A stretch of DNA of 64,000 bases from Acididesulfobacillus acetoxydans. GTDB taxonomy: Bacteria > Bacillota > Desulfitobacteriia > Desulfitobacteriales > Desulfitobacteriaceae. Made by a program: the position numbers and the translations under genes. Positions 1 to 64,000 of the stretch are shown here, one piece after another. Numbering within the stretch: position 1 is the stretch's first letter; each line of letters opens with the position of its first letter. Where the stretch lies: positions 1,612,001-1,676,000 of the forward strand of contig NZ_LR746496.1 in the NCBI RefSeq assembly GCF_902729405.1, in the 5' to 3' direction. The notes beneath the pieces are model-generated. The model made no database searches, was not told where the DNA came from, and saw only the letters and a program-made list of their open reading frames with translations.

Positions 1-420
1 CCACCAGCCCCGAATGCTGGCCACCGCAAAGGTGGCGGTGTCGTGATCGGTACCGACGTTGACCCAGGCCTCGTTGTGGGTGGGATCGTAGACACCGTAG
101 GGGCTGACCTTGCCGAGTTTGGGAAGGACGAAGTCGTGGGCGCGCACATCCTCCGGCTGTCCTTTTGGCTGCCACTCGACACCTGCGTTCTTGAAGTCCC
201 CAACCAGATCCTTCTTCTTGGTATCCACCGAGATGACCGGCTGACCGAGTTGCTGATAGGTGTGGACCCTTTGGTTGATGTAGTGGAACTGGGTGTTACG
301 ATCCGGATGTTCAGAACCTTCGTGCGTCTTGCTGGTGGGCTGAAGACTGTATCCTGTTTGAGCTAGAGTATAAAGTCCGAAAGCTGGCGGTATTGCCTGT
401 CCGGAAATTGCCAGATATAA
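1..420 (-). pseudogene. ISAzo13-family transposase, partial C-terminal part
   Basis: Read on the minus strand, this stretch encodes GYSLQPTSKTHEGSEHPD, then a run containing PVISVDTKKKDLVGDF and a later NVGTDHDTATFAV. This is the central part of ISAzo13-type DDE transposases, whose GYSLQ..RKT.EG..HPDRN..F.YIN block is characteristic. The gene continues past the left window edge. Upstream of about 360 the reading frame continues, but the sequence no longer looks like the family, so the amino-terminal part is probably lost or frameshifted. No start codon or terminal repeat is visible. Confidence 0.7.
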
Positions 421-681
421 ACCCATGGGCACAACGAATACTACCAGCCGGTTGGCAGGCAATAAGCGGGCGGTTCTTTTTTTTTTACACAACAGAAAGG
501 TCTGGCTGACCGACCCAATCTACTGGCCACTTCTGTCAAATCAAAGTGCAGACGGCTACACCTTCAATCTATGGACACTATGCGGCGGCCCTAATATTTT
601 AATATCAAGTGGGATCGGGAGATATGTCGAGGACGTGCAGAATAATTGGATATTTCAGATGGATCGGTAAAAACCGGTGGC
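421..681. other. intergenic, no gene recognised
   Basis: Two short open frames on opposite strands cover this stretch, but neither has a ribosome binding site or recognisable protein features. The stretch is probably debris between the transposase relic and the regulator promoter. Confidence 0.4.
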
Positions 682-718
682 TTGACAACTTTAGCGATAC
701 TGGAATATATTACAGTAT
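682..718 (+). promoter_or_regulatory. probable promoter with overlapping operator for the XRE-cupin gene
   Basis: TTGACA at 682-687 and TATATT at 706-711 are separated by 18 bp, a good sigma-A promoter. A dyad ATACTG (697-702) and CAGTAT (713-718), with 10 bp between the arms, covers the -10 box and is a candidate operator. It lies about 140 bp upstream of the XRE-cupin start, so autoregulation is the simplest reading. The sites are visible in the sequence; their function is inferred. Confidence 0.45.
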
Positions 719-858
719 AACAGTAATAAAAATAAATCTGATATGGGACAGGCGAATGAAATCGCTTTGCTAGCGTCATTACTTCTACTCTACGTATTTC
801 GCGACGGTAGGACAGAATCGCTTGGTAACGACATCACAGTAAGGAGTAAAGTTTTACG

Positions 859-1416
859 TTGGAGAGTGTTTTACAGGGCATTTATGAGAAGATTAGGTTA
901 TTGCGCAAACAGAAAAAAATGACTCTGAAGGAGATGAGCGAGAAAACTGGTTTCTCGGTGAGTTTTCTATCGCAAGTTGAGAACGGAAGCAGTTCTCTCG
1001 CCATTACATCCTTGCAAAAAATCTCCGAAGCCCTAAATGTTCCCATCTCCTCCTTTTTCGAGGAGCCTATGAATAATACTTTCACTACTCGGGGAGCAGA
1101 ACGCAGATTTTTCCGAATCGAACATTCCAACTTGCTGTATGCTCGATTGGCCGGAAATTTTCAAGGACAAGTGTTGGAACCACTCTACGTGACGCTTGAG
1201 CCCAAAAAGACGGTAGGTAGATACAACCACCATGGCGAGGAATTCTACTACGTATTGCAAGGTGAGGTCGTGGTTACTGTTAATAACAAAAAATACGTAT
1301 TGCAAGAAGGGGATAGCATTCATCTACCTTCTATTTTGAAGCATTCCATGAGAAATCCAACTGATAAGCCGGTACACATGATTGCGGTCCTCACCCCCGC
1401 CATATTCCAGGGGTAA
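859..1416 (+). CDS. XRE-family regulator with C-terminal cupin domain
   Basis: 185 aa starting at TTG, with AAGGAG 12 nt upstream. An N-terminal HTH_3 domain (about residues 8-65, RLLRKQKKMTLKEMSEKTGF then SVSFLSQVENGSSS) is followed by a cupin_2 barrel (about 105-175, with GRYNHHGEEFYYVLQGEV and a later GDSIHLPS). This architecture is common for local regulators in which the cupin senses a small ligand, probably the substrate or product of the adjacent pathway. The hyuA gene starts 43 bp downstream in the same direction, so the protein probably controls the hydantoinase/oxoprolinase operon. The ligand is unknown. The family call is certain; the regulatory target is inferred from position. 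Confidence 0.88.
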   Translation: MESVLQGIYEKIRLLRKQKKMTLKEMSEKTGFSVSFLSQVENGSSSLAITSLQKISEALNVPISSFFEEPMNNTFTTRGAERRFFRIEHSNLLYARLAGNFQGQVLEPLYVTLEPKKTVGRYNHHGEEFYYVLQGEVVVTVNNKKYVLQEGDSIHLPSILKHSMRNPTDKPVHMIAVLTPAIFQG

Positions 1417-1459
1417 AATTGGTTGACGGATTGACGAACTTTGCAAGGAGGTTTTATGG

Positions 1460-3502
1460 ATGCGAGTAGCGGTGGATATTGGAGGAACATTTACCGATCT
1501 ATTCTACTTGGATGATCAGAATCAGATTGGCATGGCGAAGTGTGATACCACCCCGCCGAACTATGATGAAGGAGTTATTGATGTCATCAGTCGAACTCGG
1601 ATTCCTGGCGAACTGATAGATACTTTTATTCACGGAACAACAGTGATCATCAACGCTCTAACGGAGAGAAAAGGAGTCAAGACTGGACTAATCACCACTA
1701 AGGGTTTCCGGGATGTGCTAGAGATTGCTCGCGGTAACCGACCCGATTTATTTAACGTACGCTACCAAAAGCCAGAGCCATTTGTGCCTCGCTACTTGAG
1801 ACTGGAAGTCAGCGAGCGCCTTAATTATAAGGGGGAAGTGTTGGTGGCGCTTGCAGAAGAGGAAGTGAGGGCAGCCGTAGCCCAACTACAAGCCGAAGCT
1901 GTGCAAGCGATTGCGGTGGCTTTTCTGCATGCCTATACCAATCCGGTACACGAAATGTTGGCATTGCAAATTATCAAGGAGGTTTGGCCGGAAGTAGAGG
2001 TTACGGCTTCGCATCAGGTTACGAACGAGTGGCGGGAGTATGAAAGGACCAGTACGGCGGTTTTGAACGCTTATGTGAAACCTATTGCTGCCTCCTATAT
2101 CGACCGCTTGGATAATCATTTGCGCAACATTCGGGTGAGGGGTAATAAGTATATCATGCAGTCCAATTCGGGTACAACGACGTTTGCTCAGGCTAAGGAA
2201 ACCCCTATCAATATGCTTGAATCCGGTCCAGTGGCAGGAGTATTCGGTTCGGTGGTCCTAGGAAAGATGCTAAAAGAGCAGAATATCATTGCCTTTGATA
2301 TCGGTGGCACAACGGCTAAATGCTCCCTGATAGACCGCGGAGAAGTCAAAGTGACGACGGATTATCACATCGAACGTAATGAACGCAGCGCTGGCTATCC
2401 GGTTAAGGTACCGGTGGTGGATATCGTGGAGATCGGCAATGGGGGAGGCTCTATCGCCTGGATTGACGATGCCGGACTTCTAAAGGTAGGCCCGCAGTCA
2501 GCTGGGGCGCTTCCCGGTCCGGTAGCCTACGGTAAGGGCGGAGAGGATCCCACGACGACGGATGCCAACCTTGTGGCGGGGAGACTGGATCCTGGGAATT
2601 TCGAAAATAAAGTGGACATGGAGGCTGTAAGAGCCGCTATTCAGAAAAGGATTGCTCAACCACTCCACGTGTCTGTAGATGAGGCAGCTTTAGGAATTAT
2701 TCGGATAGCAAATTCAAATATGCTAAATGCCTTGAAACTTGTGTCTGTCCGCAAGGGCTATGATCCCACCGAGTTTGTTCTGGTGGCTTTCGGGGGCGGT
2801 GGTCCTATGCACGCCATGGCTTTAGCCAAAGAGCTTGGGGTCCGTAAGGTGGTCATCCCGGTCGGCGCTTCCGTATTCGCCGCTTGGGGTATGTTGATGA
2901 CGGACCTGAGACATGACTATATCCAAACTTACATTCGCCGCGTTCACGGCATTAACCTTGGTGAGGTTAACGAGGCATGGAAACGCCTGGAGGATCAAGC
3001 GCTGAATCAGTTTCGGGAAGGCGGATTTTCCGCTGAACAGGTAGTTCACGTTCGGTACGCGGACATGCGTTATGTCGGTCAGGAACATACGGTCAAGGTT
3101 CCGATGGCGAGCGGGCGTATTGATGAACTGGGAATGGGAGCCATGGTGGATAGCTTTCATGAATTACACGAAAAGTACTACACCTTCAAGCTTAGCGAAT
3201 CAGCCACGGAAATTGTCAATCTTCACCTCACGTCGTTCGGCCTGGTTCCGAAACCGGAGCTACCCAAGCTAGAAACCGTAGGGGACAATGCGGAGCGGTG
3301 CCTCAAGGAAACAAGGCCTGTCCTGTTCGAAGGCGAAGGCTGGGTGGATACTAAGGTTTATTTCCGAGATCGGTTGAATCCCGAAAGCGTGATTAGCGGC
3401 CCGGCGATTGTAGAAGAACCGTCATCTTCAATGATTCTCTATCCGGGCCAGGTCTTGACTGTTGATGCCTATGGCAACTTAATCGCTACGACGGGGGTGT
3501 AA
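1460..3502 (+). CDS. hyuA: hydantoinase/oxoprolinase family protein, subunit A
   Basis: 680 aa with AAGGAGG at 1445-1451. The N-terminus MRVAVDIGGTFTDLFYLD is the phosphate-binding signature of the Hydant_A_N domain. A second actin-like ATPase motif, IIAFDIGGTTAKCSLID, lies near residue 275, followed by the glycine-rich EIGNGGGSIAWID and by FGGGGPMHAMALAKELG near residue 440. Known members (N-methylhydantoinase, 5-oxoprolinase, acetone or acetophenone carboxylase beta-type subunits) use ATP to activate an amide or keto substrate together with the B subunit. The length is normal. The stop is 3 bp before the hyuB start, so translation is coupled. The substrate cannot be read from the sequence; the gene is one of two hyuA paralogues in the window. 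Confidence 0.93.
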   Translation: MRVAVDIGGTFTDLFYLDDQNQIGMAKCDTTPPNYDEGVIDVISRTRIPGELIDTFIHGTTVIINALTERKGVKTGLITTKGFRDVLEIARGNRPDLFNVRYQKPEPFVPRYLRLEVSERLNYKGEVLVALAEEEVRAAVAQLQAEAVQAIAVAFLHAYTNPVHEMLALQIIKEVWPEVEVTASHQVTNEWREYERTSTAVLNAYVKPIAASYIDRLDNHLRNIRVRGNKYIMQSNSGTTTFAQAKETPINMLESGPVAGVFGSVVLGKMLKEQNIIAFDIGGTTAKCSLIDRGEVKVTTDYHIERNERSAGYPVKVPVVDIVEIGNGGGSIAWIDDAGLLKVGPQSAGALPGPVAYGKGGEDPTTTDANLVAGRLDPGNFENKVDMEAVRAAIQKRIAQPLHVSVDEAALGIIRIANSNMLNALKLVSVRKGYDPTEFVLVAFGGGGPMHAMALAKELGVRKVVIPVGASVFAAWGMLMTDLRHDYIQTYIRRVHGINLGEVNEAWKRLEDQALNQFREGGFSAEQVVHVRYADMRYVGQEHTVKVPMASGRIDELGMGAMVDSFHELHEKYYTFKLSESATEIVNLHLTSFGLVPKPELPKLETVGDNAERCLKETRPVLFEGEGWVDTKVYFRDRLNPESVISGPAIVEEPSSSMILYPGQVLTVDAYGNLIATTGV

Positions 3503-3505
3503 ACA

Positions 3506-5281
3506 ATGAGTAAGGTTAAAGGAACGGTGGACCAGTTTACCTTGGAAATTGTAGGAGATTCTCTAATCGCCATTGGGGAAGAGATGTTTCATGCCTTGGC
3601 CCGCACTTCAATGAGCCCGATCATTTATGAAGTGCTGGATTTTGCTAGCGGATTAACCGACGCTAAGGGACAGTTGCTGACCCAAGGCAATGGAGTGACT
3701 GGGTTTATCGGATTACTCTCGTCCATGGTCAGGGAGGTCATTGAGAAATACGGACAACCTGGTGCTCTCCAGCCGGGGGATATTGTCATCATTAACGATC
3801 CGTATGGCGGTGGAGGTTCCCATCTATCGGACGTTGGGATGGTTATGCCCATCTTCTATGAAGAAGAAGTAGTTGCTTTCTCGGCTAACAAGGCGCACTG
3901 GACAGAAGTAGGCGGTAAGGATCCGGGTTCCTGGACTACCGATTCTACAGAGGTTTTCCAGGAGGGGATCCAGTATCCATGCATTAAGCTTTTCGAACGG
4001 GGCCGGGTTAACCAAGCACTAGTAGAGCTTACGGCAGCAAACGTGCGCTTTCCCGAGCAGTCGTTGGGCGACATGTGGGCTCAGGTGGCGGGGCTTCGAA
4101 CTGGGGACCGACGCTTTAGGGAACTGTGCGAAAAGTATGGTAGGGATACTGTCCTGGCTGCTGTCGAGCATCTCCTGAATCATGGTGAGCAACTGGCGCT
4201 GAACGAATTGAAGAAACTGCCGAAGGGAACATTTGAGGCGCAGGACTTTATCGACGATGACGGGATCGGACATGGACCGTTTAACGTGCAGGTCAAAGTG
4301 GAGATTACAGACGACGAGTTTATCTGTGATTTTCGTGGTAGCCACCCGCAAGTCCCCGGCCCGGTGAACTGTTCGTATAGTGCCCTGGTTTCCTCGGTGC
4401 GGACCCTCTTTCTGGCGATCACCAACTCGTCCCAGGACGTGAACGACGGTATGTTTCGCCCCTTGAAGGTGCTAGCGGACAAGGGCTCAATCTTTTCGGC
4501 GGAACGGCCGGCAGCTGTCTCCACATATTGGGAGACGATGACCTACGGAGCGGATCTTATTTGGAAAGCATTGGCTCCCGTACTTCCCCATCGACTGAGC
4601 GCTGGCCATCTCCTATCCGTATGTGGTGTGGTCCTGGCGGGAACGCATCCGGACAGCGGTGAGCCTTTCCTGGTGGTAGAACCAACCACAGGCGGTTGGG
4701 GCGCCGGGGCGGATCTTGATGGAGCCAACGCTCAGTTCTGCATCGGCGACGGCGAGACCTACAATGTCCCAATAGAGGTTGCGGAGACCAGATATGGCAT
4801 TTTAGTTCAGGAGTACAGTTTGCACACGGACGGTGCCGGAGCTGGAAAAAACCGGGGCGGTTGCGGAACAATCCGGTCCTATACTGCCCTGAGCGACGGG
4901 CAAACGATTACAGCTACTTTTGGCAGGCATAAATTCCGGCCCTGGGGATTTAGCGGCGGCCAGGACGGTTCTCGCAATGAATTTGAGATTCTGAAGACCA
5001 GCGGTGAGGTTTGCGGACCGTTCGGCAAATATGCCCGCTTTCCTCTCAAAATGGGAGATACGGTACGGATGACCACGGCGACTGGGGGAGGCTATGGCAA
5101 TCCCTTGGAACGCCCGGCAGACAAGGTAGCGAAGGATGTCCGGAATGGTTATGTCTCAGTGACGCAGGCCAAGGAAGAATATGGGGTGTTGATTGCTCCA
5201 AAGACTTTTGCTCTATTGGGATCTACTCAAGCGCGTCAGCAATTGGCAACAGATAGGGGGATGCAGGATGCTAATCGTTGA
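3506..5281 (+). CDS. hyuB: hydantoinase/oxoprolinase family protein, subunit B
   Basis: 591 aa, Hydantoinase_B family. Diagnostic stretches are NDPYGGGGSHLSDVGMVMP near residue 97, YSALVSSVRTLF in the middle, and the C-terminal GGGYGNPLERP. Together with HyuA it forms the catalytic complex for ATP-dependent cyclic amide hydrolysis or carboxylation in characterised relatives. It is translationally coupled to hyuA (3-bp gap), and its last 14 nt overlap the small cupin gene. The length agrees with the family. The substrate is unknown. Confidence 0.93.
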   Translation: MSKVKGTVDQFTLEIVGDSLIAIGEEMFHALARTSMSPIIYEVLDFASGLTDAKGQLLTQGNGVTGFIGLLSSMVREVIEKYGQPGALQPGDIVIINDPYGGGGSHLSDVGMVMPIFYEEEVVAFSANKAHWTEVGGKDPGSWTTDSTEVFQEGIQYPCIKLFERGRVNQALVELTAANVRFPEQSLGDMWAQVAGLRTGDRRFRELCEKYGRDTVLAAVEHLLNHGEQLALNELKKLPKGTFEAQDFIDDDGIGHGPFNVQVKVEITDDEFICDFRGSHPQVPGPVNCSYSALVSSVRTLFLAITNSSQDVNDGMFRPLKVLADKGSIFSAERPAAVSTYWETMTYGADLIWKALAPVLPHRLSAGHLLSVCGVVLAGTHPDSGEPFLVVEPTTGGWGAGADLDGANAQFCIGDGETYNVPIEVAETRYGILVQEYSLHTDGAGAGKNRGGCGTIRSYTALSDGQTITATFGRHKFRPWGFSGGQDGSRNEFEILKTSGEVCGPFGKYARFPLKMGDTVRMTTATGGGYGNPLERPADKVAKDVRNGYVSVTQAKEEYGVLIAPKTFALLGSTQARQQLATDRGMQDANR

Positions 5282-5600
5282 TGTGAACGAAGTCAAGGCA
5301 CATGAGATTACCAATCTTAAGGTGCTGTTTTCCGAGAATGCAACTGCTGGAGGCACAGTTCAGTTTGGTACCGTAGTGCTCCGGCCACAGGCGAGAATAC
5401 CGTTGAACGGGATGGGAGTTCACGTACAGGACGAGTACTCGATTATAATTAAGGGGTCGGTAGTTACGGGTGTTGGAGGGAGCACCTATCGACTGAAGAA
5501 GGGTCAGGCTACATTGATTCCAGCAGGAGAGGCTCATTGGAGTTTCAATGAGGGGAAGGAAGATTGCGAAATCGTTTGGGCATTAGTGGGACGCTCTTAG
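5268..5600 (+). CDS. small single-domain cupin protein
   Basis: 110 aa. The ATG at 5268 lies inside the 3' end of hyuB, after AGGGGGATGCAGG, which gives a plausible Shine-Dalgarno. A single cupin_2 barrel is visible: HVQDEYSIIIKGSVV and the later LIPAGEAHWSFNEG. The conserved metal-binding histidines are only partly present (GVHVQDEYS, GEAHW). Its position at the end of the hyu operon suggests a substrate-handling, isomerase or sensing role, but no reaction can be assigned. The frame extends upstream to 5193, but that part lies within hyuB and is rejected. Confidence 0.75.
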   Translation: MLIVDVNEVKAHEITNLKVLFSENATAGGTVQFGTVVLRPQARIPLNGMGVHVQDEYSIIIKGSVVTGVGGSTYRLKKGQATLIPAGEAHWSFNEGKEDCEIVWALVGRS

Positions 5601-5992
5601 CCGAAGCCTCTAGTCAAGGAATTGGTTGGATGAAGCTACAGCAAATAAATTAAGTGGATTTGGCACAAAAGGACTGGCCGGGTAGTTTCTACAATCAAGT
5701 CGGCCTAAAGGTGAAAGCCTATTTTCCGTAAAGCAAAGACTTTTATGGTACCTGTCCAGCCTTCAAATCGCGGAGCACAGCAGAGATAGGATGACTCTTC
5801 TAAATACAGTCATATAGTCCCTCTCAGGATTGTCCATTAAAGGTCGGAGGCGGTCAGTACGCTTTTAGGCTTATGCCTGAAGGGTTTGCGCTCGTTTTAA
5901 GTAACTGATTATAATCGGGTGGGCACCTGGCGTCTGCTTACGTTTGGTGTCAGACGACATTTTCAGAGATGAAAAAGAGCTGGAGGTTAAAA
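5601..5992 (+). other. intergenic region between cupin and M24-like gene
   Basis: 392 bp with no convincing open frame. It contains modest stem-forming stretches (for example GTCTG/CAGAC arms around 5930-5956) but no T-tract terminator and no riboswitch that can be named. Confidence 0.35.
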
Positions 5993-6568
5993 GTGGGGCC
6001 ACATCCGTCAAGAATTAAGCGTACCCAATTGCTATTGGTAAAGCAAGAAATTGACGCCATAATTGTTGTTTCGACGGCGAACTTTTTCTATTTTACGGGA
6101 ATCTGGATTGATCCCTTGGAAAGGTTGCTGGCATGTGTAATCAGGAAAAACGGAGATCCCGTGATCATTGCTCCTCAGATACACGAAGAGGAATTGGCTC
6201 CCTGCTCCATAGGGACCATCCTTTGGCAAGACGGGCAGGATCCCATTGCGCTGCTGGCTCGGTGTCTGCCTGTCGAGGGCATTGTGGCTGTCGACAATCT
6301 GTGGCCGAGTCGTTACCTGTTATTCCTGATGAAGCAGCGACCTAAATTGGCATTTACAAACAGCGATGAGATCTTAGGAGTTATCCGACGGAAAAAGGAC
6401 TCGATTGAGCTTGGTTACCTGCGGGAGGCAGGAGCTAAGACCGATCGAATTATGCAGGAAATTACTAGGAAGATTACTGCGGGCGTTAAAGAAATAGAAG
6501 TAGCGGAAGAATTATTATCTTTGTGGAGACGCGAGGGAGAGCAACCTTCATTTCCTCCGATTTATTAA
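5993..6568 (+). pseudogene. truncated M24 (Xaa-Pro dipeptidase/creatinase-like) peptidase
   Basis: About 191 codons from GTG at 5993, which has TGGAGG at 5981-5986 (an in-frame ATG at 5969 is possible). It encodes the creatinase N-terminal domain (RIKRTQLLLVKQEIDAIIVV, ANFFYFTGIWIDP) and the linker into the pita-bread fold (VIRRKKDSIELGYLREAG). The frame stops at GEQPSFPPIY, exactly where M24 proteins read ..PSFPPI(V/I)A..G and enter the metal-binding catalytic domain. All five metal ligands are therefore missing, while full-length relatives have about 360 aa. The truncation coincides with a switch to foreign-looking DNA, so an insertion or recombination probably removed the 3' half. An intact copy may once have processed a peptide or guanidino product of the hyu pathway. 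Confidence 0.75.
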
Positions 6569-6952
6569 ACGATTCATACCTGACAGGTACGCATTTGAAC
6601 GATATGACAGTCTGAAACATTACGCAAGGCTTTGCAGTCTGCTTAACGAGATGATGTTACCCAAGGGTTCATTGGCTCGCCAACAGACTCCACGGATATT
6701 TTTCAAGGAGGGCTACGGCTAGTCCAACTTTCCGCTAAATAGGTCGCTAACCCTTGCTGTATCTCGCTTTGCGATTTTAATTCTGTCACTACAAGCTATT
6801 TATTTCCATTTATCGAATTACCCCGAAAATATGCCGTTCCGACCTTTTAATTTAAGCCTAACAGGGAGCAACCAAATCTTCAATGAGATAATTTCCCTGG
6901 GATCTGGAATTACGTCACTACATTGAATCTGGGCAAAGTAAGAAAACGTCTA
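6569..6952. other. degenerate DNA between truncated peptidase and RIT element
   Basis: The plus strand keeps an open frame through about 6723 (reading RFIPDRYAFERYDSLKHYAR and then NEMMLPKGSLARQQTPRIFF) that ends at a TAG and was not recognised. From 6716 it shares sequence with 31781-31870 upstream of a tyrosine recombinase relic. No intact gene is present. Confidence 0.4.
6716..6805 (+). repeat. dispersed repeat, copy 1 (recombinase-associated)
   Basis: About 90 bp similar to 31781-31870. Shared blocks include CCAACTTTCC, CCCTTGCTGTA versus CCCCTGCTGTA, and ATTTTAATTCTG(T/G)CACTACAA. In the second location it lies directly upstream of a tyrosine recombinase fragment, so both are probably decayed copies of the same integrase-associated element. 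Confidence 0.55.
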
Positions 6953-6977
6953 AAATCCAAAGGTTTGGATTTTCTTT

Positions 6978-7009
6978 CGTTATCCAAACAAAAATAAAAT
7001 CCAAACCTT
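6978..7009 (+). repeat. RIT left terminal inverted repeat
   Basis: The sequence starting CGTTATCCAAACAAAAATAA is the exact reverse complement of 10389-10420 over 32 bp. A further palindrome (arms AAAATCCAAA and TTTGGATTTT, 2-bp spacer) abuts it at 6953-6974, giving an extra copy of the same core outside the element. Confidence 0.85.
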
Positions 7010-7065
7010 GCAGAAAAAAGCGCTTAATTGAGCTGTTTTCATCGAAAAAGGTTTGGATTTTTTCT

Positions 7066-8115
7066 TTACCGCTTGATTGGTTTCACACCACAGAAGTTAG
7101 CTAGTGAGGCTTTATTGTCCTTCCATTTCTTTGGGGCTTTCCGACTGTTCTCATCTTCAAGCGTCGCCAGAGCTTTCGCCTTCTGCTCGATTGTAATGTC
7201 CAGATATGCCATCGTCGTCTGCAGCTGTTCATGGCCCAATAAGAGCGATATCTGCACGATGTTCATCCCGTCCTCTAGCCAATGAGACGACTTCGCGTGC
7301 CTCAACTGGTGCGCATGGAAGTCCCTGGGTACCTCAACGCACGACTTGTGAGCTGTTTCAGCATGTAGTTTAAGCCGCTTGCTTACCGCCATCTGGCTCA
7401 TTTTCCCGCGAGGGCCTGCGTTGCGTGAGTAGAAGACGTAGGTATCCGGGGCCGGAACGGCCCCATGGAACTCCTTAAGGTAGCCCTTCAGGTGGGCGAC
7501 CGCCTTGGGTAGAAGGTACAGTGTCCTTATCTTGTTGCCTTTCCCAATGATGTTGACATTGGGATTCCTGGCATCCAAGTGTAACTGACCGACCTTCATC
7601 GACAGGATCTCGTCAATCCGTGCCGCCGTGCTGTACAGGGTGACAATCAGCGCCAGATCGCGCCGGCCAGTCGTTGTGGAGGTATCCGGTGCCGCCATCA
7701 GCGCCCGTACCGCGTCTTTGCTCATGCCCTTTACCTTCCTGCGCTTTTCCCTTCGCCGTTGTATGCCGGATGCGGCCTCGCTGATGTGTAGCATGGAGAC
7801 TTCCTTGCCCCCGAGGTACTTCAGGAACACCCTTAGGGATGCGAGCCGGATGTTGCAGGTTTCAGGAGAACATCCGCGAGTATCGTCCAGCCACCGCAAC
7901 CATTCCTCGATCATGTCCCTACTGAAACAGTCGCAGCTCAGCCTCTCCGGATCGATTCCCTTTTCGTCCTCGAGGAAACCTATATAAAGCGAGATAGCAT
8001 ACTCATACGACTTGAGGGTGTTTTCGCTGCGGCTCTTCTGGGACGGTACATAGTCTCTCAGGAACGTGTGGATGTGCCGGGCGATGGCGATGGACTCTTT
8101 CTCAGCCTTCTTCAT
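7066..8115 (-). CDS. RIT tyrosine recombinase, third gene
   Basis: 349 aa from the ATG at 8115 (minus strand), which has GGAGGCGGATT directly upstream; this start is preferred over the longer frame from 8148. The SAM-like N-terminal domain covers about residues 15-105. The catalytic domain shows the first arginine in LYSTAARIDEILSM, the HxxRH box in HAHQLRHAKSS, and the GH...Y box in LLGHEQLQTTMAYLDI. It is the promoter-distal gene of the trio, overlapping the second gene by 14 nt, which implies translational coupling. In RIT elements the three recombinases probably act together on the palindromic ends. The C-terminus runs up to the left inner inverted repeat. Confidence 0.85.
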   Translation of the reverse strand: MKKAEKESIAIARHIHTFLRDYVPSQKSRSENTLKSYEYAISLYIGFLEDEKGIDPERLSCDCFSRDMIEEWLRWLDDTRGCSPETCNIRLASLRVFLKYLGGKEVSMLHISEAASGIQRRREKRRKVKGMSKDAVRALMAAPDTSTTTGRRDLALIVTLYSTAARIDEILSMKVGQLHLDARNPNVNIIGKGNKIRTLYLLPKAVAHLKGYLKEFHGAVPAPDTYVFYSRNAGPRGKMSQMAVSKRLKLHAETAHKSCVEVPRDFHAHQLRHAKSSHWLEDGMNIVQISLLLGHEQLQTTMAYLDITIEQKAKALATLEDENSRKAPKKWKDNKASLANFCGVKPIKR

Positions 8116-9064
8116 AATCCGCCTCCGGCACGATGTCGTCGAAATCACGCCCGGTCCGTTCCAACAGGATATCGGCCATAGCCGGCACCAGGTGGAAGTA
8201 GTACTTAGTACTCTCCAGCGAAGCGTGGCCCATGCTCTTGCTCAGGTACACGAGTTTCGAAAAGAACTCGAAGCCTTCCCCGATCCATTGGTTGATGTTT
8301 TCCACAGCGTAGTTGTGGCGGAGTCCGTACGCTGTGGCATGCGGTGTGTTGTGCTTGTGCCAAAGCTTGCGAAAATTGTATACCACCCATCCATTCGTGA
8401 GAAATGAACCTTTTGCGGAAGGGAAGAAATACTTCCGCCCCGGGTGCAGCGCCTGGATTGCGGCATTGTACCTCCTTAGCAGGTCCAGCATGGTGTCATG
8501 GAGAACGATAAAGTGCTGGGAATGGCCCTTGGAATAGTGGATGATGAGAACGCCCTGGACTAGATCGACGTCACCCACCTGGAGCATTCTCGCCTCGTTG
8601 GTCCTTATCCCGCTGCTATACAGGAGTCGAAAGAATACCGGCACGACAATTCTGCGAGTGAGTACCACAAGAGTGCGGGGCGTGGACGGCAGACTGTCAC
8701 AGGCCTTGAAGAAGCATTCCAGCTCGAATTCCGTGAAAGCATGGGGTATGTAGGTGCGGGGTTCCCTCTTCGGAATGTTCGGCCCCACGACATCCGCCAT
8801 TTCCCGATCTCTCAGGTAGCGGGCGAAGTTCGAGATGACAAATATCCTCGTCCTGCAACTATTGTTTGTCTCTGTGGTGCGCTGCGTGCACCAACCGTCC
8901 ACTATTTCCTGGGTCAGCGTCTCCGCTTCCGGAAACGACTGGGTGCAATAGCTGTCGAAAAGGAACAAGTTGTGCTCATATGTCTCGTTCCATCGCCCGG
9001 ACGCTTTCTGAAAGGCGATGAACGCTTCCATCAAAGGGGTAAGAAAGGACTGAAACCTACGCAT
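8102..9064 (-). CDS. RIT tyrosine recombinase, middle gene
   Basis: 320 aa from the ATG at 9064, which overlaps the stop of the first gene (ATGCGTAG) and is preceded by GAGGGGG; the longer frame from 9172 is rejected. Catalytic features are LYSSGIRTNEARML (Arg), the box-II region TAYGLRHNYAVENIN, and GHASLESTKYYFHLVP (His and Tyr). Box II reads YxxRH instead of the usual HxxRH, so one catalytic histidine is replaced by tyrosine, a substitution seen in some active recombinases. The gene is the central member of the trio. Confidence 0.85.
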   Translation of the reverse strand: MRRFQSFLTPLMEAFIAFQKASGRWNETYEHNLFLFDSYCTQSFPEAETLTQEIVDGWCTQRTTETNNSCRTRIFVISNFARYLRDREMADVVGPNIPKREPRTYIPHAFTEFELECFFKACDSLPSTPRTLVVLTRRIVVPVFFRLLYSSGIRTNEARMLQVGDVDLVQGVLIIHYSKGHSQHFIVLHDTMLDLLRRYNAAIQALHPGRKYFFPSAKGSFLTNGWVVYNFRKLWHKHNTPHATAYGLRHNYAVENINQWIGEGFEFFSKLVYLSKSMGHASLESTKYYFHLVPAMADILLERTGRDFDDIVPEADYEEG

Positions 9065-10289
9065 CGGCGAACACCCCCTCGGACACTGGAAAACGGGCTG
9101 TGCTAAGGGCGCATTCCTTAAGATGGACGAAATCTGCCGAGAGGTAGGTCTCCAACGATTCAGGCTCAGCATGTCCGAGTGTGTCGCTAATCACCGCTTG
9201 GGGCACCCCGTTGCCCAAAAGGGTTGTCGCAAGATGGTGACGGAAGATATGGAAACCTTTTCTGTCCCCTTTCGATTGTCGTATGCTCGCCTTCTCCATA
9301 ATTCGAGCCGCCACCCTCCAAATGTTGGCGCTTTCCATCCCTTTGTAAGGCCCTTTCTGGGTCAGGAATAGGATTGGGCAATCCACTGAGGGACGCTCCT
9401 CATTTAGGTAATCGTAGATGGCGTTACCAACTGTGGCACTCAGAGGGAGTTCCAGGGGTTCCGCAGTCTTCTGCTGTTTGATCCTTATGAGATCGCATTC
9501 CCAGTCGATCGAAGCCCGTTCCATGGCAGCAATGTCGCAGGACCGCAAGCCGGTATAGTAGGCAAGTTTCCCGATCGCCCTGTCGCGCAGAGTAAGTGAA
9601 TTGGTCATATCATCCATCGCGTCGAGAAAATACTGCGTCTCCTGTGGTGTAAGGTATTGTATGTTCTTTCTTGCCTCCCGCGTCGCGGGGAGGAAGGACA
9701 GCACTTTCTTGCAGGCATTCGGGTTCAGGGGAGTACAAACCTTAAGGAAAGCAGAGATACAGTTTCTGTTAGCATGGCTTTTGAGCCGTTCTCCTTCCGG
9801 GGACACAAAAACAGACATCACTACTTCCTCCGCGATGTCATCCAGTTTGCTGATTCCGGTCTCCTGTAGTGAGAGCAGGAAGGCGGCAGCGTTTTGAGAT
9901 TCCGTGCGTATTGAGGACTCTTTCTTGCCGCGTTTTCTCTCCACCGTGCTGTGGTAGTCTATCAGTGACCTGAACTCGGCTACCAGCTTTGGGTATGCGC
10001 CCCTTTCTAAAAGTCCCGACCACTTCCCGTCGGGATATTTGCCGTTAAGGTCGAATTCCTTAATGGCGCCGATGAATGCGCGCCTTTTTTCGAGACTGCC
10101 AGGGGATAACGGAGTTGCTTTGTAGTCCTTGTACACGTCACTGTAGCAGTCCCAGTCTTTGGAATCTGCTTCCGCCAAGATCTTCTGGATTTCCTTCTGC
10201 AACCTACCGATGTAGTCTTTCGAGTAACCGGCAGCTTCCATGTAGGAAATTAGCTTAGGATGGTTGTTTCTTAGATATTCCACATTCAT
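9057..10289 (-). CDS. RIT tyrosine recombinase, first gene
   Basis: 410 aa starting at the ATG at 10289, just inside the right inverted repeats, with GATAGGAGGTCATCCAT on the coding strand as its ribosome binding site. Catalytic motifs are YYTGLRSCDIAAME (Arg), GFHIFRHHLAT (HxxR), and LGHAEPESLETYLSAD (His and Tyr). It has a longer N-terminal DNA-binding region than the other two. It overlaps the middle gene by 8 nt. Probably all three genes are read from a promoter in the right end of the element. Confidence 0.87.
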   Translation of the reverse strand: MNVEYLRNNHPKLISYMEAAGYSKDYIGRLQKEIQKILAEADSKDWDCYSDVYKDYKATPLSPGSLEKRRAFIGAIKEFDLNGKYPDGKWSGLLERGAYPKLVAEFRSLIDYHSTVERKRGKKESSIRTESQNAAAFLLSLQETGISKLDDIAEEVVMSVFVSPEGERLKSHANRNCISAFLKVCTPLNPNACKKVLSFLPATREARKNIQYLTPQETQYFLDAMDDMTNSLTLRDRAIGKLAYYTGLRSCDIAAMERASIDWECDLIRIKQQKTAEPLELPLSATVGNAIYDYLNEERPSVDCPILFLTQKGPYKGMESANIWRVAARIMEKASIRQSKGDRKGFHIFRHHLATTLLGNGVPQAVISDTLGHAEPESLETYLSADFVHLKECALSTARFPVSEGVFADA

Positions 10290-10388
10290 ATGGATGACCT
10301 CCTATCGAGATTGATAGCAAGATCATACCACAGAAAAAATCCAAACCTTTTTCGGAGAAAAGCGGCTTGTTACGCGGCTTTGAACTGA

Positions 10389-10420
10389 AAGGTTTGGATT
10401 TTATTTTTGTTTGGATAACG
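10389..10420 (-). repeat. RIT right terminal inverted repeat
   Basis: Exact 32-bp reverse complement of 6978-7009. Its outer part (CGTTATCC on the minus strand) also serves as the last sense codons of the interrupted IS256 transposase, so the boundary falls at or inside the repeat. Confidence 0.85.
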
Positions 10421-11273
10421 CCGCTTGGTAAACCTGTTTTAAGTCAGCCATCACCGGCTTTCGATCTTTGAAGGAAATATACTTCATGGAGTTGCGAATC
10501 TGATGAATCACGCACAGTTGAATCGATGTTCGGGGAAAAACGCTGTTTATGGCCTCTGAGAAGCCTGTCAGCCCGTCTTTGCTGGCAATTAGGATGTCTT
10601 CTACGCCCCGATTCTTTAAGTCGTTGCAGACACTGAGCCAGAAGCTGGCACTTTCACTTTCGCCAATCCAGATTCCGAGAATATCTTTACGGCCTTGTAC
10701 ATCCAGGCCCAAAACAGAGTAAGCGGCTTTGGTGACAATCCGATTATCTTTGCGAACCTTGAAGTGAATCGCGTCCAGAAAGACGATGGGATAGATACGC
10801 TCAAGGGGTCTGCATTGCCATTCTGTGACGAGTGGCATGACCTTGTCCGTGATTTTACTGACCAACTCGGCTGAGACATCAATGCCGTAGATATCGCGCA
10901 TATGGGCTTCAATATCCCGGGTCGACATGCCTTTGGCATACATCGCGATAATCTGTTGTTCGAGTTCACTGGCGTTTTTCTCGTACTTCTTGATGATGTG
11001 TGGTTCAAACTCGCCGTTGCGATCCCGGGGAATCGCCAGTTCTGTTTCACCCATACGTGTTTGAATGGTCTTTCTCGAATATCCATTGCGACTGTTGCCT
11101 GAATTGTTGCCCTCAACACTGTGTTTTTCATAACCAAGATGGTCGCTCATCTCGGTTTCCAGAATCTCCTGCAGGGTGCGTCTGAAGAGGTCTTTGAGCG
11201 TGTTGTGGACGTCTTCGACGGTCTTACAGTCCTTGGCGACTTCACGGGCTAACCGGTCTTTAACATCTTGCAT
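10401..11273 (-). pseudogene. IS256-family transposase, C-terminally truncated
   Basis: 290 aa of an expected about 400 aa. The N-terminus (MQDVKDRLAREVAKDCKTVE, LQEILETEMSDHLGYEKHS) and the catalytic region are typical of IS256. The first Asp is in PIVFLDAIHFKVRKD and the second is in DILIASKDGLTGFSEAI. The catalytic Glu lies in the missing part. The frame ends in LKQVYQAALSKQK, where the RIT element begins. The protein cannot be active. Sequence upstream of the start (to about 11330) still holds the IS256 end, which abuts the interrupted HTH gene. Confidence 0.9.
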
Positions 11274-11279
11274 AAATGA

Positions 11280-11600
11280 TCAACTCCTTATTGGTAGTTT
11301 TAACCATTTACACAAAACTTCATACGTCCTCCCCATACACAAGCGTATTTTATGTACCTTCTCCGCAAACGTTCTTTCCGGCAAACTGTCAAATCCGCCT
11401 AACCAGGGTAATGACACAGAAAGAGCTTTTGCAAGTCTGGCTAAGGTATCTATTGTCGGCTGATAATGCCCCTGTTCAAGTCTCGGAAGGTAAGTTTCAG
11501 CTATCCCAGTTTGCCTCGCAACAGCCGCTAAGGTAAGGTTCTTGCTGATTCGTGCGAGTCGAATGCGCTCGCCAACGGTGTTTCCTTGCAGATTTGACAC
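11280..11600 (-). pseudogene. two-HTH XRE-type regulator, interrupted by IS256
   Basis: From a possible GTG at 11600 the minus strand encodes an intact HTH_3 domain (VGERIRLARISKNLTLAAVA, then GIAETYLPRLEQGHYQPTID) followed by a linker LPERTFAEKVHKIRLCMG that is shared with 58429-58719. The related copy continues into a second HTH (MTKRSFAKHLGVDEQTVRHW), but here the sequence diverges at about 11333 into the IS256 end. The last residues (TYEVLCKWLKLPIRS) are therefore insertion-derived. An upstream extension of the frame to 11744 has no family support. Confidence 0.65.
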
Positions 11601-11767
11601 ATCGACACGATGTGGCGGCAGTACTTCGGTTTTTGTCCATCCAATGTTTGGGGTGCCCAAGTTGTTAACTGCACGCTTGTCCGTGTGGGTATCTTGGCGA
11701 TCCGGCCAGGGTGTGTTCCTGCACGCCCCTGGCAAATCCGCCACTTCGAGGCAAAATTTCCGGGCCT

Positions 11768-11913
11768 CCTTTTGGATCGGTTGAGTGCACCAATGCCCAG
11801 ATGACGGAGCAGAGGAACTCCTGTAACGGGCTTATCGTCTGCAGCAGCTGGGTGCCCGGAATTATGACCGGATTCTCCGGGCAGCGAGGAGCATTGCGGA
11901 CTCCAATGGTTGA
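11768..11913 (+). pseudogene. relic of a ComM/YifB-like Mg-chelatase-family protein (C-terminal end)
   Basis: One frame reads ECTNAQMTEQ, matching the NAQM block of YifB/ComM proteins. After a frameshift, another frame reads DDGAEELL, a TAA stop, then RAYRLQQLGARNYDRILRAA and RSIADSNG before a TGA. ComM-type C-termini read ..LSARAYDRILKVARTIADL.., so the similarity is clear although the frame is broken at least twice. ComM is a helicase for natural transformation; this remnant is non-functional. Confidence 0.55.
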
Positions 11914-11920
11914 GAGGGTG

Positions 11921-11968
11921 AAGGCAGCGGAAGAACCTGCAAGGGTCTCTTGCGCTGCCTTTTACTTT
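11921..11968 (+). terminator. possible terminator hairpin
   Basis: Arms AAGGCAGCG (11921-11929) and CGCTGCCTT (11953-11961) pair perfectly over 9 bp. The loop is 23 nt and is followed by TTACTTTT. The long loop makes it a weak candidate. Confidence 0.35.
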
Positions 11969-12104
11969 TGGCTCATAATCCAGGCGGAAATATTTGATAT
12001 TAATTTTGTCATTGATCACACTGACAGGTTTGTTTTTGTTTGAATTGTAAAAAAACTAGCGAGAGTTTACCATTAAACTATAACCAAATAAGGAGGTAAG
12101 CCTA

Positions 12105-13553
12105 ATGGCAACAAACGTAAATGTCATGGACAGGAGCTTCAAGGGCAAAGCCGCGTTGCAGAAGTTCGGGGGATTCCTGGCCGGAATGGTTATCCCGAAC
12201 ATTGGTGCCTTCATCGCTTGGGGCTTGATTACAGCATTCTTTATCCCAACCGGTTGGCTTCCCAACGCTTACTTGGGCAAACTGGTCAGCCCGATGATTT
12301 CCTATCTGCTGCCGATTCTGATTGGGTATACAGGCGGTAAACTGGTGCACGATACCCGTGGAGGTGTGGTCGGGGCCATCGCTACCGCCGGAATCGTCGT
12401 TGGCGCCGACATTCCAATGTTTCTCGGCGCTATGATCATGGGGCCTCTCGGGGGCTGGCTGATCAAAAAATTCGACGAGATGGTTGATGGAAAAGTGCCG
12501 ACCGGCTTTGAGATGCTGGTTAACAACTTTTCGGCCGGGATTCTGGGGGCGCTGCTCGCCCTTCTCGCCTTCTCCGGCATCGAACCGGTGGTTCAGGGTT
12601 TCTCGATGGCGCTCGGAAACTTGGCGATTGCCGTCACGAACGCCCACTTGCTTCCTCTGATTGCGATCTTTATCGAACCCGGCAAGGTCTTATTCTTGAA
12701 TAACGCAATCAACCATGGTATTCTTGCCCCGCTCGGTATTGAACAAGTTAAACAAGCCGGAAAGTCCATCTTCTTTCTCCTGGAAACCGACCCTGGCCCG
12801 GGTCTGGGAATTCTTCTGGCCTACTGGGTTTACGGGAAAGGAACTGTTAAGCAGTCCGCACCCGGTGCGATCATCATTCAGTTCTTCGGCGGTATTCACG
12901 AAATATACTTCCCGTATATTCTGATGAAACCATTGCTTCTGCTCGCTGTCATCGGCGGCGGTATGGCTGCGGATTTCACCTTCGTCCTGACGAAGGCCGG
13001 ACTTGTCGCGACGCCTTCGCCGGGAAGTATTTTCGCAGAAATGGCGATGACACCAAAAGGCGGGTTTGTCCCGGTGCTTCTGGGAATTGCGGTTGGTGCC
13101 GCCGTATCCTTCCTTATCGGTTCTGTGATCCTTAAAAGGGATAAGACCGAAGGCGATGCGGGTTCCCTCGACGCGGCCAACGAAATGATGTCGATGATGA
13201 AGGCCCAGAGCAAAGGGCAAAACGTCAGCCCGCGAGCGGCAGCAGACCCAAGTGCCAAAAGTGTAAGCGAACTGCCTCGTCTGATTGTTTTCGCCTGTGA
13301 GGCTGGGATGGGCTCCTCTGCGATGGGAGAATCTATCCTTAAGAAACAGCTTAAGGACGCAGGCCTCAACATTCAAGTGAAGCACACGCCGGTGAACCAG
13401 ATCCCGCCGGAGGCGGAAGTGGTTTTCACCCAGGAAAGTCTTGCGGCGCGTGCAGCCCAGGTTGCGCGTGCAGCGGAAATCGTTCCGATTAAGAATTTCC
13501 TGGATAAGACGGCTTATGAGACCTTCGTAAACGAATTAAGAAACAGGTCGTGA
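12105..13553 (+). CDS. mtlA: PTS mannitol transporter, subunit IICB
   Basis: 482 aa, start ATG with AAGGAGG 8 nt upstream. The N-terminal EIIC domain (about residues 15-345) has the mannitol-family hydrophobic helices, for example [20 protein letters not shown], and the [15 protein letters not shown] segment near residue 265. The IIB domain carries the phosphorylation-site cysteine in [19 protein letters not shown] (about Cys398). The protein takes up and phosphorylates mannitol or a close hexitol at the membrane, receiving phosphate from the separate IIA protein encoded at 15618. Length and domain order match Firmicute MtlA proteins lacking a fused IIA. It is the first gene of the operon; the regulator follows after 7 bp. 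Confidence 0.95.
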
Positions 13554-13560
13554 TGCCATT

Positions 13561-15621
13561 GTGGAACTGACTGTCCGGCAGAAGTTCATTCTCCATAATT
13601 TAATAGAGAAAGGCCCTTTGACCTTAAAGGGCCTTTCACAACAGATCGATGTCAGCGAGAGGACAATTCTGCGGGAGACATCTGCCCTGAATGAATGGCT
13701 GAAGCCATACAAGCTGCGGATTTCCGACAGCGCCGGCTTGCTCCGACTGAACGGGCAGAAAAAAGAGCTGGACGCGATCCGGGAACGCCAGCAGGAAATT
13801 CCGCTCCTTTGGATGTTGAATCAGGAGCAGAGGCAAGCGCTGATCACGGCTCAGCTGCTGCTGGCGGACGAGCCGATCAAATCCGCTTATTTCAGCCACC
13901 AGTTCAACGTCGTTGAAGCCACTATTGTGTTCTATCTGGACAAAATTGAAACGTGGTTAAAAAATAAGGGTCTGGTCTTAATTCGCAAGAGGGGGTACGG
14001 CCTGGAAGTGGAAGGGTCTGACTGGCACAAGAGGAACGCCTTTGTCGACCTTGTTTACAGCTACCAGCCGATGAGCGAACTCTTAAGCTTCCTCTACGAA
14101 GACGTCCAAGACTATCCTCTCCTCGCCTTCTTCAAGGTTACCTTCGGGGAAGACATGCTGCAGGCGGTCAAGGGCCTGATGGAAAAGCTCAACCGGCAGG
14201 GCCTGTTTCCGAACGACATCCGCTTTTTTGGCGCCTTCATGCACATCCTGATCTCGATCAAGAGGACGGATTCCCACGCGCCCATCCGTCTTCCGGAGGA
14301 GGCCGTGCGGGATATCCTGACCTCGGCGGAATTTGATTTCATGACAGACATCCGGGCAGTCCTGGAGGAGCAGGGAATCAAATTTCCGGAAAGTGAGCTA
14401 GCCTATCTGGCCGTTCATCTCAAGGGAGATAAGACATTTTCCGAAGGAACTCCCGGGACGAAGGAGCTAGGGTTTGACCTGGAGGATTTGGTCCGGGAAG
14501 CCGTTTACATCGTGGAGAAAAAGCTGAGCCTGCCGATTAATGTCGATCAACAGCTGCTGACGGGGCTCGTCCAGCACATCGATCCGGCGCTTTACCGCCT
14601 GAGCAGGGGCCTGGAAGTAAGAAATCCGATCATCGATGACATCAAGCAGTATTACCCAAATCTCTACCAGGCGGTAGAGCAGGCTTGCAAACTGGTGTTC
14701 TCGAAATACAACCTGGTCATACCCGAAAGTGAAGTGGGGTATGTCACTATGCACATCGGAGCGGCAATCGAAAGACAACACGGGGCCGAAAACAAGCTCA
14801 GCGCTTTGATCATCTGCCCGAACGGCTTGAGTACAGCGAAGATGCTGAGCAGCAAACTGACAAGAAACTTTCCGGAGATCGACCGGATCGAGGTTTGCTC
14901 CCTGCGGGAGATGAACGAAAAGCTCAAGGCAGGGTATGATATGGTGCTGTCCACAGTCAGCCTGGACAAGAAAACGGACGAGGATGTCGCCGTGGTTTCC
15001 CCTTTCCTTTCCCAAGACGATCTGGAAGCGGTAAACAGCCTGATCCGGAGAAGAAAGAAGAAGAACCGCTGGAGGGAAAGTTTAGGCTTGCCGGCCGGAG
15101 AAGAGCGATCGGAAAGGGAAGAAGATCTGAATCTTACCAATGAGCTTTTGCAAAACGTCCAGCTCAAGCTGCTGGATGCGGAAAGCTATCCGGAAGTGAT
15201 TGATAAGATCGTACGCGAAATATGCCGTGAGGATGCCGCCGGAATTATTGAAGCATCCAAGGAGGAAGTGCTAAAGACTCTTATCAGCAAAAGAGAAGAA
15301 AAAGGAAATGTGATCATTCCGGGGAGCCACATGGCTCTTCTCCATGTGCGGAGCGATGAGATCAAAGGGCCTTTCATCGCCGCCTACAGGCTTAAGAAGT
15401 TTATTGAAATGAAAAGCCTCGGCTTCGCCCTGGAAAAGGTCGATACGTTTTTTATTATGTTGGCGCGGAAATCGGAGAGCAACTATCTCCTGGAGCAGCT
15501 GGGGAAAATCAGCGTTGCTCTTGTCGAAAACCGGGAGTTTTGCGAAAGCCTGAGAATCGGCGACCGACAGGATATTCGGAAGGCGCTAATCGAAATACTC
15601 AACCGGGAGGCAGAACAATGA
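13561..15621 (+). CDS. mtlR: MtlR-type PRD transcriptional activator (BglG family)
   Basis: 686 aa from GTG. Domains in order: N-terminal winged HTH (residues 5-60, LTLKGLSQQIDVSERTILRE), two PRDs (about 190-400), a PTS IIB-like domain with a cysteine in ALIICPNGLSTAKMLSSKL (about 420), and an IIA-like domain (about 535-685, with the histidine in IIPGSHMALLHVR). In MtlR regulators the PRDs and IIA/IIB domains are phosphorylated by HPr and the cognate IIA/IIB, coupling promoter activation to sugar availability. The gene sits between mtlA and the IIA gene and overlaps the latter by 4 nt (ATGA), so it should be co-expressed and autoregulated. Confidence 0.92.
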   Translation: MELTVRQKFILHNLIEKGPLTLKGLSQQIDVSERTILRETSALNEWLKPYKLRISDSAGLLRLNGQKKELDAIRERQQEIPLLWMLNQEQRQALITAQLLLADEPIKSAYFSHQFNVVEATIVFYLDKIETWLKNKGLVLIRKRGYGLEVEGSDWHKRNAFVDLVYSYQPMSELLSFLYEDVQDYPLLAFFKVTFGEDMLQAVKGLMEKLNRQGLFPNDIRFFGAFMHILISIKRTDSHAPIRLPEEAVRDILTSAEFDFMTDIRAVLEEQGIKFPESELAYLAVHLKGDKTFSEGTPGTKELGFDLEDLVREAVYIVEKKLSLPINVDQQLLTGLVQHIDPALYRLSRGLEVRNPIIDDIKQYYPNLYQAVEQACKLVFSKYNLVIPESEVGYVTMHIGAAIERQHGAENKLSALIICPNGLSTAKMLSSKLTRNFPEIDRIEVCSLREMNEKLKAGYDMVLSTVSLDKKTDEDVAVVSPFLSQDDLEAVNSLIRRRKKKNRWRESLGLPAGEERSEREEDLNLTNELLQNVQLKLLDAESYPEVIDKIVREICREDAAGIIEASKEEVLKTLISKREEKGNVIIPGSHMALLHVRSDEIKGPFIAAYRLKKFIEMKSLGFALEKVDTFFIMLARKSESNYLLEQLGKISVALVENREFCESLRIGDRQDIRKALIEILNREAEQ

Positions 15622-16064
15622 ATCGGACAATTTTGAACGAAAACAATGTGGTACTCAATGTTGCGAAAGAGACGAAACGTGAAGCGATTGCCCGGGTGGG
15701 AAGGCTCCTCGTGCAGAACGGCTATGTCGGAGAGAAATATATCGAAGGGATGCAGAAGAGGGAAGAAAGCCTGAGCACGTATGTGGGAAACGGGGTGGCC
15801 ATACCCCACGGCATGCCCGAATATATGCGGTATATCCGCAAGTCCGGTCTGGTCGTATTTCAGTATCCGGAGGGAATCGATTTTGGCGACGGCAACCGGG
15901 CTTATCTGTTAATCGGAATCGCCGGCAAGGATGATGAACACATAGAGATCCTAGCCGGAATCGCTCTGGTCTGCCAAGAGGAAGAGAATGTGCTGAAACT
16001 CCGGCAGGCAGCTTCCAAAGAGGAAATCATCGAGATCCTGACGGACGGTGAGCAGGATGATTAA
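15618..16064 (+). CDS. mtlF: PTS mannitol-specific IIA component
   Basis: 148 aa from ATG at 15618, which overlaps the mtlR stop; GGGAGG lies just upstream. It is an EIIA type-2 domain with the active-site histidine in GNGVAIPHGMPEY (about residue 63) and the conserved MQKREESLSTYVGNG segment. This cytoplasmic phosphocarrier passes phosphate from HPr to the IIB domain of MtlA. Its last codons overlap the start region of the kinase gene. Confidence 0.94.
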   Translation: MNRTILNENNVVLNVAKETKREAIARVGRLLVQNGYVGEKYIEGMQKREESLSTYVGNGVAIPHGMPEYMRYIRKSGLVVFQYPEGIDFGDGNRAYLLIGIAGKDDEHIEILAGIALVCQEEENVLKLRQAASKEEIIEILTDGEQDD

Positions 16065-16986
16065 GACGGTGACACTGAATCCCGCCGTCGACAAGACGGT
16101 TGAAATCGACAACTTTGCCGTGGGGACGGTCAACCGGATTTCCACGCTGCGTCTGGATGCAGGCGGCAAGGGCATCAATGTGGCCAAAGTGCTGAAGGTA
16201 CTGGGGGCGGAGTGCAAAGCGACCGGAATTCTGGCCGGACACAACGGGCGTTTCATACAAGAGCAAATGGATGGGTGGGAGATCGAGAACGATTTTGTTT
16301 TTATCCCTGGAGAGACGAGGACGAACCTTAAAGTGGTAGATCCGGTCAGCCGCTCTTACACGGATATCAATGAGCCGGGCGGGGAGGTTTCCGCCGCCGA
16401 ATTGGATCGTTTGGAAGAAAAGATCTTTTCCGATCTCGAGCGCGCTGGAATTTTGATCTTGTCCGGGAGCGTTCCGGCCGGAGTGGGTCCGGATATTTAT
16501 GCCAAGTGGATCCGGCGGGCGGAGCGAGGAGGAGTGAAAACGATTCTTGATGCGGACGGGAAGCTGCTGCGGGAAGGAATTAAGGCGCGGCCCGCTCTGA
16601 TCAAACCGAACATTCATGAACTGGAGGCCCTGCTCGAGCGAAAACTCCCCGGTCCGGAGGCGGCTGCCGAAGCGGCGCGGGAGCTCTTGGCCGCCGGAAT
16701 GGGTATGGCGGTCGTCTCTATGGGCGCTCAGGGGGCAGTTTTCGTGCGCAAGGAAGAGGCTTACTACGGCGAGGCTTTTCCCGTAGAGGCGAAGAGCACC
16801 GTGGGCGCGGGTGACGCGATGGTAGCCGCTTTGGCTTATGCTCTGGCAGAGGGTTATTCTTTGGCGGAGACAGTCCGCCTGGCTGTGGCAACGAGCGCGG
16901 CCCAAATGATGACTCCGGGGACTCAGCCGCCGGAGGAGGATATGGTGCGAACGTTGGAGAAACGGGTCTCTTACCGCCCAATTTGA
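16057..16986 (+). CDS. 1-phosphofructokinase-type PfkB sugar-phosphate kinase
   Basis: 309 aa from ATG at 16057 (an in-frame GTG at 16048 would add three residues); it overlaps the IIA gene. N-terminal MIKTVTLNPAVDKTVEI and LDAGGKGINVAKVLKVLG are hallmarks of FruK/LacC-type PfkB kinases. The ATP and catalytic-base motif is AKSTVGAGDAMVAALAYAL, with Asp as the base. The family phosphorylates fructose 1-phosphate or tagatose 6-phosphate to the bisphosphate. In this operon it probably acts on the ketose phosphate made by the downstream dehydrogenase. The exact substrate cannot be decided from sequence. Confidence 0.88.
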   Translation: MIKTVTLNPAVDKTVEIDNFAVGTVNRISTLRLDAGGKGINVAKVLKVLGAECKATGILAGHNGRFIQEQMDGWEIENDFVFIPGETRTNLKVVDPVSRSYTDINEPGGEVSAAELDRLEEKIFSDLERAGILILSGSVPAGVGPDIYAKWIRRAERGGVKTILDADGKLLREGIKARPALIKPNIHELEALLERKLPGPEAAAEAARELLAAGMGMAVVSMGAQGAVFVRKEEAYYGEAFPVEAKSTVGAGDAMVAALAYALAEGYSLAETVRLAVATSAAQMMTPGTQPPEEDMVRTLEKRVSYRPI

Positions 16987-17089
16987 GGTTTTGCAGGCAC
17001 AAATCGTCTGCGGTTGGAAAAACGCCTGCCTTGTACCAGCAGTCGCTAGAATCATTTGACAGACACTAGAATAATTTGGAGGAAAGATC

Positions 17090-18346
17090 ATGAAAACAAA
17101 AGCAGTTCGTCTATACGGTGCCAACGACTTGAGAATGGAAGAGTTTGAGCTCCCAGAAATTGAGGAGGATGAGATCCTGGTCGAGATCATTTCCGACTCT
17201 GTCTGTATGTCTACGTACAAAGCGGCTATTCTCGGAAAAGGGCACAAACGCGTGCCTCAGGATGTCGACCGGAACCCAATCATCGTCGGCCACGAATTCT
17301 CCGGCAACATTGTCAAGGTCGGGGCGAAACTTCAAGATAAATTTCAGGCGGGAAACAAGTTTGCTCTCCAGCCGGCTCTGAACTACAAAGGAACGATGTG
17401 GTCGCCGGGATACTCTTACAAGTATTTTGGCGGAGACGCCACCTACAACATCATTCCGAAAGAGGTCATTGAGATCAACTGTCTCCTGGACTACCGCGGA
17501 GACACCTACTACGAGGCTTCTTTGGCCGAACCGATGTCCTGCATCATCGGGGCCTTCCACGCCAGCTACCACACGCACATGGGCAGTTACGAGCACCGCA
17601 TGGGAATTGTCGAAGGAGGAAAAATGGCCCTGCTGGCGGCAGCCGGACCGATGGGCCTGGGTGCGGTCGACTACGCCTTGCACTGTGATCGCCGGCCGGG
17701 GTTCCTGGTCGTGACGGATATCGACGAGGAGCGGATCGGGCGGGCCAAGCAGATATTCACTCAGGAAGAAGCGCGCAAGTGCGGGGTGGAATTGCACTTT
17801 GTCAATACCAAGGATTTGCCTGATGTGCCCGGATATCTGAAAGAGCTGACCGGAGGCAGTGGTTACGATGACGTGTTGGCCTTCACTCCGGTTAAGCCGG
17901 TGGTCGAACTGGCCGACAAAATCCTGGGACGCGACGGCTGTCTCAACTTCTTCGCCGGACCGACAGACAACCAGTTTTCGGCGGAGATCAATTTCTACAA
18001 TGTCCACTATTCTTCCACCCATGTGATGGGCACCACCGGGGGAAACACAGATGATATGATTGAGTCCTTGAAAATGACGCAAAAAGGACTGATCAACCCG
18101 GCGGTGATGGTGACGCATATCGGTGGTCTGGACGCTGCAGCGGAAACCGTTCTGAACCTGCCTCATATTCCCGGGGGGAAGAAGCTTATCTATACTCACA
18201 TTAACATGGAGCTTACAGCCCTCGACGAACTGGCGGAGAAAGGCGAACGGGACCCGCGTTTTGCCAGGCTGGCGGAAATCGTCGGTCAGAGTAAAGGACT
18301 GTGGTGTGACGAAGCGGAAAAGTACTTGTTGGAGAACTGGAAATAG
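17090..18346 (+). CDS. zinc-binding alcohol dehydrogenase, L-sorbose-1-phosphate reductase-like
   Basis: 418 aa, ATG with GGAGG at 17078-17082. This is a medium-chain dehydrogenase with an N-terminal GroES-like fold (IIVGHEFSGNIVKVGAK) and a Rossmann domain (LLAAAGPMGLGAVDYALHCD). The length exceeds typical 350-aa MDR enzymes because of an insertion around residues 100-180, as in SorE-type L-sorbose-1-phosphate/glucitol-6-phosphate reductases. The usual structural-zinc Cys cluster is absent; the catalytic site appears to use Cys in DSVCMSTYK and His/Glu in GHEFSG. It stands where a canonical mtlD would be expected, so it probably oxidises the hexitol phosphate made by MtlA. The gene is separated from the kinase by 103 bp. 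Confidence 0.82.
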   Translation: MKTKAVRLYGANDLRMEEFELPEIEEDEILVEIISDSVCMSTYKAAILGKGHKRVPQDVDRNPIIVGHEFSGNIVKVGAKLQDKFQAGNKFALQPALNYKGTMWSPGYSYKYFGGDATYNIIPKEVIEINCLLDYRGDTYYEASLAEPMSCIIGAFHASYHTHMGSYEHRMGIVEGGKMALLAAAGPMGLGAVDYALHCDRRPGFLVVTDIDEERIGRAKQIFTQEEARKCGVELHFVNTKDLPDVPGYLKELTGGSGYDDVLAFTPVKPVVELADKILGRDGCLNFFAGPTDNQFSAEINFYNVHYSSTHVMGTTGGNTDDMIESLKMTQKGLINPAVMVTHIGGLDAAAETVLNLPHIPGGKKLIYTHINMELTALDELAEKGERDPRFARLAEIVGQSKGLWCDEAEKYLLENWK

Positions 18347-18358
18347 GAGAAGAAGAGA

Positions 18359-18634
18359 ATGCGTACGGAGACCGTGACCATCCTCAACGAAACAGGTCTG
18401 CATGCCCGGCCGGCCTCACTTTTCGTCCAGACGGCATCCCGGTTTAAGGCTGAGGTTAGCCTGGAAAAAAGCGGCAAGAGAGTTACCGCCAAATCCATCC
18501 TCGGAGTGCTTTCTCTCGGCGTGACACAGGGCGACCAGGTTGTTCTGACGTGTGTTGGTCCGGATGAAGAAGAGGCACTTGGCCAACTGGTTGAACTTGT
18601 GCACTCGAAGTTTGGAGAAAAAAGCGAAGCTTAG
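18359..18634 (+). CDS. HPr-family phosphocarrier protein
   Basis: 91 aa, ATG 12 bp after the dehydrogenase stop, with AGGAG upstream. It has the phosphorylation-site histidine in TGLHARPASLFV (His16) and the regulatory serine in TAKSILGVLSLGV (Ser46 region), both as in Firmicute HPr. It carries phosphate from Enzyme I to the IIA proteins. Having an HPr at the end of a mannitol operon suggests a dedicated, induced paralogue rather than the housekeeping ptsH, which is normally next to ptsI. Confidence 0.93.
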   Translation: MRTETVTILNETGLHARPASLFVQTASRFKAEVSLEKSGKRVTAKSILGVLSLGVTQGDQVVLTCVGPDEEEALGQLVELVHSKFGEKSEA

Positions 18635-18712
18635 ACTGGCGTTTCTGAAGCCCCCGGCACTGAAAACGGTGCGCGGGAGCTTTGCCGTTCCTGCCGTCTT
18701 CCGGATCCGGGT

Positions 18713-18838
18713 ACGCACTGGCACGTCGATGAGACACGCTGGATGCTCATCGCTGAGAAAGGAGGGAAGCAGGGGTATCGCCGGTGGCTCTGGACTTTCG
18801 TATCGGAGCCGGCCACCGTGTTCGTCTTGTGTTTCCAA
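18713..18838 (+). pseudogene. fragment of IS66 transposase
   Basis: Encodes THWHVDETRWMLIAEKGGKQ and then WLWTFVSEPATVFVL, nearly identical to part of the intact IS66 transposase at 21921-23591, but on the plus strand. Nothing else of the gene is recognisable. This is a small decayed copy left between the mannitol operon and the sugar operon. Confidence 0.8.
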
Positions 18839-18871
18839 AATGTGGGCCGATCAAAAACTTTTCAAAACATA

Positions 18872-18919
18872 TTGTATTTCGTGACGAGCAAGTGTATACT
18901 TATAAATAAGCAAATGCTC
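18872..18919 (+). promoter_or_regulatory. probable promoter and operator of the SorC/sugar operon
   Basis: TTGTAT at 18872-18877 and TATACT at 18895-18900 are 17 bp apart. A dyad GAGCA (18885-18889) and TGCTC (18915-18919) flanks the -10 box and is a candidate binding site for the SorC-family regulator encoded 21 bp downstream. Confidence 0.45.
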
Positions 18920-18940
18920 AAAATGAATTGGCGGTGAGAA

Positions 18941-19903
18941 ATGTCTGTTAGGATTACAGAGCGGGAAGTAATTAAGGTTTCTAGGATGTATTACGAACTG
19001 CATATGACACAGGAGGAAATCGCCGAGCATGAAGGGTGGTCCAGACCAACAGTAGGACGGATATTGGACCGTGCCCTTAAAGAGGGGATCGTTAAAATCT
19101 CAGTTTTGTACCCAAAGAATTCGATTCAAAGATTGGAGTCGCAGTTGCTATCAAGGTTCGAATTGACCAGTGCCCATGTCACTCCAGTTTATGTGGATTA
19201 CCTTCAGTCTATAGGCGTTGATGTAGGTGGGAATGTGGGTAATTATTTAACGTCCATTCTAAAACCTGGGGATACAATTGCATTGTCATGGGGTACAACA
19301 ATGTCGTTTGTTGCTAATAACTTACCTGAGTGGGGGGGTACTAAATTAACATTTGTTCAGTCAAATGGCGGAATTGGACGAATGGGTTTGTCGACTGATT
19401 CAGCTGAAATTATCGAAGCCTTTAAGCGAAACTTTGGCGGTACGGGATTCTTGCTACCAGTACCCACTATAGTTGATACGCAATACATTGCGGACGCAAT
19501 TAAGTCGGACTCGATGATTAAGGATATTATGGAAAAGGTTGATCGAGCCGAGATTGTTCTCTTTGGTATTGGTAAACTTTCGAAAACCTCTGTGCTATAC
19601 AAGGCTGGGTATTTTGAAGACCGCGAATACGACTTGCTTATAAAACGCGGTACGGTGGGAGACATTTGTTCCAGGTTTTTTGACTCAAATGGTAATATCA
19701 GTGATCCTGACTTGGATGCTAGAACGATAGGTATTACGCTAACAGCTTTGAAAAAGAAAAAACATTCAATTGCTGTGGCCATCGGTAAGGAGAAATGCCT
19801 ACCTCTTCTAGGTGCATTAAGAGGTAAGTTCATATCCACTCTATTTGTCGATGAAATTTTAGCACAAGCTTTGTTAGACGAGGCCAATGTTAGGGGGATT
19901 TAG
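18941..19903 (+). CDS. SorC/DeoR-type sugar-binding transcriptional regulator
   Basis: 320 aa. The N-terminal HTH (YYELHMTQEEIAEHEGWSRP, TVGRILDRALKEG) is followed by a SorC sugar-binding domain with GDTIALSWGTTMSFVANNL and LFGIGKLSKTSVLYKAGYF. These proteins bind a phosphorylated sugar and regulate their own catabolic operon. The regulator is the first gene of the sugar operon and ends 1 bp before the start of the dehydrogenase gene. The domain call is secure; the effector is unknown, perhaps a deoxy- or ketose phosphate given the DeoC gene downstream. Confidence 0.9.
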   Translation: MSVRITEREVIKVSRMYYELHMTQEEIAEHEGWSRPTVGRILDRALKEGIVKISVLYPKNSIQRLESQLLSRFELTSAHVTPVYVDYLQSIGVDVGGNVGNYLTSILKPGDTIALSWGTTMSFVANNLPEWGGTKLTFVQSNGGIGRMGLSTDSAEIIEAFKRNFGGTGFLLPVPTIVDTQYIADAIKSDSMIKDIMEKVDRAEIVLFGIGKLSKTSVLYKAGYFEDREYDLLIKRGTVGDICSRFFDSNGNISDPDLDARTIGITLTALKKKKHSIAVAIGKEKCLPLLGALRGKFISTLFVDEILAQALLDEANVRGI

Positions 19904-19904
19904 T

Positions 19905-20963
19905 TTGAAAGCTGTAAGATTGTACAAAGCAGGAGATTTACGTGTTGAGGATGTAGAACTAACACCTCTTAAACCTCTTGAAGTTCTTGTAAAGACTAAA
20001 TATGTTGGCGTATGTGGCTCAGATATTCCAAGGGTTCTTCGTGAGGGAGCTCATAAAGCACCATTGACTATAGGGCATGAGTTTTCGGGGGAAGTTGTAG
20101 ATATTGGGTCAGATGTCGTAGGATGGCAAAAAGGTGCCCGAGTAACGGCTCCTCCTCTTATTCCTTGTAACACCTGTACTTGGTGCCAAGAGGGGGAGTA
20201 TTCACTTTGTAGTGAATATAACTATCTGGGGTCAAGAACAGATGGGGCGATGGCGGAATTTGTAAAGGTTCCTGTCACTAATTTACTTCTTCTTCCTGAC
20301 AAGGTGTCCTTCAGACAAGGGGCACTTACCGACCCAGCCGCAAATGCAATGCATGCAATTATTAGGGGCTGTGGGATCACGTCCAATGACTCTGTTGCTG
20401 TGTTTGGTTTAGGCTCTATCGGACTCTTTGCAGTACAAATCGCGAAAATACTGGGATCAGATACAATTGCAGCAATTGATATTGAATCTAGTAAAGTTGA
20501 GTTGGCTAAAAAGCTCGGAGCCAATATAGGTATCAACTCTTCACTTGACGATCCGATTGAGACTTTAAATAGTTTGACAAATGGCCGTGGGATGAGTTTA
20601 GTGCTTGACATGTCAGGTTCGCCTATCGCTCAAAATCAAGCGGTATTAGCCGCAGCAAAACGTGGTCGAGTTGTCTACGTTGGAATATCGCATTCTAAAC
20701 TGGAGTTAAGTGATGCGTCAGTTGATAGATTGTTACGTTATGAAATTACAATCTCCGGTTCATGGAATTCGTTTTCTGCACCATTTCCAGGGCGCGAATG
20801 GACGGATGCTTTAGGCTACATGGAGCGCGGATTGCTTTTAGCCGATCCTATAGTGAGCTATGAATTCTCTCTTGATCAAGCGCCAAGCGTTTTTGATCAA
20901 ATTAGAGATAAAAGTATTACGTTCAATAAGATTTTATTTACTCCTGAGGCGAGAGTGCTATGA
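19905..20963 (+). CDS. zinc-dependent alcohol dehydrogenase, galactitol-1-phosphate/sorbitol dehydrogenase-like
   Basis: 352 aa from TTG at 19905, chosen because AGGGGGAT ends 5 nt upstream and KAVRLYKAGDLRVEDVE is the family start; an in-frame ATG at 19887 lies inside the regulator gene. The catalytic zinc site is GVCGSDIP with TIGHEFSGEVVD. The structural zinc cysteines are in PCNTCTWCQEGEYSLCSEY. The Rossmann motif is VAVFGLGSIGLFAVQIAKIL. It oxidises a polyol or its phosphate. The stop TGA overlaps the ATG at 20960 that began the original kinase gene before the IS66 insertion. Confidence 0.88.
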   Translation: MKAVRLYKAGDLRVEDVELTPLKPLEVLVKTKYVGVCGSDIPRVLREGAHKAPLTIGHEFSGEVVDIGSDVVGWQKGARVTAPPLIPCNTCTWCQEGEYSLCSEYNYLGSRTDGAMAEFVKVPVTNLLLLPDKVSFRQGALTDPAANAMHAIIRGCGITSNDSVAVFGLGSIGLFAVQIAKILGSDTIAAIDIESSKVELAKKLGANIGINSSLDDPIETLNSLTNGRGMSLVLDMSGSPIAQNQAVLAAAKRGRVVYVGISHSKLELSDASVDRLLRYEITISGSWNSFSAPFPGREWTDALGYMERGLLLADPIVSYEFSLDQAPSVFDQIRDKSITFNKILFTPEARVL

Positions 20964-21048
20964 GAATTCAAGAAGCGGAATATTTTCTAGGGTAAATGTT
21001 CAGTGAACCATTCAATGAACATTTAAAAGTCAACGAAACGGGCCGGAC

Positions 21049-21924
21049 TTAGTCCGACCCGGCGAGAATTTGACGAAAGTTCTTATGGAGTGGATAGAGG
21101 TAAATACTTTTAACGGGCAGTTTGTACTCGTTGAGCCGATCCCATTTACCCCGTCCCTGCGTTTCCCCCACGTAAGACCAGTTGGCCGCTTTGTAACAGG
21201 TTCCCCTATAGCGCTCTTTGTCAACAAACGTTTCGAGTAATACGGGGGTGTGGCCATAGGTCGCTTGCCATTCTTGCGGCAGGCGCTTGGCAGTGAGGGA
21301 TAGGATTTTGGATGCCAAGTTCTTGACGTGAACCCAGGGTAGAAGTAAAAAGCGGGAATTGTTTACCACTAGGTTCAAGTGCTTCAGGCGTTGCTCCTTA
21401 GTCCAGCCGACGAGTTCGTCGCGAGGCCGCAAAGCCCAGGCCGGTGATGAAAAGCCGATGGCTCCCAGAAGCACGCCGGAGTCGGTATAAATGAGGTAGC
21501 GAATTTGAGCTCCGGGCAAGCGCGTGTAGCCGAGATAGTGATAACGCTCAATCAGTTCGTTCCAAAAGCGCGATTGTTTTGACCCACTGACTCGGATGAA
21601 CCGGATAGAGCCCAAGTGATGGAGGGGGACCGTGATCGGTTCTCCGGGGTCACTCGCCGGGGTAAACTGAATTGGGCGCAGCCGGTTGTTATCTTTGCTT
21701 AGGGGAGGAGGGAGTTCGATGATGCCGTCTCGATGCAAACGCAACAAGGCCACACGGCAGCTCATGTCTTTGAGTCCTCCGTCCGGCTTACGCCAATTCA
21801 AAGCACGGCAGACCTCCTGAGAGATTCGCTGCCGGTTCAGATTCCCTTGGCGGATAAGGCTGCGGATGAGTTCCAGATCCTCCGCGCTGAAGGTGCGTCC
21901 CCTGGCTTTCACAACGGATATCAT
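21049..21924 (-). CDS. DruA-like protein (DUF4338), passenger of IS66 element
   Basis: 291 aa. The N-terminal part (LELIRSLIRQGNLNRQRISQ, VCRALNWRKPDGGLKDMSCR) looks like the DNA-binding region of this family. The central and C-terminal part contains the conserved RFWNELIERYHYLG, LLGAIGFSSPAWAL, and YRGTCYKAANWSYVGETQGRGK segments of DUF4338, the domain of the Druantia protein DruA. Its ATG overlaps the transposase stop region by 4 nt downstream of it in transcription, so the two are coupled. DUF4338 genes next to IS66 transposases recur in bacteria; a role as transposition accessory, target selector or passenger defence gene is possible. The function in this context is unproven. Confidence 0.85.
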   Translation of the reverse strand: MISVVKARGRTFSAEDLELIRSLIRQGNLNRQRISQEVCRALNWRKPDGGLKDMSCRVALLRLHRDGIIELPPPLSKDNNRLRPIQFTPASDPGEPITVPLHHLGSIRFIRVSGSKQSRFWNELIERYHYLGYTRLPGAQIRYLIYTDSGVLLGAIGFSSPAWALRPRDELVGWTKEQRLKHLNLVVNNSRFLLLPWVHVKNLASKILSLTAKRLPQEWQATYGHTPVLLETFVDKERYRGTCYKAANWSYVGETQGRGKWDRLNEYKLPVKSIYLYPLHKNFRQILAGSD

Positions 21925-23591
21925 GGGCTCTTTCCTTTCTTTAAAAGGAGCGCCTCACGGTCCGGGCCGGTGATGTTCCAGGGTAGGAAGGAGGCTAACT
22001 CCTCGGGTTTCTGGGGGGCTTTACCCAAACGGGCACAGGCCTCTAAGTAGTAAAGGAGATATGCTTGGGGGTTTAGACCGTTTTGAACAGCGCTCTGAAG
22101 AATGGACAGACTCATCGCCGCAAACTGGCCACCCCGTTCGGAATGGTTCCCATAGTAGTTGTTACGCCCGACCGCCGCACCGCGCAGGGCTGATTCTGCG
22201 ACATTATTGTGCATAGGAATATCGACATGATCGACAAAGACCGTTAAGTGCGCCCAGTTACGGCTTAAGCTCTTAAGGATCTTGGTTTGCACCGGTTTAT
22301 TCGTGGTCAGTGTCTGTTGAGCATCCCGTTTAGTCGCCATTTTCTCCATCTGACCTTCCAGTTCCGCTTGCTTCTCGGCGAATTGAACCGGATGATTCTG
22401 GCACGCGACCCGTTCATCATTGACTGCCATTAGGGTATGAATGTCATCAATCCAGTCATCCGCCCAGTCTCTCAGGGATAAAAGGCCTTCTTTTGCCCGG
22501 ATGAAGTCCCGACGGACATGAAGCCAACACAGCTGACGCAGCATCTGACCGTCTAAAACGCAGTAGGCACCGTAACGGTCGACATTGATAATGCCCCGGG
22601 CTGTCTGACCAAAGAACTTCTGAGGGACCTCTTTCGAACGGTGGGGATCCAGGACGAACACGGTGGCCCGCTTTGATACGAACGTCCAGAGCCACCAGCG
22701 ATACCCCTGCTTCCCTTCCTTCTCAGCGAAGACCATCCAGCGTGTCTCATCGACGTGCCAGTGGGTTTCACTGCGGCTCGTCTCGATCAGCAAGGCATAC
22801 AGGGGGACGAGAAAAGCACCGATCGTCTGAAAACAGCCGGTCAGCGTCCCGGCATGGATATCTAAGCCTTCAAGCTCCCACTGCCGGATCTGACGGTTCA
22901 GTGGGATCTGAAAGAAGTATTTCTGCACAATCGTAAACACCAAAAAGTCGAGACTAAATAGGCCCTTGGGAATAAGCTGCGGCGGCTTGGGGGCCGTAAT
23001 GATGGCCGGTCCTAGGCACTCACAGGTCTTGGCTGCCTTACGCCGAACGTGCTTCTTGAGGATGACCCCGACTTCATAGTCGATCTCAATTGAGTCTTCC
23101 GTGAGATTCAGATCACGATAGGGCTTGCCGCAGTGAGGACAAACCTTCTGCTCCGGCGGAATCTCGTGAATCACTTCTGTCAGTGGAAGGTCCTTGGGAA
23201 TTTGGCGGCCGTGACCCCGATGACCTTTCTGAGCGCCCCGTTTCTTCTTCTCTTTCTTCGGAAAAGCGCAGGAGGAATCCGCACTGTCACTTGGAGGTTC
23301 AACCGTCACGCCATCCTTCGTCGCTAAATGGAGGTTTTCTGGCTGAGACTTTTCCGAAGAAGCCCCAAACAAATCACCGCGCAGGTTGCGCAGTTGTGCT
23401 TCCAGTTTTTCAATCCGGGCATCCCGGTCCGCCAGCTGCTGCTGAAGCCGAGCGTTCTCTTCTGCGAGCTTCTTAACATGCTCTTTCAGTGCTTTGACCG
23501 GCCCACACTTTGGAAACGTGCACAGGGACTTCTCCGATCTGGGTTTCCTCTTCGATTCAGTTTTTGACAGCTTCTTCTCATCTGTATCCAT
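21921..23591 (-). CDS. IS66-family transposase (TnpC type)
   Basis: 556 aa from ATG at 23591. The N-terminal half has a coiled coil (EHVKKLAEENARLQQQLADR) and a zinc-binding segment (CPHCGKPYRDLN). The DDE domain begins near residue 270 with THWHVDETRWMVFAEKEG (first Asp) and INVDRYGAYCVL (second Asp); the C-terminal part has VDIPMHNNVAESALRG, with the presumed catalytic Glu, and the IS66 C-terminal domain (GLNPQAYLLYYLEACARLGK). Length and order match intact IS66 transposases, so the element could still be mobile. It is the upstream gene of a two-gene unit with druA. Confidence 0.93.
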   Translation of the reverse strand: MDTDEKKLSKTESKRKPRSEKSLCTFPKCGPVKALKEHVKKLAEENARLQQQLADRDARIEKLEAQLRNLRGDLFGASSEKSQPENLHLATKDGVTVEPPSDSADSSCAFPKKEKKKRGAQKGHRGHGRQIPKDLPLTEVIHEIPPEQKVCPHCGKPYRDLNLTEDSIEIDYEVGVILKKHVRRKAAKTCECLGPAIITAPKPPQLIPKGLFSLDFLVFTIVQKYFFQIPLNRQIRQWELEGLDIHAGTLTGCFQTIGAFLVPLYALLIETSRSETHWHVDETRWMVFAEKEGKQGYRWWLWTFVSKRATVFVLDPHRSKEVPQKFFGQTARGIINVDRYGAYCVLDGQMLRQLCWLHVRRDFIRAKEGLLSLRDWADDWIDDIHTLMAVNDERVACQNHPVQFAEKQAELEGQMEKMATKRDAQQTLTTNKPVQTKILKSLSRNWAHLTVFVDHVDIPMHNNVAESALRGAAVGRNNYYGNHSERGGQFAAMSLSILQSAVQNGLNPQAYLLYYLEACARLGKAPQKPEELASFLPWNITGPDREALLLKKGKSP

Positions 23592-23681
23592 GACCTTATT
23601 CTAGCAAAGAACAGGCCACGTCGCCAGTCAAAAAATACCAATTGGCCAAAATTTAAGAGAAAAGTTAAAAGGGCAATTTAC

Positions 23682-25202
23682 ATGAATGGTTCAGTGAATA
23701 CTTACTTTCTAGGCATAGATTTTGGTACCCAGTCCGTAAAGGTTGGACTATTTGACAACGTATTTAATTGTAAGTCTATTGCTTCATCACCTTATGAGAC
23801 ATTTTATCCAAAGAATGGCTGGGCGGAGCAGAAACCTGAGGATTGGTGGAAAGCATTGAAAAATGCTCTGTCTATGTGCCTTCAAAAAGCCGATGTAAGT
23901 CCTGAGTATATTGCAGGCCTGACGGCATGTGCTACTTCATCAACTGTAATGGCTGTAGATGAAGAGGGCATACCTCTTTACCCCTCTATTTTATGGATGG
24001 ACACTAGGTCAAAACTTGAAATGGATGACATTAATAAAGTTAACCATCGTGGCCTAATGGATTGTGGGGGCCAAGTTTCTGCTGAATGGTATGTTCCTAA
24101 GCTATTGTGGCTTAAGCGGAATGAACCAGATATCTATAAAAGAAGTTATAAAATTGTTGAACAACTTGACTGGATTAACTTTAAGCTAACCGGACAGTGG
24201 GTTGCATCCACTTGCAATGCTACCTGCAAGTGGAATTACAATTCACAACGAAATGATTGGGATGATGATTTTTTTTACGGATTGGGTATTAACGATTTTC
24301 GAACAAAGCTTCCCGATGCCGTAATTCCAATATCCGGATATATCGGACATTTGTCCCATAAGACAGCTACAGAATTAAACTTGCCAATTACGTTAGCCGT
24401 ATACCAAGGCGGGATTGACGCATATATAGCTGCGATAGGGACAGGAGCCCTTCACCAAGGACAGTTGGCTATGGTTATGGGAAGTAGCTTCGTATATCTG
24501 GCTATTTCGTCAACCTCTATTTCTGGACAAAACGGACTTTGGGGGCCATATTATGGTGCTTTGTTACCCGAAAGATGGGTAATAGAAGGTGGTCAGCTAT
24601 CAGGGGCTTCTATAACGCAATGGTTTGAGCGAGAATTTCTAAATGACATAGACAAACATGTTAAATTCCAGGTATTGATGAATGCCGTTAACGAAATCGA
24701 GCATGGTAGTGAGGGTTTGCTTGTATTCGACGGATGGCAAGGTAATAGAAATCCATACAACGATCCCTTAGCTACCGGCATAATAACGGGATTGACTTTA
24801 AAGCATACACGGTTCCACATTTATAGAGCAATTTTAGAGGCAGTAGGCTATGGCACCAGAAATGTATTGGATGCAATCTCGGAAAATGGTCAGCGCATTG
24901 AAAGAATCATAGTTTGTGGCGGGGCATCACAAAACTCCGTTTGGAACCAGATCATATCCGATATTTGTGGAAGGACATTAGAATCTTTGATGTTTTCAGA
25001 AGCTGGCTTACTTGGCTGTGCTATTGTTGCACAAACGGGCGCAGGGAAATTTAGAAGTATTTTGGAAGCGTCAGACAAGGTAAAGAGGGAAGTTAAAGTC
25101 TACAATCCTAATACTGAGCTAAAAGAACTGTCTGATGAGAAGTTTCGATTATATAAAGACCTATATGAACGTAATCGAAGTCTTTTTGGCTCTCTGACTT
25201 AG
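23682..25202 (+). CDS. FGGY-family carbohydrate kinase (xylulokinase-like), start supplied by IS66 end
   Basis: 506 aa. The FGGY N-terminal domain begins with YFLGIDFGTQSVKVGLFD. The C-terminal domain has the ATP-binding signature IERIIVCGGASQNSVWNQII. The family phosphorylates ketoses or polyols. Residues 1-8 (MNGSVNTY) come from the right end of the IS66 element. Removing the element and one 8-bp repeat gives an in-frame ATG at 20960 and an N-terminus MRIQEAEYFLGIDFG, with ATGA overlap to the dehydrogenase. The gene therefore survived insertion through a new ATG with a weak AAAAGGG site upstream. The sugar is not known. Next in the operon is the ABC ATPase, 9 bp downstream. Confidence 0.9.
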   Translation: MNGSVNTYFLGIDFGTQSVKVGLFDNVFNCKSIASSPYETFYPKNGWAEQKPEDWWKALKNALSMCLQKADVSPEYIAGLTACATSSTVMAVDEEGIPLYPSILWMDTRSKLEMDDINKVNHRGLMDCGGQVSAEWYVPKLLWLKRNEPDIYKRSYKIVEQLDWINFKLTGQWVASTCNATCKWNYNSQRNDWDDDFFYGLGINDFRTKLPDAVIPISGYIGHLSHKTATELNLPITLAVYQGGIDAYIAAIGTGALHQGQLAMVMGSSFVYLAISSTSISGQNGLWGPYYGALLPERWVIEGGQLSGASITQWFEREFLNDIDKHVKFQVLMNAVNEIEHGSEGLLVFDGWQGNRNPYNDPLATGIITGLTLKHTRFHIYRAILEAVGYGTRNVLDAISENGQRIERIIVCGGASQNSVWNQIISDICGRTLESLMFSEAGLLGCAIVAQTGAGKFRSILEASDKVKREVKVYNPNTELKELSDEKFRLYKDLYERNRSLFGSLT

Positions 25203-25211
25203 GGGGAGAAG

Positions 25212-26702
25212 ATGAACAAAGATATTTTGTCAATGAAAAGCGTAACCAAATGTTTCCCAGGAATGAAAGCGCTTGACAACGTTGATTTCTCTGTTTGTTA
25301 TGGAGAGGTACATTGCTTAATTGGCGCTAACGGTGCAGGAAAGTCAACATTGATGAAAATACTTACGGGTGTTTATTCCAGAGACTCAGGAGAAATTGTT
25401 TTTAAGGGTAACAAAGTCAATTTTTCGTCTCCGAGAGAGGCTCGGCAAAACGGAATCTCAATTATTCACCAAGAACTATCTTTAGTAGACAATCTGAGTG
25501 TAGCTGAAAACATATTTCTCGGACAAAACAACAACTTTAAGACTGTTAATTGGAGGCATCTTTATAATGAATCTAGATCTGTTTTGCAATCGATAGGGAT
25601 GTCGACAATTTATCCGAAGGAACTTGTTTCAAACTTAAGCATCGGTCACCGCCAGATTGTGGAGTTGGCTAAAGCAGTTGCTCTAGATGCGAAGTTAATC
25701 GTAATGGATGAGCCTTCCGCGACATTATCTGGTGCAGAATATGCTACTCTAGTCAGGGTAATTCGCGATTTACAGCGTAAAGGTGTATCAATTATTTACA
25801 TCACCCATAGGCTAAATGAATTGTTTGATATTGGGGACAAGGTAACGGTTTTAAGGGATGGAAAAGTGGTTGCAACACAACGTCTTACTGATACGAATCA
25901 TGATGAACTGGTGTTTCAGATGATTGGCAAGAAGGTGTCGAATCAAAAAGTCATTCGTAATAGCCAAGTTGATGCGCAAAGAGCGGTCCTTGAGGCACAG
26001 AGTATTTCGACAAAAGTCATTAAACAACTCAATATTAAATTACACGCCGGCGAGATTTTGGGCCTTTATGGATTAGTTGGATCCGGAAGGACAGAGTTAT
26101 TACGAGTTCTTTATGGGATAGACCAACCATCATCAGGTCGTGTTTTGCTTAATGGGCAACCCGTCAAGCTCAAAAGTCCTCGAGCTGCGATTAAGAAAGG
26201 GATGGCACTTGTTCCGGAAAACAGAAAGCTACAGGGAGTTATTTTGGGCTTGAATATCTGGATGAATGCCACAGTCGTACCGTCAAGGGACTTTGTGAAA
26301 TATGGGTTCCTCAGAATAAGCGACATTAGGAAACAAGTTGGCGGAATGATGAAAAGACTAAATATTAAGGCGTCAAGTTCTAATACACTGGTGGGTAATC
26401 TTAGCGGAGGGAATCAGCAGAAGGTAGTTTTATCCAAATGGCTTTTAAAGAAAACGAGCATTTTTCTTCTTGATGAGCCGACTCAGGGCGTTGATATTGG
26501 GGCTAAAGAAGAGATTTATAGGCTTATATATTCACTTGCTAGTTCGGGAAATTCAGTTATAGTTGCATCATCTGATCATGAGGAACTTATTCATTTGTGC
26601 GATCGAATATTGGTTTTTTACGACGGAGAAATTGTAAAAGAATTTATAGACCTAGATGAAGCTTCCGCGAAAATTTTAGAATCAGCGGTAGTCGGGAGGT
26701 AG
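25212..26702 (+). CDS. sugar ABC transporter ATP-binding protein, RbsA type
   Basis: 496 aa with two ATPase halves. The first has Walker A GANGAGKSTLMKILTG, signature VSNLSIGHRQIVELAKA and Walker B LIVMDEPSATL. The second has a degenerate Walker A (GLVGSGRTELLRVL) but an intact LSGGNQQKVVLSKWL signature and FLLDEPTQGVDIGAKEE. This is normal for CUT2-class importers (ribose, xylose, AI-2 and others). It energises the permease encoded immediately downstream. Confidence 0.95.
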   Translation: MNKDILSMKSVTKCFPGMKALDNVDFSVCYGEVHCLIGANGAGKSTLMKILTGVYSRDSGEIVFKGNKVNFSSPREARQNGISIIHQELSLVDNLSVAENIFLGQNNNFKTVNWRHLYNESRSVLQSIGMSTIYPKELVSNLSIGHRQIVELAKAVALDAKLIVMDEPSATLSGAEYATLVRVIRDLQRKGVSIIYITHRLNELFDIGDKVTVLRDGKVVATQRLTDTNHDELVFQMIGKKVSNQKVIRNSQVDAQRAVLEAQSISTKVIKQLNIKLHAGEILGLYGLVGSGRTELLRVLYGIDQPSSGRVLLNGQPVKLKSPRAAIKKGMALVPENRKLQGVILGLNIWMNATVVPSRDFVKYGFLRISDIRKQVGGMMKRLNIKASSSNTLVGNLSGGNQQKVVLSKWLLKKTSIFLLDEPTQGVDIGAKEEIYRLIYSLASSGNSVIVASSDHEELIHLCDRILVFYDGEIVKEFIDLDEASAKILESAVVGR

Positions 26703-26706
26703 AGAG

Positions 26707-27675
26707 ATGGGAGTAGGTATAAAGTCTAGAATAGCGACGCTCCGGCTCAGAGAACAATTTAAGAAATATAATTTGGCGATTTTATTAATTGTATTTATTA
26801 TAGTTGCTTCTTCTTTGTCAAATAAGTTTTTTACTATATCAAATCTGTTCAACATTATTCAACAATCTTCTGTTGTTGGTATTATTACTTTGGGAATGAC
26901 CTATGTTATTCTCGTTGCAGGTATTGATTTATCCGTCGGGTCAACCGCAGCTTTTTCAGGCATGGTAAGTACCATCCTAATTTCTCAACATTTACCTGTA
27001 ATTATGAGTATTGTAGTTGCTATCTTTGCTGGTGCTATCATAGGCCTAATAAATGGTTGGTTTAGCTCGTACGGAGGACTACCTTCATTTATAGTTACCC
27101 TTGCCACAATGGTGGCAGTGAGAGGGGCTACATTTATTTTGACTAACGGGACGCCAATTTACGGACTTTCCAGCGGATTTACTTTTATTGGTACAGGTAC
27201 CATTGGACAGTTTCCAATTAGTGGAGCAATATGGATAATTATAACTTTGGTATTACTGATTATTTCGAAATACACAGGCTACGGTAGAAACTTGTATGCG
27301 GTTGGGGGTAACCCGGAAGCCTCCTACCTCTCAGGAATAAAAGTCAATTTCGTAGTCCTCATTGCGTTTACAATATCTGGAATTCTCTCTGCTTTTGCTG
27401 GCATTTTGTTAGCGTCGTGGTTGACTGTAGGGCAGCCTACAGCAGCAACAGGCGTAGAATTGAATGCAATAGCTGCCGTGGTACTAGGTGGAACCAGTCT
27501 GTTTGGTGGGAAAGGAGGTATATTAGGCAGTTTTATAGGCGTTTTGCTCATGGCGGTCATTACAAACATCTTTAATTTAGTAGGCTTGGGGTCGTATTAT
27601 CAATCTGTTTTTATGGGGGTGATTATTGTTGGAGCATTAATGATGAATAAATACCTCGTTGGAGAGAAGAGTTAG
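26707..27675 (+). CDS. sugar ABC transporter permease, RbsC type
   Basis: 322 aa with eight to ten hydrophobic segments. It contains the CUT2 permease motifs GMTYVILVAGIDLSVGSTAA and VVLGGTSLFGGKGGILGSF. It starts 4 bp after the ATPase gene. It forms the membrane channel of the importer together with the ATPase and the lipoprotein encoded downstream. Length is typical. Confidence 0.95.
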   Translation: MGVGIKSRIATLRLREQFKKYNLAILLIVFIIVASSLSNKFFTISNLFNIIQQSSVVGIITLGMTYVILVAGIDLSVGSTAAFSGMVSTILISQHLPVIMSIVVAIFAGAIIGLINGWFSSYGGLPSFIVTLATMVAVRGATFILTNGTPIYGLSSGFTFIGTGTIGQFPISGAIWIIITLVLLIISKYTGYGRNLYAVGGNPEASYLSGIKVNFVVLIAFTISGILSAFAGILLASWLTVGQPTAATGVELNAIAAVVLGGTSLFGGKGGILGSFIGVLLMAVITNIFNLVGLGSYYQSVFMGVIIVGALMMNKYLVGEKS

Positions 27676-27691
27676 TTTGAAAAGGGGGATA

Positions 27692-28723
27692 ATGATGAAG
27701 AAAACGCTGACAATGGGTATTGCGTGTGTAGCACTCTTATTGGGATTGGTTGGATGTGGCAACAATGTTAGTACCCCTGCAAGTAATTCAAGCAGTTCTG
27801 GAGGCACCAATTCTACGTCGAGTAATTCTAAGAAATTGGTTATCGGATTTAGTCAAGTTACTCTTCAATCACCATTTTACGTGTCTATAGAAAACGCGGC
27901 AAAGGCGGAGGTTGTAGCTAAAGGAGGCCAGGTAATTACTACGGATGCCGAAAATGACATTCAAAAGCAGAATAATGACGTGCAAGACCTGATTACAAAG
28001 GGCGTAAACGCTCTTATAATTGACCCGGTTAATCCGCAAGGTATTGCACCAGCCTTAGCGGCAGCCCAAAAGGCTAAAATACCGGTTATTGCTGTTGATC
28101 GCCCTGCTGAGGGTCCCATTGTAACATTTGTAGGACGAGATAATGAAAAGATGGGAGAGTTAGCAGGACAAGAAGCAGTCAAACTTCTTGGGGGCCAAGG
28201 ACATGCAAAAGGATTGGTTATTGAGATTCAAGGTGCAGCAGGTGACAAAGTCATGATGGCTCGACGGGATGGGTTTGACAAGATTGTCGGAGCAGAGTCA
28301 GGGGTAAAGATAATTCACAGTCCATACTGTGATTATATTAGGTCTAAGGCAGTTGCAGCGATGCAGGATTTAATACAAAAGTATCCCAATGTCAGTTTGG
28401 TTTATGCACATAACGATGATATGGCATTGGGGGCGCTGCAGGTATTAAAGCAGTATCATCTTGATAAGAAAGTCAAGATAGTATCTATTGACGGTTTGAC
28501 TGAGGACATCAAGGCTATTATGGACGGTTACGCAAATGCAACTGTACTTAATGACCCACAGTATGAGGGCAAACTGGCGGCTGATACAGCTATTGGTGCA
28601 ATCAATGGGAAGACATATCCATCCTACATTGATGCAGGGACTACACTGGTTACATCCACTAATGCATCAAAGTATTACAACCCATCCAATGTTTTTGCGA
28701 GTTATGAACCCGCGAGTAAGTAA
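27692..28723 (+). CDS. sugar ABC transporter substrate-binding lipoprotein, RbsB type
   Basis: 343 aa from ATG at 27692 with AAGGGGG 4 nt upstream. The signal peptide MMKKTLTMGIACVALLLGLV ends in a lipobox (LVGC), followed by a Ser/Asn/Thr-rich linker (about 25-55). The Peripla_BP_4 domain then runs to the end, with FGFSQ-like opening KLVIGFSQVTLQSPFY, VNALIIDPVNPQGIAP and YAHNDDMALGALQVLKQYH. It captures the sugar outside the cell and delivers it to the permease. A GC-rich hairpin follows at 28774. Confidence 0.93.
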   Translation: MMKKTLTMGIACVALLLGLVGCGNNVSTPASNSSSSGGTNSTSSNSKKLVIGFSQVTLQSPFYVSIENAAKAEVVAKGGQVITTDAENDIQKQNNDVQDLITKGVNALIIDPVNPQGIAPALAAAQKAKIPVIAVDRPAEGPIVTFVGRDNEKMGELAGQEAVKLLGGQGHAKGLVIEIQGAAGDKVMMARRDGFDKIVGAESGVKIIHSPYCDYIRSKAVAAMQDLIQKYPNVSLVYAHNDDMALGALQVLKQYHLDKKVKIVSIDGLTEDIKAIMDGYANATVLNDPQYEGKLAADTAIGAINGKTYPSYIDAGTTLVTSTNASKYYNPSNVFASYEPASK

Positions 28724-28773
28724 TTAGACAATCTTAAGAGCATCCGCGAGACTAATCTCGTTTATTAGTGCAT

Positions 28774-28805
28774 GAAAGGGGGCGGTGCCTAATCTGCCCC
28801 CTTTC
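28774..28805 (+). terminator. hairpin after the substrate-binding protein gene
   Basis: Arms GAAAGGGGGC (28774-28783) and GCCCCCTTTC (28796-28805) pair perfectly with a 12-nt loop. There is no T-tract because a group II intron begins 8 nt later. It may be an intra-operon attenuator that lowers deoC expression, or a stabilising 3' end. Confidence 0.55.
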
Positions 28806-28813
28806 TGATCGCG

Positions 28814-30716
28814 GTGCGCCACGCATGACGATTAACTTGACGGTGAAAGTCCGTTATGGGGGTATGTAGCGACCAACCATTAGCTCAAGGCAAGGGTGTC
28901 CATTGCGAGATGGAATCTGAAGGAAGCCGGCGGCAAAGTTCCGCCCCGAGGAACACGAACAATATTAGGCGCGAAATGTGGGGTAAGACTGCCATACAAG
29001 TTGAAGCCCAAAAGCTACACGGACACGTCAGCGTAAATGTTGCGGGGACATGGAATGAAAGTGAATCGTCTTACCGTGGGAGGCCTCACGGACGGGTGGA
29101 AACGGAGTAAGAAGCCCGGTTGAAACAAGATTTGTCGTGAGGAGTCAGCAGAAGCCATAGTACAGAGGTGTCCCGGACACCGACGGAAGGGCGGAACCAA
29201 AGGAGGTGTGGGTCAATGAAAGTTACCGAAGGTGGTAATTTAAAACACAGACAACTTTGCTTTAAAGACTATCTGCAAAGGTCATCTGCGGAACAGAGAG
29301 AGTATGCAGAAGTGTGCGTGCCACCCAGGATGACCAAAACCGACAACACCAACACAGACGAGCAGACAGAGAAACTGCTAGAGGAAATTCTCAGCGCCGA
29401 GAACCTTAATCGAGCCTACTACAGAGTGAAGGGGAACAAAGGCGCGGGTGGAATCGACGGTATGCAGGTGGACGAACTTCTACCCTACCTGAAAGGACAC
29501 AAGGATGAACTTTTGCAAGCCCTCTGGGACGGGAAATACCGTCCGAAACCCGTACGGAGGGTAGAAATACCCAAAGAGAACGGGAAAATGAGAAAGCTGG
29601 GAATCCCTACCGTCGTGGACAGACTGATCCAACAAGCCATAACCCAGGTCCTTTCGCCAATCTTCGAAAGGCAATTCTCAGACAACAGCTATGGGTTCCG
29701 ACCTCAACGAAGCGCTCACGACGCGCTAAGAGCATGTCAAAGGCATATCACAGAAGGCTTTGTCTACGTCGTGGACATGGACTTGGAGAAATACTTTGAC
29801 ACGGTCAACCAAAGCAAACTCATCCAAATCCTCTCAGACACCATCAAAGATGGACGAGTCATATCCCTAATCCATAAATTCCTCAGAGCAGGGATTATGG
29901 TGGACGGACTATTTGAAGAAAGTCCGGAAGGCGTACCCCAAGGGGGGCCCCTTAGTCCCTTACTTGGAAACGTCATGCTAAACGTCTGTGACCACGAGCT
30001 AGAAAAGCGTGGGCATCGCTTCGTACGCTACGCGGATGACATGATGATTTTCTGCAAAAGCGAGAAAGCGGCCCGGCGAACGCTAGACCATATTGTTCCT
30101 TATATCGAAGGGAAACTATTCCTCAGAGTCAATAAGGAGAAAACAAGCGTGGCACACGTGAGGAAAGTCAAGTATCTGGGATACGGCTTCTACATCCACA
30201 AAGGAAGAGGACGACTGAGAATCCACCCGAAAAGCATCCTGAAGCTAAAGGACAAGATCCGGAAAGTCACCGGACGGAGCAACGGGATGGGAATCGAGGA
30301 GAGAAAGGCAAAACTCAATTACATCATCCGAGGATGGACCAATTACTTTAAACTGGCAGACGCCAAAGCGTTACTCGGAAAGATGGACGAATGGCTACGA
30401 AGTCGAATTCGGATGGTCACATGGAAACGATGGAAGAGAGTACGCACACGATACGCGAACTTGCAGAAGCTTGGCATCAAGAAGGAGCAAGCATGGATGT
30501 GGGCAAACACAAGAAAGGGCTATTGGCGAGTAGCCCATAGCCACATTTTGACAATGTCCTTATCCAACAAACGCATCGAACGCGCAGGATACCCCAGTTT
30601 TAGTCAATGCTACTCTGCCAAATAACGTGTAAACTTTGGAGGCGCCGTATACCGAACGGTACGTACGGTGCTGTGGGAGGTCGGCTGGCCAATTAATGAC
30701 CAGCCTCCTACCCGAT
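28814..30716 (+). mobile_element. group II intron with reverse transcriptase ORF
   Basis: The 5' boundary GTGCGCC fits the GUGYG consensus. A domain V-like hairpin occurs at about 30645-30676 (GCCGTATACCGAACGGTACG, then TACGGTGCT). The following domain VI-like stem (GTCGGCTGGCC / GACCAGCC, with an unpaired A in AATTAATG) leads to a 3' end at about 30716 (CCGAT, an AY end). The length is about 1.9 kb, with one IEP ORF in domain IV. It lies between the lipoprotein gene and the deoC ribosome binding site, in the same orientation as the operon, so splicing would restore the operon mRNA. Confidence 0.85.
29216..30625 (+). CDS. ltrA: group II intron reverse transcriptase/maturase
   Basis: 469 aa from ATG at 29216, preceded by AAAGGAGGTG; a longer frame from 29168 is rejected. 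The RT domain contains GAGGIDGMQVDELLPYL, SYGFRPQRSAHDALRACQRH, EGVPQGGPLSPLLGNVML and the catalytic YADD (residues 272-275). The maturase/GIIM domain follows (MGIEERKAKLNYIIRGWTNY). There is no HNH endonuclease domain after GIIM. The protein assists splicing and retrohoming of its host intron. It appears intact. Confidence 0.94.
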   Translation: MKVTEGGNLKHRQLCFKDYLQRSSAEQREYAEVCVPPRMTKTDNTNTDEQTEKLLEEILSAENLNRAYYRVKGNKGAGGIDGMQVDELLPYLKGHKDELLQALWDGKYRPKPVRRVEIPKENGKMRKLGIPTVVDRLIQQAITQVLSPIFERQFSDNSYGFRPQRSAHDALRACQRHITEGFVYVVDMDLEKYFDTVNQSKLIQILSDTIKDGRVISLIHKFLRAGIMVDGLFEESPEGVPQGGPLSPLLGNVMLNVCDHELEKRGHRFVRYADDMMIFCKSEKAARRTLDHIVPYIEGKLFLRVNKEKTSVAHVRKVKYLGYGFYIHKGRGRLRIHPKSILKLKDKIRKVTGRSNGMGIEERKAKLNYIIRGWTNYFKLADAKALLGKMDEWLRSRIRMVTWKRWKRVRTRYANLQKLGIKKEQAWMWANTRKGYWRVAHSHILTMSLSNKRIERAGYPSFSQCYSAK

Positions 30717-30739
30717 TAAGAACCAAGGAGGAAATCAAT

Positions 30740-31414
30740 ATGGAAAAAGAGAAAATTGCTAGGATGATGGACCATACTTTGCTTAAACCCAATGCATTAG
30801 ACCAACAAATCGAAGTTTTGTGTGCACAAGCAAAGGAGTATCATTTTGCCTCAGTATGCATCAATCCTACGTTCATTAAAATGGCCAGGAAACTTCTGTC
30901 GGGAACAGATATCAAGGTCTGTGTGGTAATAGGCTTTCCATTGGGTGCAAACACGACGCCCACAAAGATCTTTGAAGCCAAAGATGCTTTGGCTTCGGGT
31001 GCCGACGAACTGGATTATGTAGTTAATATTAGTGATGTGCTAAATGGTCGCTTTGAAGAGGTCCAAGCAGAAATGAGTCAATTCGCTCAGCTTAAAGAAG
31101 AAAATAGTAAGTGTCTCATCAAAATAATTTTAGAAACCTGTTATCTTAATGAGGACCAAATAACTAAGCTGTGTGTTATGGCGAAATCTGCTGGTTTAGA
31201 TTTTGTGAAGACTTCCACGGGTTTTGGCAGTGGTGGAGCAACAATGGAGCATGTGGCACTCATGCGGCATGCAGTGGGCCAAGCCCTGGGGGTGAAGGCC
31301 TCTGGTGGTATACGTACTTATGAGGATGCCGCGAAGATGGTGGAAGCGGGTGCCTCTCGAATTGGTGCCAGTGCCAGTGTTGCAATAGTTGATGGGGCAA
31401 GACAACAACATTAA
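30740..31414 (+). CDS. deoC: deoxyribose-phosphate aldolase
   Basis: 224 aa from ATG at 30740 with AAGGAGG 7 nt upstream. The family opening RMMDHTLLKPNALDQQIEVL, the central DELDYVVNISDVLNG and the Schiff-base lysine in LDFVKTSTGFGSGGATMEHV are all present. It cleaves 2-deoxyribose 5-phosphate to glyceraldehyde 3-phosphate and acetaldehyde, or acts on a similar deoxy sugar phosphate. It is the last gene of the sugar operon, separated from the transporter only by the intron. A terminator follows about 250 bp downstream. Confidence 0.93.
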   Translation: MEKEKIARMMDHTLLKPNALDQQIEVLCAQAKEYHFASVCINPTFIKMARKLLSGTDIKVCVVIGFPLGANTTPTKIFEAKDALASGADELDYVVNISDVLNGRFEEVQAEMSQFAQLKEENSKCLIKIILETCYLNEDQITKLCVMAKSAGLDFVKTSTGFGSGGATMEHVALMRHAVGQALGVKASGGIRTYEDAAKMVEAGASRIGASASVAIVDGARQQH

Positions 31415-31780
31415 TGCAGACACACTTAAAACAAGGTTTCCCGAAAAGACAACTCGGCTACAGGAAGAGATTCGACCCGTTTTTGCTTATGTCGGACTCG
31501 ATTGTGCAACGGGATCGTAAAGTTAGTGCAATATCGACAGAAAATATGTGCAATGGCGACGGGACTAGCTGCAGTTCATAAATTCACGATGGGTCAGCGA
31601 TGAACGCTTCGCGGGGGCTTATCGCTTTAGTTTGCCTCGGTTTCGACAATTTTTCCTGGATCTAGGCATCCGTCAAGAGTGGATGCCTTTATTTACGCAG
31701 TTTTTTCGGGTGAAACTCAATTTGTTTTAATATTGGGAGGAATCAGGGGATGGGCCCCAATAGATTGGAATATTCAGATG
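31415..31780 (+). other. intergenic region with terminator, otherwise no gene
   Basis: Apart from the hairpin at 31664-31688 there is no feature with coding character. It marks the boundary between the sugar operon and the accessory island. Confidence 0.5.
31664..31696 (+). terminator. rho-independent terminator
   Basis: Stem AGGCATCC (31664-31671) and GGATGCCT (31681-31688) with a 9-nt loop, followed by TTATTT. It is a likely end for the sugar operon transcript or for the lost 3' neighbour. Confidence 0.7.
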
Positions 31781-31870
31781 TTTTAGCCCAACTTTCCACT
31801 AAACATGGCTTAAACCCCTGCTGTACCTCACTTCTTCATTTTAATTCTGGCACTACAATCTCTTACCCAT
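31781..31870 (+). repeat. dispersed repeat, copy 2 (recombinase-associated)
   Basis: Second copy of the 90-bp sequence at 6716-6805, here directly upstream of the tyrosine recombinase relic. Confidence 0.55.
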
Positions 31871-31935
31871 CAGGGACCGTTTTCTCTTGAGGGGGTCTTT
31901 AATATTCAATAAACGAGAGATTATGTTCTCTTTGT

Positions 31936-32401
31936 CCTGGGAATTAATTCCGGTCTTCGGATCAGTGATCTCCTTCGTCTTCAACAAACGGACGTTCAAA
32001 ATGAGAAGGGCAAGATGAAGGACCGGATCGAGATCCGCGAAAAAAAGACCGGCAAAGTCAAGAACTTTCCGATCAGTGATACGGCAGCCAAGGCACTCAA
32101 AGAGTACCTGCCCGGTATCCCCACCATGACCCCTCTCTTTCCCAGCCGGAAAGGTTCCCTTCCCATCACCCGTCAGCAAGCCTATCACATCTTGAACGAA
32201 GCGGCACAAATGGTGGGGATCAAGGAGCGAATAGGGACGCATACCCTTAGAAAAACGTTCGGGTATCAGGCGTACCAAGCCGGATATTCGCTTGATCGCT
32301 TACAGAAAATTTTCAACCACTCTTCTTCCAGGATCACTTTAGCCTATATTGGTATGACACAAGATGACACCGATGAGATTTATTTGAATTTAAACTTATA
32401 A
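31936..32401 (+). pseudogene. tyrosine recombinase/integrase, N-terminally truncated
   Basis: The frame reads DYVLFVLGINSGLRISDLLR (first catalytic Arg), continues through MKDRIEIREKKTGKVKNFPI, the HTLRKTFGYQ box (HxxR) and FNHSSSRITLAYIG (His and Tyr). All core catalytic residues are present, but the SAM-like DNA-binding half is missing and an in-frame TAA lies just upstream. The nearest ATG (32015) would exclude the first Arg. It is a relic of the island integrase or of a stand-alone element. Confidence 0.75.
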
Positions 32402-32488
32402 ACAGAGGAGCGACAGGAAAAAGCGCGGGCCGTGGAGAAACTTTCGTGGAGAAAATGAGAAGAAAATGCAGGAAGGGGAAGTGCGAGT

Positions 32489-32593
32489 ATGCCAACACCC
32501 CGTCAACCCCAAGAATGGCGGTACTGCCCCGTTTGCGGAACACTCTTCCGAACGGCGCTGGGGTCGAGAAAAACATACTGCTCGGAGAAATGA
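32489..32593 (+). CDS. tiny zinc-ribbon-like ORF
   Basis: 34 aa, containing YCPVCGTLFRTALGSRKTYC, a CxxC...C pattern like treble-clef zinc fingers of mobile-element proteins. No good ribosome binding site is visible. It may be a fragment; it follows the recombinase relic by 88 bp. Confidence 0.3.
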   Translation: MPTPRQPQEWRYCPVCGTLFRTALGSRKTYCSEK

Positions 32594-32996
32594 AGTAAAA
32601 AGTCCCCACTCTGGGAGGGGAATGAAGGAGATTGGAAAACACGAAGGTAGGGTGTTAACGATCACTTTAATCTGGACCAGAATCACGTTTTCAGTCACAT
32701 TAAATTGGACCCAAATTTCCCTCCTTACGTCGAAAGGAATTCAACTTGGCATGTCGAATAATTAGTCTTAATGAAGAGTACAAAGAACTTGGTCTAGTTG
32801 CCCTAGGGGCAACGCGGTGCTGACGGACGGACTGACAACTTTGTCAGTCCAGTTTAATTTGCTTATGTCAGCCCAGAATAAAGAGATTGCTAACAAGTAA
32901 CAGTCTTAACCGAAATACAATCCACTGTGTTGGCATATCTAAATTTGTTAAGGATCATCAAGCCATGTTCTTGACTCATTTGGAGGAAATGGAATC
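32594..32996 (+). other. intergenic, no intact gene
   Basis: About 400 bp. It includes two related short phrases (TTTAATCTGGACCAGAATCA and TTAAATTGGACCCAAA) that resemble repeats near insertion sequence ends. No gene is recognised. Confidence 0.35.
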
Positions 32997-33149
32997 TTGG
33001 AGAGAGTAATTTAGCATATGGGCGTTAGCAGGGACACTATCCGGAATTGGATTAAGAAAAACGTTGTTCCCCGCCGCAAGCAGTTCAAGCTCAAGAATTC
33101 GGAAGTTGACGCTTTGGTCGACAGCGGTAAGCGCGCCGAGATTGAGTAG
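32997..33149 (+). pseudogene. excisionase/MerR-type HTH protein with an internal amber codon
   Basis: From TTG at 32997 (GGAGG at 32982-32986) the frame reads LERVI, TAG, HMGVSRDTIRNWIKKNVVPR and RKQFKLKNSEVDALVDSGKR. This is the helix_turn_helix_17 pattern, normally ..EHLGVSRDTIRNWIKK... The TAG at 33012-33014 falls where a Glu codon is expected. Translation could restart at ATG 33018 (43 aa), which keeps the recognition helix. It is immediately upstream of the restriction-modification cluster and may have been its regulator. Confidence 0.55.
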
Positions 33150-33175
33150 TAAACTACTGAACAGAGGGTAAAGCT

Positions 33176-36100
33176 ATGCAAATGCCAGAGATGCTCGACA
33201 ACGTGAGCAGAACCGTCAAAGACGATTTGGCGGTAACAATAGCGAAAGGTGACAAGTTGTCTGTGGCGGCGGCGTGTTTCTCCATATATGCCTACCAAGC
33301 CCTTAAAAAGCAGCTTGACGGGATTGCTGAGTTGCGCTTTATTTTCACCTCGCCGACATTCCTTCAAGAGAAGGCTCCTAAGGCTAAGCGGGAGTTCTAC
33401 ATACCCCGACTCAACCGTGAACGCTCGCTCTATGGCACGGAATTCGAGGTGAAGTTACGCAACGAACTGACCCAGAAAGCCATCGCCCGCGAGTGCGCCG
33501 ATTGGATTCGAAGCAAGGTGCAATTTCGGTCCAACCTGACAGGTGGCAACATCAGCGGTCTTATGAATGTGGTCGGTGTGAAAACCACAACCTATATGCC
33601 GCTCAACGGTTTTACCACCTCGGACATGGGCTGCGAGCGTGGCAACAACATCATCAATCCGGTCAACAAACTCTTTGCCCCTCTTTCGGGCGAGTATGTC
33701 CATATGTTCGACCAGATTTGGAACAACAAGAGCCTGATGCAGGACGTGACCGAGCAGGTCATCGACGGAATCACCGTCGCCTACAATGAAAACGCGCCGG
33801 AGTTCATCTACTTCGTGGCAATATATAACATCTTCAACGAGTTTTTGGAGGACATCTCCGAGGACGTTCTGCCAAACGAGGCGACAGGCTTTAAGGAAAC
33901 AAAAATATGGAACAAGCTGTACGATTTCCAAAAGGATGCAACCCTTGCAATTATAAATAAACTGGAAAAGTTCAACGGATGCATACTTGCTGACAGTGTT
34001 GGTCTTGGAAAAACATTTACTGCGCTTTCGGTTATCAAGTACTACGAACTCCGCAACCGTATGGTGCTTGTACTGTGCCCGAAGAAGCTGGGTGACAACT
34101 GGTACACCTTTAAGGAGAACTACCTGAACAATCCGATTGCGGCTGACCGCCTACGGTATGACGTGCTTTACCATACGGATTTATCAAGAGAGCATGGGTT
34201 CTCAGACGGCATCGACCTTTCGAAGCTGAACTGGGGTAACTACGACCTTGTGGTTATCGACGAAAGCCATAATTTCCGAAATGGCGGCGACTATTCGGGG
34301 CGCGGGGATGATAAGCGTGAAAACCGCTACCTTCAACTGCTGAATAAGGTCATCCGCAAGGGAGTGAAGACAAAAGTCCTTATGCTTTCGGCGACGCCTG
34401 TGAACAACAGCTTTTCCGACCTGCGCCATCAGCTTGAACTTGCCTACGAGGGGAACCCCACGCTGATAAACGACAAACTTGATACCACGAAGCCGATTGA
34501 CTTAATCTTCCGTAATGCCCAGACCGCTTTCAATCGGTGGAGCAAACTCGACCCTGAAGAGCGCACGACCGAGAATCTGCTGCGCTTCCTTGACTTTGAT
34601 TTCTTTACGATGCTTGACAGCGTGACGATTGCTCGTTCGCGTAAGCACATTGAAAAATACTACAACACGGCTGAAATAGGCAAATTCCCCGAAAGAATGA
34701 AGCCTATCCCGCTGCGTCCGAGGTTGACTGACCTCGAATCGGCGATTGACTACGACGAGATTTACGACCAGTTAATGAAGCTCAACCTTGCCATCTACAT
34801 CCCGACCGACTTTCTGCTTGAAAGCCGACGGGCGAAGTATGTTGACCCAAGTAAAAACATTGACCGTGCCGGGCGCGAAATCGGTATCCGTCGACTGATG
34901 TGTATCAACCTCCTGAAACGGCTCGAAAGTTCGGTCTACTCCTTCCGCATTACACTTGGCCGTGTAAGGACTTTGATCAACAGTACCATTGCCGACATCG
35001 ACGATTATATTAGCGGGACGCAGCGAATTATTAACACGCAGGAGTTCTCTGAGGACGATTTCGACGGTGACGATCGCAATACCGACTTCTTCGAAAGCGC
35101 AGGCAAGAAACTCGATATCGATCTTGCCGATATGGACTATATCTCGTGGCGGCACGAACTTGCCGAGGACTCTGAAATCCTCGAATTGTTAACGATTCTG
35201 ATTGAGGACGTCACGCCCGACCACGACACCAAACTGCAAACGCTGTTACAGCTTATCGTTGATAAGATTCAGCACCCGTTCAATCCGGGCAATAAAAAGA
35301 TTCTGCTCTTTTCAGCGTTCTCGGACACGGTAGACTATCTCTATAAAGAAGTCGCACCGTTCATTAAGCAAAAGTTCGGACTTGATACCGCGATGATAAC
35401 CGGCACGACCGACGGCAGGACGACCGTCAAGCTAAAACACGCAGATATGAATACAATTCTGACGCTTTTCTCACCATTGTCCAAGGACAAGGAGCTATTG
35501 ATCCCGGGCAATCCCGCCGAAATCGACATTCTAATAGCAACGGACTGTATTTCGGAAGGGCAGAATCTGCAGGACTGCGATTACTGCGTCAACTACGACA
35601 TCCATTGGAATCCTGTCCGCATCATACAGCGGTTTGGGCGAATTGACCGTATCGGAAGCCGCAATGATAAGATTCAGCTTGTGAACTTCTGGCCTAACAT
35701 CGACCTTGACAAGTATCTCGAACTGAAAGGACGCGTGGAAACCCGTATGAAGGCTTCCATTGTGACCTCCACGGGAGATGATAATCCCATCGACCCGGAA
35801 GAGCAAGGTGATCTCGAATATCGCAAGGCGCAGCTTGAAAAGCTTCAGAATGAGGTCGTGGATATCGAGGAAATGCAGTCCGGCGTTTCGATTATGGATT
35901 TGGGGTTAAACGAGTTCCGGCTTGATCTGCTTGATTATATCAAGCACCACGGCGAACTGGACAGAACCCCGTTCGGGCTTCACACAGTGGTAGCAGGCAA
36001 CGGTGACTCGCCCCAGGGCACCATATTCATATTAAAGAACCGCAACGCCGAGATAAACGCCCACAACCAGAACCAGTTGCACCCGTTTTATATGGTCTAC

Positions 36101-36412
36101 GTCCGCGACGACTCAGTGATCCATATAGATCACCTACAGCCCAAGAAACTGCTCGACTTGCTTCGACAGCTCTGCAAGGGCAAAGATAAACCCGAAGTGG
36201 AACTGTGTAGGCTGTTCAACGCCGAAACGAAGGACGGCAGGAATATGCGGCACTACTCTGACCTGCTTTACTTTGCTGTGAAGTCTATTGTGGATTTGAA
36301 TGAGGACGATTCGATCGACAGTTTCCTTTCAGGCAAGCAAATATCTCTAGCCGCAAACACGATTGACGGATTAGACGATTTCGAACTGGTCTGCTTCGTG
36401 GCTGTAAAGTGA
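33176..36412 (+). CDS. SNF2-type helicase of type III-like R-M cluster
   Basis: 1,078 aa. Motif I is ADSVGLGKTFTALSVIKYY (GLGKT at 276-280), motif II is LVVIDESHNFRNGG (DESH at 362-365), motif III is VLMLSATPVNNSFSDL, and the C-terminal helicase lobe ends in NPVRIIQRFGRIDRIGSRN. The first 250 residues resemble the phospholipase-D-like N-terminal part of this helicase family, but an HxK(x)4D motif is not evident. It probably translocates on double-stranded DNA. It is the first of four co-oriented genes with gaps of about 10 bp or overlaps, ending with a type III endonuclease. Such helicases accompany several defence systems. The exact role here is inferred. Confidence 0.85.
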   Translation: MQMPEMLDNVSRTVKDDLAVTIAKGDKLSVAAACFSIYAYQALKKQLDGIAELRFIFTSPTFLQEKAPKAKREFYIPRLNRERSLYGTEFEVKLRNELTQKAIARECADWIRSKVQFRSNLTGGNISGLMNVVGVKTTTYMPLNGFTTSDMGCERGNNIINPVNKLFAPLSGEYVHMFDQIWNNKSLMQDVTEQVIDGITVAYNENAPEFIYFVAIYNIFNEFLEDISEDVLPNEATGFKETKIWNKLYDFQKDATLAIINKLEKFNGCILADSVGLGKTFTALSVIKYYELRNRMVLVLCPKKLGDNWYTFKENYLNNPIAADRLRYDVLYHTDLSREHGFSDGIDLSKLNWGNYDLVVIDESHNFRNGGDYSGRGDDKRENRYLQLLNKVIRKGVKTKVLMLSATPVNNSFSDLRHQLELAYEGNPTLINDKLDTTKPIDLIFRNAQTAFNRWSKLDPEERTTENLLRFLDFDFFTMLDSVTIARSRKHIEKYYNTAEIGKFPERMKPIPLRPRLTDLESAIDYDEIYDQLMKLNLAIYIPTDFLLESRRAKYVDPSKNIDRAGREIGIRRLMCINLLKRLESSVYSFRITLGRVRTLINSTIADIDDYISGTQRIINTQEFSEDDFDGDDRNTDFFESAGKKLDIDLADMDYISWRHELAEDSEILELLTILIEDVTPDHDTKLQTLLQLIVDKIQHPFNPGNKKILLFSAFSDTVDYLYKEVAPFIKQKFGLDTAMITGTTDGRTTVKLKHADMNTILTLFSPLSKDKELLIPGNPAEIDILIATDCISEGQNLQDCDYCVNYDIHWNPVRIIQRFGRIDRIGSRNDKIQLVNFWPNIDLDKYLELKGRVETRMKASIVTSTGDDNPIDPEEQGDLEYRKAQLEKLQNEVVDIEEMQSGVSIMDLGLNEFRLDLLDYIKHHGELDRTPFGLHTVVAGNGDSPQGTIFILKNRNAEINAHNQNQLHPFYMVYVRDDSVIHIDHLQPKKLLDLLRQLCKGKDKPEVELCRLFNAETKDGRNMRHYSDLLYFAVKSIVDLNEDDSIDSFLSGKQISLAANTIDGLDDFELVCFVAVK

Positions 36413-36422
36413 GGTGGTTCAT

Positions 36423-37040
36423 ATGTTAGGCTTGCCAAAGGCGACCGAGCTTTCAAAACCTCTTTCCAAGAAGGCGATATTTGATAAATTTAAGCCGTCG
36501 CTGACTGACCGCAAGCTGTTTGACGATCAGATAAGCCGCCTTTCGATTGTCGCGGAAATCTCGCCGCAGACAGTGGCGATTAAGGCAAGCGCGGACGTTT
36601 CGGCTGTGTACGTTGTTCTGGTCACGCTTAAGACCGCAGAGTGTGACCAGAAGAACATTACACTCTTGTCGAAGCTGATTGACCAACGTATGCTGTTCGT
36701 GCTTCAATTCGGTGATACGACGCGGCTCGCCGTTTACCGCGCCGAAAAGGTTCTTGTTTCCGAAAGCAAGCCACTTGGCGGATGGAAACTTTCGTTAATT
36801 GGACTTGACCTCGAAGCGATATGGGAGAATGTCATCGCGCAGATTGGCGGCATTGACCTGACCGGCGGTGCAGACCTTGATGCGACCATAGCTGAGAATA
36901 ACCGCCAAGAGAAGTTACACAAGCAAATAGCCGCCCTTGAAAAGAAAGCAATGACCGAACGCCAACCCCGCAGGAAGTGGGAACTTGCCGAGAAGATTAG
37001 ACGATTGAAGATAGAATTAGGAGGAACATCGAATGAATAA
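36423..37040 (+). CDS. DUF4391-family protein
   Basis: 205 aa from ATG at 36423, with GAGGTGG upstream (36411-36417). The central part (VYVVLVTLKTAECDQKNITL, DQRMLFVLQFGDTTRLAVYR) and the C-terminal coiled coil (KLHKQIAALEKKAMTERQPR) match DUF4391 proteins, which recur between helicase and type III Mod genes. Function is unknown; a bridging or targeting subunit is plausible. It overlaps the mod gene by 8 nt. Confidence 0.75.
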   Translation: MLGLPKATELSKPLSKKAIFDKFKPSLTDRKLFDDQISRLSIVAEISPQTVAIKASADVSAVYVVLVTLKTAECDQKNITLLSKLIDQRMLFVLQFGDTTRLAVYRAEKVLVSESKPLGGWKLSLIGLDLEAIWENVIAQIGGIDLTGGADLDATIAENNRQEKLHKQIAALEKKAMTERQPRRKWELAEKIRRLKIELGGTSNE

Positions 37041-38928
37041 TCCAGAAAAACTTGCAATGCGCACACCATCTCTCGCAGATGAGAAATTCGCAGCCCTCGC
37101 AAACTTGTTCCCGAACGCCGTCACCGAGACCATAGACGAGAACGGTTCGGTCGTCCGTGCCATCGACAAGGACGTGTTGGCGCAGGAAATCAATGCTCAC
37201 GTTGTGGAAGGACGAGAGGAACGCTATCAGTTCACGTGGCCGGACAAGCGAAAGAGCATACTGCTCGCTAACACACCGATTGCCGCCGCTTTGCGCCCAT
37301 GTCGTGAGGAAAGCGTTGACTTCGACACAACTGAGAATCTTTATATAGAAGGCGACAACCTCGATGTACTCAAGTTGCTCCGTGAAACGTACCTTAACCG
37401 CGTAAAAATGATATATATCGATCCGCCGTATAACACATCAAACGATTTCGTCTACAATGATGATTTTTCAGAGGATACAGACTCGTTTTTAAGTCGTGAT
37501 GGGCAATTCGACGAGCAGGGCAACAGGCTTGTAAGGAACCTTGACAGTAACGGACGCTTTCACACGGATTGGTTGAATATGATATATCCAAGACTTCGTG
37601 TGGCAAGAGATTTACTTACTGATGACGGTGTTATTTTTATCAGTATTGGTGACGAAGAAGCCAGCAACTTAATTAAAGTTTGTAATGAGGTGTTCGGAGA
37701 AGCAAACTTCAGAAATCAGATTGTTGTTCGGCGAGGAGCCAAATCGGTTCAGGCTCAATTTGATACTTGGGACAAACTTGGTCAGGGCCTAGAATATATT
37801 CTTCTTTACACTAAAAACCCAACATACAGGTTTCCAAAGCAAATGAAGATGTTAGATGAAGCAAAGCAAGGGGGGTGGAATAATCATTGGCGCGGTACAG
37901 ATAGACCAACGATGCGATATCCTCTGTTTGGAATTACTCCTCCGAGTGGCCAATGGCGTTGGGGTAAAGAAAGAAGCGATAAAGCAATTGAGAATTATCA
38001 GCGAATGTTGAATGAAACACATAAAACACAAGAAACTATAATGGACAATGAGATAGACAAATGGTATATTTCGCAAAAAGACGGAACCCTAGATTTATTG
38101 CGACTCTCAAGAAATGGAAAACCAGAACACTATATTGCTCCGACGAACGAGACACTACTCAATAGCTCTTGGGTTGATTTATTGATTGGTAGTTCTTCGG
38201 AAATCACGAAATTATTCGACACAGCGGTTTTTGATACGGCAAAACTCACAGCAGTTATCAAGAGAATGTTGGGTTTTGTAGATAAGGATTCAATTATTCT
38301 TGACTTCTTTTCCGGCTCAGCAACGACTGCCCACGCAGTGATGCAACTTAACGCTGAAGATGGAGGAAAGCGCAAATTTATCATGGTACAGCTTCCGGAA
38401 ATTTGTGCAGAAAATAGTGAAGCGGTTAAAGTTGGTTATAAAACGATATGTGAAATCGGAAAGGAACGGATACGTCGCGCCGGAGCGAAAATTAAAGATA
38501 GCAACCAAGGCCCGCAAGTTGACACCGGTTTTCGCGTCCTCAAACTCGACAGCAGTAACATGAAAGAAGTATACTATGCACCTGACGAGTTTCTAACAAC
38601 GGCGCAGAAGCAGCAGAGTCTTTTCGGCTTTATGGATAATATCAAGGAAGACCGTTCCGATGAAGATTTACTCTTCCAAGTGATGCTTGACCTTGGCATT
38701 CCGCTCTCGGGGAAAATCACGCAAAATAGCGATGTGTTCTCGGTCAACGACAACTACCTGATTGCCTGCTTCAAGCAAGTCGATACCGCCCTTATTACGG
38801 AAATTGCCAAGAAGAAGCCGTACTATGCCGTGTTTCGCGACAGTAGCTTCGTAAACGACAGTGCGATGGTCAATTTCGAGCAGGTGTTTGCCACCTACAG
38901 CCCGAACACGATAAGGAGAGTGCTGTAA
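37033..38928 (+). CDS. mod: type III R-M methyltransferase (Mod), N6-adenine, beta class
   Basis: 631 aa. The catalytic DPPY is at 130-133 (MIYIDPPYNTSNDFVYND). The SAM-binding motif follows late, near residue 420 (ILDFFSGSATTAHAVMQL), which is the beta-class order. The region between them holds the target recognition domain. There (about 37580-38480) the DNA is visibly more AT-rich than the flanking parts of the same gene. Mod confers sequence specificity and, with Res, forms the restriction complex. It abuts res with no gap (stop at 38926-38928, ATG at 38929). Confidence 0.92.
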   Translation: MNNPEKLAMRTPSLADEKFAALANLFPNAVTETIDENGSVVRAIDKDVLAQEINAHVVEGREERYQFTWPDKRKSILLANTPIAAALRPCREESVDFDTTENLYIEGDNLDVLKLLRETYLNRVKMIYIDPPYNTSNDFVYNDDFSEDTDSFLSRDGQFDEQGNRLVRNLDSNGRFHTDWLNMIYPRLRVARDLLTDDGVIFISIGDEEASNLIKVCNEVFGEANFRNQIVVRRGAKSVQAQFDTWDKLGQGLEYILLYTKNPTYRFPKQMKMLDEAKQGGWNNHWRGTDRPTMRYPLFGITPPSGQWRWGKERSDKAIENYQRMLNETHKTQETIMDNEIDKWYISQKDGTLDLLRLSRNGKPEHYIAPTNETLLNSSWVDLLIGSSSEITKLFDTAVFDTAKLTAVIKRMLGFVDKDSIILDFFSGSATTAHAVMQLNAEDGGKRKFIMVQLPEICAENSEAVKVGYKTICEIGKERIRRAGAKIKDSNQGPQVDTGFRVLKLDSSNMKEVYYAPDEFLTTAQKQQSLFGFMDNIKEDRSDEDLLFQVMLDLGIPLSGKITQNSDVFSVNDNYLIACFKQVDTALITEIAKKKPYYAVFRDSSFVNDSAMVNFEQVFATYSPNTIRRVL

Positions 38929-41900
38929 ATGAAATTTCAATTTAAGATACAGCCTTTCCAAACCGAAGCCGCCGAAAGTGTTGTGCGTGTGTTCGCAGGT
39001 CAGCCGAATGTCGGGAAGTCCAAGTACCGCCGTGACATTGGTAGCGAGAGACGACTAAGCGAATCCGAAAGAGCGGGGCGTAGGGGCTTCATTCTCATCT
39101 CCTACGCCGCCTTATCCGATGAGGAAAAGCGGCTTGTCGAGGAGGATTACGAAACCGCTTACCGCAACGAAAACGTGCAACTCTCAAAAGAGCAGCTGTT
39201 AAAAAATATACATGCAGTTCAGACGGCGAATAATATTAAGTACTCCACTGACATTGCCGCTGGGCTTGGTGCGGTGTCGCTTGACGTGGAGATGGAAACC
39301 GGCACCGGCAAGACTTATGTCTATATTAAGACTATGTTCGAGCTCCATAAGGCATACGGCTGGAGCAAGTTCATCGTAGTCGTGCCGAGCATCGCCATCC
39401 GCGAGGGAGTCAAAAAGTCCTTTGAAATGTTGGAAGACCACTTCATGCAGATTTACGGACTGAAAGCACGCCATTTCATCTACAACTCCTCGAATCTGCA
39501 CCAGCTTGATGAGTTCACACAGAACAGCGGCATCAATGTAATGATTATCAACACCCAGGCTTTCAACACCACAATGAATGAGGACAAGAACACCGAGGGC
39601 CGGAGCGGCAACGAGGCAGCGAGGATAATCTACACCAAGCGCGACGAGTTCGGCAGTCGCCGGCCGATCGACGTTATCAAGGCGAACCGTCCGATCATCA
39701 TTCTCGACGAGCCGCAGAAGATGGGCGGAATGGCGACACAAAACGCTCTCAAAAAGAACTTCGCACCACTGTTCTCTCTAAACTACTCGGCAACACACAA
39801 GACGAGCCACAATCTTGTTTACGTCCTTGACGCGCTGGACGCATTCAAGAAGAAGCTGGTTAAAAAAATAGAGGTCAAGGGCTTTGAACTGAAGAATCTC
39901 GGCGGCACGAACCGCTATATGTATCTTGCCGCCATTGTGGTAGATAAAAGGAAGCCGCCTCGTGCCCGGTTGGAGTTTGAAGTCAGCCGTGCGACGGGTT
40001 CACCGAAACGTGAAACGCATCTACTCGAAGTGGGCGACAGCCTTTATACCGCTTCAAAGGGATTAGAGGAATACAAAGGAATCTCTATTGCCGATATTGA
40101 CCCGATACGGGCGACGGTCACGTTCTCGAATGGCGATAGCCTGGCAGCAGGTGAAGCAAGCGGAAACGTCAACGAGGATGATATTCGCCGTATTCAAATC
40201 CGTGAGACGATTAATTCCCATTTTGACAAAGAGGAGACATTATTTGAGCAAGGCATCAAGTGCCTGTCACTTTTCTTCATTGATGAGGTAGCGAAGTATC
40301 GCCAATACGGTGACGACGGCGAGGAGATACTCGGTCAATACGGACGCATTTTTGAGGAGGAATACACTGCCGCACTGAACGAACGACTGACGCTTTTTCC
40401 AACGGCGTATCAAGCCTATCTGCGTGGTATTGAGACCAATGATACGCATCGTGGCTATTTTTCCATAGACAAGAAAGGCCATGTCATAAACAGCAAGGTT
40501 AAGCGTGGCTCCGAGGAGTCCGATGACATTTCCGCTTATGACCTTATCCTTAAAAACAAGGAGAGGTTGCTGTCTTTTGAAGAGCCAACACGGTTTATCT
40601 TCTCTCACTCCGCTTTGCGCGAAGGATGGGATAACCCTAACGTGTTCCAGATATGCACCTTGAAACACTCTGACAACGCCACGGCAAAGAGGCAGGAAGT
40701 CGGCCGCGGTTTGCGACTGTGCGTGAATAGCCTTGGAGAGCGACAGGACTTAGAGGCTTGCGGCGAAACCCTTGTTCATAACGTGAATATGCTCACCGTC
40801 GTCGCAAGTGAAAGTTATGCGGGGTTTGTTGCCGATTTGCAGAGCGAGATTAAGTCCGACCTATACGAGCGCCCAACAAAGGCAAGTGTGGAGTACTTCT
40901 CCGGCAGGACGGTATACCTGAGCGACGAGCAAACACATACGTTTACAGTTGCAGAAGCAACCGCAGTCTACAACTATCTCGTCCGCAATGCTTATGTTGA
41001 TGATAACGGCGGAGTAACAGATACCTACAGAGCCGCAGCCGAAGCAGGCAGCTTCGCGCCGATGAAGCCTGAACTTGCGCCACTTGCCGAGAGCGTTCAC
41101 AAACTGGTACAGGCTATCTTCGATCCAAGCATCCTCAAAGATATGGCGGGCAATGGCCACGACACGAAGGTTAAGGACAACCCGCTGAACGAGAACTGGA
41201 AGGACTTCAAGGAACTCTGGGAGCGCATTAACAAGAAGTACGCCTACACCGTGGAATTCGACGGTGATGAACTCATCAACAAGTCAATTGCCGTAATTAA
41301 CGCAGAATTGAAAGTCGCCCGCTTGTCGTACACCCTCACCAAAGGGTCGCAGGAAGGTACGGACTTTAATGTGGAGCGCACTGAAACAAAAAAGCTCGAC
41401 CGGGCGCACGGCGGTCTTGCAACCTATGATATTATCGGCAAAATTTCGGATGGCACGAGCCTCACGCGTAGGACAGTTACAGCTATCCTTGACGGCATGG
41501 CAAAAGAAAAACTCTGGTTGTTCCGTGAGAACCCAGAAGAGTTTATTGCCAAGGTAGTCGTTATCATTAACAAGCAAAAAGCCTCGGTGGTCGTTGAGCA
41601 CATTACCTACGCCCCAAGCGCAGAGGAACCTTACACGCAAGATATTTTTAATATGAGCCGCGCCTCAGACGAGTATTATAAGGCATTCAAGGCAAAACAT
41701 GCCATTCAGGACTATGTTTTTACGGACGGTTCTGCAACCAACAGCGTAGAGCGTCGTTTTGCCGAGGACGTGGACGTTGCCGACGAAGTAATCGTCTACG
41801 CCAAGTTGCCGCGGGGACCGCGCGGTTTCTATATCCCGACACCTGTGGGTAATTACTCCCCGGACTGGGCAATTTCGTTCAAAAAAGGTGCAGTGAAGCA

Positions 41901-42075
41901 TATCTTCTTCATCGCTGAAACAAAGGGCACGATGGACAGCCTTGAACTCCGTCCGATTGAACAGGCGAAGATCTCTTGCGCAAAGAAGCTGTTCAACGAG
42001 ATTTCTACAACCGGCGTGAAGTACCACGACGTAGACAGTTACCAGAGCCTGCTCACGGTGATGGAGACGCTTTAG
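38929..42075 (+). CDS. res: type III restriction endonuclease subunit (Res)
   Basis: 1,048 aa. Superfamily 2 helicase with motif I VEMETGTGKTYVYIKTMF (near residue 125), motif II IILDEPQKMGG (near 260) and motif VI-like NATAKRQEVGRGLRLCVN. The C-terminal nuclease domain has the PD-(D/E)xK pattern VGNYSPDWAISF followed by FFIAETKGTMDS. Length is typical for Res. It cleaves DNA after ATP-driven communication between head-to-head sites bound by Mod. It appears intact. Confidence 0.93.
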   Translation: MKFQFKIQPFQTEAAESVVRVFAGQPNVGKSKYRRDIGSERRLSESERAGRRGFILISYAALSDEEKRLVEEDYETAYRNENVQLSKEQLLKNIHAVQTANNIKYSTDIAAGLGAVSLDVEMETGTGKTYVYIKTMFELHKAYGWSKFIVVVPSIAIREGVKKSFEMLEDHFMQIYGLKARHFIYNSSNLHQLDEFTQNSGINVMIINTQAFNTTMNEDKNTEGRSGNEAARIIYTKRDEFGSRRPIDVIKANRPIIILDEPQKMGGMATQNALKKNFAPLFSLNYSATHKTSHNLVYVLDALDAFKKKLVKKIEVKGFELKNLGGTNRYMYLAAIVVDKRKPPRARLEFEVSRATGSPKRETHLLEVGDSLYTASKGLEEYKGISIADIDPIRATVTFSNGDSLAAGEASGNVNEDDIRRIQIRETINSHFDKEETLFEQGIKCLSLFFIDEVAKYRQYGDDGEEILGQYGRIFEEEYTAALNERLTLFPTAYQAYLRGIETNDTHRGYFSIDKKGHVINSKVKRGSEESDDISAYDLILKNKERLLSFEEPTRFIFSHSALREGWDNPNVFQICTLKHSDNATAKRQEVGRGLRLCVNSLGERQDLEACGETLVHNVNMLTVVASESYAGFVADLQSEIKSDLYERPTKASVEYFSGRTVYLSDEQTHTFTVAEATAVYNYLVRNAYVDDNGGVTDTYRAAAEAGSFAPMKPELAPLAESVHKLVQAIFDPSILKDMAGNGHDTKVKDNPLNENWKDFKELWERINKKYAYTVEFDGDELINKSIAVINAELKVARLSYTLTKGSQEGTDFNVERTETKKLDRAHGGLATYDIIGKISDGTSLTRRTVTAILDGMAKEKLWLFRENPEEFIAKVVVIINKQKASVVVEHITYAPSAEEPYTQDIFNMSRASDEYYKAFKAKHAIQDYVFTDGSATNSVERRFAEDVDVADEVIVYAKLPRGPRGFYIPTPVGNYSPDWAISFKKGAVKHIFFIAETKGTMDSLELRPIEQAKISCAKKLFNEISTTGVKYHDVDSYQSLLTVMETL

Positions 42076-42108
42076 AAAAAACGATTTTGCACTCAGGAGG
42101 GCTGAGCA

Positions 42109-42162
42109 ATGGATTTTGACAAACAAAAAATTGGCGATAAAAACTCCATCGCACACTGTTAG
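42109..42162 (+). pseudogene. 17-codon stub of a truncated gene after res
   Basis: ATG at 42109 with AGGAGGG upstream reads MDFDKQKIGDKNSIAHC, then TAG. The excellent ribosome binding site, placed right after res, suggests a fifth operon gene whose body was lost when the duplicated module beginning at about 42209 came in. Confidence 0.4.
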
Positions 42163-42386
42163 CATCCGGACAACCTCGTGCACAGGTTACTGCACATTGC
42201 GGGGTTGCGGCATAGGTTTCACTTATTTGTCTGCGAGAGGTGTTATAATTGATGCATGCAGAAGACTCGCCGCTTGCGGGGGACTGGCCCCCGTGAGGAA
42301 TGGTGCGAAGGTCCCAGATGTTCCTGGGATATTGGCAGGAATGTGGGGGAGAATGTCGAAAAGCTGAACAGGCGGACTGGGTTAAC

Positions 42387-42418
42387 GTAGTGCGGAGGGT
42401 TTTACTCCGCTTTGAAAG
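42387..42418 (+). terminator. hairpin GCGGAG/CTCCGC in module A copy 1
   Basis: GTGCGGAGGGTTTTACTCCG forms a 6-bp GC-rich stem followed by CTTTGAAAG. The same hairpin occurs in the second copy near 53951-53975. It could terminate transcripts arriving from upstream. Confidence 0.45.
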
Positions 42419-42421
42419 ATA

Positions 42422-42643
42422 ACGATCTGGTTAGCGGTTTTCCATCATCTTGTTCCGCTTGCCAGTATTGGCGAGAAGTATGTGGTTGACCCGATAAAGG
42501 ATTTGAGGCCAGTCTGCCCAAATTGCCATGCGATAATTCACCGTCGGGATCCGCCACTATCGCCGGATGAACTCAGGGACATAACAAAATCGCTCAAGGA
42601 GGTACACCCCAATGAAGAATTGCGAAATGAAGCTGAACGGTAA
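42422..42643 (+). pseudogene. HNH endonuclease relic, module A copy 1
   Basis: The frame reads HHLVPLASIGEKYVVDPIKD and then LRPVCPNCHAIIHRRDPPLS, a McrA-type HNH motif with the CxxC zinc-ligand pair half and the final His, continuing to a TAA at 42641. There is no start codon or N-terminal half. The 59-aa gene starts inside its 3' end in another frame. Confidence 0.65.
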
Positions 42644-42791
42644 CCTATTGACAATAACGGTTGATATCTCAAAGGAATTTGGCCTGTCGTCTTCGGGGAA
42701 GAGCATCATTATTGCCTCGACCGAAGGCAATGTGTCAATACCCGAGAAGGAGGAGATAAAGATCGGTCTGAATGTCTACAGGAAGCCTTAG
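42612..42791 (+). CDS. conserved small protein, 59 aa, copy 1
   Basis: ATG at 42612 with AAGGAGG at 42597-42603. It reads MKNCEMKLNGNLLTITVDIS, then contains SSSGKSIIIASTEGNVSIP. Both copies in the window keep the frame with mostly conservative or silent changes (two to four residues differ), which indicates a real gene. It is followed after 1 bp by the 198-aa gene. Function is unknown. Confidence 0.65.
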   Translation: MKNCEMKLNGNLLTITVDISKEFGLSSSGKSIIIASTEGNVSIPEKEEIKIGLNVYRKP

Positions 42792-42792
42792 A

Positions 42793-43389
42793 ATGGACTT
42801 ATACGCTCTTGGCATCCTATGGTCCATCGGGAGCCCAATCGAGGACAGATATCCATATTTCATGCTTCGCCACCATGACCGGTATTTCCTCGACGTGGTT
42901 CATGAAGCCCTTAATGTTTCAACCAGCGTTTTTGCGGGAGAAGCCAGAACCGGCTCACAATATAAACTCAAGATATTTAAATTTGATCTAAGGCAATTGA
43001 TTCAATACGGTTGGCAGTCTCGCATCAGCGATCAGCGAAAGTACCCCGATATTTCGGAACATGCCGATTTTATCCGCGCCTATTTTGAGTTGCATAGCAC
43101 CATTGATACTCTTACTGTCCGAAAACGTGGTAAAGAACGAAGGTCTCCCCGTTTGAGAATCTACGGCAACCGATATTTTCTTGACCAGCTAACAGAGGTG
43201 TTGAATTCACAGGCTGAGATATCTCCTAAGCGTGTCCAAAGGGCGACCAAGTATTCGAAGTTCAGCGGAATTCTGTACTATCAAAGTCGCCGGGAGTTAG
43301 AGAAATTGCTTGATTATCTTTATCCTCCGGATGCCTGGTATTTCCATCGGGGATATTATGAACAGTTTAGAGCTGCACTTCACAGATAA
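42793..43389 (+). CDS. LAGLIDADG-like protein, 198 aa, copy 1
   Basis: From ATG at 42793 (1 bp after the small gene). The opening MDLYALGILWSIGSPIEDRY and the later LRIYGNRYFLDQLTEVLN resemble the two repeated halves of LAGLIDADG-type DNA-binding folds, in which helix plus beta sheet is repeated (PYFMLRHHDRYFLDVV in the first half). The canonical acidic catalytic pair is not clear (WSIGSPIED replaces the usual GDG). It may be a regulator or a degenerate homing endonuclease. The copy at 54344 differs at only about seven residues. Confidence 0.55.
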   Translation: MDLYALGILWSIGSPIEDRYPYFMLRHHDRYFLDVVHEALNVSTSVFAGEARTGSQYKLKIFKFDLRQLIQYGWQSRISDQRKYPDISEHADFIRAYFELHSTIDTLTVRKRGKERRSPRLRIYGNRYFLDQLTEVLNSQAEISPKRVQRATKYSKFSGILYYQSRRELEKLLDYLYPPDAWYFHRGYYEQFRAALHR

Positions 43390-43494
43390 GTGGGAACGGT
43401 CCCAAAGTATGACATGGGTGACTAATCGCCCGCCCATTCCCAGATTGGGGAAGGACGTACCATCTTAACAAAGAGGAACTGGTGAGGCTAAAGT

Positions 43495-43740
43495 TTGGAA
43501 AAATATCTAGCGAATTGGTTGGGCAAACCGTGGTGGACCGGAATCTCTGGTGTAGCAGGACTAATAGCTATGACAACAAGTATTTTGTTCGGGGCTTCCT
43601 GTTTTGCAACTAACACAACTGGATCGCTGAGTTTATTTTCATAGGCGCTTTTCTAGGAATTCTGCCAGCCTTATCACGTGACGCTGAACATTGGGAAGAT
43701 CTTTTGAATACCCCTGAGATAGAGGCCGGAAGAGTATGAC
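43495..43740 (+). pseudogene. small membrane protein, frameshifted
   Basis: TTG at 43495 with GGTGAGG upstream gives MEKYLANWLGKPWWTGISGV and a transmembrane stretch (AGLIAMTTSILFGASCF), then a TAG at 43642. A neighbouring frame continues as FIFIGAFLGILPALSRDAEH and ends at TGA 43738, so one indel near 43630 separates two halves of a two-helix membrane protein. Confidence 0.45.
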
Positions 43741-43788
43741 GAGATTTTTTTTGCAAAGCGTGTCTAAACATCAGAATATGGCATTAGG

Positions 43789-44907
43789 GTGATGAATTCA
43801 ATGGTGGAAAATAGTAATGATTGGAAACTAGGATATGTGCTTGCAAATCTAAAAATTAAAGAACCAGTTGAATCCAACTCGGGTGCTATAGCACTGGTGC
43901 CCTTTAATGACCGACGGCTCACGGGGATTCAGACAGCTTCAAATGGAGCCAAAAAACTTTTAAATGGATTTCATGACATGTATGGGAAACCAACCTGTCC
44001 ATCCGCTATAATCTATTATGAAAGTGCTCCCGAAGGCGTAAAATCCATACCTGCCATGGTAGACTTTCGTAATTGTGTGGCTATGTCTTACATTTTACCT
44101 GGATGGGGTCAGATGGACTTTGCACAGATAAGTAGTCCATCTAATCCTTTGTGGTCGGACTTTTTCGACTTTTATCCTGCGTTAGTTGACTCGCGCGATG
44201 CTATTTCTTCTATAAATCCGGCACAAGAGATTTTTGGTGGGAAAAATGCGCCTTTCGAAGGAATGTCATCTCCATATGTAACGCAACCCCCTGGGGAATT
44301 TATCGTCGATACAAACCTGCTTAGCTTACTTATTTCCAAATGGGAACAGCGCTATGTAAGTCCGGGAACTGATAAGTGGGATGGACGGAAACTTTTTCGT
44401 TCTTTGGAAATGGCTTATCGAGTACTTTCACTCCCAGTAAAGAATGAAGGCAGCATACATGACTTTGGTTCTTCAATAGCTCTTTGGGTAAGTGCCTTTG
44501 AAATCCTTGCTCACCCTGAAGATGGGAAAGTAGACAAAACCGTTGTATTTGAACTCTTGCGTAAGGCACCGTCGTGGTATTATGAAGAGTTACTCGACAA
44601 GCGTTTTGAAGTCCAGACACGTAAAGGGAAATTGTCCGCTACATTAGTGGAGCGACTTTATGATGATTTATATAACGCCAGAAATGCGTTCCTTCATGGC
44701 AATACCATTGACGTGGATGTTTGGCGATATAAAGGCAAGACAATTCAAATTGCTTTAGAAAATCTCGCACCAGTTCTATATCGTACGGCCTTAATGTCCT
44801 ATCTGGGAGGGCCCCTACCTACCTCAGAAACAGATGACGACATAATTCGAGCCTACTGCGATCAAATTTACGAAGATTTTCTAATGCAAGTTTTGGATGT
44901 TCAGTGA
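43789..44907 (+). CDS. HEPN-motif protein (Apea-like), possible defence protein
   Basis: 372 aa. Near the C-terminus a helical region has RLYDDLYNARNAFLHGNTID. This contains an Rx4H motif (Arg298, His303) of HEPN ribonucleases of the Apea-like type, preceded by a helix with SIALWVSAFEILAHPEDG. The N-terminal 170 residues are unrecognised. HEPN proteins are often toxin or abortive-infection RNases. The start has no strong ribosome binding site. The final codons lie inside a repeat that is the end of an IS66-DruA-like element, so the natural C-terminus may be altered. It lies in the island downstream of the R-M genes. Confidence 0.55.
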   Translation: MMNSMVENSNDWKLGYVLANLKIKEPVESNSGAIALVPFNDRRLTGIQTASNGAKKLLNGFHDMYGKPTCPSAIIYYESAPEGVKSIPAMVDFRNCVAMSYILPGWGQMDFAQISSPSNPLWSDFFDFYPALVDSRDAISSINPAQEIFGGKNAPFEGMSSPYVTQPPGEFIVDTNLLSLLISKWEQRYVSPGTDKWDGRKLFRSLEMAYRVLSLPVKNEGSIHDFGSSIALWVSAFEILAHPEDGKVDKTVVFELLRKAPSWYYEELLDKRFEVQTRKGKLSATLVERLYDDLYNARNAFLHGNTIDVDVWRYKGKTIQIALENLAPVLYRTALMSYLGGPLPTSETDDDIIRAYCDQIYEDFLMQVLDVQ

Positions 44908-44985
44908 ACATGTAGAAGTTAACCGGGCCGGACTTAGTCCGACCCAGTGAGAATTTAACGGGTTCCTATGGAGGGGACAGTAGTA
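44895..44985 (+). repeat. end of IS66-DruA-type element, remnant 1
   Basis: Contains ATGTTCAGTGAACAT (44897-44911), the stem GGGCCGGACTTAGTCCGACC and GAGAATTTAACG, matching the left end and the 3' end of druA at 20996-21100. Only about 90 bp remain. Confidence 0.7.
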
Positions 44986-44987
44986 AT

Positions 44988-45314
44988 ATGGGCTTCTCTC
45001 CACCCCACAACAGAAAATCCCTGCTACTCGCAGTAGCCCTGGCCGTTCTCACCCTTCTTGACGGCGCGCTAACGCTCTGGGGGCTTCGTCTTGGCGCAAT
45101 CGAGGAGGCCAATCCCTTGATGCGATGGTTGATCGACCAAAACGCCGTCGCGTTCATGGCGGTCAAGCTGGCACTGCCGGTCCTCCTGGGGGTCCTGCTG
45201 TGGCGGATAGGAAACAGGCCGCACGCATTGGTTTCTCGGCTGCTGGTTATTGCGGTGTTGGCATATGGCGTGGTTCTAGTGACTCATGCCCAGTGGATTC
45301 TGCGCGGGGGATAA
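44988..45314 (+). CDS. DUF5658-like small membrane protein, copy 1
   Basis: 108 aa with GGAGGGGA 12 nt upstream. It has three to four hydrophobic helices: LLLAVALAVLTLLDGALTLW, FMAVKLALPVLLGVLLW and LLVIAVLAYGVVLVTHAQW. The segment LRLGAIEEANPLMRWLI is typical of DUF5658. The protein is probably in the inner membrane. A second copy at 57641 differs at a few positions. It starts module B. Confidence 0.7.
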   Translation: MGFSPPHNRKSLLLAVALAVLTLLDGALTLWGLRLGAIEEANPLMRWLIDQNAVAFMAVKLALPVLLGVLLWRIGNRPHALVSRLLVIAVLAYGVVLVTHAQWILRGG

Positions 45315-45345
45315 TGGAACACCGGGGAAGGAATCTAGGAAACTT

Positions 45346-45582
45346 ATGGACAGCGTCGGTCAATTATTGGCACGACTACGTGGGGACAAGGGCCTCTCCC
45401 AGGCAGAACTGGCTAAACTGGTCGGGACAACCGCGAATCACATCTGCGATCTGGAGTGCGGGAAGCCGGGCAGTATTGCACTTTCCGCGAAGCTGGCAGT
45501 GGTGCTCGACGTGCCTCTGGAAAAAGTGTACAAGAAAGAGAAGGGGAGGCAACCGCAAAATGAAAAAACAAACGCTGATTGA
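45346..45582 (+). CDS. XRE-family HTH protein, copy 1
   Basis: 78 aa. HTH_3 domain covering almost the whole protein: LLARLRGDKGLSQAELAKLV, GTTANHICDLECGKPGSIAL, and LAVVLDVPLEKVY. ATG at 45346 follows GGGGAAGGAATCTAGG. The C-terminal 15 residues are polar. Its stop overlaps the next small gene. It probably regulates this module. Confidence 0.8.
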   Translation: MDSVGQLLARLRGDKGLSQAELAKLVGTTANHICDLECGKPGSIALSAKLAVVLDVPLEKVYKKEKGRQPQNEKTNAD

Positions 45583-45727
45583 GATCAACGACTGCGTGGA
45601 AACCGACCTGAGCCATGATCAGTGGCTCGACGACTTCATCGACTGGCTGGAGTCACGTGGTGAGTATTTTGGCGGAGGGACGAAGGACGTGACGAGCGAA
45701 GAGGTAACATACGAAGAGAATGAGTAA
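45560..45727 (+). CDS. small acidic protein, 55 aa, copy 1
   Basis: ATG at 45560, GGGGAGG upstream. It reads MKKQTLIEINDCVETDLSHD then WLDDFIDWLESRGEYFGGGT and ends in an acidic tail. It overlaps the HTH gene by 23 nt. The second copy has lost its first 16 codons through a deletion. Function is unknown. Confidence 0.55.
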   Translation: MKKQTLIEINDCVETDLSHDQWLDDFIDWLESRGEYFGGGTKDVTSEEVTYEENE

Positions 45728-45845
45728 CCGTATATACCTGTTCTCCTCAAAAAGAGGAGATCCCGAAACCACAACGGGAAGCCAAGATCGGCACTTGGGT
45801 GAACAATTTCTGGGCTTGCGGCGGGTTACGATTCTACCACCCCGG
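45720..45845 (+). pseudogene. fourth small ORF of module B, frameshifted copy
   Basis: ATG at 45720 overlaps the stop of the acidic gene. Compared with the intact copy at 58313, two extra bases (CGTATATACC versus CGTATAACC) shift the frame. The downstream frame still encodes AKIGTWVNNFWACGGLRFYH before a stop. Confidence 0.45.
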
Positions 45846-45971
45846 CTAGCTAGCATAGCACTAGCACCGTTGGGCACAGTGCGGAGAAAGGCATCTTGTC
45901 TGGACCGAGTTAAGCAGGAACTCCTGGTGGGTACGTATAATGGGTGTTATACTTCTTTTGGAGATGATTAA
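45846..45971 (+). other. short intergenic stretch upstream of DUF3795 gene
   Basis: Holds TATAAT near 45938 and GGAG 9 nt before the ATG at 45972, a plausible promoter region, although a clear -35 box is not visible. Confidence 0.3.
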
Positions 45972-46370
45972 ATGAAGTTTTACGCAGAAAAGGATTTAGC
46001 GTTATGCGGGCTGGCCTGCGTTTTATGCAGCCACGAGGATTGCTCCGGCTGTAAGGAAAGAGGCTGTAAGGAAGGGAGCAACTGCTCCGTCTATCAATGC
46101 GCCACAGGCAAAGGGTTTGACGGCTGCTATCAGTGCGATGAATTTCCCTGTGAGGAGAAAATGCTTCAAGGCATTCGGAACAGAGCGTTTAACCGGTATG
46201 CGAAAGAACATGGCAAGCAGGCACTTCTTGACCGATTGCGCGACAACTTTGAACAAGGTATCAAATACCATAAGCTAGACAGTTTAAAGGGTGATTATGA
46301 TATGATAGATACCGAAAATCAAGTTATACAGCTTATTCAATTTGGTAAAAGAAATCCATATGTGCGATAA
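45972..46370 (+). CDS. DUF3795 cysteine-rich protein
   Basis: 132 aa with twelve cysteines in the first 60 residues: LALCGLACVLCSHEDCSGCK, GCKEGSNCSVYQCATGKGF, and GCYQCDEFPCEEK. This spacing is the DUF3795 pattern, probably binding zinc or an iron-sulfur cluster. The C-terminal half is helical. ATG follows GGAGATGATTAA. Function is unknown; these proteins are common in anaerobic Firmicutes. Confidence 0.85.
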   Translation: MKFYAEKDLALCGLACVLCSHEDCSGCKERGCKEGSNCSVYQCATGKGFDGCYQCDEFPCEEKMLQGIRNRAFNRYAKEHGKQALLDRLRDNFEQGIKYHKLDSLKGDYDMIDTENQVIQLIQFGKRNPYVR

Positions 46371-46633
46371 TGCAGCGACATGTCCATGGAGTCACGGCTG
46401 AGGCTCTGGTTAACCCCAGAGCAAGGCTTGACATGGGGGCGGCGGATGCTACCTATAGTGCTACAAGATGTCAAGACAATTTTTTTAGATTTTTAAGGGG
46501 TGAAAAAATTCACATTATCTTTGCCTGCCCCAACTAGGATCTATATTCCGTTATTCCAAATATGGATTAATATAACAGATACTTTGATTGGATGAGGACG
46601 TAGCCCAAGCAGGAGCGTTGACTTATCCACACG
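46371..46633 (+). other. intergenic region left of the IS3 element
   Basis: No gene. A segment at 46424-46462 (GCTTGACATGGG, then CGGCGGATGCT) recurs inverted to the right of the IS3 element at about 47966-48000. Confidence 0.4.
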
Positions 46634-46693
46634 TTGATAAATGCTAGTTTTCTATTATCCACAGTTGCAGGCTTGGGAGTCAGATGTTCTTCG

Positions 46694-47641
46694 TTATTCC
46701 TGTGTGGATAGCAGCTTGACCTCTTGGTTATACACAGCTACCGGCGTATGCTTTTGCAGGGACTGATGCGGCAGATAGCGATTATGCAAGTGGATGTAGC
46801 GTTCCACCCCCTGCCTGGTCTCCCGTGGACTTGTATAGTCATTGATATAGACCTCATTGTACTTGAGACTACGCCAGAAGCGCTCAATGACGATATTGTC
46901 CTTGGCACGGCCTTTGCCATCCATGCTGATGCGAACGTCATGTTCCTTCAGCAAATCGATATACTGTGGACTTGTAAAATGGCTGCCTTGGTCGCTGTTG
47001 ATAATTTCAGGCTTACGCCGCGCTAGTGCTCGCTTCATCGTCTCCAGCACAAATCCAATCTCCAGACTTTGATCGAGCTGCCAATCGACAATGAAACGGG
47101 AGTACCAATCCATGATAGCGTACAGATACATCCAGCCATGTGTCATGCGGATGTAGGTGATATCCACAGACCACACTTGATCGGGCTTTGTGATTTGCAG
47201 CTTCCGGAGCAGGTAAGGATAGATCCGATGTTGGAGATCCCGTTTGCTCAGGTTCGGCCCGGGAAAGACAGCCATGATAGCCATTTCACGCATGTAGCGA
47301 CGTACGGTATTCTCGTGGATTCCATCTCCTTCCCGATTCATGATGGCAGCGATTCTCCGGTAGCCCAGGAACGTATGCTGCGTATAGAGTTCATCAATCC
47401 GGTGCTTACGGCGAATCTCCTCCGGAGAGGGAGGGACCGGCTTGTAGTACAGGCTGGAGCGATTCAGGCTAAGCAGCTCGGCTTGAACGCTGAGCGCGTG
47501 TTCGGGGCAATCCCATTCCAGCAGGTCGATACGTTCATCGCGTGACAGGTTAGAGGCCAGATTTTTTTTTGAGCCACGACAATTGACTGGTGAGCTGTCC
47601 AATTTCGGCGTAGAGTTCGTGAATCGTTTTTTCGTAATCAT
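46694..47641 (-). CDS. IS3-family transposase OrfB
   Basis: 315-aa frame without its own obvious start, probably made as an OrfAB fusion by frameshifting at the A8 run. The HTH_21 region (RIDELYTQHTFLGYRRIAAI) is followed by the rve core with DDE: Asp in VWSVDITYIRMTHGWMYLY, Asp in IINSDQGSHFTS, and Glu in DNIVIERFWRSLKYNEVY. It seems intact and catalytically complete. Confidence 0.92.
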   Translation of the reverse strand: MITKKRFTNSTPKLDSSPVNCRGSKKNLASNLSRDERIDLLEWDCPEHALSVQAELLSLNRSSLYYKPVPPSPEEIRRKHRIDELYTQHTFLGYRRIAAIMNREGDGIHENTVRRYMREMAIMAVFPGPNLSKRDLQHRIYPYLLRKLQITKPDQVWSVDITYIRMTHGWMYLYAIMDWYSRFIVDWQLDQSLEIGFVLETMKRALARRKPEIINSDQGSHFTSPQYIDLLKEHDVRISMDGKGRAKDNIVIERFWRSLKYNEVYINDYTSPRETRQGVERYIHLHNRYLPHQSLQKHTPVAVYNQEVKLLSTQE

Positions 47642-47843
47642 TCTTCATTTTCGTGATGCCTTTCCGATCATCGACGAACAATTGCGGGAGATTCTGAACA
47701 GCTTCCGATTTCCACCTATTAAGGACATTCGTGTGAACGCCATGCTCAGATGCGAGCTGCGAGACCGACTTTTCTTCCTTCAAAATTTCCAGCACAATTC
47801 GTGTCTTTTCTTCCGGCGTAAACTTTCTTCTGATGGTCGTCAT
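47550..47843 (-). CDS. IS3-family transposase OrfA
   Basis: 97 aa from ATG at 47843. HTH_Tnp_1 domain (FTPEEKTRIVLEILKEEKSV, QLASEHGVHTNVLNRWKSEA) followed by a leucine-zipper-like C-terminus (MKNDYEKTIHELYAEIGQLT). It ends in WLKKKSGL at the slippery A8. It binds the IS ends and is fused to OrfB by -1 frameshift. Confidence 0.92.
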   Translation of the reverse strand: MTTIRRKFTPEEKTRIVLEILKEEKSVSQLASEHGVHTNVLNRWKSEAVQNLPQLFVDDRKGITKMKNDYEKTIHELYAEIGQLTSQLSWLKKKSGL

Positions 47844-47892
47844 ACAACTAACTTACTCCTCTTTTTCTGTCTTGTTTCTATGTAGCATTATA

Positions 47893-48155
47893 ACCCTAAT
47901 GTAGCGAGATGGGGCTCACCCAAAAGAAATACATCCTACGAGCCGCATCCCGTTGCCACACTGAAGCATCCGTCGTAGGGTCCCATGTCAAGCGTACCCG
48001 AAGGTAACCAAACGACAATTCGAAGAAATGGGGGACTATAACTAAGATTTTTGCGGTTCGTGTCTTGACAACGGGGTGCGTTATACTCAAACCCACGGAG
48101 ATCTTTGCTAGAATTACGAGTTTAATGACTCAACCGAATTTGACAACTCCACATC
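47893..48155 (+). other. intergenic region right of the IS3 element
   Basis: No gene. It contains an imperfect hairpin (CCTACGAGCCGCATC and its partner GCATCCGTCGTAGG) near 47936-47981 and a possible promoter (TTGACA at 48065, TATACT at 48081, short spacing). Confidence 0.35.
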
Positions 48156-48200
48156 CCAGAGATTGGGAAGGTCGTACCGGCTTAGCAAAGTACGAACTGT
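48156..48200 (+). repeat. 45-bp leader repeat, copy B
   Basis: The pattern CAGAGATTGGGAAGGTCGTA, then CTTAGCAAAG and GAACTG, is shared with 43440-43482 and 54991-55034. Each copy precedes a small gene start. Confidence 0.5.
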
Positions 48201-48240
48201 CGGGGTTGTAACCGCCGTAGATAAACACAAGGAGGACATT

Positions 48241-48894
48241 ATGGGTGATTCTAACTTCATTGTTGCAATCGGAACAATAGCCTTGGCCGTAACTGGGGTG
48301 AAAACTACGTGGGATACTCGAAAATCAATTAAGGCTGCGGAGAAGTCTGCTAAGGCAAGTCAAGAATCGGCAGAGGCTACTAAAGTCTCTGTTGAACGGA
48401 TGAAGGACGCTTTAATTCCTTATTTTGATTTGAGCCTTACGTGGGATCATGGCCTTATTCTAACTATTCGAAATGTTGGACCAGGCCTAGGGAAAATACG
48501 GTTAGTAACTGTGCGAAATGATATTTCATTTGACTCCGTCTGGGATCCAACAGATTACTGGTCTCATGAAGCTCCACCAGTTAAGAATAAGAAAGGGAAA
48601 ACGAGGATACGCGATTTCGTTGTCGGTTCCAAAGAAGAGTATTCCTTTCAATTGCAATCTAGTCCCCCGGTAAGTTCAAGTGATATTAAAAGCTGGCTCA
48701 GTTCTCTATCCGTTTTTTATGAGGATGTATATGATCGTGTATATCGTTCCCGCATTGTTTATACTTGGTATGCTCCTGAAGAGATTCGGGTGGTTGGTAA
48801 AGAGTCCTTTCCAGACGAACTATCGCTACTAATCTGTAGTAACATCCAACAGATTTATGATATTGAAGGTGAGAAACCAGTAGCTTTCAATGGA
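48241..48894 (+). pseudogene. membrane-anchored protein, 5' part, split by a transposon
   Basis: 218 codons from ATG at 48241 (AAGGAGG at 48229-48235). The N-terminal transmembrane helix (SNFIVAIGTIALAVTGVKTT) is followed by a coiled coil (SIKAAEKSAKASQESAEATK) and a beta-rich domain (HGLILTIRNVGPGLGKIRLV) resembling the N-terminal anchor of many small bacterial membrane proteins. At 48894 the transposon begins. The gene resumes in frame at 52887. The rejoined protein would have 331 aa. The open frame through the transposon end to 49389 is an artefact. Confidence 0.75.
48890..48894. repeat. target site duplication ATGGA, left
   Basis: Identical to 52882-52886 on the other side of the element. 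Confidence 0.85.
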
Positions 48895-48914
48895 TGTAGC
48901 GGTGTACGCTCCTT

Positions 48915-49127
48915 GGCGGCAGACCAATCACCGCCACTGGCACAGAGCTATGGGGTTTGTGTCACCGCCACTGGCGGTAGTTTGCCAGGTTTAAAATTGT
49001 CGCCAATGGCGATGAGTCCACGCTTTGTTTGGAAGCACCGCCACTGGCGATGGCGCTTGAAGCTCGAAATGGGCAAGGGTCTCTGTCCATCAGCCTGTCA
49101 GTCTGTCAGTCTGTCAGTCTGTCAGGT
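48915..49127. repeat. repeat array in left transposon end
   Basis: Four copies of a motif with core CACCGCCACTGGC or CGCCAATGGCGA at about 40-bp spacing, then tandem GTCTGTCA repeats at 49094-49126. The right end has inverted counterparts (CAGACTGACTGACA near 52735). Confidence 0.7.
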
Positions 49128-49434
49128 TTTTTGGAGTTTTTCGGCTTGCAGAAAAGCGTTGCTGGGCCTTAAAGGTCAAGATGTCTCCTCTGGCTTCCCG
49201 GAGCTTTTCCTCAAAAACCTTCTGGAACCAGGCCGTTCTGTTTTGAACGGGGGGATACTGGGAGAACTTGTCGTTGACTTTGCAGACGGCTTCGATCATT
49301 TCGCTGGGATCATAGCCAAGACGCCGGGCTACCTCCAAAGCCAATGGGAGCAAATCATAAAAGCCCGTGCTCACAAAAAACTTCTCTAAGAGCCGCTTCT
49401 CGGACGACTCTTCAGGTATAGATGGCTCAGGCAT
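49114..49434 (-). CDS. accessory protein of the TniA/TniB-type transposon
   Basis: 106 aa from ATG at 49434, which has GAGGAGG 8 nt upstream; a longer frame from 49494 is less likely. It is mostly alpha-helical: LLPLALEVARRLGYDPSEMI, AVCKVNDKFSQYPPVQNRTA, WFQKVFEEKLREARGDILTF. Not recognised. It is the last gene before the left end, and such positions in related elements are held by target-selection or resolution genes. Confidence 0.55.
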   Translation of the reverse strand: MPEPSIPEESSEKRLLEKFFVSTGFYDLLPLALEVARRLGYDPSEMIEAVCKVNDKFSQYPPVQNRTAWFQKVFEEKLREARGDILTFKAQQRFSASRKTPKNLTD

Positions 49435-49499
49435 AACCTTTACCTCCTCAAGTTTTAATTCAGATGCCGTTCTCCGGATAGGGATCCAGGACATCCCCT

Positions 49500-50300
49500 C
49501 TAAATCAGGTCTTCCTCTTCAAGACCTTTTTTGACCGCGGTTGCATCAACGATTGAGTTATCGGCTGCCACGGCTGCCAAAAGGGCATAGCGGCAGAGGT
49601 TGTTGATACGACGCGGAATCCCTTTAGAAAACTGGTAGATGAGCGCAATGGCTTCGTCAGCAAAGATCTGCTTATCCACTCCGGCGATTTTCAGATGATG
49701 CAGGATGTAAGCAGGGATTTCCTCCTCTTCGAGACAGGGTAGGCGGTAGCGTACGCTAATCCTCTGACGAATGCATTCCAGCACCTGGAGGCGCAGGGTT
49801 TCGGCCAGTTGCGGTTGACCCGCGAGGATAATCATGAGGGGCGAAAAGGAATCCGTTCGATAATTCAGCACAAAGCGCAGTTCACTCAGCATAGGGACCG
49901 TCAGTTCCTGAGCCTCGTCGACGACCACGATGGGTTTAATGCCTTTCTGGTAGAGGTCCATCATGGCGTGTGCAACCAAGCGCTTGTTATGAGAGAAGGC
50001 GCGGCCGGGTTGGACATCCACCTGATAGAGCAAGCCTTTATAGAATTCTGCGGGCGTCAGCCCTGAACTGGCCAGGTAGAGATAGCGATAACGCGAAGCC
50101 TCCAGGGAGTGCATGACGGAGCGGATGGTCGTGGATTTCCCGGAGCCCACGTGCCCGGTGATCACAGCCAGGGAACCCGTCTCAATGGCGTGTCTCAGTC
50201 TAGCCAGAAGTTCACGGTGTCCCTTGGAGATAAAGACTTCGCTGGGAGCTAACTCTCGTGAGAAGGGCTCTCGCGTAAAAGAGAAGTAGGCGTTATTCAT
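49500..50300 (-). CDS. AAA ATPase, TniB/ExeA-like transposition protein
   Basis: 266 aa. Walker A is VITGHVGSGKSTTIRSVMHS (near residue 48), Walker B is PIVVVDEAQELTVPMLSEL, and the sensor region is SPLMIILAGQPQLAETLR. The N-terminal YFSFTREPFSRELAPSEVF is typical of the ExeA/TniB/TnsC group. It probably selects or activates target DNA for the transposase. It overlaps the transposase gene by 8 nt. Confidence 0.9.
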   Translation of the reverse strand: MNNAYFSFTREPFSRELAPSEVFISKGHRELLARLRHAIETGSLAVITGHVGSGKSTTIRSVMHSLEASRYRYLYLASSGLTPAEFYKGLLYQVDVQPGRAFSHNKRLVAHAMMDLYQKGIKPIVVVDEAQELTVPMLSELRFVLNYRTDSFSPLMIILAGQPQLAETLRLQVLECIRQRISVRYRLPCLEEEEIPAYILHHLKIAGVDKQIFADEAIALIYQFSKGIPRRINNLCRYALLAAVAADNSIVDATAVKKGLEEEDLI

Positions 50301-51684
50301 CTTCTTTTACCCCCAGAGCTTTGGCAAAAGAAAGGCCACAACGCGCTTTCAGTTCCTCTTTGTGTTCCTGTACAATGGCCTGCATCGCGTTGGCGAGGGC
50401 CACTTGCCTCTCGGTCTGGCGCTCCGTGACCCGCTTTTCCGTAAAATTCTGCATCCGGTAGGGGTGGGCTTCACCCCAGAAGATTCCTTCGTGGTAGACG
50501 AGAATACGCCTTAAGTCGTAGGGGTTGAAACGAAGCTCGACGGTCTTGCCGAGCAGGGCTTCATCCACTTCATACAGGTTATTGTAAATCTGTACGGCCC
50601 CCAGAGAATTGACTTTACGCTTTTCCCGCCATAAAAAAGCTTCCTGCAGTGTGGCCGGATCCACGGGCCGGGACCTATCCAGGTACTTGGCCTTTGCCGC
50701 AACTAAAGCCTCTCGGGGGCTCATCTTCAACGTAGAATGCCGACGGTCGTGGTAGCGTCTCTCTATCCAAGCGGTGAGGAAAGTGTTCACCTCGGCTAGG
50801 GTCGTTACTTTGCCGGATTCAATTTGTTCTTTAAGGAGGGGCTCGAATTTTTCAGCAACGGTCCTAAACCAGCGTTCAATGCGCCCGCGTCCTTGCGGCT
50901 GCCTAACCCGGGTGTGTTTTACGCAAAAACCCAGTTCCGCCGCGATGCGCTTCAAGTGTTGGGAACGGAAAATCTTGGCATTATCGACATAAAAGATCTG
51001 GGGAATCTGAAACTTGATAACCGCTTTCAGGAGTGCATCCTCCAGACAAGGGCGATTCTCGTTAAAGTAGAACTCGGCATGCACAATATAACGAGTATAG
51101 GAGTCAAGGATGGCCACCAGGCGTAGACGCCGGTTCCTCCCCGTTCGTTCATCGAAGAGGTAGGATCCGTCCCAGACATCGCAAATCCAGAGGACATGGG
51201 CGCCTTCTACGCTGAGCAGTCGGTAGCGCTTGCGGACGACTCGTTTTAGACCGGGACGATCTTTGCCTAAACGACGAAAGTGACGATTTAAGGTGCTGAC
51301 ACACATGCGCTCTGAGCCAGTCACATGATCAGAGCGCAGAAGCTCAATGATGCTGTCCGCAGACAGCTCCGGGCGGTGCAGCCGAAGTTGCACGGCTTGT
51401 TCCAAAGCCTCCGGCGGAAAGACTTTGAGTGTTCCCTGTTCCGGGCGGACCTGGGGTTTGAGGCCCTCTTTTCCGAATTTACGGTAGTTGCTGAGGTAGC
51501 GTTCAAGGGTCCGTTTGCCCAAACGGATGAGATTGTTGCGAGCGTCAAGATGCATTTTGCCGACAAGTTCTTCAAGAAGGATCTTTTGGGCACCCCGGGG
51601 CAGAGAGGGGCTTAGCAGGGGAGCAATCACCTCATAACGTTGAAGGGCCACCCGCTCGCGCTCGTCATCGGACATTCGATTCAT
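50293..51684 (-). CDS. DDE transposase, Mu-C/TniA family
   Basis: 463 aa. N-terminal HTH region (GKRTLERYLSNYRKFGKEGL), central rve core with Asp in HVLWICDVWDGSYLF, Asp in QIFYVDNAKIFRSQHL and Glu in QGRGRIERWFRTVAEKFE, then a Mu-transposase C-terminal beta barrel (VQIYNNLYEVDEALLGKTVE). TGT/ACA ends and the 5-bp duplication agree with this enzyme type. It appears intact. Confidence 0.92.
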   Translation of the reverse strand: MNRMSDDERERVALQRYEVIAPLLSPSLPRGAQKILLEELVGKMHLDARNNLIRLGKRTLERYLSNYRKFGKEGLKPQVRPEQGTLKVFPPEALEQAVQLRLHRPELSADSIIELLRSDHVTGSERMCVSTLNRHFRRLGKDRPGLKRVVRKRYRLLSVEGAHVLWICDVWDGSYLFDERTGRNRRLRLVAILDSYTRYIVHAEFYFNENRPCLEDALLKAVIKFQIPQIFYVDNAKIFRSQHLKRIAAELGFCVKHTRVRQPQGRGRIERWFRTVAEKFEPLLKEQIESGKVTTLAEVNTFLTAWIERRYHDRRHSTLKMSPREALVAAKAKYLDRSRPVDPATLQEAFLWREKRKVNSLGAVQIYNNLYEVDEALLGKTVELRFNPYDLRRILVYHEGIFWGEAHPYRMQNFTEKRVTERQTERQVALANAMQAIVQEHKEELKARCGLSFAKALGVKEDE

Positions 51685-51804
51685 GCTTTTCTTCCTCCTG
51701 ACTTGTTCATTTCTGAGGGTTCTACCCTCTAGAGACCATCATGGTACAAGTCAGGCCGTTTGGCGATAACCAAGGTTTGTGGGGATTTCCCCCAAAAAGC
51801 CGGT

Positions 51805-52440
51805 CTAGCCGGGTGGGCTTGTCTCTTTCACCCTGGATTTTGCGTTCCCTAAAGGGCCCCCCCACAAATCCCATGCTCCCTCACTGTGCAGATTACATAA
51901 ACCCATGAGCCGGTCAAAACGCGGAAAGTCGGTCCCCTGAGCCAGGGCTCGCAGCCAAGCCATCAGGAGTTGGGCCGCTTCCCAGTCCGATGAAGCGCTT
52001 AGGGGTAGTATGGTTTCACTCAGCAAGCGGAGAATACAGGGTATGACCCTCCCAACGAGTACGAGCGCTTGGGACAAAGCGAGGTGAATCCAACGGGACA
52101 CGGTCCGTGGATCGTAAGCGATCTTGGCGCTGCTTTCTCTTAAACTCGCGCCGTTCAGGTGCTCAACCAGAACTTCTTCATAGGTTTCCAGCGGCTCCCG
52201 CGGGTAGGGCAGCACAAACTCGGGCCAATAACTTATGGTCTCACGGCAATCCACACAATAGGCATTAAAGATAAAAAGGGTTCTTACGTGAACATGATCC
52301 CAACATAGTCCACGACTCCAAGAAGCGTGCCACTGGGTCCGGTGAGAAGGATCATTCACGCAGGTAGCCTTTGGCGGTAAAAAACTTTTGGGATTTTCTT
52401 CATAGCTCTGGACATCAGGGCAAGGAATTGTTATTCTCAT
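51805..52440 (-). CDS. DUF6431-type DNA-binding protein of the transposon
   Basis: 211 aa. The segment NAYCVDCRETISYWPEFVLP followed by YPREPLETYEEVLVEHL matches DUF6431 proteins that accompany DDE transposase/AAA ATPase pairs. An HTH follows (LRESSAKIAYDPRTVSRWIH). The N-terminus has Cys pairs suitable for zinc. It probably binds transposon ends or target, functionally like TniQ. It is the first gene from the right end. Confidence 0.65.
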   Translation of the reverse strand: MRITIPCPDVQSYEENPKSFLPPKATCVNDPSHRTQWHASWSRGLCWDHVHVRTLFIFNAYCVDCRETISYWPEFVLPYPREPLETYEEVLVEHLNGASLRESSAKIAYDPRTVSRWIHLALSQALVLVGRVIPCILRLLSETILPLSASSDWEAAQLLMAWLRALAQGTDFPRFDRLMGLCNLHSEGAWDLWGGPLGNAKSRVKETSPPG

Positions 52441-52881
52441 CTTAATGGTGGAACTCTACATCACCATTTTTCAAGCATAGGGAGAGGGGCGACTACACCA
52501 GACTCCCTATGCTGCCAGCGATGAAGAAGCCATCTCCTTGTTCAAGCTTACAAGGGATGGCTTTCTACTTTTATTGCGAAAATATTCCTGCTTTTTATAC
52601 GGCTTAGCAAATTTTTGCAGGGAGTCCAATGCGTTAGAACGGTGGACAGCCTTAGGGAAGAGCCTTTAGGCTGACTTAAACACATTAATTTCTCATTCTT
52701 AAGCCGCTTCGTGCACTATAGGGACGCGACGACAGACTGACTGACATTCTGATCATCTTCTCCGTCAGTTCTCGGCATCTTATGGCGTAACCTTCAGATA
52801 CAGGAAGTGGCAACTTCATCCAACTGAAATCGCCGACTTTGGCAGTTGTTCGCTAACCGCCAAATACAGTGCGTCACCACA
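52441..52881. other. right end of the transposon, non-coding
   Basis: 441 bp with a possible promoter for the minus-strand genes and transposase binding-site repeats near 52735-52881. No gene is recognised. Confidence 0.5.
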
Positions 52882-52886
52882 ATGGA

Positions 52887-53228
52887 CGCTATTTAAATTT
52901 CCATCGAATAAAGTTTCTAAAACTAATCTTGGGGACTAAAATTCCAGGTGCGGCATTTACGAACAATGAGGACCTAATATTGCAAAAGATCGATTTCCCA
53001 TGGCACGGGAATCCTGATTTTCAGCTACAGATTGGAAGTAATCTGCCATTCAGACTTGCCAGTAATGTAAAGAACAACGGTTCAATTGGAATCAATATTT
53101 TAGACGGATCGGGTTCAGACGCAAGACCATATCCCTTGTACGGGCTCCTACCGGATGGAAACGATGGTCCTAAAATAGTAGAAATGTACGATAAAATCGT
53201 GAAAACTCTAAACCCTATCGGTACTTAA
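52887..53228 (+). pseudogene. membrane-anchored protein, 3' part, after the transposon
   Basis: 113 codons continuing the gene of 48241-48894 in frame. After removing the element and one ATGGA copy, the junction reads VAFNG then RYLNFHRIKFLKLILG. It continues with NNEDLILQKIDFPWHGNPDF and ends at TAA 53226. The open frame from 52869 uses transposon-end codons and is not the natural start. Confidence 0.75.
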
Positions 53229-53834
53229 GAGGAATAAAAGATCACCATTTCCGTATGTATTGTAAATTAAAGTCATCGCTAATGGGGAAAGTTGAAGACC
53301 TTCATATTGAAGCTAATTCTGCTGCTCATTTAAAGGCCAGCACGGTAGGGACATCCCAAACTATCCCCGACAAGGGGGATGGTAGCGGTGTTTTGCCATG
53401 GAAATACATGTTTTACCTCCAACTCCAAACAGTGGAAGCGCGGGGCAAGTCTATGCCCGAGCACAGGGGGGTGAGGAAAGATGGCTAAGTTTATTACAAC
53501 ATGAAGTATGAAATAAACAACTATTGAGAAGTACCCTCAGTTTTCGGGGATAGAAAACACGCCCTGTTTAGGAGCTAAGTCCGCCAAGTTACATTAGGGT
53601 GTGAACAGTCTTCTGAGGTTTCGGTCGCGACCGAGGGCAATTGGAGTGAGCAATGGGTACCATTTTGGTACCCCATTGGAGCGAATCCGGCAAACCCCTT
53701 GCCAGCCGTCTACCTCCGGAAGAGCCCGGTGCGGGGAAATTCGCACGTCGTGGGGGTGGGGTCACCGGGGGTAGCCTTGCCACCCGGAGAGGGTGCCAAA
53801 GGATCGTTGGGGAGCATTGAACCAGGTTGGCCCC
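53229..53834 (+). other. intergenic region with repeats and a domain V-like hairpin
   Basis: No convincing gene. An inverted repeat AATGGGTACC / GGTACCCCATT occurs near 53652-53677. The segment 53723-53760 (GAGCCCGGTGCGGGGAAATT, then CGCACGTCGTGGGG) resembles a decayed group II intron domain V. Confidence 0.4.
53723..53760 (+). ncRNA. possible decayed group II intron domain V
   Basis: GAGCCCGGTGCGGG, GAAA-like loop, TTCGCACGTCG resembles the domain V pattern GAGCCGxxTGCxxGAAAxxGCACGTxCGGTTC, with an AC/GT bulge. The proximal stem is imperfect and no intron ORF or 5' end is nearby, so it is at best a remnant. Confidence 0.3.
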
Positions 53835-53994
53835 GGCATAGGTTTCATGCAGAGAACCCGCCGCTTGCGGGCGGAATGGTGCGAAGGTCCCAAATGTTCC
53901 TGGGTTATTGGCAGGAATATGGGGGGGAATGTCGAAAAGTTGAGTTAACGTAGTGCGGAGGGTTTTGCTCCGCTTTGAAAGATAACGATCTGGT

Positions 53995-54166
53995 TAGCAG
54001 TTTTCCATCATCTTGTTCCACTGGCCAGTATTGGCGAGAAGTATGTGGTTGACCCAATAAAGGATTTGAGGCCAGTCTGCCCAAATTGCCATGCGATAAT
54101 TCACCGTCGGAATCCACCACTATCGCTGGATGAACTCAGGGATACTCAAGGAGGTACACCCCAATG
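53995..54166 (+). pseudogene. HNH endonuclease relic, module A copy 2
   Basis: Reads HHLVPLASIGEKYVVDPIKD and LRPVCPNCHAIIHRRNPPLS, then runs out of frame at TQGGTPQ because of a deletion. Non-functional. Confidence 0.6.
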
Positions 54167-54343
54167 AAGAATTGTGAAATGAAGTTGAACGGAAAGATTT
54201 TGACCATAACGGTTGATGTTTCGAAGGAATTTGGCCCTTCGTCTTCAGGGAAGAGCATCATTATTGCCTCGACCGAAGGCAATGTGTCAATACCCGAGAA
54301 GGAGGAGATAAAGATCGGTCTGAACGTCTACAGGAAGCCTTAA
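54164..54343 (+). CDS. conserved small protein, 59 aa, copy 2
   Basis: Same as the protein encoded at 42612, with substitutions at residues 11-12, 19 and 25 (for example KILTITVDVSKEFGPSSSGK). AAGGAGG lies upstream. The frame is conserved between copies while silent changes have accumulated, supporting expression. The stop TAA is directly followed by the ATG of the next gene. Confidence 0.65.
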   Translation: MKNCEMKLNGKILTITVDVSKEFGPSSSGKSIIIASTEGNVSIPEKEEIKIGLNVYRKP

Positions 54344-54940
54344 ATGGACTTATACGCTCTTCGCATCCTATGGTCCATTGGGAGCCCAATCGAGGACAGA
54401 TATCCTTATTTCATGATCCGCCACCATGACCGGTATTTCCTCGACGTGGTTCATGAAGCCCTTAATGTTTCAACCAGCGTTTTTGCGGGAGAAGCCAGAA
54501 CCGGCTCACAATATAAACTCAAGATATTTAAATTTGATCTAAGGCAATTGATTCAATACGGTTGGCAGTCTCGCATCAGCGATCAGCGAAAGTACCCCGA
54601 TATTTCGGAACATGCCGATTTTATCCGCGCCTATTTTGAGTTGCATAGCACCATTGATACTCTTACTGTCCGAAAACGTGGTAAAGAACGAAGGTCCCCC
54701 CGTTTGAGAATCTACGGCAACCGATATTTTCTTGACCAGCTAACAGAGGTGTTGAATTCACAGGCTGAGATATCTCCTAAGCGTGTCCAAAGGGCGACCA
54801 AGTATTCGCAGTTCAGCGGAATTCTGTACTATCAAAGTCGCCGGGAGTTAGAGAAATTGCTTGATTATCTTTATCCTCCTAATGTCTGGTATTTCCATCG
54901 GGAATATTATGAACAATTTAGAGCTGCACTTCTCAGATAA
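54344..54940 (+). CDS. LAGLIDADG-like protein, 198 aa, copy 2
   Basis: Near-identical to the protein at 42793, with changes such as LRILWSIGS, FMIRHHDRY and PPNVWYFHREYY. It starts immediately after the 59-aa gene stop, so the two are probably one translational unit in both modules. Confidence 0.55.
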   Translation: MDLYALRILWSIGSPIEDRYPYFMIRHHDRYFLDVVHEALNVSTSVFAGEARTGSQYKLKIFKFDLRQLIQYGWQSRISDQRKYPDISEHADFIRAYFELHSTIDTLTVRKRGKERRSPRLRIYGNRYFLDQLTEVLNSQAEISPKRVQRATKYSQFSGILYYQSRRELEKLLDYLYPPNVWYFHREYYEQFRAALLR

Positions 54941-55186
54941 GTTGGAACGGTCCCAAAGTATGACATGGGTGACTAATCGCCTGCCCGTCCCCAGATTGGG
55001 AAAGGGTGTACCTTGACTTAGCAAAGGGGAACTGAGAGGAGTTGCGGAAAATTGCTCCTGGACCAGTGGCAGGGGATTTACTTTTGTGAGTTTGATGGTC
55101 CACGTTTGCGTATCTGTTGCGTGAGAATGCTGATGTAAACCTGTGAGGTGATTGAAGGTATCAACGAATGAGAGAGGGGAGTTCGC
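54941..55186 (+). other. module A tail with leader repeat copy C
   Basis: Begins with GGAACGGTCCCAAAGTATGA, shared with 43391-43430, and holds the leader repeat CAGATTGGGAAAGGGTGTAC then CTTAGCAAAG at 54993-55030. No gene in the rest. Confidence 0.45.
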
Positions 55187-55327
55187 GTGCGGAAACAAGT
55201 TAGGCTGGACGGATTTGGATTTAAGTTGTTTGGGAGTGATGGGGTTAAGCGTAAAGAGGTGAAAGGGATATTTACTGCCCAGACTTTAGTTGAAATGTTT
55301 ATAAAGGAATTTATTAAAATGATTTAA
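55187..55327 (+). CDS. small ORF, 46 aa
   Basis: GTG at 55187 after AGAGAGGGGAGTTCGC. It reads MRKQVRLDGFGFKLFGSDGV, then KEVKGIFTAQTLVEMFIKEF. Basic and short. No family recognised. It occupies the position after leader repeat C that the membrane protein genes occupy after copies A and B. Confidence 0.35.
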   Translation: MRKQVRLDGFGFKLFGSDGVKRKEVKGIFTAQTLVEMFIKEFIKMI

Positions 55328-55362
55328 CGTCATATTGAAGATCAAAAAATCATATTGCGCAT

Positions 55363-55626
55363 ATGAAAAAAGGTTCTATAGACCTTAGCGGACTAAAAGG
55401 TTTAATTAAACAGTTGGAAGAAGAAACAAAAATCCAATCAATTTGGCGTCCTGGGGTTTGGTCATATGTTAAAAGGAAAGATAGTTATCGGGTTTACTAC
55501 AGCAACAATTATAATTATGATTTTACAGCTAAGTTACCAAATAACAGTGAAGTGGAAGATTATTTAAAATACTTATCCTTGATTCCCGGCAAAAATTATA
55601 CCTACAGGACTTTTGATTTCATTTAG
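55363..55626 (+). CDS. hypothetical protein, 87 aa
   Basis: ATG at 55363; it reads MKKGSIDLSGLKGLIKQLEE, then SYRVYYSNNYNYDFTAKLPN, with many aromatic residues. AT-rich. No strong ribosome binding site. No family recognised. It ends about 80 bp before the IS1634-type element. Confidence 0.4.
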   Translation: MKKGSIDLSGLKGLIKQLEEETKIQSIWRPGVWSYVKRKDSYRVYYSNNYNYDFTAKLPNNSEVEDYLKYLSLIPGKNYTYRTFDFI

Positions 55627-55707
55627 CCAATTTAGTTGGAAAATAGCCTGCTTTCAAGCTTGTTTGTTGCAGAATCTCTTGAAGTTTATTGTTTTTCCCT
55701 TGTATTC

Positions 55708-55751
55708 CCCCTCGCTTGTAGGTATAATAATTTATACCTACAAGCGAGGGG
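55708..55751 (+). repeat. perfect 19-bp inverted repeat at left end of IS1634-type element
   Basis: Arms CCCCTCGCTTGTAGGTATA and TATACCTACAAGCGAGGGG with a 6-nt loop ATAATT. The right arm contains the element tip (compare GTGTAGGTATAATTAT at 57350). The transposase GTG lies 10 bp further on. Confidence 0.8.
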
Positions 55752-57365
55752 AGGGGTTACCGTGACTTCCATCATTAGGCAAAAGGTTGGGGATAAGATT
55801 TATCTTTACGAGTCAGTTTCTTTTCGCAATGCCGACGGCAAGCCGAGAAACAAACGTGTCCCTATCGGCAAAATTAATCCCATAACCGGAAATCCGGTGT
55901 ATAAGCCTGAATACCTGGCCCGTATGGCTGAACAAGGAACTCCCATTGAAATACCAGCAACCAACATGACCTTTTCTATTGAGGAGATCCAGCGTTCATC
56001 CATCAAGGATTATGGAGCCTTTTATCTCTTTCAGAGCATTGCGCAAAGCATTGGATTGCTCAGGGCTCTGGAGAGAGCCTTACCGAATTACTGGCAAGAG
56101 GTATTCAATCTGGCCTGTTACCTTATTTCCTCCGGAGATCCGTTTCTTTATTGTGAGGATTGGATTAACAGTACCGAATGCCTTCCGGTCGGCAGCATGT
56201 CGTCGCAACGCATCAGTGAATTGTTGGCGGCCATAAGCCCAGACTCAAGAGAGGCTTTTTATCAGGAATGGTGCCAGTGCCGGAGTGAACAGGAATACCT
56301 TGCCCTCGACATCACCTCTGTCTCCTCCTATTCTAACTTGATTGAAGACGTTGAATGGGGATACAACCGGGACAAGGAAGCGCTTCCCCAAATCAACCTT
56401 TGCATGCTGATGGGGGAAAAATCAGGGCTTCCTATCTATCAGACCGCGTACAGCGGCAGCCTCAAGGATGTCTCAACGTTGAAAACTACCTTGTCCAAAA
56501 TGAATGCCTTATCGAAAGGTAAACCCACCCTGATTGTGATGGACAAGGGTTTCTTCAGTACCAAAAATGTAAACGCCATGTTGAATGATGCGGCCAAACT
56601 ACGCTTCGTCATCTCGGTTCCCTTCACCTCCGGCTTTGCGAAAAAGCAGGTGGAAAGCGAACGCAAAGATATTGACAGCCTTCAGAACACAATGGTTTTA
56701 GGGGAAGATTCTGTTCGCGGGGTCACCAAACTTAGAGCGTGGAACAAAGACCATAAGATTTATACGCATGTTTACTATAACGCCATGAAGGCGATGAAGC
56801 TTCGCGAGAACCTTTATGCGCATGTCGCACTTCTGAAAGAACGGGCAGAGGCCCATCCTGCAGCTCACCTGCAGGAAGAAGAATATAGCAAATACCTTCT
56901 CATCCGCAACTCGGAGAAATCTCCCTCAGGCTATACCGTCAGCATTAAAGAGGAGGCCATCAGACAGGAGCTGGAGACAGCCGGTTGGATGATCCTCATA
57001 ACGAATGATGTGGCCAACGCTAAAGCAGCTCTCCGAATATACCGGGAAAAAGATGTTGTGGAAAAGGGCTTCCTTCGCTTAAAAAATAGTCTAGACCTTG
57101 GAAGATTAAGGGTACATAAGGACGGTATTATGCAGAACAAGATCTTCATTGGTTTTATCGCACTCATACTTGCCGCACATATCCACAAGGTCATGCTGGA
57201 AAAGGATCTTTACAAAAAGATGACCATGAAGAAATTGCTCATCACCTTATCTAAATTACGCATCCAAGTAGTAAATGGAACACGAATCCTGTTCCCGCTT
57301 ACTAAAAATCAAAGCACTATCTACAAAGCGTTTAATGTTAAAGAACCCGTGTAGGTATAATTATC
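55727..57365 (+). mobile_element. IS1634-family insertion sequence
   Basis: One transposase gene between tips ATAATTTATACCTACAAG and (inverse of right end) ATAATTATACCTACACGG. Boundaries are approximate. The left flank repeats the inner sequence as an inverted copy. Confidence 0.7.
55762..57354 (+). CDS. IS1634-family (IS4-like) transposase
   Basis: 530 aa from GTG at 55762 (GAGGGG upstream); an upstream extension to 55636 crosses the IS tip and is rejected. The N-terminal part (IIRQKVGDKIYLYESVSFRN, KRVPIGKINPITGNPVYKPE) is typical. DDE residues are Asp in YLALDITSVSSYSNLIE, Asp in LIVMDKGFFSTKNVN, and Glu in the YREKDVVEKGFLRLKN signature. It ends within the right tip. Intact. Confidence 0.9.
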   Translation: MTSIIRQKVGDKIYLYESVSFRNADGKPRNKRVPIGKINPITGNPVYKPEYLARMAEQGTPIEIPATNMTFSIEEIQRSSIKDYGAFYLFQSIAQSIGLLRALERALPNYWQEVFNLACYLISSGDPFLYCEDWINSTECLPVGSMSSQRISELLAAISPDSREAFYQEWCQCRSEQEYLALDITSVSSYSNLIEDVEWGYNRDKEALPQINLCMLMGEKSGLPIYQTAYSGSLKDVSTLKTTLSKMNALSKGKPTLIVMDKGFFSTKNVNAMLNDAAKLRFVISVPFTSGFAKKQVESERKDIDSLQNTMVLGEDSVRGVTKLRAWNKDHKIYTHVYYNAMKAMKLRENLYAHVALLKERAEAHPAAHLQEEEYSKYLLIRNSEKSPSGYTVSIKEEAIRQELETAGWMILITNDVANAKAALRIYREKDVVEKGFLRLKNSLDLGRLRVHKDGIMQNKIFIGFIALILAAHIHKVMLEKDLYKKMTMKKLLITLSKLRIQVVNGTRILFPLTKNQSTIYKAFNVKEPV

Positions 57366-57529
57366 GACGGGATTTTAGGTACTTATCTAAACGCTAAATG
57401 TTGCCTACATGGCTTGGGCTTGTTTGGGGGGGGATGGCCGAAGTCGGGGATAAATATGCAACCAAGCACAGTGTGGAATAAGGCTGTGTTGTGGGTTAAG
57501 TAATGAGAATGAATCTCGGCTTCGACGTA
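57366..57529 (+). other. short intergenic stretch
   Basis: Includes a G8 run near 57427. No gene is recognised. Confidence 0.35.
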
Positions 57530-57640
57530 AATGTTCAATGAACTATTCAATAAACATTTAAAAGTTAACAAAAACGGGCCGGACTTAATCCGACCCGGCG
57601 AGAATGTGACGAAAGTTCCTATGGAGGGGATAGTAGTAAT
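57530..57640 (+). repeat. end of IS66-DruA-type element, remnant 2
   Basis: AAATGTTCAATGAACTATTC, AACATTTAAAAGTTAAC, the stem GGGCCGGACTTAATCCGACC and GAGAATGTGACGAAAGTTCC match 20994-21085 closely, then diverge into the DUF5658 gene start. It begins module B copy 2. Confidence 0.75.
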
Positions 57641-57967
57641 ATGGGCTTTTCTCCACCCCACAACAGAACATCCCTGCTACTCCCAGCAACCCTGGCCGTT
57701 CTCACCCTTCTTGACGGCGCGCTAACGCTCTGGGGGCTTCGTCTTGGCGCAATCGAGGAAGCCAACCCCTTGATGCGATGGTTGATCGACCAAAACGTCG
57801 TGGCGTTCATGGCGGTCAAGCTGGCACTGCCGGTCCTCCTGGGGGTCCTGCTGTGGCGGATAGGAAACAGGCCGCACGCATTGGTTTCTCGGCTGGTGGT
57901 TATAGGGGTGTTGGCATATGGCGTGGTCCTCGTGACTCATGCCCAGTGGATTCTGCGCGGGGGATAA
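57641..57967 (+). CDS. DUF5658-like small membrane protein, copy 2
   Basis: 108 aa with TGGAGGGGA upstream. Near-identical to 44988-45314, differing at about eight residues (for example NRTSLLLPATLAVLTLLDGA). Same hydrophobic helices and LRLGAIEEANPLMRWLID segment. Confidence 0.7.
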   Translation: MGFSPPHNRTSLLLPATLAVLTLLDGALTLWGLRLGAIEEANPLMRWLIDQNVVAFMAVKLALPVLLGVLLWRIGNRPHALVSRLVVIGVLAYGVVLVTHAQWILRGG

Positions 57968-57998
57968 TGGAACACCGGGGAAGGAATCTAGGAAACTT

Positions 57999-58211
57999 AT
58001 GGACAGCGTCGGTCAATTATTGGCACGACTACGTGGGGACAAGGGCCTCTCCCAGGCAGAACTGGCTAAACTGGTCGGGACAACCGCGAATCACATCTGC
58101 GATCTGGAGTGCGGGAAGCCGGGCAGTATTGCACTTCTCGCGAAGCTGGCAGTGGTGCTCGACGTGCCTCTGGAAGAAGTGTGGCTGCGTGGAAACCGAC
58201 CTGAGCCATGA
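57999..58211 (+). CDS. XRE-family HTH protein, copy 2, altered C-terminus
   Basis: 70 aa. Identical HTH domain to the copy at 45346, except ALLAKL for ALSAKL, but a deletion of about 60 bp after LDVPLEEV fuses it to foreign codons (WLRGNRPEP) and removes the start of the next gene. The DNA-binding domain itself is intact. Confidence 0.65.
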   Translation: MDSVGQLLARLRGDKGLSQAELAKLVGTTANHICDLECGKPGSIALLAKLAVVLDVPLEEVWLRGNRPEP

Positions 58212-58320
58212 TCAGTGGCTCGACGACTTCATCGACTGGCTGGAGTCACGTGGCGAATATTTTGGTGGTGGCACGAAGGACGTTACGAGCGAAGAGGTAA
58301 CATACGAAGAGGATGAGTAA
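58186..58320 (+). pseudogene. small acidic protein, copy 2, start deleted
   Basis: The frame retains CVETDLSHDQWLDDFIDWLE and SRGEYFGGGTKDVTSEEVTY but lacks the first codons and ribosome binding site found in the copy at 45560. Confidence 0.5.
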
Positions 58321-58441
58321 CCGTATAACCTGTTCTCCCCAAAAAGAGGAGACCCCGAAAGCACAACGGGAAGCCAAGATCGGCATTTGGGTGAACAACT
58401 TCTGGGCTTGCGGCGGGTTACGATTCTGTCACTCCGGCTGG
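58313..58441 (+). CDS. fourth small ORF of module B, unbroken copy
   Basis: ATG overlaps the previous stop (ATGAGTAA). It reads MSNRITCSPQKEETPKAQRE, AKIGIWVNNFWACGGLRFCH. Homology with the first copy ends near 58441, where the antisense HTH relic begins; the open frame continues artificially to 58714. Function is unknown. Confidence 0.35.
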
Positions 58442-58719
58442 GTGTCTCTATGCTCCCAGATTGACTTATTCTCAATGAGAGCGATAGATCTGCGTGATGG
58501 ATTTTGGTCATTCAACTCCCAGTGCCGGACAGTTTGTTCGTCTACGCCCAGATGCTTTGCGAAGCTTCGTTTGGTCATCCCCATACATAAGCGTATTTTA
58601 TGTACCTTCTCCGCAAAGGTTCTTTCCGGCAAACTGTCAAATCCGCCTAACCAGGGGGGTAATGGCACAGAAAGAGCTTTTGCAAGCCTGGCTAAGGTAT
58701 CTATTGTTGGCTGATGCAT
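58429..58719 (-). pseudogene. two-HTH XRE-type regulator, N-terminally truncated copy
   Basis: Reads HQPTIDTLARLAKALSVPLP, LPERTFAEKVHKIRLCMGMT, then a second HTH (KRSFAKHLGVDEQTVRHWEL). It is homologous to 11333-11500 on the minus strand. The upstream part, which would encode the first HTH, is replaced by a perfect palindrome at 58717-58750. It complements the other copy, which retains the first HTH but loses the second. Confidence 0.65.
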
Positions 58720-58750
58720 ATCAGACCATCCAATTGGATGGTCTGATATG
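58717..58750. repeat. perfect 34-bp palindrome
   Basis: CATATCAGACCATCC AATT GGATGGTCTGATATG reads the same on both strands (15-bp arms plus the self-complementary AATT). It lies between the HTH relic and the catabolic operon, about 122 bp before the kinase start. It could be an operator for a dimeric regulator, a bidirectional terminator stem, or a recombination scar. Confidence 0.75.
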
Positions 58751-58871
58751 TCTTGCTAATGGCTGTTGTTAATTGATTTCCGTTCGGCTATATTTTAAAT
58801 AATTGAAGTCGACAATAATCCTGTGCTTTTGGATTCACCTTCTATGTAATTAAGAAAAGGGGCATCTCGTC

Positions 58872-60275
58872 TTGAAGAAAATAAGAAACGCTAAGGAATT
58901 ACTCGCTCGTGGTGACGTCGAATCGAGGCGGATGGTTTTATCTATTTTGGAACAAGTGCTACAGAGAATGGATTCCTACAATCGGATTAAAGATATCGCA
59001 AAGCTAGACGGGGACGTCCTGCAGATCGGAACAAAAAAGATCAATTTGCAGGAGAAGAAAAGAATATTTCTTCTCGGCGCGGGCAAAGCATGCAACTCGA
59101 TGGCCCGGGCGGTTGAAGACATTTTGGGCGATAGAATTACCAAAGGAATTATTATTGTAAAAGTTCTGGAGCCAACAGAAAAGTTTAAATATTGCGAGGT
59201 GGTCTGCGGCGGACATCCGCTACCGAACGAGGAGGGCCTCAAAGCGGCCGAAGCTATTTTGGAGCTGGTTGAACAAGCTGACGCCAATGATCTGTTTATC
59301 AGCGTCATCAGTGGCGGGAGTTCGGCGTTGATGAGTTGCCCCGTACAAAGCATCAGTCTTGAAGAAGAGCTGAAAGTAACCGATCTGTTGTTGAAATGCG
59401 GGGCAAATATTAATGAAATTAATGCGGTGCGGCGGCATATTTCCCAGGTCAACGGGGGGCGGCTGGCAGAAAAAATTCTCGCCAAGCGGGCTGAGCTGAT
59501 CAACTTTATCATCAGTGATAGCGTAGGGGCAAAGCCGACCGCCGATCGGAGCCGTCCCTGTTTTTTTCAGGGCACTCCTGTAGCGCGTGACCAGACAACA
59601 ATCAAAGATGCTTTAAATACAATCAAGAAGTACAGGCTCGCGGCCGAAGTACCAAAGGCAATCATGGACTATCTTGAGGCAGAAGATGAGTCGCATGAGA
59701 CACCTAAAGAATTAGAGGGGAGGGTTTCGCATTTCGTCCTTGATAAAGTCCCTGATTCCTGTGAAGTTGCAGCTGCGGTCGCGCGGGAAATGGGAATTCC
59801 GTCAATGACGCTGACAACTTATCTTGAAGGAGAGAGTAGGGAAGCCGGAATATTTTTAGCGAGCGTTGCCCGAGAAATACAGACCAACCATCGTCCGCTG
59901 GCAACTCCGTGCGTGTTATTGCTGGCGGGAGAGACTACGACCAAAATAGAAAAAAATGAAAAGTGTGGCAAGGGTGGTCCCTCGCAGGAATTGGCGCTGG
60001 GGTTTGCACTCAAGGCGGAGCTGGTTGAGGGAGTATGTCTTGGAGCGCTGGATACTGATGGCACCGACGGACCGACGGATGCGGCTGGTGCGATTGCCGA
60101 TGCTAAAACGGCCGCGCGGGCTAGGTCGATAGGCTTGGATATGTACAAAGCGACGCTAGAGCATTCGTCTCATTCGTTCTTTGATGGGCTTGGAGACTGC
60201 TTATACACAGGAACAACTGGGACAAATGTCTGTGATTTGAATGTTTTGTATATCCCCAATAAGAGAGAGGCATAA
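58872..60275 (+). CDS. glycerate 2-kinase family protein (GckA/MOFRL type)
   Basis: 467 aa from TTG at 58872 (AAGGGG upstream at 58857-58862). The DUF4147 domain has IFLLGAGKACNSMARAVEDI, VVCGGHPLPNEEGLKAAEAI, LFISVISGGSSALMSCP and INAVRRHISQVNGGRLAEKI. The C-terminal MOFRL region follows: LLLAGETTTKIEKNEKCGKG, GPSQELALGFALK and LGALDTDGTDGPTDAAGA. Known members phosphorylate glycerate (or hydroxypyruvate-derived acids) to 2-phosphoglycerate. The next gene, 16 bp downstream, is an enolase paralogue. Length and motifs are normal, so it is likely an active kinase, possibly for a different 2-hydroxy acid. Confidence 0.88.
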   Translation: MKKIRNAKELLARGDVESRRMVLSILEQVLQRMDSYNRIKDIAKLDGDVLQIGTKKINLQEKKRIFLLGAGKACNSMARAVEDILGDRITKGIIIVKVLEPTEKFKYCEVVCGGHPLPNEEGLKAAEAILELVEQADANDLFISVISGGSSALMSCPVQSISLEEELKVTDLLLKCGANINEINAVRRHISQVNGGRLAEKILAKRAELINFIISDSVGAKPTADRSRPCFFQGTPVARDQTTIKDALNTIKKYRLAAEVPKAIMDYLEAEDESHETPKELEGRVSHFVLDKVPDSCEVAAAVAREMGIPSMTLTTYLEGESREAGIFLASVAREIQTNHRPLATPCVLLLAGETTTKIEKNEKCGKGGPSQELALGFALKAELVEGVCLGALDTDGTDGPTDAAGAIADAKTAARARSIGLDMYKATLEHSSHSFFDGLGDCLYTGTTGTNVCDLNVLYIPNKREA

Positions 60276-60291
60276 GGGAGTTGGATTCACG

Positions 60292-61575
60292 ATGAGTCGT
60301 ATCAAAAATGTTGTACCTCGGCAGATATTTGACACCAAAGGGCGGCCGATGCTGGAGGTTGATATCGTTACCGATAACGGGGCCATGGGACGGGGTTCGT
60401 CCCCTACCGGCACATCGGTGGGGAAACATGAGGCCGTTGTACTTCGTGATATGGATATCTCTTCCTTCGGCGGGCTTGGTGTTTCCCGCGCTATCAAAAA
60501 CATCCAGGAAATCGTAGCGCCGGCAATCATCGGTATGGACGTAAACGAACAAGAACTTATCGATAATACGATAATCGCCCTTGACGGGACAAAAAACAAA
60601 GCGAGACTAGGCGGCAATACGATTTATAGTACGTCGATAGCTGTAGCCAGGGCAGCCGCTTGTAGTAATAACCTCCCGCTTTATCGATACCTGGCGAAGG
60701 GTAAGGAAGTAACTATTCCTGTTCCTACGTTTAATATGATCAACGGAGGGTCTTACGGAGCAAGCAGACTGGATTTTCAGGAATTTATGATTGTTCCTTG
60801 GAAAGCACAAACCTTCCGGGAGGCGATGCAGATAGCCGTGGAAGTGTTTTATATACTGCCTGATATTATTCGGAAAAAAGGGGGCCTTGTTAATACTGGC
60901 AATTATTCCGGTTATGGCGCTCCCGTACAAGATCCTGCAGCCGTGCTAGATATTTTGAGCACAGCGGCGGAAGCAGCAGGGTATCTTGACAAGATAGTTT
61001 TTGCGCTTGATTGCGCGGCCAGTGAAATATACGACGAAACTAGAAATAAATACAGATTTATGGAGCAGTTTGTAACTCGGGAAGACATCATAAATGTTAT
61101 AAAAGAGTTATCAAAAAAATACCCTCTGTTATTTGTGGAAGATATTCTTCAAGAAGATGATTTTGCCGGTTTTGCACTTGCCACAGAACAGTTATATCCG
61201 ACATTGGTCGTGGGGGACGACCTGTTTACTACCAACATCGAAAGAGTAAAGACCGGAATAAAAATGCATGCGGGTAACGGCATTATTTTAAAACCTAATC
61301 AGGTCGGCTCGTTGACGGAAGCACTGGTAACTAAAGTCTATGCCAGCGAACGAGGTTTTACCGTTATTCCTTCCGGCCGGGCCGGCGGTGCAGTCGATGA
61401 TCCGATCCGGGAAATAGCTGTCGGCATAAAAGCGCCATTGGTAAAAGTAGGTGCGCCGCGGAGCGGTGAAAGGATTAACTCAATGAACCAGCTGCTGCGG
61501 ATTGAGGAAACACTGACCGGCCCCAGGACGTTGGCCGATATCGGGGCTATTATTGCGGAATTTCGGCTTGACTAA
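60292..61575 (+). CDS. enolase-superfamily paralogue with altered active site
   Basis: 427 aa from ATG at 60292 with AAGGGAG upstream. The fold signature of true enolases is clear: QIFDTKGRPMLEVDIVTDNG, FQEFMIVPW, VFALDCAASEIYD, VVGDDLFTTN, ILKPNQVGSLTEALVT and SMNQLLRIEETL. Metal ligands (Asp240, Glu283, Asp309/310) and both lysines (Lys334, Lys385) are kept. However, the catalytic GDEGGFAP motif is replaced by GNYSGYGAP, the GGSH histidine is Tyr155, and the SHRSGET loop reads PSGRAGGAV. A canonical 2-phosphoglycerate dehydratase role is therefore doubtful. The enzyme may act on a related phosphorylated acid made by the upstream kinase. It starts 16 bp after the kinase stop and ends 14 bp before hyuA. 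Confidence 0.88.
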   Translation: MSRIKNVVPRQIFDTKGRPMLEVDIVTDNGAMGRGSSPTGTSVGKHEAVVLRDMDISSFGGLGVSRAIKNIQEIVAPAIIGMDVNEQELIDNTIIALDGTKNKARLGGNTIYSTSIAVARAAACSNNLPLYRYLAKGKEVTIPVPTFNMINGGSYGASRLDFQEFMIVPWKAQTFREAMQIAVEVFYILPDIIRKKGGLVNTGNYSGYGAPVQDPAAVLDILSTAAEAAGYLDKIVFALDCAASEIYDETRNKYRFMEQFVTREDIINVIKELSKKYPLLFVEDILQEDDFAGFALATEQLYPTLVVGDDLFTTNIERVKTGIKMHAGNGIILKPNQVGSLTEALVTKVYASERGFTVIPSGRAGGAVDDPIREIAVGIKAPLVKVGAPRSGERINSMNQLLRIEETLTGPRTLADIGAIIAEFRLD

Positions 61576-61589
61576 GGGGGGTATATGTA

Positions 61590-63635
61590 ATGTATAGGAT
61601 TGGAATAGACGTGGGCGGTACCTTTACCGATGTAACACTTTTGAATGCTGATACCGGAAAGTATTATACCTACAAACTGTCATCGACGCCGCACGACCAG
61701 TCAGTGGCGATTATGAACGGGACGAAGGAGATTCTGGAGCTTTATAATATTTCGGCGAGAGATGTTAACTATTTTGGCCATGGCACGACGGTGGCCACTA
61801 ATATAATTATCGAGCGAAAAGGGGCCAAAACGGCGCTACTTACTACGCGTGGCTTTAGGGATATCCTGGAGATCGGGCGTCAGACACGGCCCAGTCTTTA
61901 TAATTTATTTGAGGAGAAACCAGAAACCTTGGTGAAGCGGTCGCTCAGGCGCGAGTTAAACGAGCGCGTCAGATCCGACGGCAGTGTCGCAAAAGCCATT
62001 GAACCGAAAGAAATTATTGCGGCTTTAGAGAAAATAAAGCAGGAAGGTGTCGAATCGCTGGCAGTTTGTTTTTTGTTTTCATTTCTCAACAGTGAAAATG
62101 AAAAAGCAGTTGAAGACTGCATCAAACAAGTCTGGCCGGAAGTTTACTATTCACTATCGTCAGCTATTCTTCCCGAGTTTAGGGAGTTTGAGCGGCTGAG
62201 CACGACGGTAATAAACTCCTATCTTGGTCCGAAGATGAAAATATATATCGACAACATGCAAGAACGGGTTAAAGAAGTGGGTGTCACGGTTGAACCGTAT
62301 ATCACCCAGTCCAACGGCGGGGTAATGTCGATCAGCTCCACGGTGGAGACGCCGGTCCAGACCGCGTTGTCCGGTCCGAGCGCAGGTGTTGTCGGAGCGA
62401 TTTATGTGGCCGAGTCCGCGGGATTTAAAAACATTATCACTTATGACATGGGCGGCACCAGCACGGACGTTTCGCTGGTGAACAACGGGACGGCCGAATA
62501 TACGACCAAACGCAAGGTTTGCGGTTTGCCGTCGGGTGTGCCGATGATCGATGTTCATGCCGTCGGGGCTGGCGGGGGAAGCATTGCCCGGGTTGACAGC
62601 GCGGGAGCCCTCAAGGTTGGTCCGGAAAGCGCCGGGTCGGTACCTGGCCCGGCTTGCTACGGCTTGGGCGGGGATAATCCCGTAGTTACCGACGCCAATC
62701 TGGTGCTCGGGCGCATAAACCCCAAGCATTTTCTGGGTGGGCGGATGCAAATCAAGGCGAAATACGCCGAAAAAGCAATCCGGGAAAAAGTCGCCGGAAA
62801 GCTTGGGATGTCGGTAGAGGAAGCGGCTCAGGGCATTATCCGCGTCGTCAACTCGAATATGTCCCGGGCAATCCGCGTCATCACCGTCGAACGCGGCTAC
62901 AATCCGTCTGATTTTACGTTGGTAGCCTATGGCGGCGCCGGTCCTTTGCATGCGGTTCACCTGGCCCAGGATATGGGCATCAAAACAGTGCTCATTCCGT
63001 CGGCCCCGGGAGTTCTTTGCGCATTCGGCCTGTTAACGGCCGATATCAAAAAGAGCTATGTCAAGACTTGGCTTTCAAAATACGATGAAGCTGGTCCGGA
63101 ACTTCTCAACAGCATTTTCAAACCGCTTATCAAACAGGGTAATGCTTGGCTTGCGTCCGAGAACGTGCCGGAAGCCAACCGCAAGTTTAATAATATCGTT
63201 GAAATGCGCTACATCGGTCAGAATTACGAACTTCAAGTCAGTGTTCGGTCCGGCGCAATCAGCCAGAGTGATTTCGAGGAGCTTAAAACCAAATTCTTTA
63301 AAGAGCATGAGAAGAACTACGGATATTTCAATCCTACCGCTCCGGTGCAATTTGTCAATTTCCGGACCGAGGCGATCGGCATTGTCGCCAAGCCGAACCT
63401 TGCTACAATCGAAAAGATGACGGATAACATTAAAAAGGCCCTGATCGAAACCAGGGAGGTTTATTTTGCCGAGACGGGGACTATTGACTGTCCGGTATAT
63501 GACCGCTATAAAATCGGCCAGATCGATCGCGTGCAAGGGCCCTGCATTATTGAGCAGATGGATTCCACCACGGTCATTCCCCCCAATACCCATTTTAAAG
63601 TCGATTGTTACGGCAACATCATCGTTACGGTTTGA
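61590..63635 (+). CDS. hyuA: hydantoinase/oxoprolinase family protein, subunit A, second locus
   Basis: 681 aa, ATG with AAGGGGGG upstream. The N-terminal MYRIGIDVGGTFTDVTLLN and FKNIITYDMGGTSTDVSLVN are the two phosphate-binding motifs. AVGAGGGSIARVDSAGAL and AYGGAGPLHAVHLAQDMGIK follow. It clearly belongs to the same family as the protein at 1460 but is only moderately similar. It is followed by hyuB after 25 bp. Cotranscribed with the kinase and enolase-like genes, it probably acts in the same pathway, as an ATP-dependent amidase, lactamase or carboxylase subunit. Confidence 0.93.
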   Translation: MYRIGIDVGGTFTDVTLLNADTGKYYTYKLSSTPHDQSVAIMNGTKEILELYNISARDVNYFGHGTTVATNIIIERKGAKTALLTTRGFRDILEIGRQTRPSLYNLFEEKPETLVKRSLRRELNERVRSDGSVAKAIEPKEIIAALEKIKQEGVESLAVCFLFSFLNSENEKAVEDCIKQVWPEVYYSLSSAILPEFREFERLSTTVINSYLGPKMKIYIDNMQERVKEVGVTVEPYITQSNGGVMSISSTVETPVQTALSGPSAGVVGAIYVAESAGFKNIITYDMGGTSTDVSLVNNGTAEYTTKRKVCGLPSGVPMIDVHAVGAGGGSIARVDSAGALKVGPESAGSVPGPACYGLGGDNPVVTDANLVLGRINPKHFLGGRMQIKAKYAEKAIREKVAGKLGMSVEEAAQGIIRVVNSNMSRAIRVITVERGYNPSDFTLVAYGGAGPLHAVHLAQDMGIKTVLIPSAPGVLCAFGLLTADIKKSYVKTWLSKYDEAGPELLNSIFKPLIKQGNAWLASENVPEANRKFNNIVEMRYIGQNYELQVSVRSGAISQSDFEELKTKFFKEHEKNYGYFNPTAPVQFVNFRTEAIGIVAKPNLATIEKMTDNIKKALIETREVYFAETGTIDCPVYDRYKIGQIDRVQGPCIIEQMDSTTVIPPNTHFKVDCYGNIIVTV

Positions 63636-63660
63636 TAAGTATCGTTAAGGAGTGAACACC

Positions 63661-64000
63661 GTGAGTATAAAATTTGATGGCGTGTTACTCGAGATTATCG
63701 AAAATACTTTCATGTCGATTGCCGAGGAAATGGGGGCAGTCCTGGTAAAATCGGCTTACTCGACCAACATCAAAGAGCGTAAAGATTGCTCGTGCGCCAT
63801 TTTTGACGCCGAAGGTAATACCATCGCTCAGGCTGAACATATCCCTATGCATCTGGGTTCGCTGCTCGGCATGGTCCGGGATATCCGCAAAAATTACGCC
63901 CCAGAGGACATTCATGAGGGAGATATGTTCATCGCTAACGATCCCTATAACGGCGGGGGAACTCATCTGCCCGACATCGCGATTGCCTCGCCGGTCTTCT
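63661..64000 (+). CDS. hyuB: hydantoinase/oxoprolinase family protein, subunit B, second locus, partial
   Basis: Starts at GTG 63661 with AAGGAG 9 nt upstream and runs past the window end; 113 residues are seen. MSIKFDGVLLEIIENTFMSI, KERKDCSCAIFDAEGNTIAQ and IANDPYNGGGTHLPDIAIAS are the diagnostic N-terminal Hydantoinase_B segments. It pairs with HyuA encoded immediately upstream. Confidence 0.92.
   Translation, partial: MSIKFDGVLLEIIENTFMSIAEEMGAVLVKSAYSTNIKERKDCSCAIFDAEGNTIAQAEHIPMHLGSLLGMVRDIRKNYAPEDIHEGDMFIANDPYNGGGTHLPDIAIASPVF

What the first reader, a model, noticed from the sequence alone, without database searches (positions are those of the whole stretch)
58717..58750. Perfect 34-bp palindrome ahead of the kinase/enolase/HyuAB operon
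CATATCAGACCATCC with AATT at its centre is fully self-complementary. Perfect symmetry of this length is unlikely by chance. It could be the operator of the novel operon or the scar of an element.
Basis: seen in the sequence. Interest (0 to 1): 0.5.

Follow-up and report, generated by a model that had tools for sequence, protein, structure and literature searches.

The report
Operator-like palindrome before glycerate-kinase operon
A perfect 34-base mirror-image DNA sequence sits just before a borrowed sugar-acid breakdown operon, exactly where that borrowed DNA joins the chromosome, and is most likely the docking site of the operon's own regulator, a fairly ordinary kind of feature.

Summary
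In detail: window 58717-58750 is a perfect, loopless 34-bp palindrome. It is unique in its genome up to 3 mismatches, absent from 99 relatives, and expected about 4e-6 times per window by chance.
Two facts were added. (1) The DNA left of it is a 5'-truncated XRE-type gene whose two fuller copies elsewhere in the genome diverge from it at 58715-58717, the palindrome's edge. So the palindrome lies at the junction between a chromosomal repeat and an operon whose kinase has only one other match in the order, at 42% identity.
(2) The exact sequence is not conserved, but kinase orthologues 50-52% identical on Rhizobiaceae plasmids have their own long perfect palindromes in the same place (22, 26 and 30 bp, shared core, beside a divergent GntR gene): 4 of 9 loci versus 5 of 868 control windows.
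Best reading: an operator for a GntR-type regulator, probably the MocR-like protein encoded after HyuB. Rivals are a fold-back scar made at the junction, or a hairpin left from a lost neighbour. New member of a known kind, modest interest.

The parts
58717..58750 (.). Perfect loopless 34-bp palindrome (17-nt arms; centre AATT)
   Evidence: unique in genome
58723..58728 (-). Half-site box TGGTCT (minus strand), inverted relative to the next box
   Evidence: resemblance to GntR/MocR boxes (TGG group) from passages of PMC5320631 and PMC4494728
58739..58744 (+). Half-site box TGGTCT (plus strand)
58715..58717 (.). Junction: last positions shared with the two fuller copies of the XRE gene (which continue AATGCCCC...)
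58429..58719 (-). 5'-truncated XRE-family gene; the ATG inside the palindrome is only the first available start, not the original one
58263..58715 (.). Repeat-derived DNA, 94-95% identical to a copy near genome 4,373,645; part also at window 11326-11464
58766..58794 (+). Only sigma-70-like promoter match in 58500-59000: TTGTTA-17-TATATT; would put the palindrome centre near -67
   Evidence: 9 of 12; shuffles give a mean of 1.0 such sites, so weak by itself
58872..60275 (+). Glycerate 2-kinase-like protein (DUF4147 + MOFRL), TTG start
60241..61575 (+). Enolase paralogue
61590..63635 (+). HyuA-type hydantoinase/oxoprolinase subunit
63652..64000 (+). HyuB-type subunit, start (continues beyond the window; followed by the MocR-type regulator at genome 1,677,679-1,679,184 and an MFS transporter)

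Best explanation
The palindrome is a symmetric operator for a dimeric transcription factor of the GntR superfamily, most likely the MocR-type (GntR HTH + aminotransferase-like domain) protein encoded downstream of HyuB. It came in with the kinase/enolase/HyuAB/MocR/MFS cassette. The dimer would bind the two inverted TGGTCT-containing half-sites. Centred near -67 of the only promoter match, it would more likely serve activation (or conditional repression by looping) than simple promoter occlusion. Shown: the palindrome, its place, the regulator gene, and palindromes of the same type before orthologous operons. Inferred: lateral arrival, binding, the identity of the regulator, the sign of regulation, the promoter. 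The junction at its edge is taken as breakage or joining at the base of a pre-existing palindrome.
For: Kinase orthologues (50-52% identity) on Rhizobiaceae plasmids: 4 of 9 loci (4 of 6 distinct upstream regions) have a palindrome with arms of 11 or more and spacer of 3 or less within 250 bp upstream, against 5 of 868 control windows from the same loci. In the three with a divergent GntR gene directly beside the kinase, the palindrome (22, 26, 30 bp, loopless) keeps an invariant core GGCTATTGTCGACAATAGCC while the intergenic DNA around it has diverged. In G050 a 14-bp perfect palindrome precedes the kinase, with a GntR-type gene in the operon. The own cassette encodes a GntR-HTH MocR protein. 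The box TGGTCT fits the TGG group of GntR/MocR motifs and the quoted PdxR consensus AAAGTGGW(-/T)CTA. GGTCTGA recurs in the MocR gene's own upstream region (L038:3447), with a half-site match reached by 9 of 400 random stretches. Loopless centres are in mild excess: 3 of 9 four-base-centred stems of 13 or more, against 9/16 expected for accidental hairpin loops.
Against: The sequence is not conserved before any orthologue examined, and most orthologues have no long palindrome: none of 36 distinct loci (two with short upstream) has a spacerless one longer than 14 bp. MocR proteins mostly favour direct repeats; two inverted boxes make up about 20% of their motifs. The half-site echo before MocR was chosen after the fact and is weak. 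Perfect symmetry over 34 bp exceeds what a dimer needs. The edge coincides with a recombination junction, which an operator does not by itself explain.
Confidence: 0.58

Rival explanations
1. Junction scar: when the cassette was joined to the broken XRE gene, a DNA end folded back (or a polymerase switched strands) and copied about 11-17 nt of the cassette's left end, making a perfect inverted copy that ends where the joining happened. It has no function.
For: The palindrome's left edge (58717) is within 1-2 nt of the point where the truncated XRE gene departs from its two fuller copies. No orphan 5' half of that gene was found elsewhere, so material was lost. Long arms are perfectly matched, as expected of a recent copy.
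Against: A zero spacer with a self-complementary centre is not the usual product of simple fold-back, which needs a loop (general knowledge). Orthologous operons have comparable palindromes, kept in sequence across diverged intergenic DNA.
Confidence: 0.2
2. RNA hairpin: a terminator or transcript-end stem (15 bp, AAUU loop) of a gene that once lay to the left, now lost at the junction, insulating the operon promoter.
For: Stable fold. Another long palindrome in this genome (21-nt arms, L111:10058-10099) lies 11 nt beyond a stop codon. Bacterial perfect inverted repeats peak after stop codons and favour 4-nt spacers (passages of PMC13155455).
Against: No T-run on either side and no terminator match. 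No gene ends at it on either strand now. The loop is self-complementary.
Confidence: 0.12
3. Fused terminal repeats or excision remnant of a small mobile element, or a palindromic target site of one.
For: IS-rich surroundings; long inverted symmetry.
Against: No other copy of the arm beyond chance (4 further hits with 2-3 mismatches against 3 hits of the reversed control). No flanking target duplication seen by eye. No match in plasmids, phages or viral contigs.
Confidence: 0.06

Closest known systems
Palindromes beside FCD-GntR genes before kinase/enolase operons of Rhizobiaceae plasmids (seen here in L172, L173, L180)
   Same: Long perfect loopless palindrome, centre about 115-165 bp upstream of an orthologous kinase, beside a GntR-superfamily regulator gene
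   Different: Different sequence (GGCTATTGTCGACAATAGCC core); the regulator gene is a divergent FCD-GntR, not a downstream MocR. Their operator role is itself inferred
PdxR / MocR-subfamily operators
   Same: TGG-containing boxes; PdxR is the best-scoring NCBIfam relative of the cassette's regulator (below the curated cut-off)
   Different: MocR sites are mostly direct repeats or three-box sites; here two inverted boxes whose centres are 16 bp apart
SdhR (HutC subfamily) operator, a 26-bp palindrome quoted in PMC4494728 (passages)
   Same: Shows that a GntR-family operator can be a long, fully symmetric palindrome
   Different: Unrelated sequence and regulator

Membership tests
GntR-superfamily operator | Inverted half-sites with conserved GT/TGG groups | tested here: inconclusive
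   AGACCA...TGGTCT present, matching the TGG group in passages; but the GT/AC spacing of 2-4 nt usual in FadR/HutC sites is not present
GntR-superfamily operator | GntR-HTH regulator gene linked to the operon | tested here: met
   PF00392 + Aminotran_1_2 in L038:3679-5184, 308 bp after HyuB
GntR-superfamily operator | Site conserved before orthologous operons | tested here: inconclusive
   Sequence not conserved; analogous palindromes in 4 of 9 closest plasmid loci. No orthologue above 52% identity was available
GntR-superfamily operator | Protein binds the site | not testable with these tools
   Needs a binding assay
MocR-subfamily (PdxR-like) operator | Two to four boxes, usually including direct repeats spaced by whole helical turns | tested here: inconclusive
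   TGG[AT]{0,2}CT boxes at 58739 and 58760 (21 bp apart) plus the inverted one at 58728 on the cassette side, but this loose pattern is common (3.57 per kb)
Intrinsic terminator | Stem followed by a T-run | tested here: not met
   0 found in 58500-59000
Mobile-element end or remnant | Other copies of the end sequence, or a target duplication | tested here: not met
   flanks read by eye

The most novel reading that the evidence does not exclude
An operator born at a junction: the recombination that joined the cassette to the chromosome folded back and duplicated a single regulator half-site into a perfect inverted pair, so that lateral gene transfer created its own symmetric control site in one step.
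Probability: 0.08. Interest if true: 0.65.

Novelty: new member of a known kind. Interest (0 to 1): 0.3.

Why it matters
It gives a concrete, testable control site for a recurrent glycerate-kinase/enolase catabolic cassette and its MocR-type regulator. It also shows a case where a long perfect palindrome coincides with the edge of a chromosomal rearrangement, a good place to ask whether such joins can create or preserve operators. Otherwise it is an ordinary regulatory feature.

Tried and rejected
Dispersed repeat or REP-like element: rejected. Known structured RNA: Rfam gave only sub-threshold microRNA models that merely recognise a hairpin. Intrinsic terminator: no match. The AGACCA...TGGTCT inverted repeat upstream of the kinase in G182 (L072) looked like a conserved site but lies inside the upstream gene's coding sequence, so it was dropped. 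The GGTCT inverted repeat upstream of the MFS gene (L038:5362-5367) lies, by my own reading of the sequence, in a remnant resembling an IS3-type transposase start, so it was dropped. One search scanned upstream regions without turning minus-strand loci; it is superseded. A search for the missing 5' half of the XRE gene found only the two known copies plus partial matches to the DNA beyond the gene. MocR relatives in the phylum reach only 35% identity and were not used for motif work. Searching the cassette's DNA in 398 phylum genomes found no close copy. Plasmid kinase hits below 50% identity were not surveyed for palindromes; two archaeal loci were fetched but left out of the count. Paper searches on palindromes and template switching, near-precise excision and glycerate kinase were seen as listings, except PMC13155455 (passages).

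Full report
Observation. The palindrome is real and exactly where it was reported: 58717-58750, 17+17 nt, no spacer. In the window the next longest loopless palindrome has 7-nt arms. Chance expectation is about 4e-6 per window and 2.6e-4 per genome. It is single-copy in the 4.52-Mb genome up to 3 mismatches, and was found in 1 of 100 genomes searched (its own). It has no exact match in genome contigs or viral contigs and no blastn match in plasmids or phages.

How unusual it is in this genome. I surveyed 1.302 Mb (window plus 62 stretches, 2 kb of overlap left out of the total). Loopless palindromes with arms of 7-10 nt occur roughly as often as chance predicts (somewhat more at 9 nt). Above that there are arms of 11, 12, 16, 17 and 21, one each. 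The 21-nt one lies 11 nt beyond the stop codon of a 908-aa repeat-protein gene. The 16-nt one lies about 256 bp upstream of a permease-like gene and is single-copy. Of nine stems of 13 bp or more around a four-base centre, three have a self-complementary centre, more than the one in sixteen expected of accidental hairpin loops. So spacerless palindromes are probably a class of their own.

Left neighbourhood. DNA 58300-58900 was compared with the own genome and 60 relatives; 2 of 61 genomes had matches, the second only two of 28 bases. The left part is repeated: 58263-58715 is 94-95% identical to a copy near 4,373,645, and 58574-58715 is 94% identical to window 11326-11464. Both of those copies continue into the first half of an XRE helix-turn-helix domain (my reading); the window copy does not. 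They depart from it after GGCTGAT at 58715, with at most two further bases shared if a 3-bp gap is allowed. The minus-strand ORF 58429-58719 is therefore a 5'-truncated copy, and the palindrome begins at the break. The lost first half was not found as an orphan elsewhere: one search gave the two known copies plus partial matches to the DNA beyond the gene.

Right neighbourhood. The operon reads kinase (DUF4147/MOFRL, glycerate 2-kinase-like), enolase, HyuA, HyuB, then a MocR-type regulator, then an MFS transporter, then transposase-like genes. The kinase occurs in 2 of 73 genomes of the order, the other at 42% identity, and in 31 of 398 phylum genomes, best other 52%. With the truncated gene on its left and transposases on its right, this looks like a laterally acquired cassette (inference). 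Kinase-enolase pairs recur in relatives, and HyuAB lies next to the pair in G101 and near it in several Rhizobiaceae. Kinase plus enolase would turn glycerate into phosphoenolpyruvate (recalled biochemistry of these families; not tested).

Is the palindrome conserved? As sequence, no. In 36 distinct kinase loci (two with short upstream DNA) the longest upstream inverted repeats were 14+14 with a 2-nt spacer (L067), 13+13 (L064), 12+12 (L062) and 11+11 (L035); none resembles ours. As a type of site, yes in the closest plasmid relatives. Nine plasmid loci at 50-52% identity (rows H1-H9) were fetched. Four of nine, or four of six distinct upstream regions, have a palindrome with arms of 11 or more and spacer of 3 or less within 250 bp upstream: 22 bp (Rhizobium jaguaris), 26 bp (Agrobacterium cucumeris), 30 bp (Rhizobium sp. 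CB3090) and 11+3+11 (Shinella). Control windows from the same loci: 5 of 868. The first three share the core GGCTATTGTCGACAATAGCC, invariant while the intergenic DNA around it varies, and all three have a GntR-family gene immediately beside (FCD-GntR by Pfam in two; 67-81% identical to those in the third). The five loci without such a palindrome had no GntR match adjacent to the kinase (four of them, L176-L179, were taken with only 4 kb of flank). In Shinella the GntR match lies about 1.6 kb upstream. G050 has a 14-bp perfect palindrome that by eye overlaps a promoter-like -10, and a GntR-type gene in the operon.

Interpretation. By this analogy the palindrome is best read as the operator of a GntR-type regulator. 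The cassette encodes one, a MocR-type protein (PF00392 + Aminotran_1_2), nearest by NCBIfam to PdxR but below its cut-off. The inverted TGGTCT boxes fit the TGG group said to be typical of MocR and GntR sites (passages of PMC5320631) and the PdxR consensus AAAGTGGW(-/T)CTA (passages of PMC4494728). The latter paper also quotes a 26-bp palindromic operator for SdhR, so long symmetric operators have precedent. Against it: MocR proteins more often use direct repeats, and two-box inverted sites are about 20% of their motifs. GGTCTGA recurs before the MocR gene at L038:3447; the 13-nt half-site matches there with 3 mismatches, reached by 9 of 400 random stretches. The half-site was chosen after the fact, so I give this little weight. 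The only promoter match (58766-58794) is no better than shuffled sequence gives; if real, the palindrome centre lies near -67.

The junction. That the palindrome's edge is the edge of the rearrangement needs an explanation. Either a pre-existing palindrome was the place of breakage or joining, or the palindrome was made by fold-back or strand switching during joining. The data do not separate these, because no second genome with the same cassette is at hand. The orthologous palindromes tip the balance to a pre-existing operator.

Verdict. Observation confirmed. Operator partly supported (0.58), junction scar 0.20, hairpin of a lost neighbour 0.12, element remnant 0.06. Interest 0.3.

Noticed in passing
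window 55708-55751: Hairpin with 20-nt perfect arms and a TAAT loop near the start of an IS1634-family transposase ORF; its arms contain TTATACCTACA, a sequence that also occurs (with a change) at the element's outer inverted repeats (55577-55606 / 57350-57379).
   Followed up: partly
L111:10058-10099 (genome 790,058-790,099): Loopless palindrome of 42 bp lying 11 nt beyond the stop codon of a 908-aa repeat-protein gene; unlike ours it fits a transcript-end hairpin.
   Followed up: partly
L090:10162-10193 (genome 1,724,162-1,724,193): Loopless 32-bp palindrome with the same AATT centre, between a decayed ORF that looks transposase-like by eye and a permease-like gene; single copy.
   Followed up: partly
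L062, L064, L067 upstream of the kinase: Similar inverted repeats (GCGCCAAAGCA...TGCTTTGGCGC) about 130-170 bp upstream of the kinase match in three genomes; could be another regulator site or a hairpin.
   Followed up: no
L038:7068-8015 and 8174-9829: Two neighbouring near-identical transposase-like ORFs, the first cut short at 315 aa, just after the cassette's MFS gene.
   Followed up: no
window 57527-58439 and 44900-45847, plus genome copies near 1,045,000 and 4,444,000: Repeated block carrying a DUF5658 gene and a small XRE gene, present several times in the genome at 93-96% identity.
   Followed up: partly

Follow-up and report, generated by a model that had tools for sequence, protein, structure and literature searches.

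Enolase is usually regarded as functionally uniform: a lysine base and the metal ions form and hold the enolate of a 2-phospho acid, and Glu211 together with Glu168 handles the departing hydroxyl. In a stretch of 64,000 nucleotides of the Acididesulfobacillus acetoxydans genome, whose full length is called the window here, a gene at 60292..61575 on the plus strand encodes a protein of 427 amino acids, EnoL, which is enolase-like by domain and profile matches, alignments and an AlphaFold model, and which lacks Glu211, His159 and His373. The question raised by this locus is what such a protein may do once the general acid is gone from the enolase scaffold. Positions in EnoL are given in its own numbering, with the yeast enolase numbering in brackets; residues named as those of enolase follow the yeast protein.

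The EnoL gene, its fold and its active site

The gene is genuine and no artefact, since it belongs to a tightly spaced run of a kinase, EnoL, HyuA and HyuB with gaps of 14-16 bp, and since its rhizobial homologues, described below, are under purifying selection with pairwise dN/dS of 0.05-0.15. It starts with an ATG, and AAGGGAG lies about 11 nt upstream. Against the NCBIfam eno model the protein scores 421.9 bits, above the curated cut-off of 300, and for this reason automatic annotation calls it phosphopyruvate hydratase. The Pfam domains Enolase_N and Enolase_C are both matched, over the whole length of the protein, and the nearest solved structures are all enolases by sequence as well as by structure comparison. 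The AlphaFold model, made with a 27-sequence alignment, has a mean pLDDT of 89.4 and a pTM of 0.90, and its top structural match, tied with other enolases, is the E204A variant of M. tuberculosis enolase (Z 57.2, rmsd 1.5 over 421 residues). Confidence is lowest where the loops are altered and at the C-terminal end, with a mean pLDDT of 62-76 in the blocks 151-160, 191-210 and 361-370; as judged from the model, the fold is settled and the pocket is not.

EnoL was aligned with crystallised enolases and about 80 canonical enolases from many phyla. The magnesium ligands D240, E283 and D310 (D246, E295 and D320) and the catalytic lysines K334 (K345) and K385 (K396) are kept, as are S42 (S39), E164 (E168) and the phosphate-binding arginine R363 (R374). 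In the same alignments Tyr155 (codon 60754..60756) stands at the site of His159, Tyr205 (60904..60906) at that of the general acid Glu211, with GNYSG in place of GDEGG, and Gly362 (61375..61377) at that of His373, the codon of the conserved Arg363 (Arg374) being the next one; these plus-strand codon positions were computed from the ORF start. Further replacements are A364 for S375 and G366 for E377. Since GDEGG, the histidine of NGGxH and SHRSG are present in every canonical enolase among the matches listed, the changes in EnoL are not chance variation.

The initial annotation had described an enolase paralogue without the Glu211 motif and the substrate histidines, with Tyr155 for the histidine of GGSH and GNYSG for GDEGG, and with the metal ligands and both lysines kept, all of which agrees with the alignments. 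Its pairing of PSGRAGGAV with SHRSGET is off by one residue: the true partner is SGRAGGA, so Arg374 is retained while His373, Ser375 and Glu377 are lost. The statement that the residues binding or protonating 2-phosphoglycerate are gone thus holds for those around the leaving hydroxyl, but not for Arg374, Ser39, Lys396 and Glu168. It had also raised the case that catalytic residues are supplied from other positions, and the alignment offers no substitute for Glu211. With the abstraction machinery intact, the alpha proton could still be taken, as had been proposed, and a change of reaction, which had been thought probable, is likewise our best reading of a protein that has lost the residues surrounding the departing hydroxyl.

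Distribution, partner kinase and gene neighbourhoods

Rather than the one odd paralogue as which it was first treated, EnoL is a member of a subfamily that is shared between phyla and linked to a kinase, and that membership is the more telling point. Searching plasmids with tblastn gave nine Rhizobiaceae records with 44-46% identity to EnoL over residues 3-421, well above the canonical enolases ranked below; these homologues share the motifs TG(T/S)SVG, NGGxY, PSGRSGG and GAPRSGER and an SSYGYAAP loop without GDEGG. Profile searches added a tandem EnoL pair in a genome of the same phylum as A. acetoxydans (G586) and, within one rhizobial genus, copies in 6 of the 148 genomes. No copy was found in evenly drawn genomes of one rhizobial family (0 of 395), of Pseudomonadota (0 of 398) or of Chloroflexota (0 of 390), in any other genome of the order and class of A. 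acetoxydans, or in viral contigs, and a single-protein scan of genome contigs gave canonical enolases alone among the matches listed, at about 42% identity. So sparse and patchy a distribution is what mobile catabolic genes would lead one to expect. The two G586 copies (L102:13053-15671) are 55% identical and differ in pocket residues, possibly forming a hetero-oligomer or serving two substrates. The EnoL of Rhizobium jaguaris (L089:14001-15256) has a frame disruption after about residue 291 in the deposited record, and the kinase beside it reads through.

In a tree of 11 EnoL sequences, 31 canonical enolases and three sequences of a further kinase-linked group (group B, treated in the last section), the EnoL sequences form one clade with support of 100/100 and a long stem, apart from all enolases sampled, and this phylogeny, a check proposed with the initial annotation, agrees with a separate standing of the group. 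Within the clade, the window protein is separate from the Rhizobiaceae and G586 proteins. Across the 11 sequences aligned, the magnesium ligands, the lysine pair, Ser39, Glu168 and Arg374 never vary. Glu211 is lost in all of them: the window protein has Tyr there, the Rhizobiaceae proteins have Ser, and of the two G586 copies one has Tyr and the other Gly. Position 373 is Gly or Gln throughout the group, and the histidine at position 159 is retained in one of the two G586 copies.

The partner of EnoL is a DUF4147/MOFRL kinase, glycerate 2-kinase-like by domain matches and identity comparisons, at 58872..60275 on the plus strand of the window. A DUF4147 kinase lies directly upstream of EnoL on the same strand in 14 of 14 loci examined (the window, L086-L089, L102-L107 and L120-L122), with a gap of 1-17 bp where both start codons are clear. 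The window kinase is 49-51% identical to the EnoL-linked kinases of Rhizobiaceae plasmids and of G586, and at most 40% identical to others; when plasmids were searched with it, the same nine records came first at 50-52% and the next identity was 39%, the kinases of Haladaptatus and Halorubrum being the most similar ones after those linked to EnoL. By these identities the EnoL-linked kinases are a distinct subfamily of their own. The window kinase has the DUF4147 and MOFRL domains and the lysine of the GKA motif (GAGKAC), and it stays under the curated glycerate 2-kinase cut-offs, with 211.7 bits versus 550 (GlyK_Thmprot) and 138.7 versus 670. DUF4147 kinases specific for D-glycerate exist.

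Behind EnoL in the window follow, on the plus strand, HyuA (hydantoinase/oxoprolinase A by domain matches, 61590..63635), whose membership of the pathway is unsure, and the start of HyuB (63652..64000, by domain matches and neighbourhood), which continues past the window; outside the window the series goes on with a GntR regulator of the MocR type and then an MFS transporter akin to those for D-galactonate. A second HyuAB pair lies at 1460-5281, and its HyuA is 38% identical to that of the pair at 61590-64000. Each Rhizobiaceae locus continues after EnoL with a protein of the ornithine-cyclodeaminase fold ('tyramine oxidase subunit B', NF004848). The other neighbours differ from locus to locus: a Glu/Leu/Phe/Val dehydrogenase, a cupin resembling DMSP lyase, racemases of the trans-3-hydroxyproline-dehydratase-like kind, HyuAB, and ABC transporters for amino acids or sugars. 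The G586 locus comprises a nickel-pincer (LarA-type) isomerase of group 22, a TctCBA tripartite tricarboxylate transporter (TTT), the kinase, the two EnoL genes and an RpiR regulator. Regulators (MocR, GntR, RpiR, TetR) and uptake systems (MFS, TTT, ABC) accompany the kinase and EnoL, as in catabolic operons, and only these two are common to all loci.

Besides EnoL, the 4.52-Mb genome of A. acetoxydans was found to contain a single enolase, which is canonical, 39% identical to EnoL, and lies beside gpmI and pgk; the G+C content of its gene is 57% versus 47% for the EnoL gene. The EnoL cluster is flanked on both sides by transposases, namely a DDE transposase to its left (55636..57354, plus strand, from the neighbourhood annotation) and further ones to the right of the MFS gene, beyond the window. 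This flanking and the G+C gap suggest that the cluster was acquired horizontally. To its left, two similar stretches at 42772-45727 and 54344-58320 contain related small ORFs, with a MDLYALxILWSIGSPIEDRYPYFM protein and a MVDRPKRR ORF in both, and apparently represent a duplicated mobile segment. The window also carries a group II intron at 28899-30716, with a reverse transcriptase/maturase ORF at 29168-30625, and a likely defence island at 33176-42075, where a type III methyltransferase and restriction subunit (37033-42075) are preceded upstream by an HKD+SNF2 helicase protein and a DUF4391 protein.

A proposed two-step module and its alternatives

With a probability of about one half, we read the kinase and EnoL as a two-step catabolic module for a 2-hydroxy acid other than D-glycerate, which would yield phosphoenolpyruvate (PEP) or a substituted PEP. 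In the first step the kinase would phosphorylate the 2-hydroxyl of an acid whose C3 side is unlike that of D-glycerate. In the second, EnoL would hold the 2-phospho acid via two Mg2+ (D240, E283, D310 and S42), Arg363 and Lys385; Lys334 would take the alpha proton, and the carbanion would then lose its beta substituent with no help from Glu211. That substituent would be either one that leaves readily and needs no strong general acid, or a hydroxyl carried by a bulkier C3, for which Glu164 would be the sole acid. The product would then pass to central metabolism. What the data establish is which residues remain and which have gone, that the group is monophyletic, that every locus has the linked kinase, that the copies are under selection, and that a canonical enolase exists separately; the two steps themselves are inferred. 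Against the module count the loss of Ser375 in the window EnoL, the low confidence of the model in the altered loops, the variation of transporters and accessory enzymes between loci, the want of an evident replacement catalyst, since residue 211 varies within the group, and D-glycerate itself, which may be the substrate of the kinase here and is compatible with all tests run.

Alanine substitution in the M. tuberculosis enzyme at the equivalents of E168, E211 (E204A), K345 and D246 was reported to give non-functional mutants, and S42A, at the equivalent of Ser39, has reduced but not abolished activity (PMC10619443). Normal enolase activity of EnoL is unlikely, because Glu211 is lost group-wide, His373 is replaced by Gly or Gln, and the E204A mutant is non-functional. 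A 2-phospho-carboxylate is probably still bound, because Arg374, Ser39, Lys396 and Glu168 remain, and the altered part of the pocket, as read from the alignments, would be the beta (C3) side, plus His159 and Ser375. As the residues for the first half of the reaction are kept and those for the second half are lost except Glu168, the most economical reading would be that the enolate chemistry is unchanged and the group at C3 is different. The nickel-pincer isomerase of G586 fits a 2-hydroxy acid substrate, for characterised members of the LarA type mostly racemise or epimerise such acids. On account of the TTT transporter and this isomerase, 3-sulfolactate was considered, which would be phosphorylated and then lose sulfite; it serves as an example only, and an untargeted look noticed no sulfite-handling gene near the loci. 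Literature searches found, in the papers covered, no description of a kinase-linked enolase paralogue, nor one of sulfolactate in connection with enolase.

Other uses of the same residues have to be weighed. The enolate of EnoL might serve other chemistry on a phosphorylated hydroxy acid, such as C2 epimerisation, or condensation or transfer as in carboxyphosphonoenolpyruvate synthase, a non-enolase enolase homologue of phosphinothricin biosynthesis. The two lysines kept could act as a two-base epimerase, the beta-side acid is gone, and an enolase homologue with a different reaction has a precedent; we nevertheless hold this rather improbable, as no phosphonate genes were seen around any EnoL locus, a nickel-pincer isomerase already stands beside the G586 pair, and the strictly kept Glu168 fits a role at C3. 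A narrower form of the module, in which HyuAB is obligatory and opens a lactam or cyclic ureide before phosphorylation, seems to us unlikely. HyuAB comes right after EnoL in the window, and several rhizobial loci have it at a distance of up to about 10 kb, often with a xylose-isomerase-like protein, but it is not near EnoL in R. tumorigenes and G586 and is very common on rhizobial plasmids. The window HyuA next to EnoL is 39% identical to rhizobial HyuA, no closer than to its unrelated paralogue in the window, so that co-inheritance of HyuAB as part of the module, a matter of co-location alone, cannot be claimed.

Two readings would leave EnoL nearer to ordinary enolase or deprive it of catalysis. 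If it were still a 2-phosphoglycerate hydratase, slow or with residues supplied from elsewhere, it would lead with the kinase from glycerate through 2-phosphoglycerate to PEP, in keeping with the glycerate 2-kinase-like character of the kinase and the mostly kept phosphate and metal sites. This is quite unlikely given that nothing in the alignment replaces a motif which every canonical enolase among the matches listed possesses, that E204A is non-functional (PMC10619443), and that a crippled copy, redundant in a genome with a normal enolase, would hardly agree with the strong purifying selection. Also rejected was the idea of a spare enolase that withstands phosphonate inhibitors such as SF-2312 (PMC12288639), for it would need to remain active, and no link to a kinase would be expected. 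The missing key acids could also mean a catalytically dead protein with a binding, regulatory or moonlighting role, for example by assisting the kinase or, in G586, by pairing with the other tandem EnoL, the two copies there being divergent (55% identical) and possibly able to form a hetero-oligomer. Such a role is the least credible to us, as the three metal ligands, Lys345 and Lys396, needless in a dead protein, are invariant in the group.

Starting from the two-step module, a bolder proposal may be offered, though only tentatively: EnoL could stand for a new isofunctional family next to enolase, of which it would be the first member to be recognised. It would be a lyase coupled to a kinase, making PEP or substituted PEP by expelling a group other than hydroxide (e.g. 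sulfite, an amine or a heterocycle) from a 2-phospho-2-hydroxy acid. If this is true, a whole class of 3-substituted lactates could enter glycolysis. The analysis points to an uncharacterised hydroxy-acid-degrading enzyme under the label 'enolase', and EnoL would probably define a new route for unusual hydroxy acids to central metabolism. A conserved, horizontally spread and kinase-linked branch without the general acid also offers a direct test of how the enolase scaffold is repurposed.

Relation to known systems

With enolase proper (phosphopyruvate hydratase, EC 4.2.1.11; TIGR01060, PF00113/PF03952) EnoL shares the full-length fold (Z 57), the magnesium ligands, Lys345, Lys396, Ser39, Glu168 and Arg374; it differs by the lack of Glu211, His159, His373, Ser375 and Glu377, by its separate clade, and by its link to a kinase instead of a place beside glycolytic genes. 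The hypothetical enolase-related protein PRK08350 (NF006223) is matched by residues 1-152 of EnoL at 91 bits, far under its cut-off of 624 bits, the match being confined to the N-terminal part.

Closer in context is group B, enolase paralogues annotated eno which adjoin a DUF4147 kinase in Haladaptatus, Halorubrum and Paraburkholderia (L108:8703-11365, L109:8696-11347 and L111:6623-9353, on haloarchaeal and Paraburkholderia plasmids). Like EnoL they have a kinase neighbour and replacements of H159 and H373 (here Leu and Glu), but they keep Glu211, have PCGRSRG or PQGRSTG as loop 1, show the order enolase-kinase and form their own clade with support of 98/96. As these changes differ from those of EnoL, kinase-coupled enolase paralogues have been modified in at least two ways.

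Carboxyphosphonoenolpyruvate synthase of bialaphos/phosphinothricin biosynthesis offers a precedent for an enolase homologue whose reaction, on a substrate like 2-phosphoglycerate, is another one; no phosphonate genes were seen near any EnoL locus. MR/MLE and other dehydratases and epimerases of the enolase superfamily carry out beta-elimination or epimerisation after forming a metal-stabilised enolate, a logic which EnoL would share, whereas EnoL has the enolase-type N domain and the Lys/Lys pair and its best solved matches are all enolases. EnoL is best classed as a variant with a new function inside the enolase family, and as neither a new fold nor a new system.
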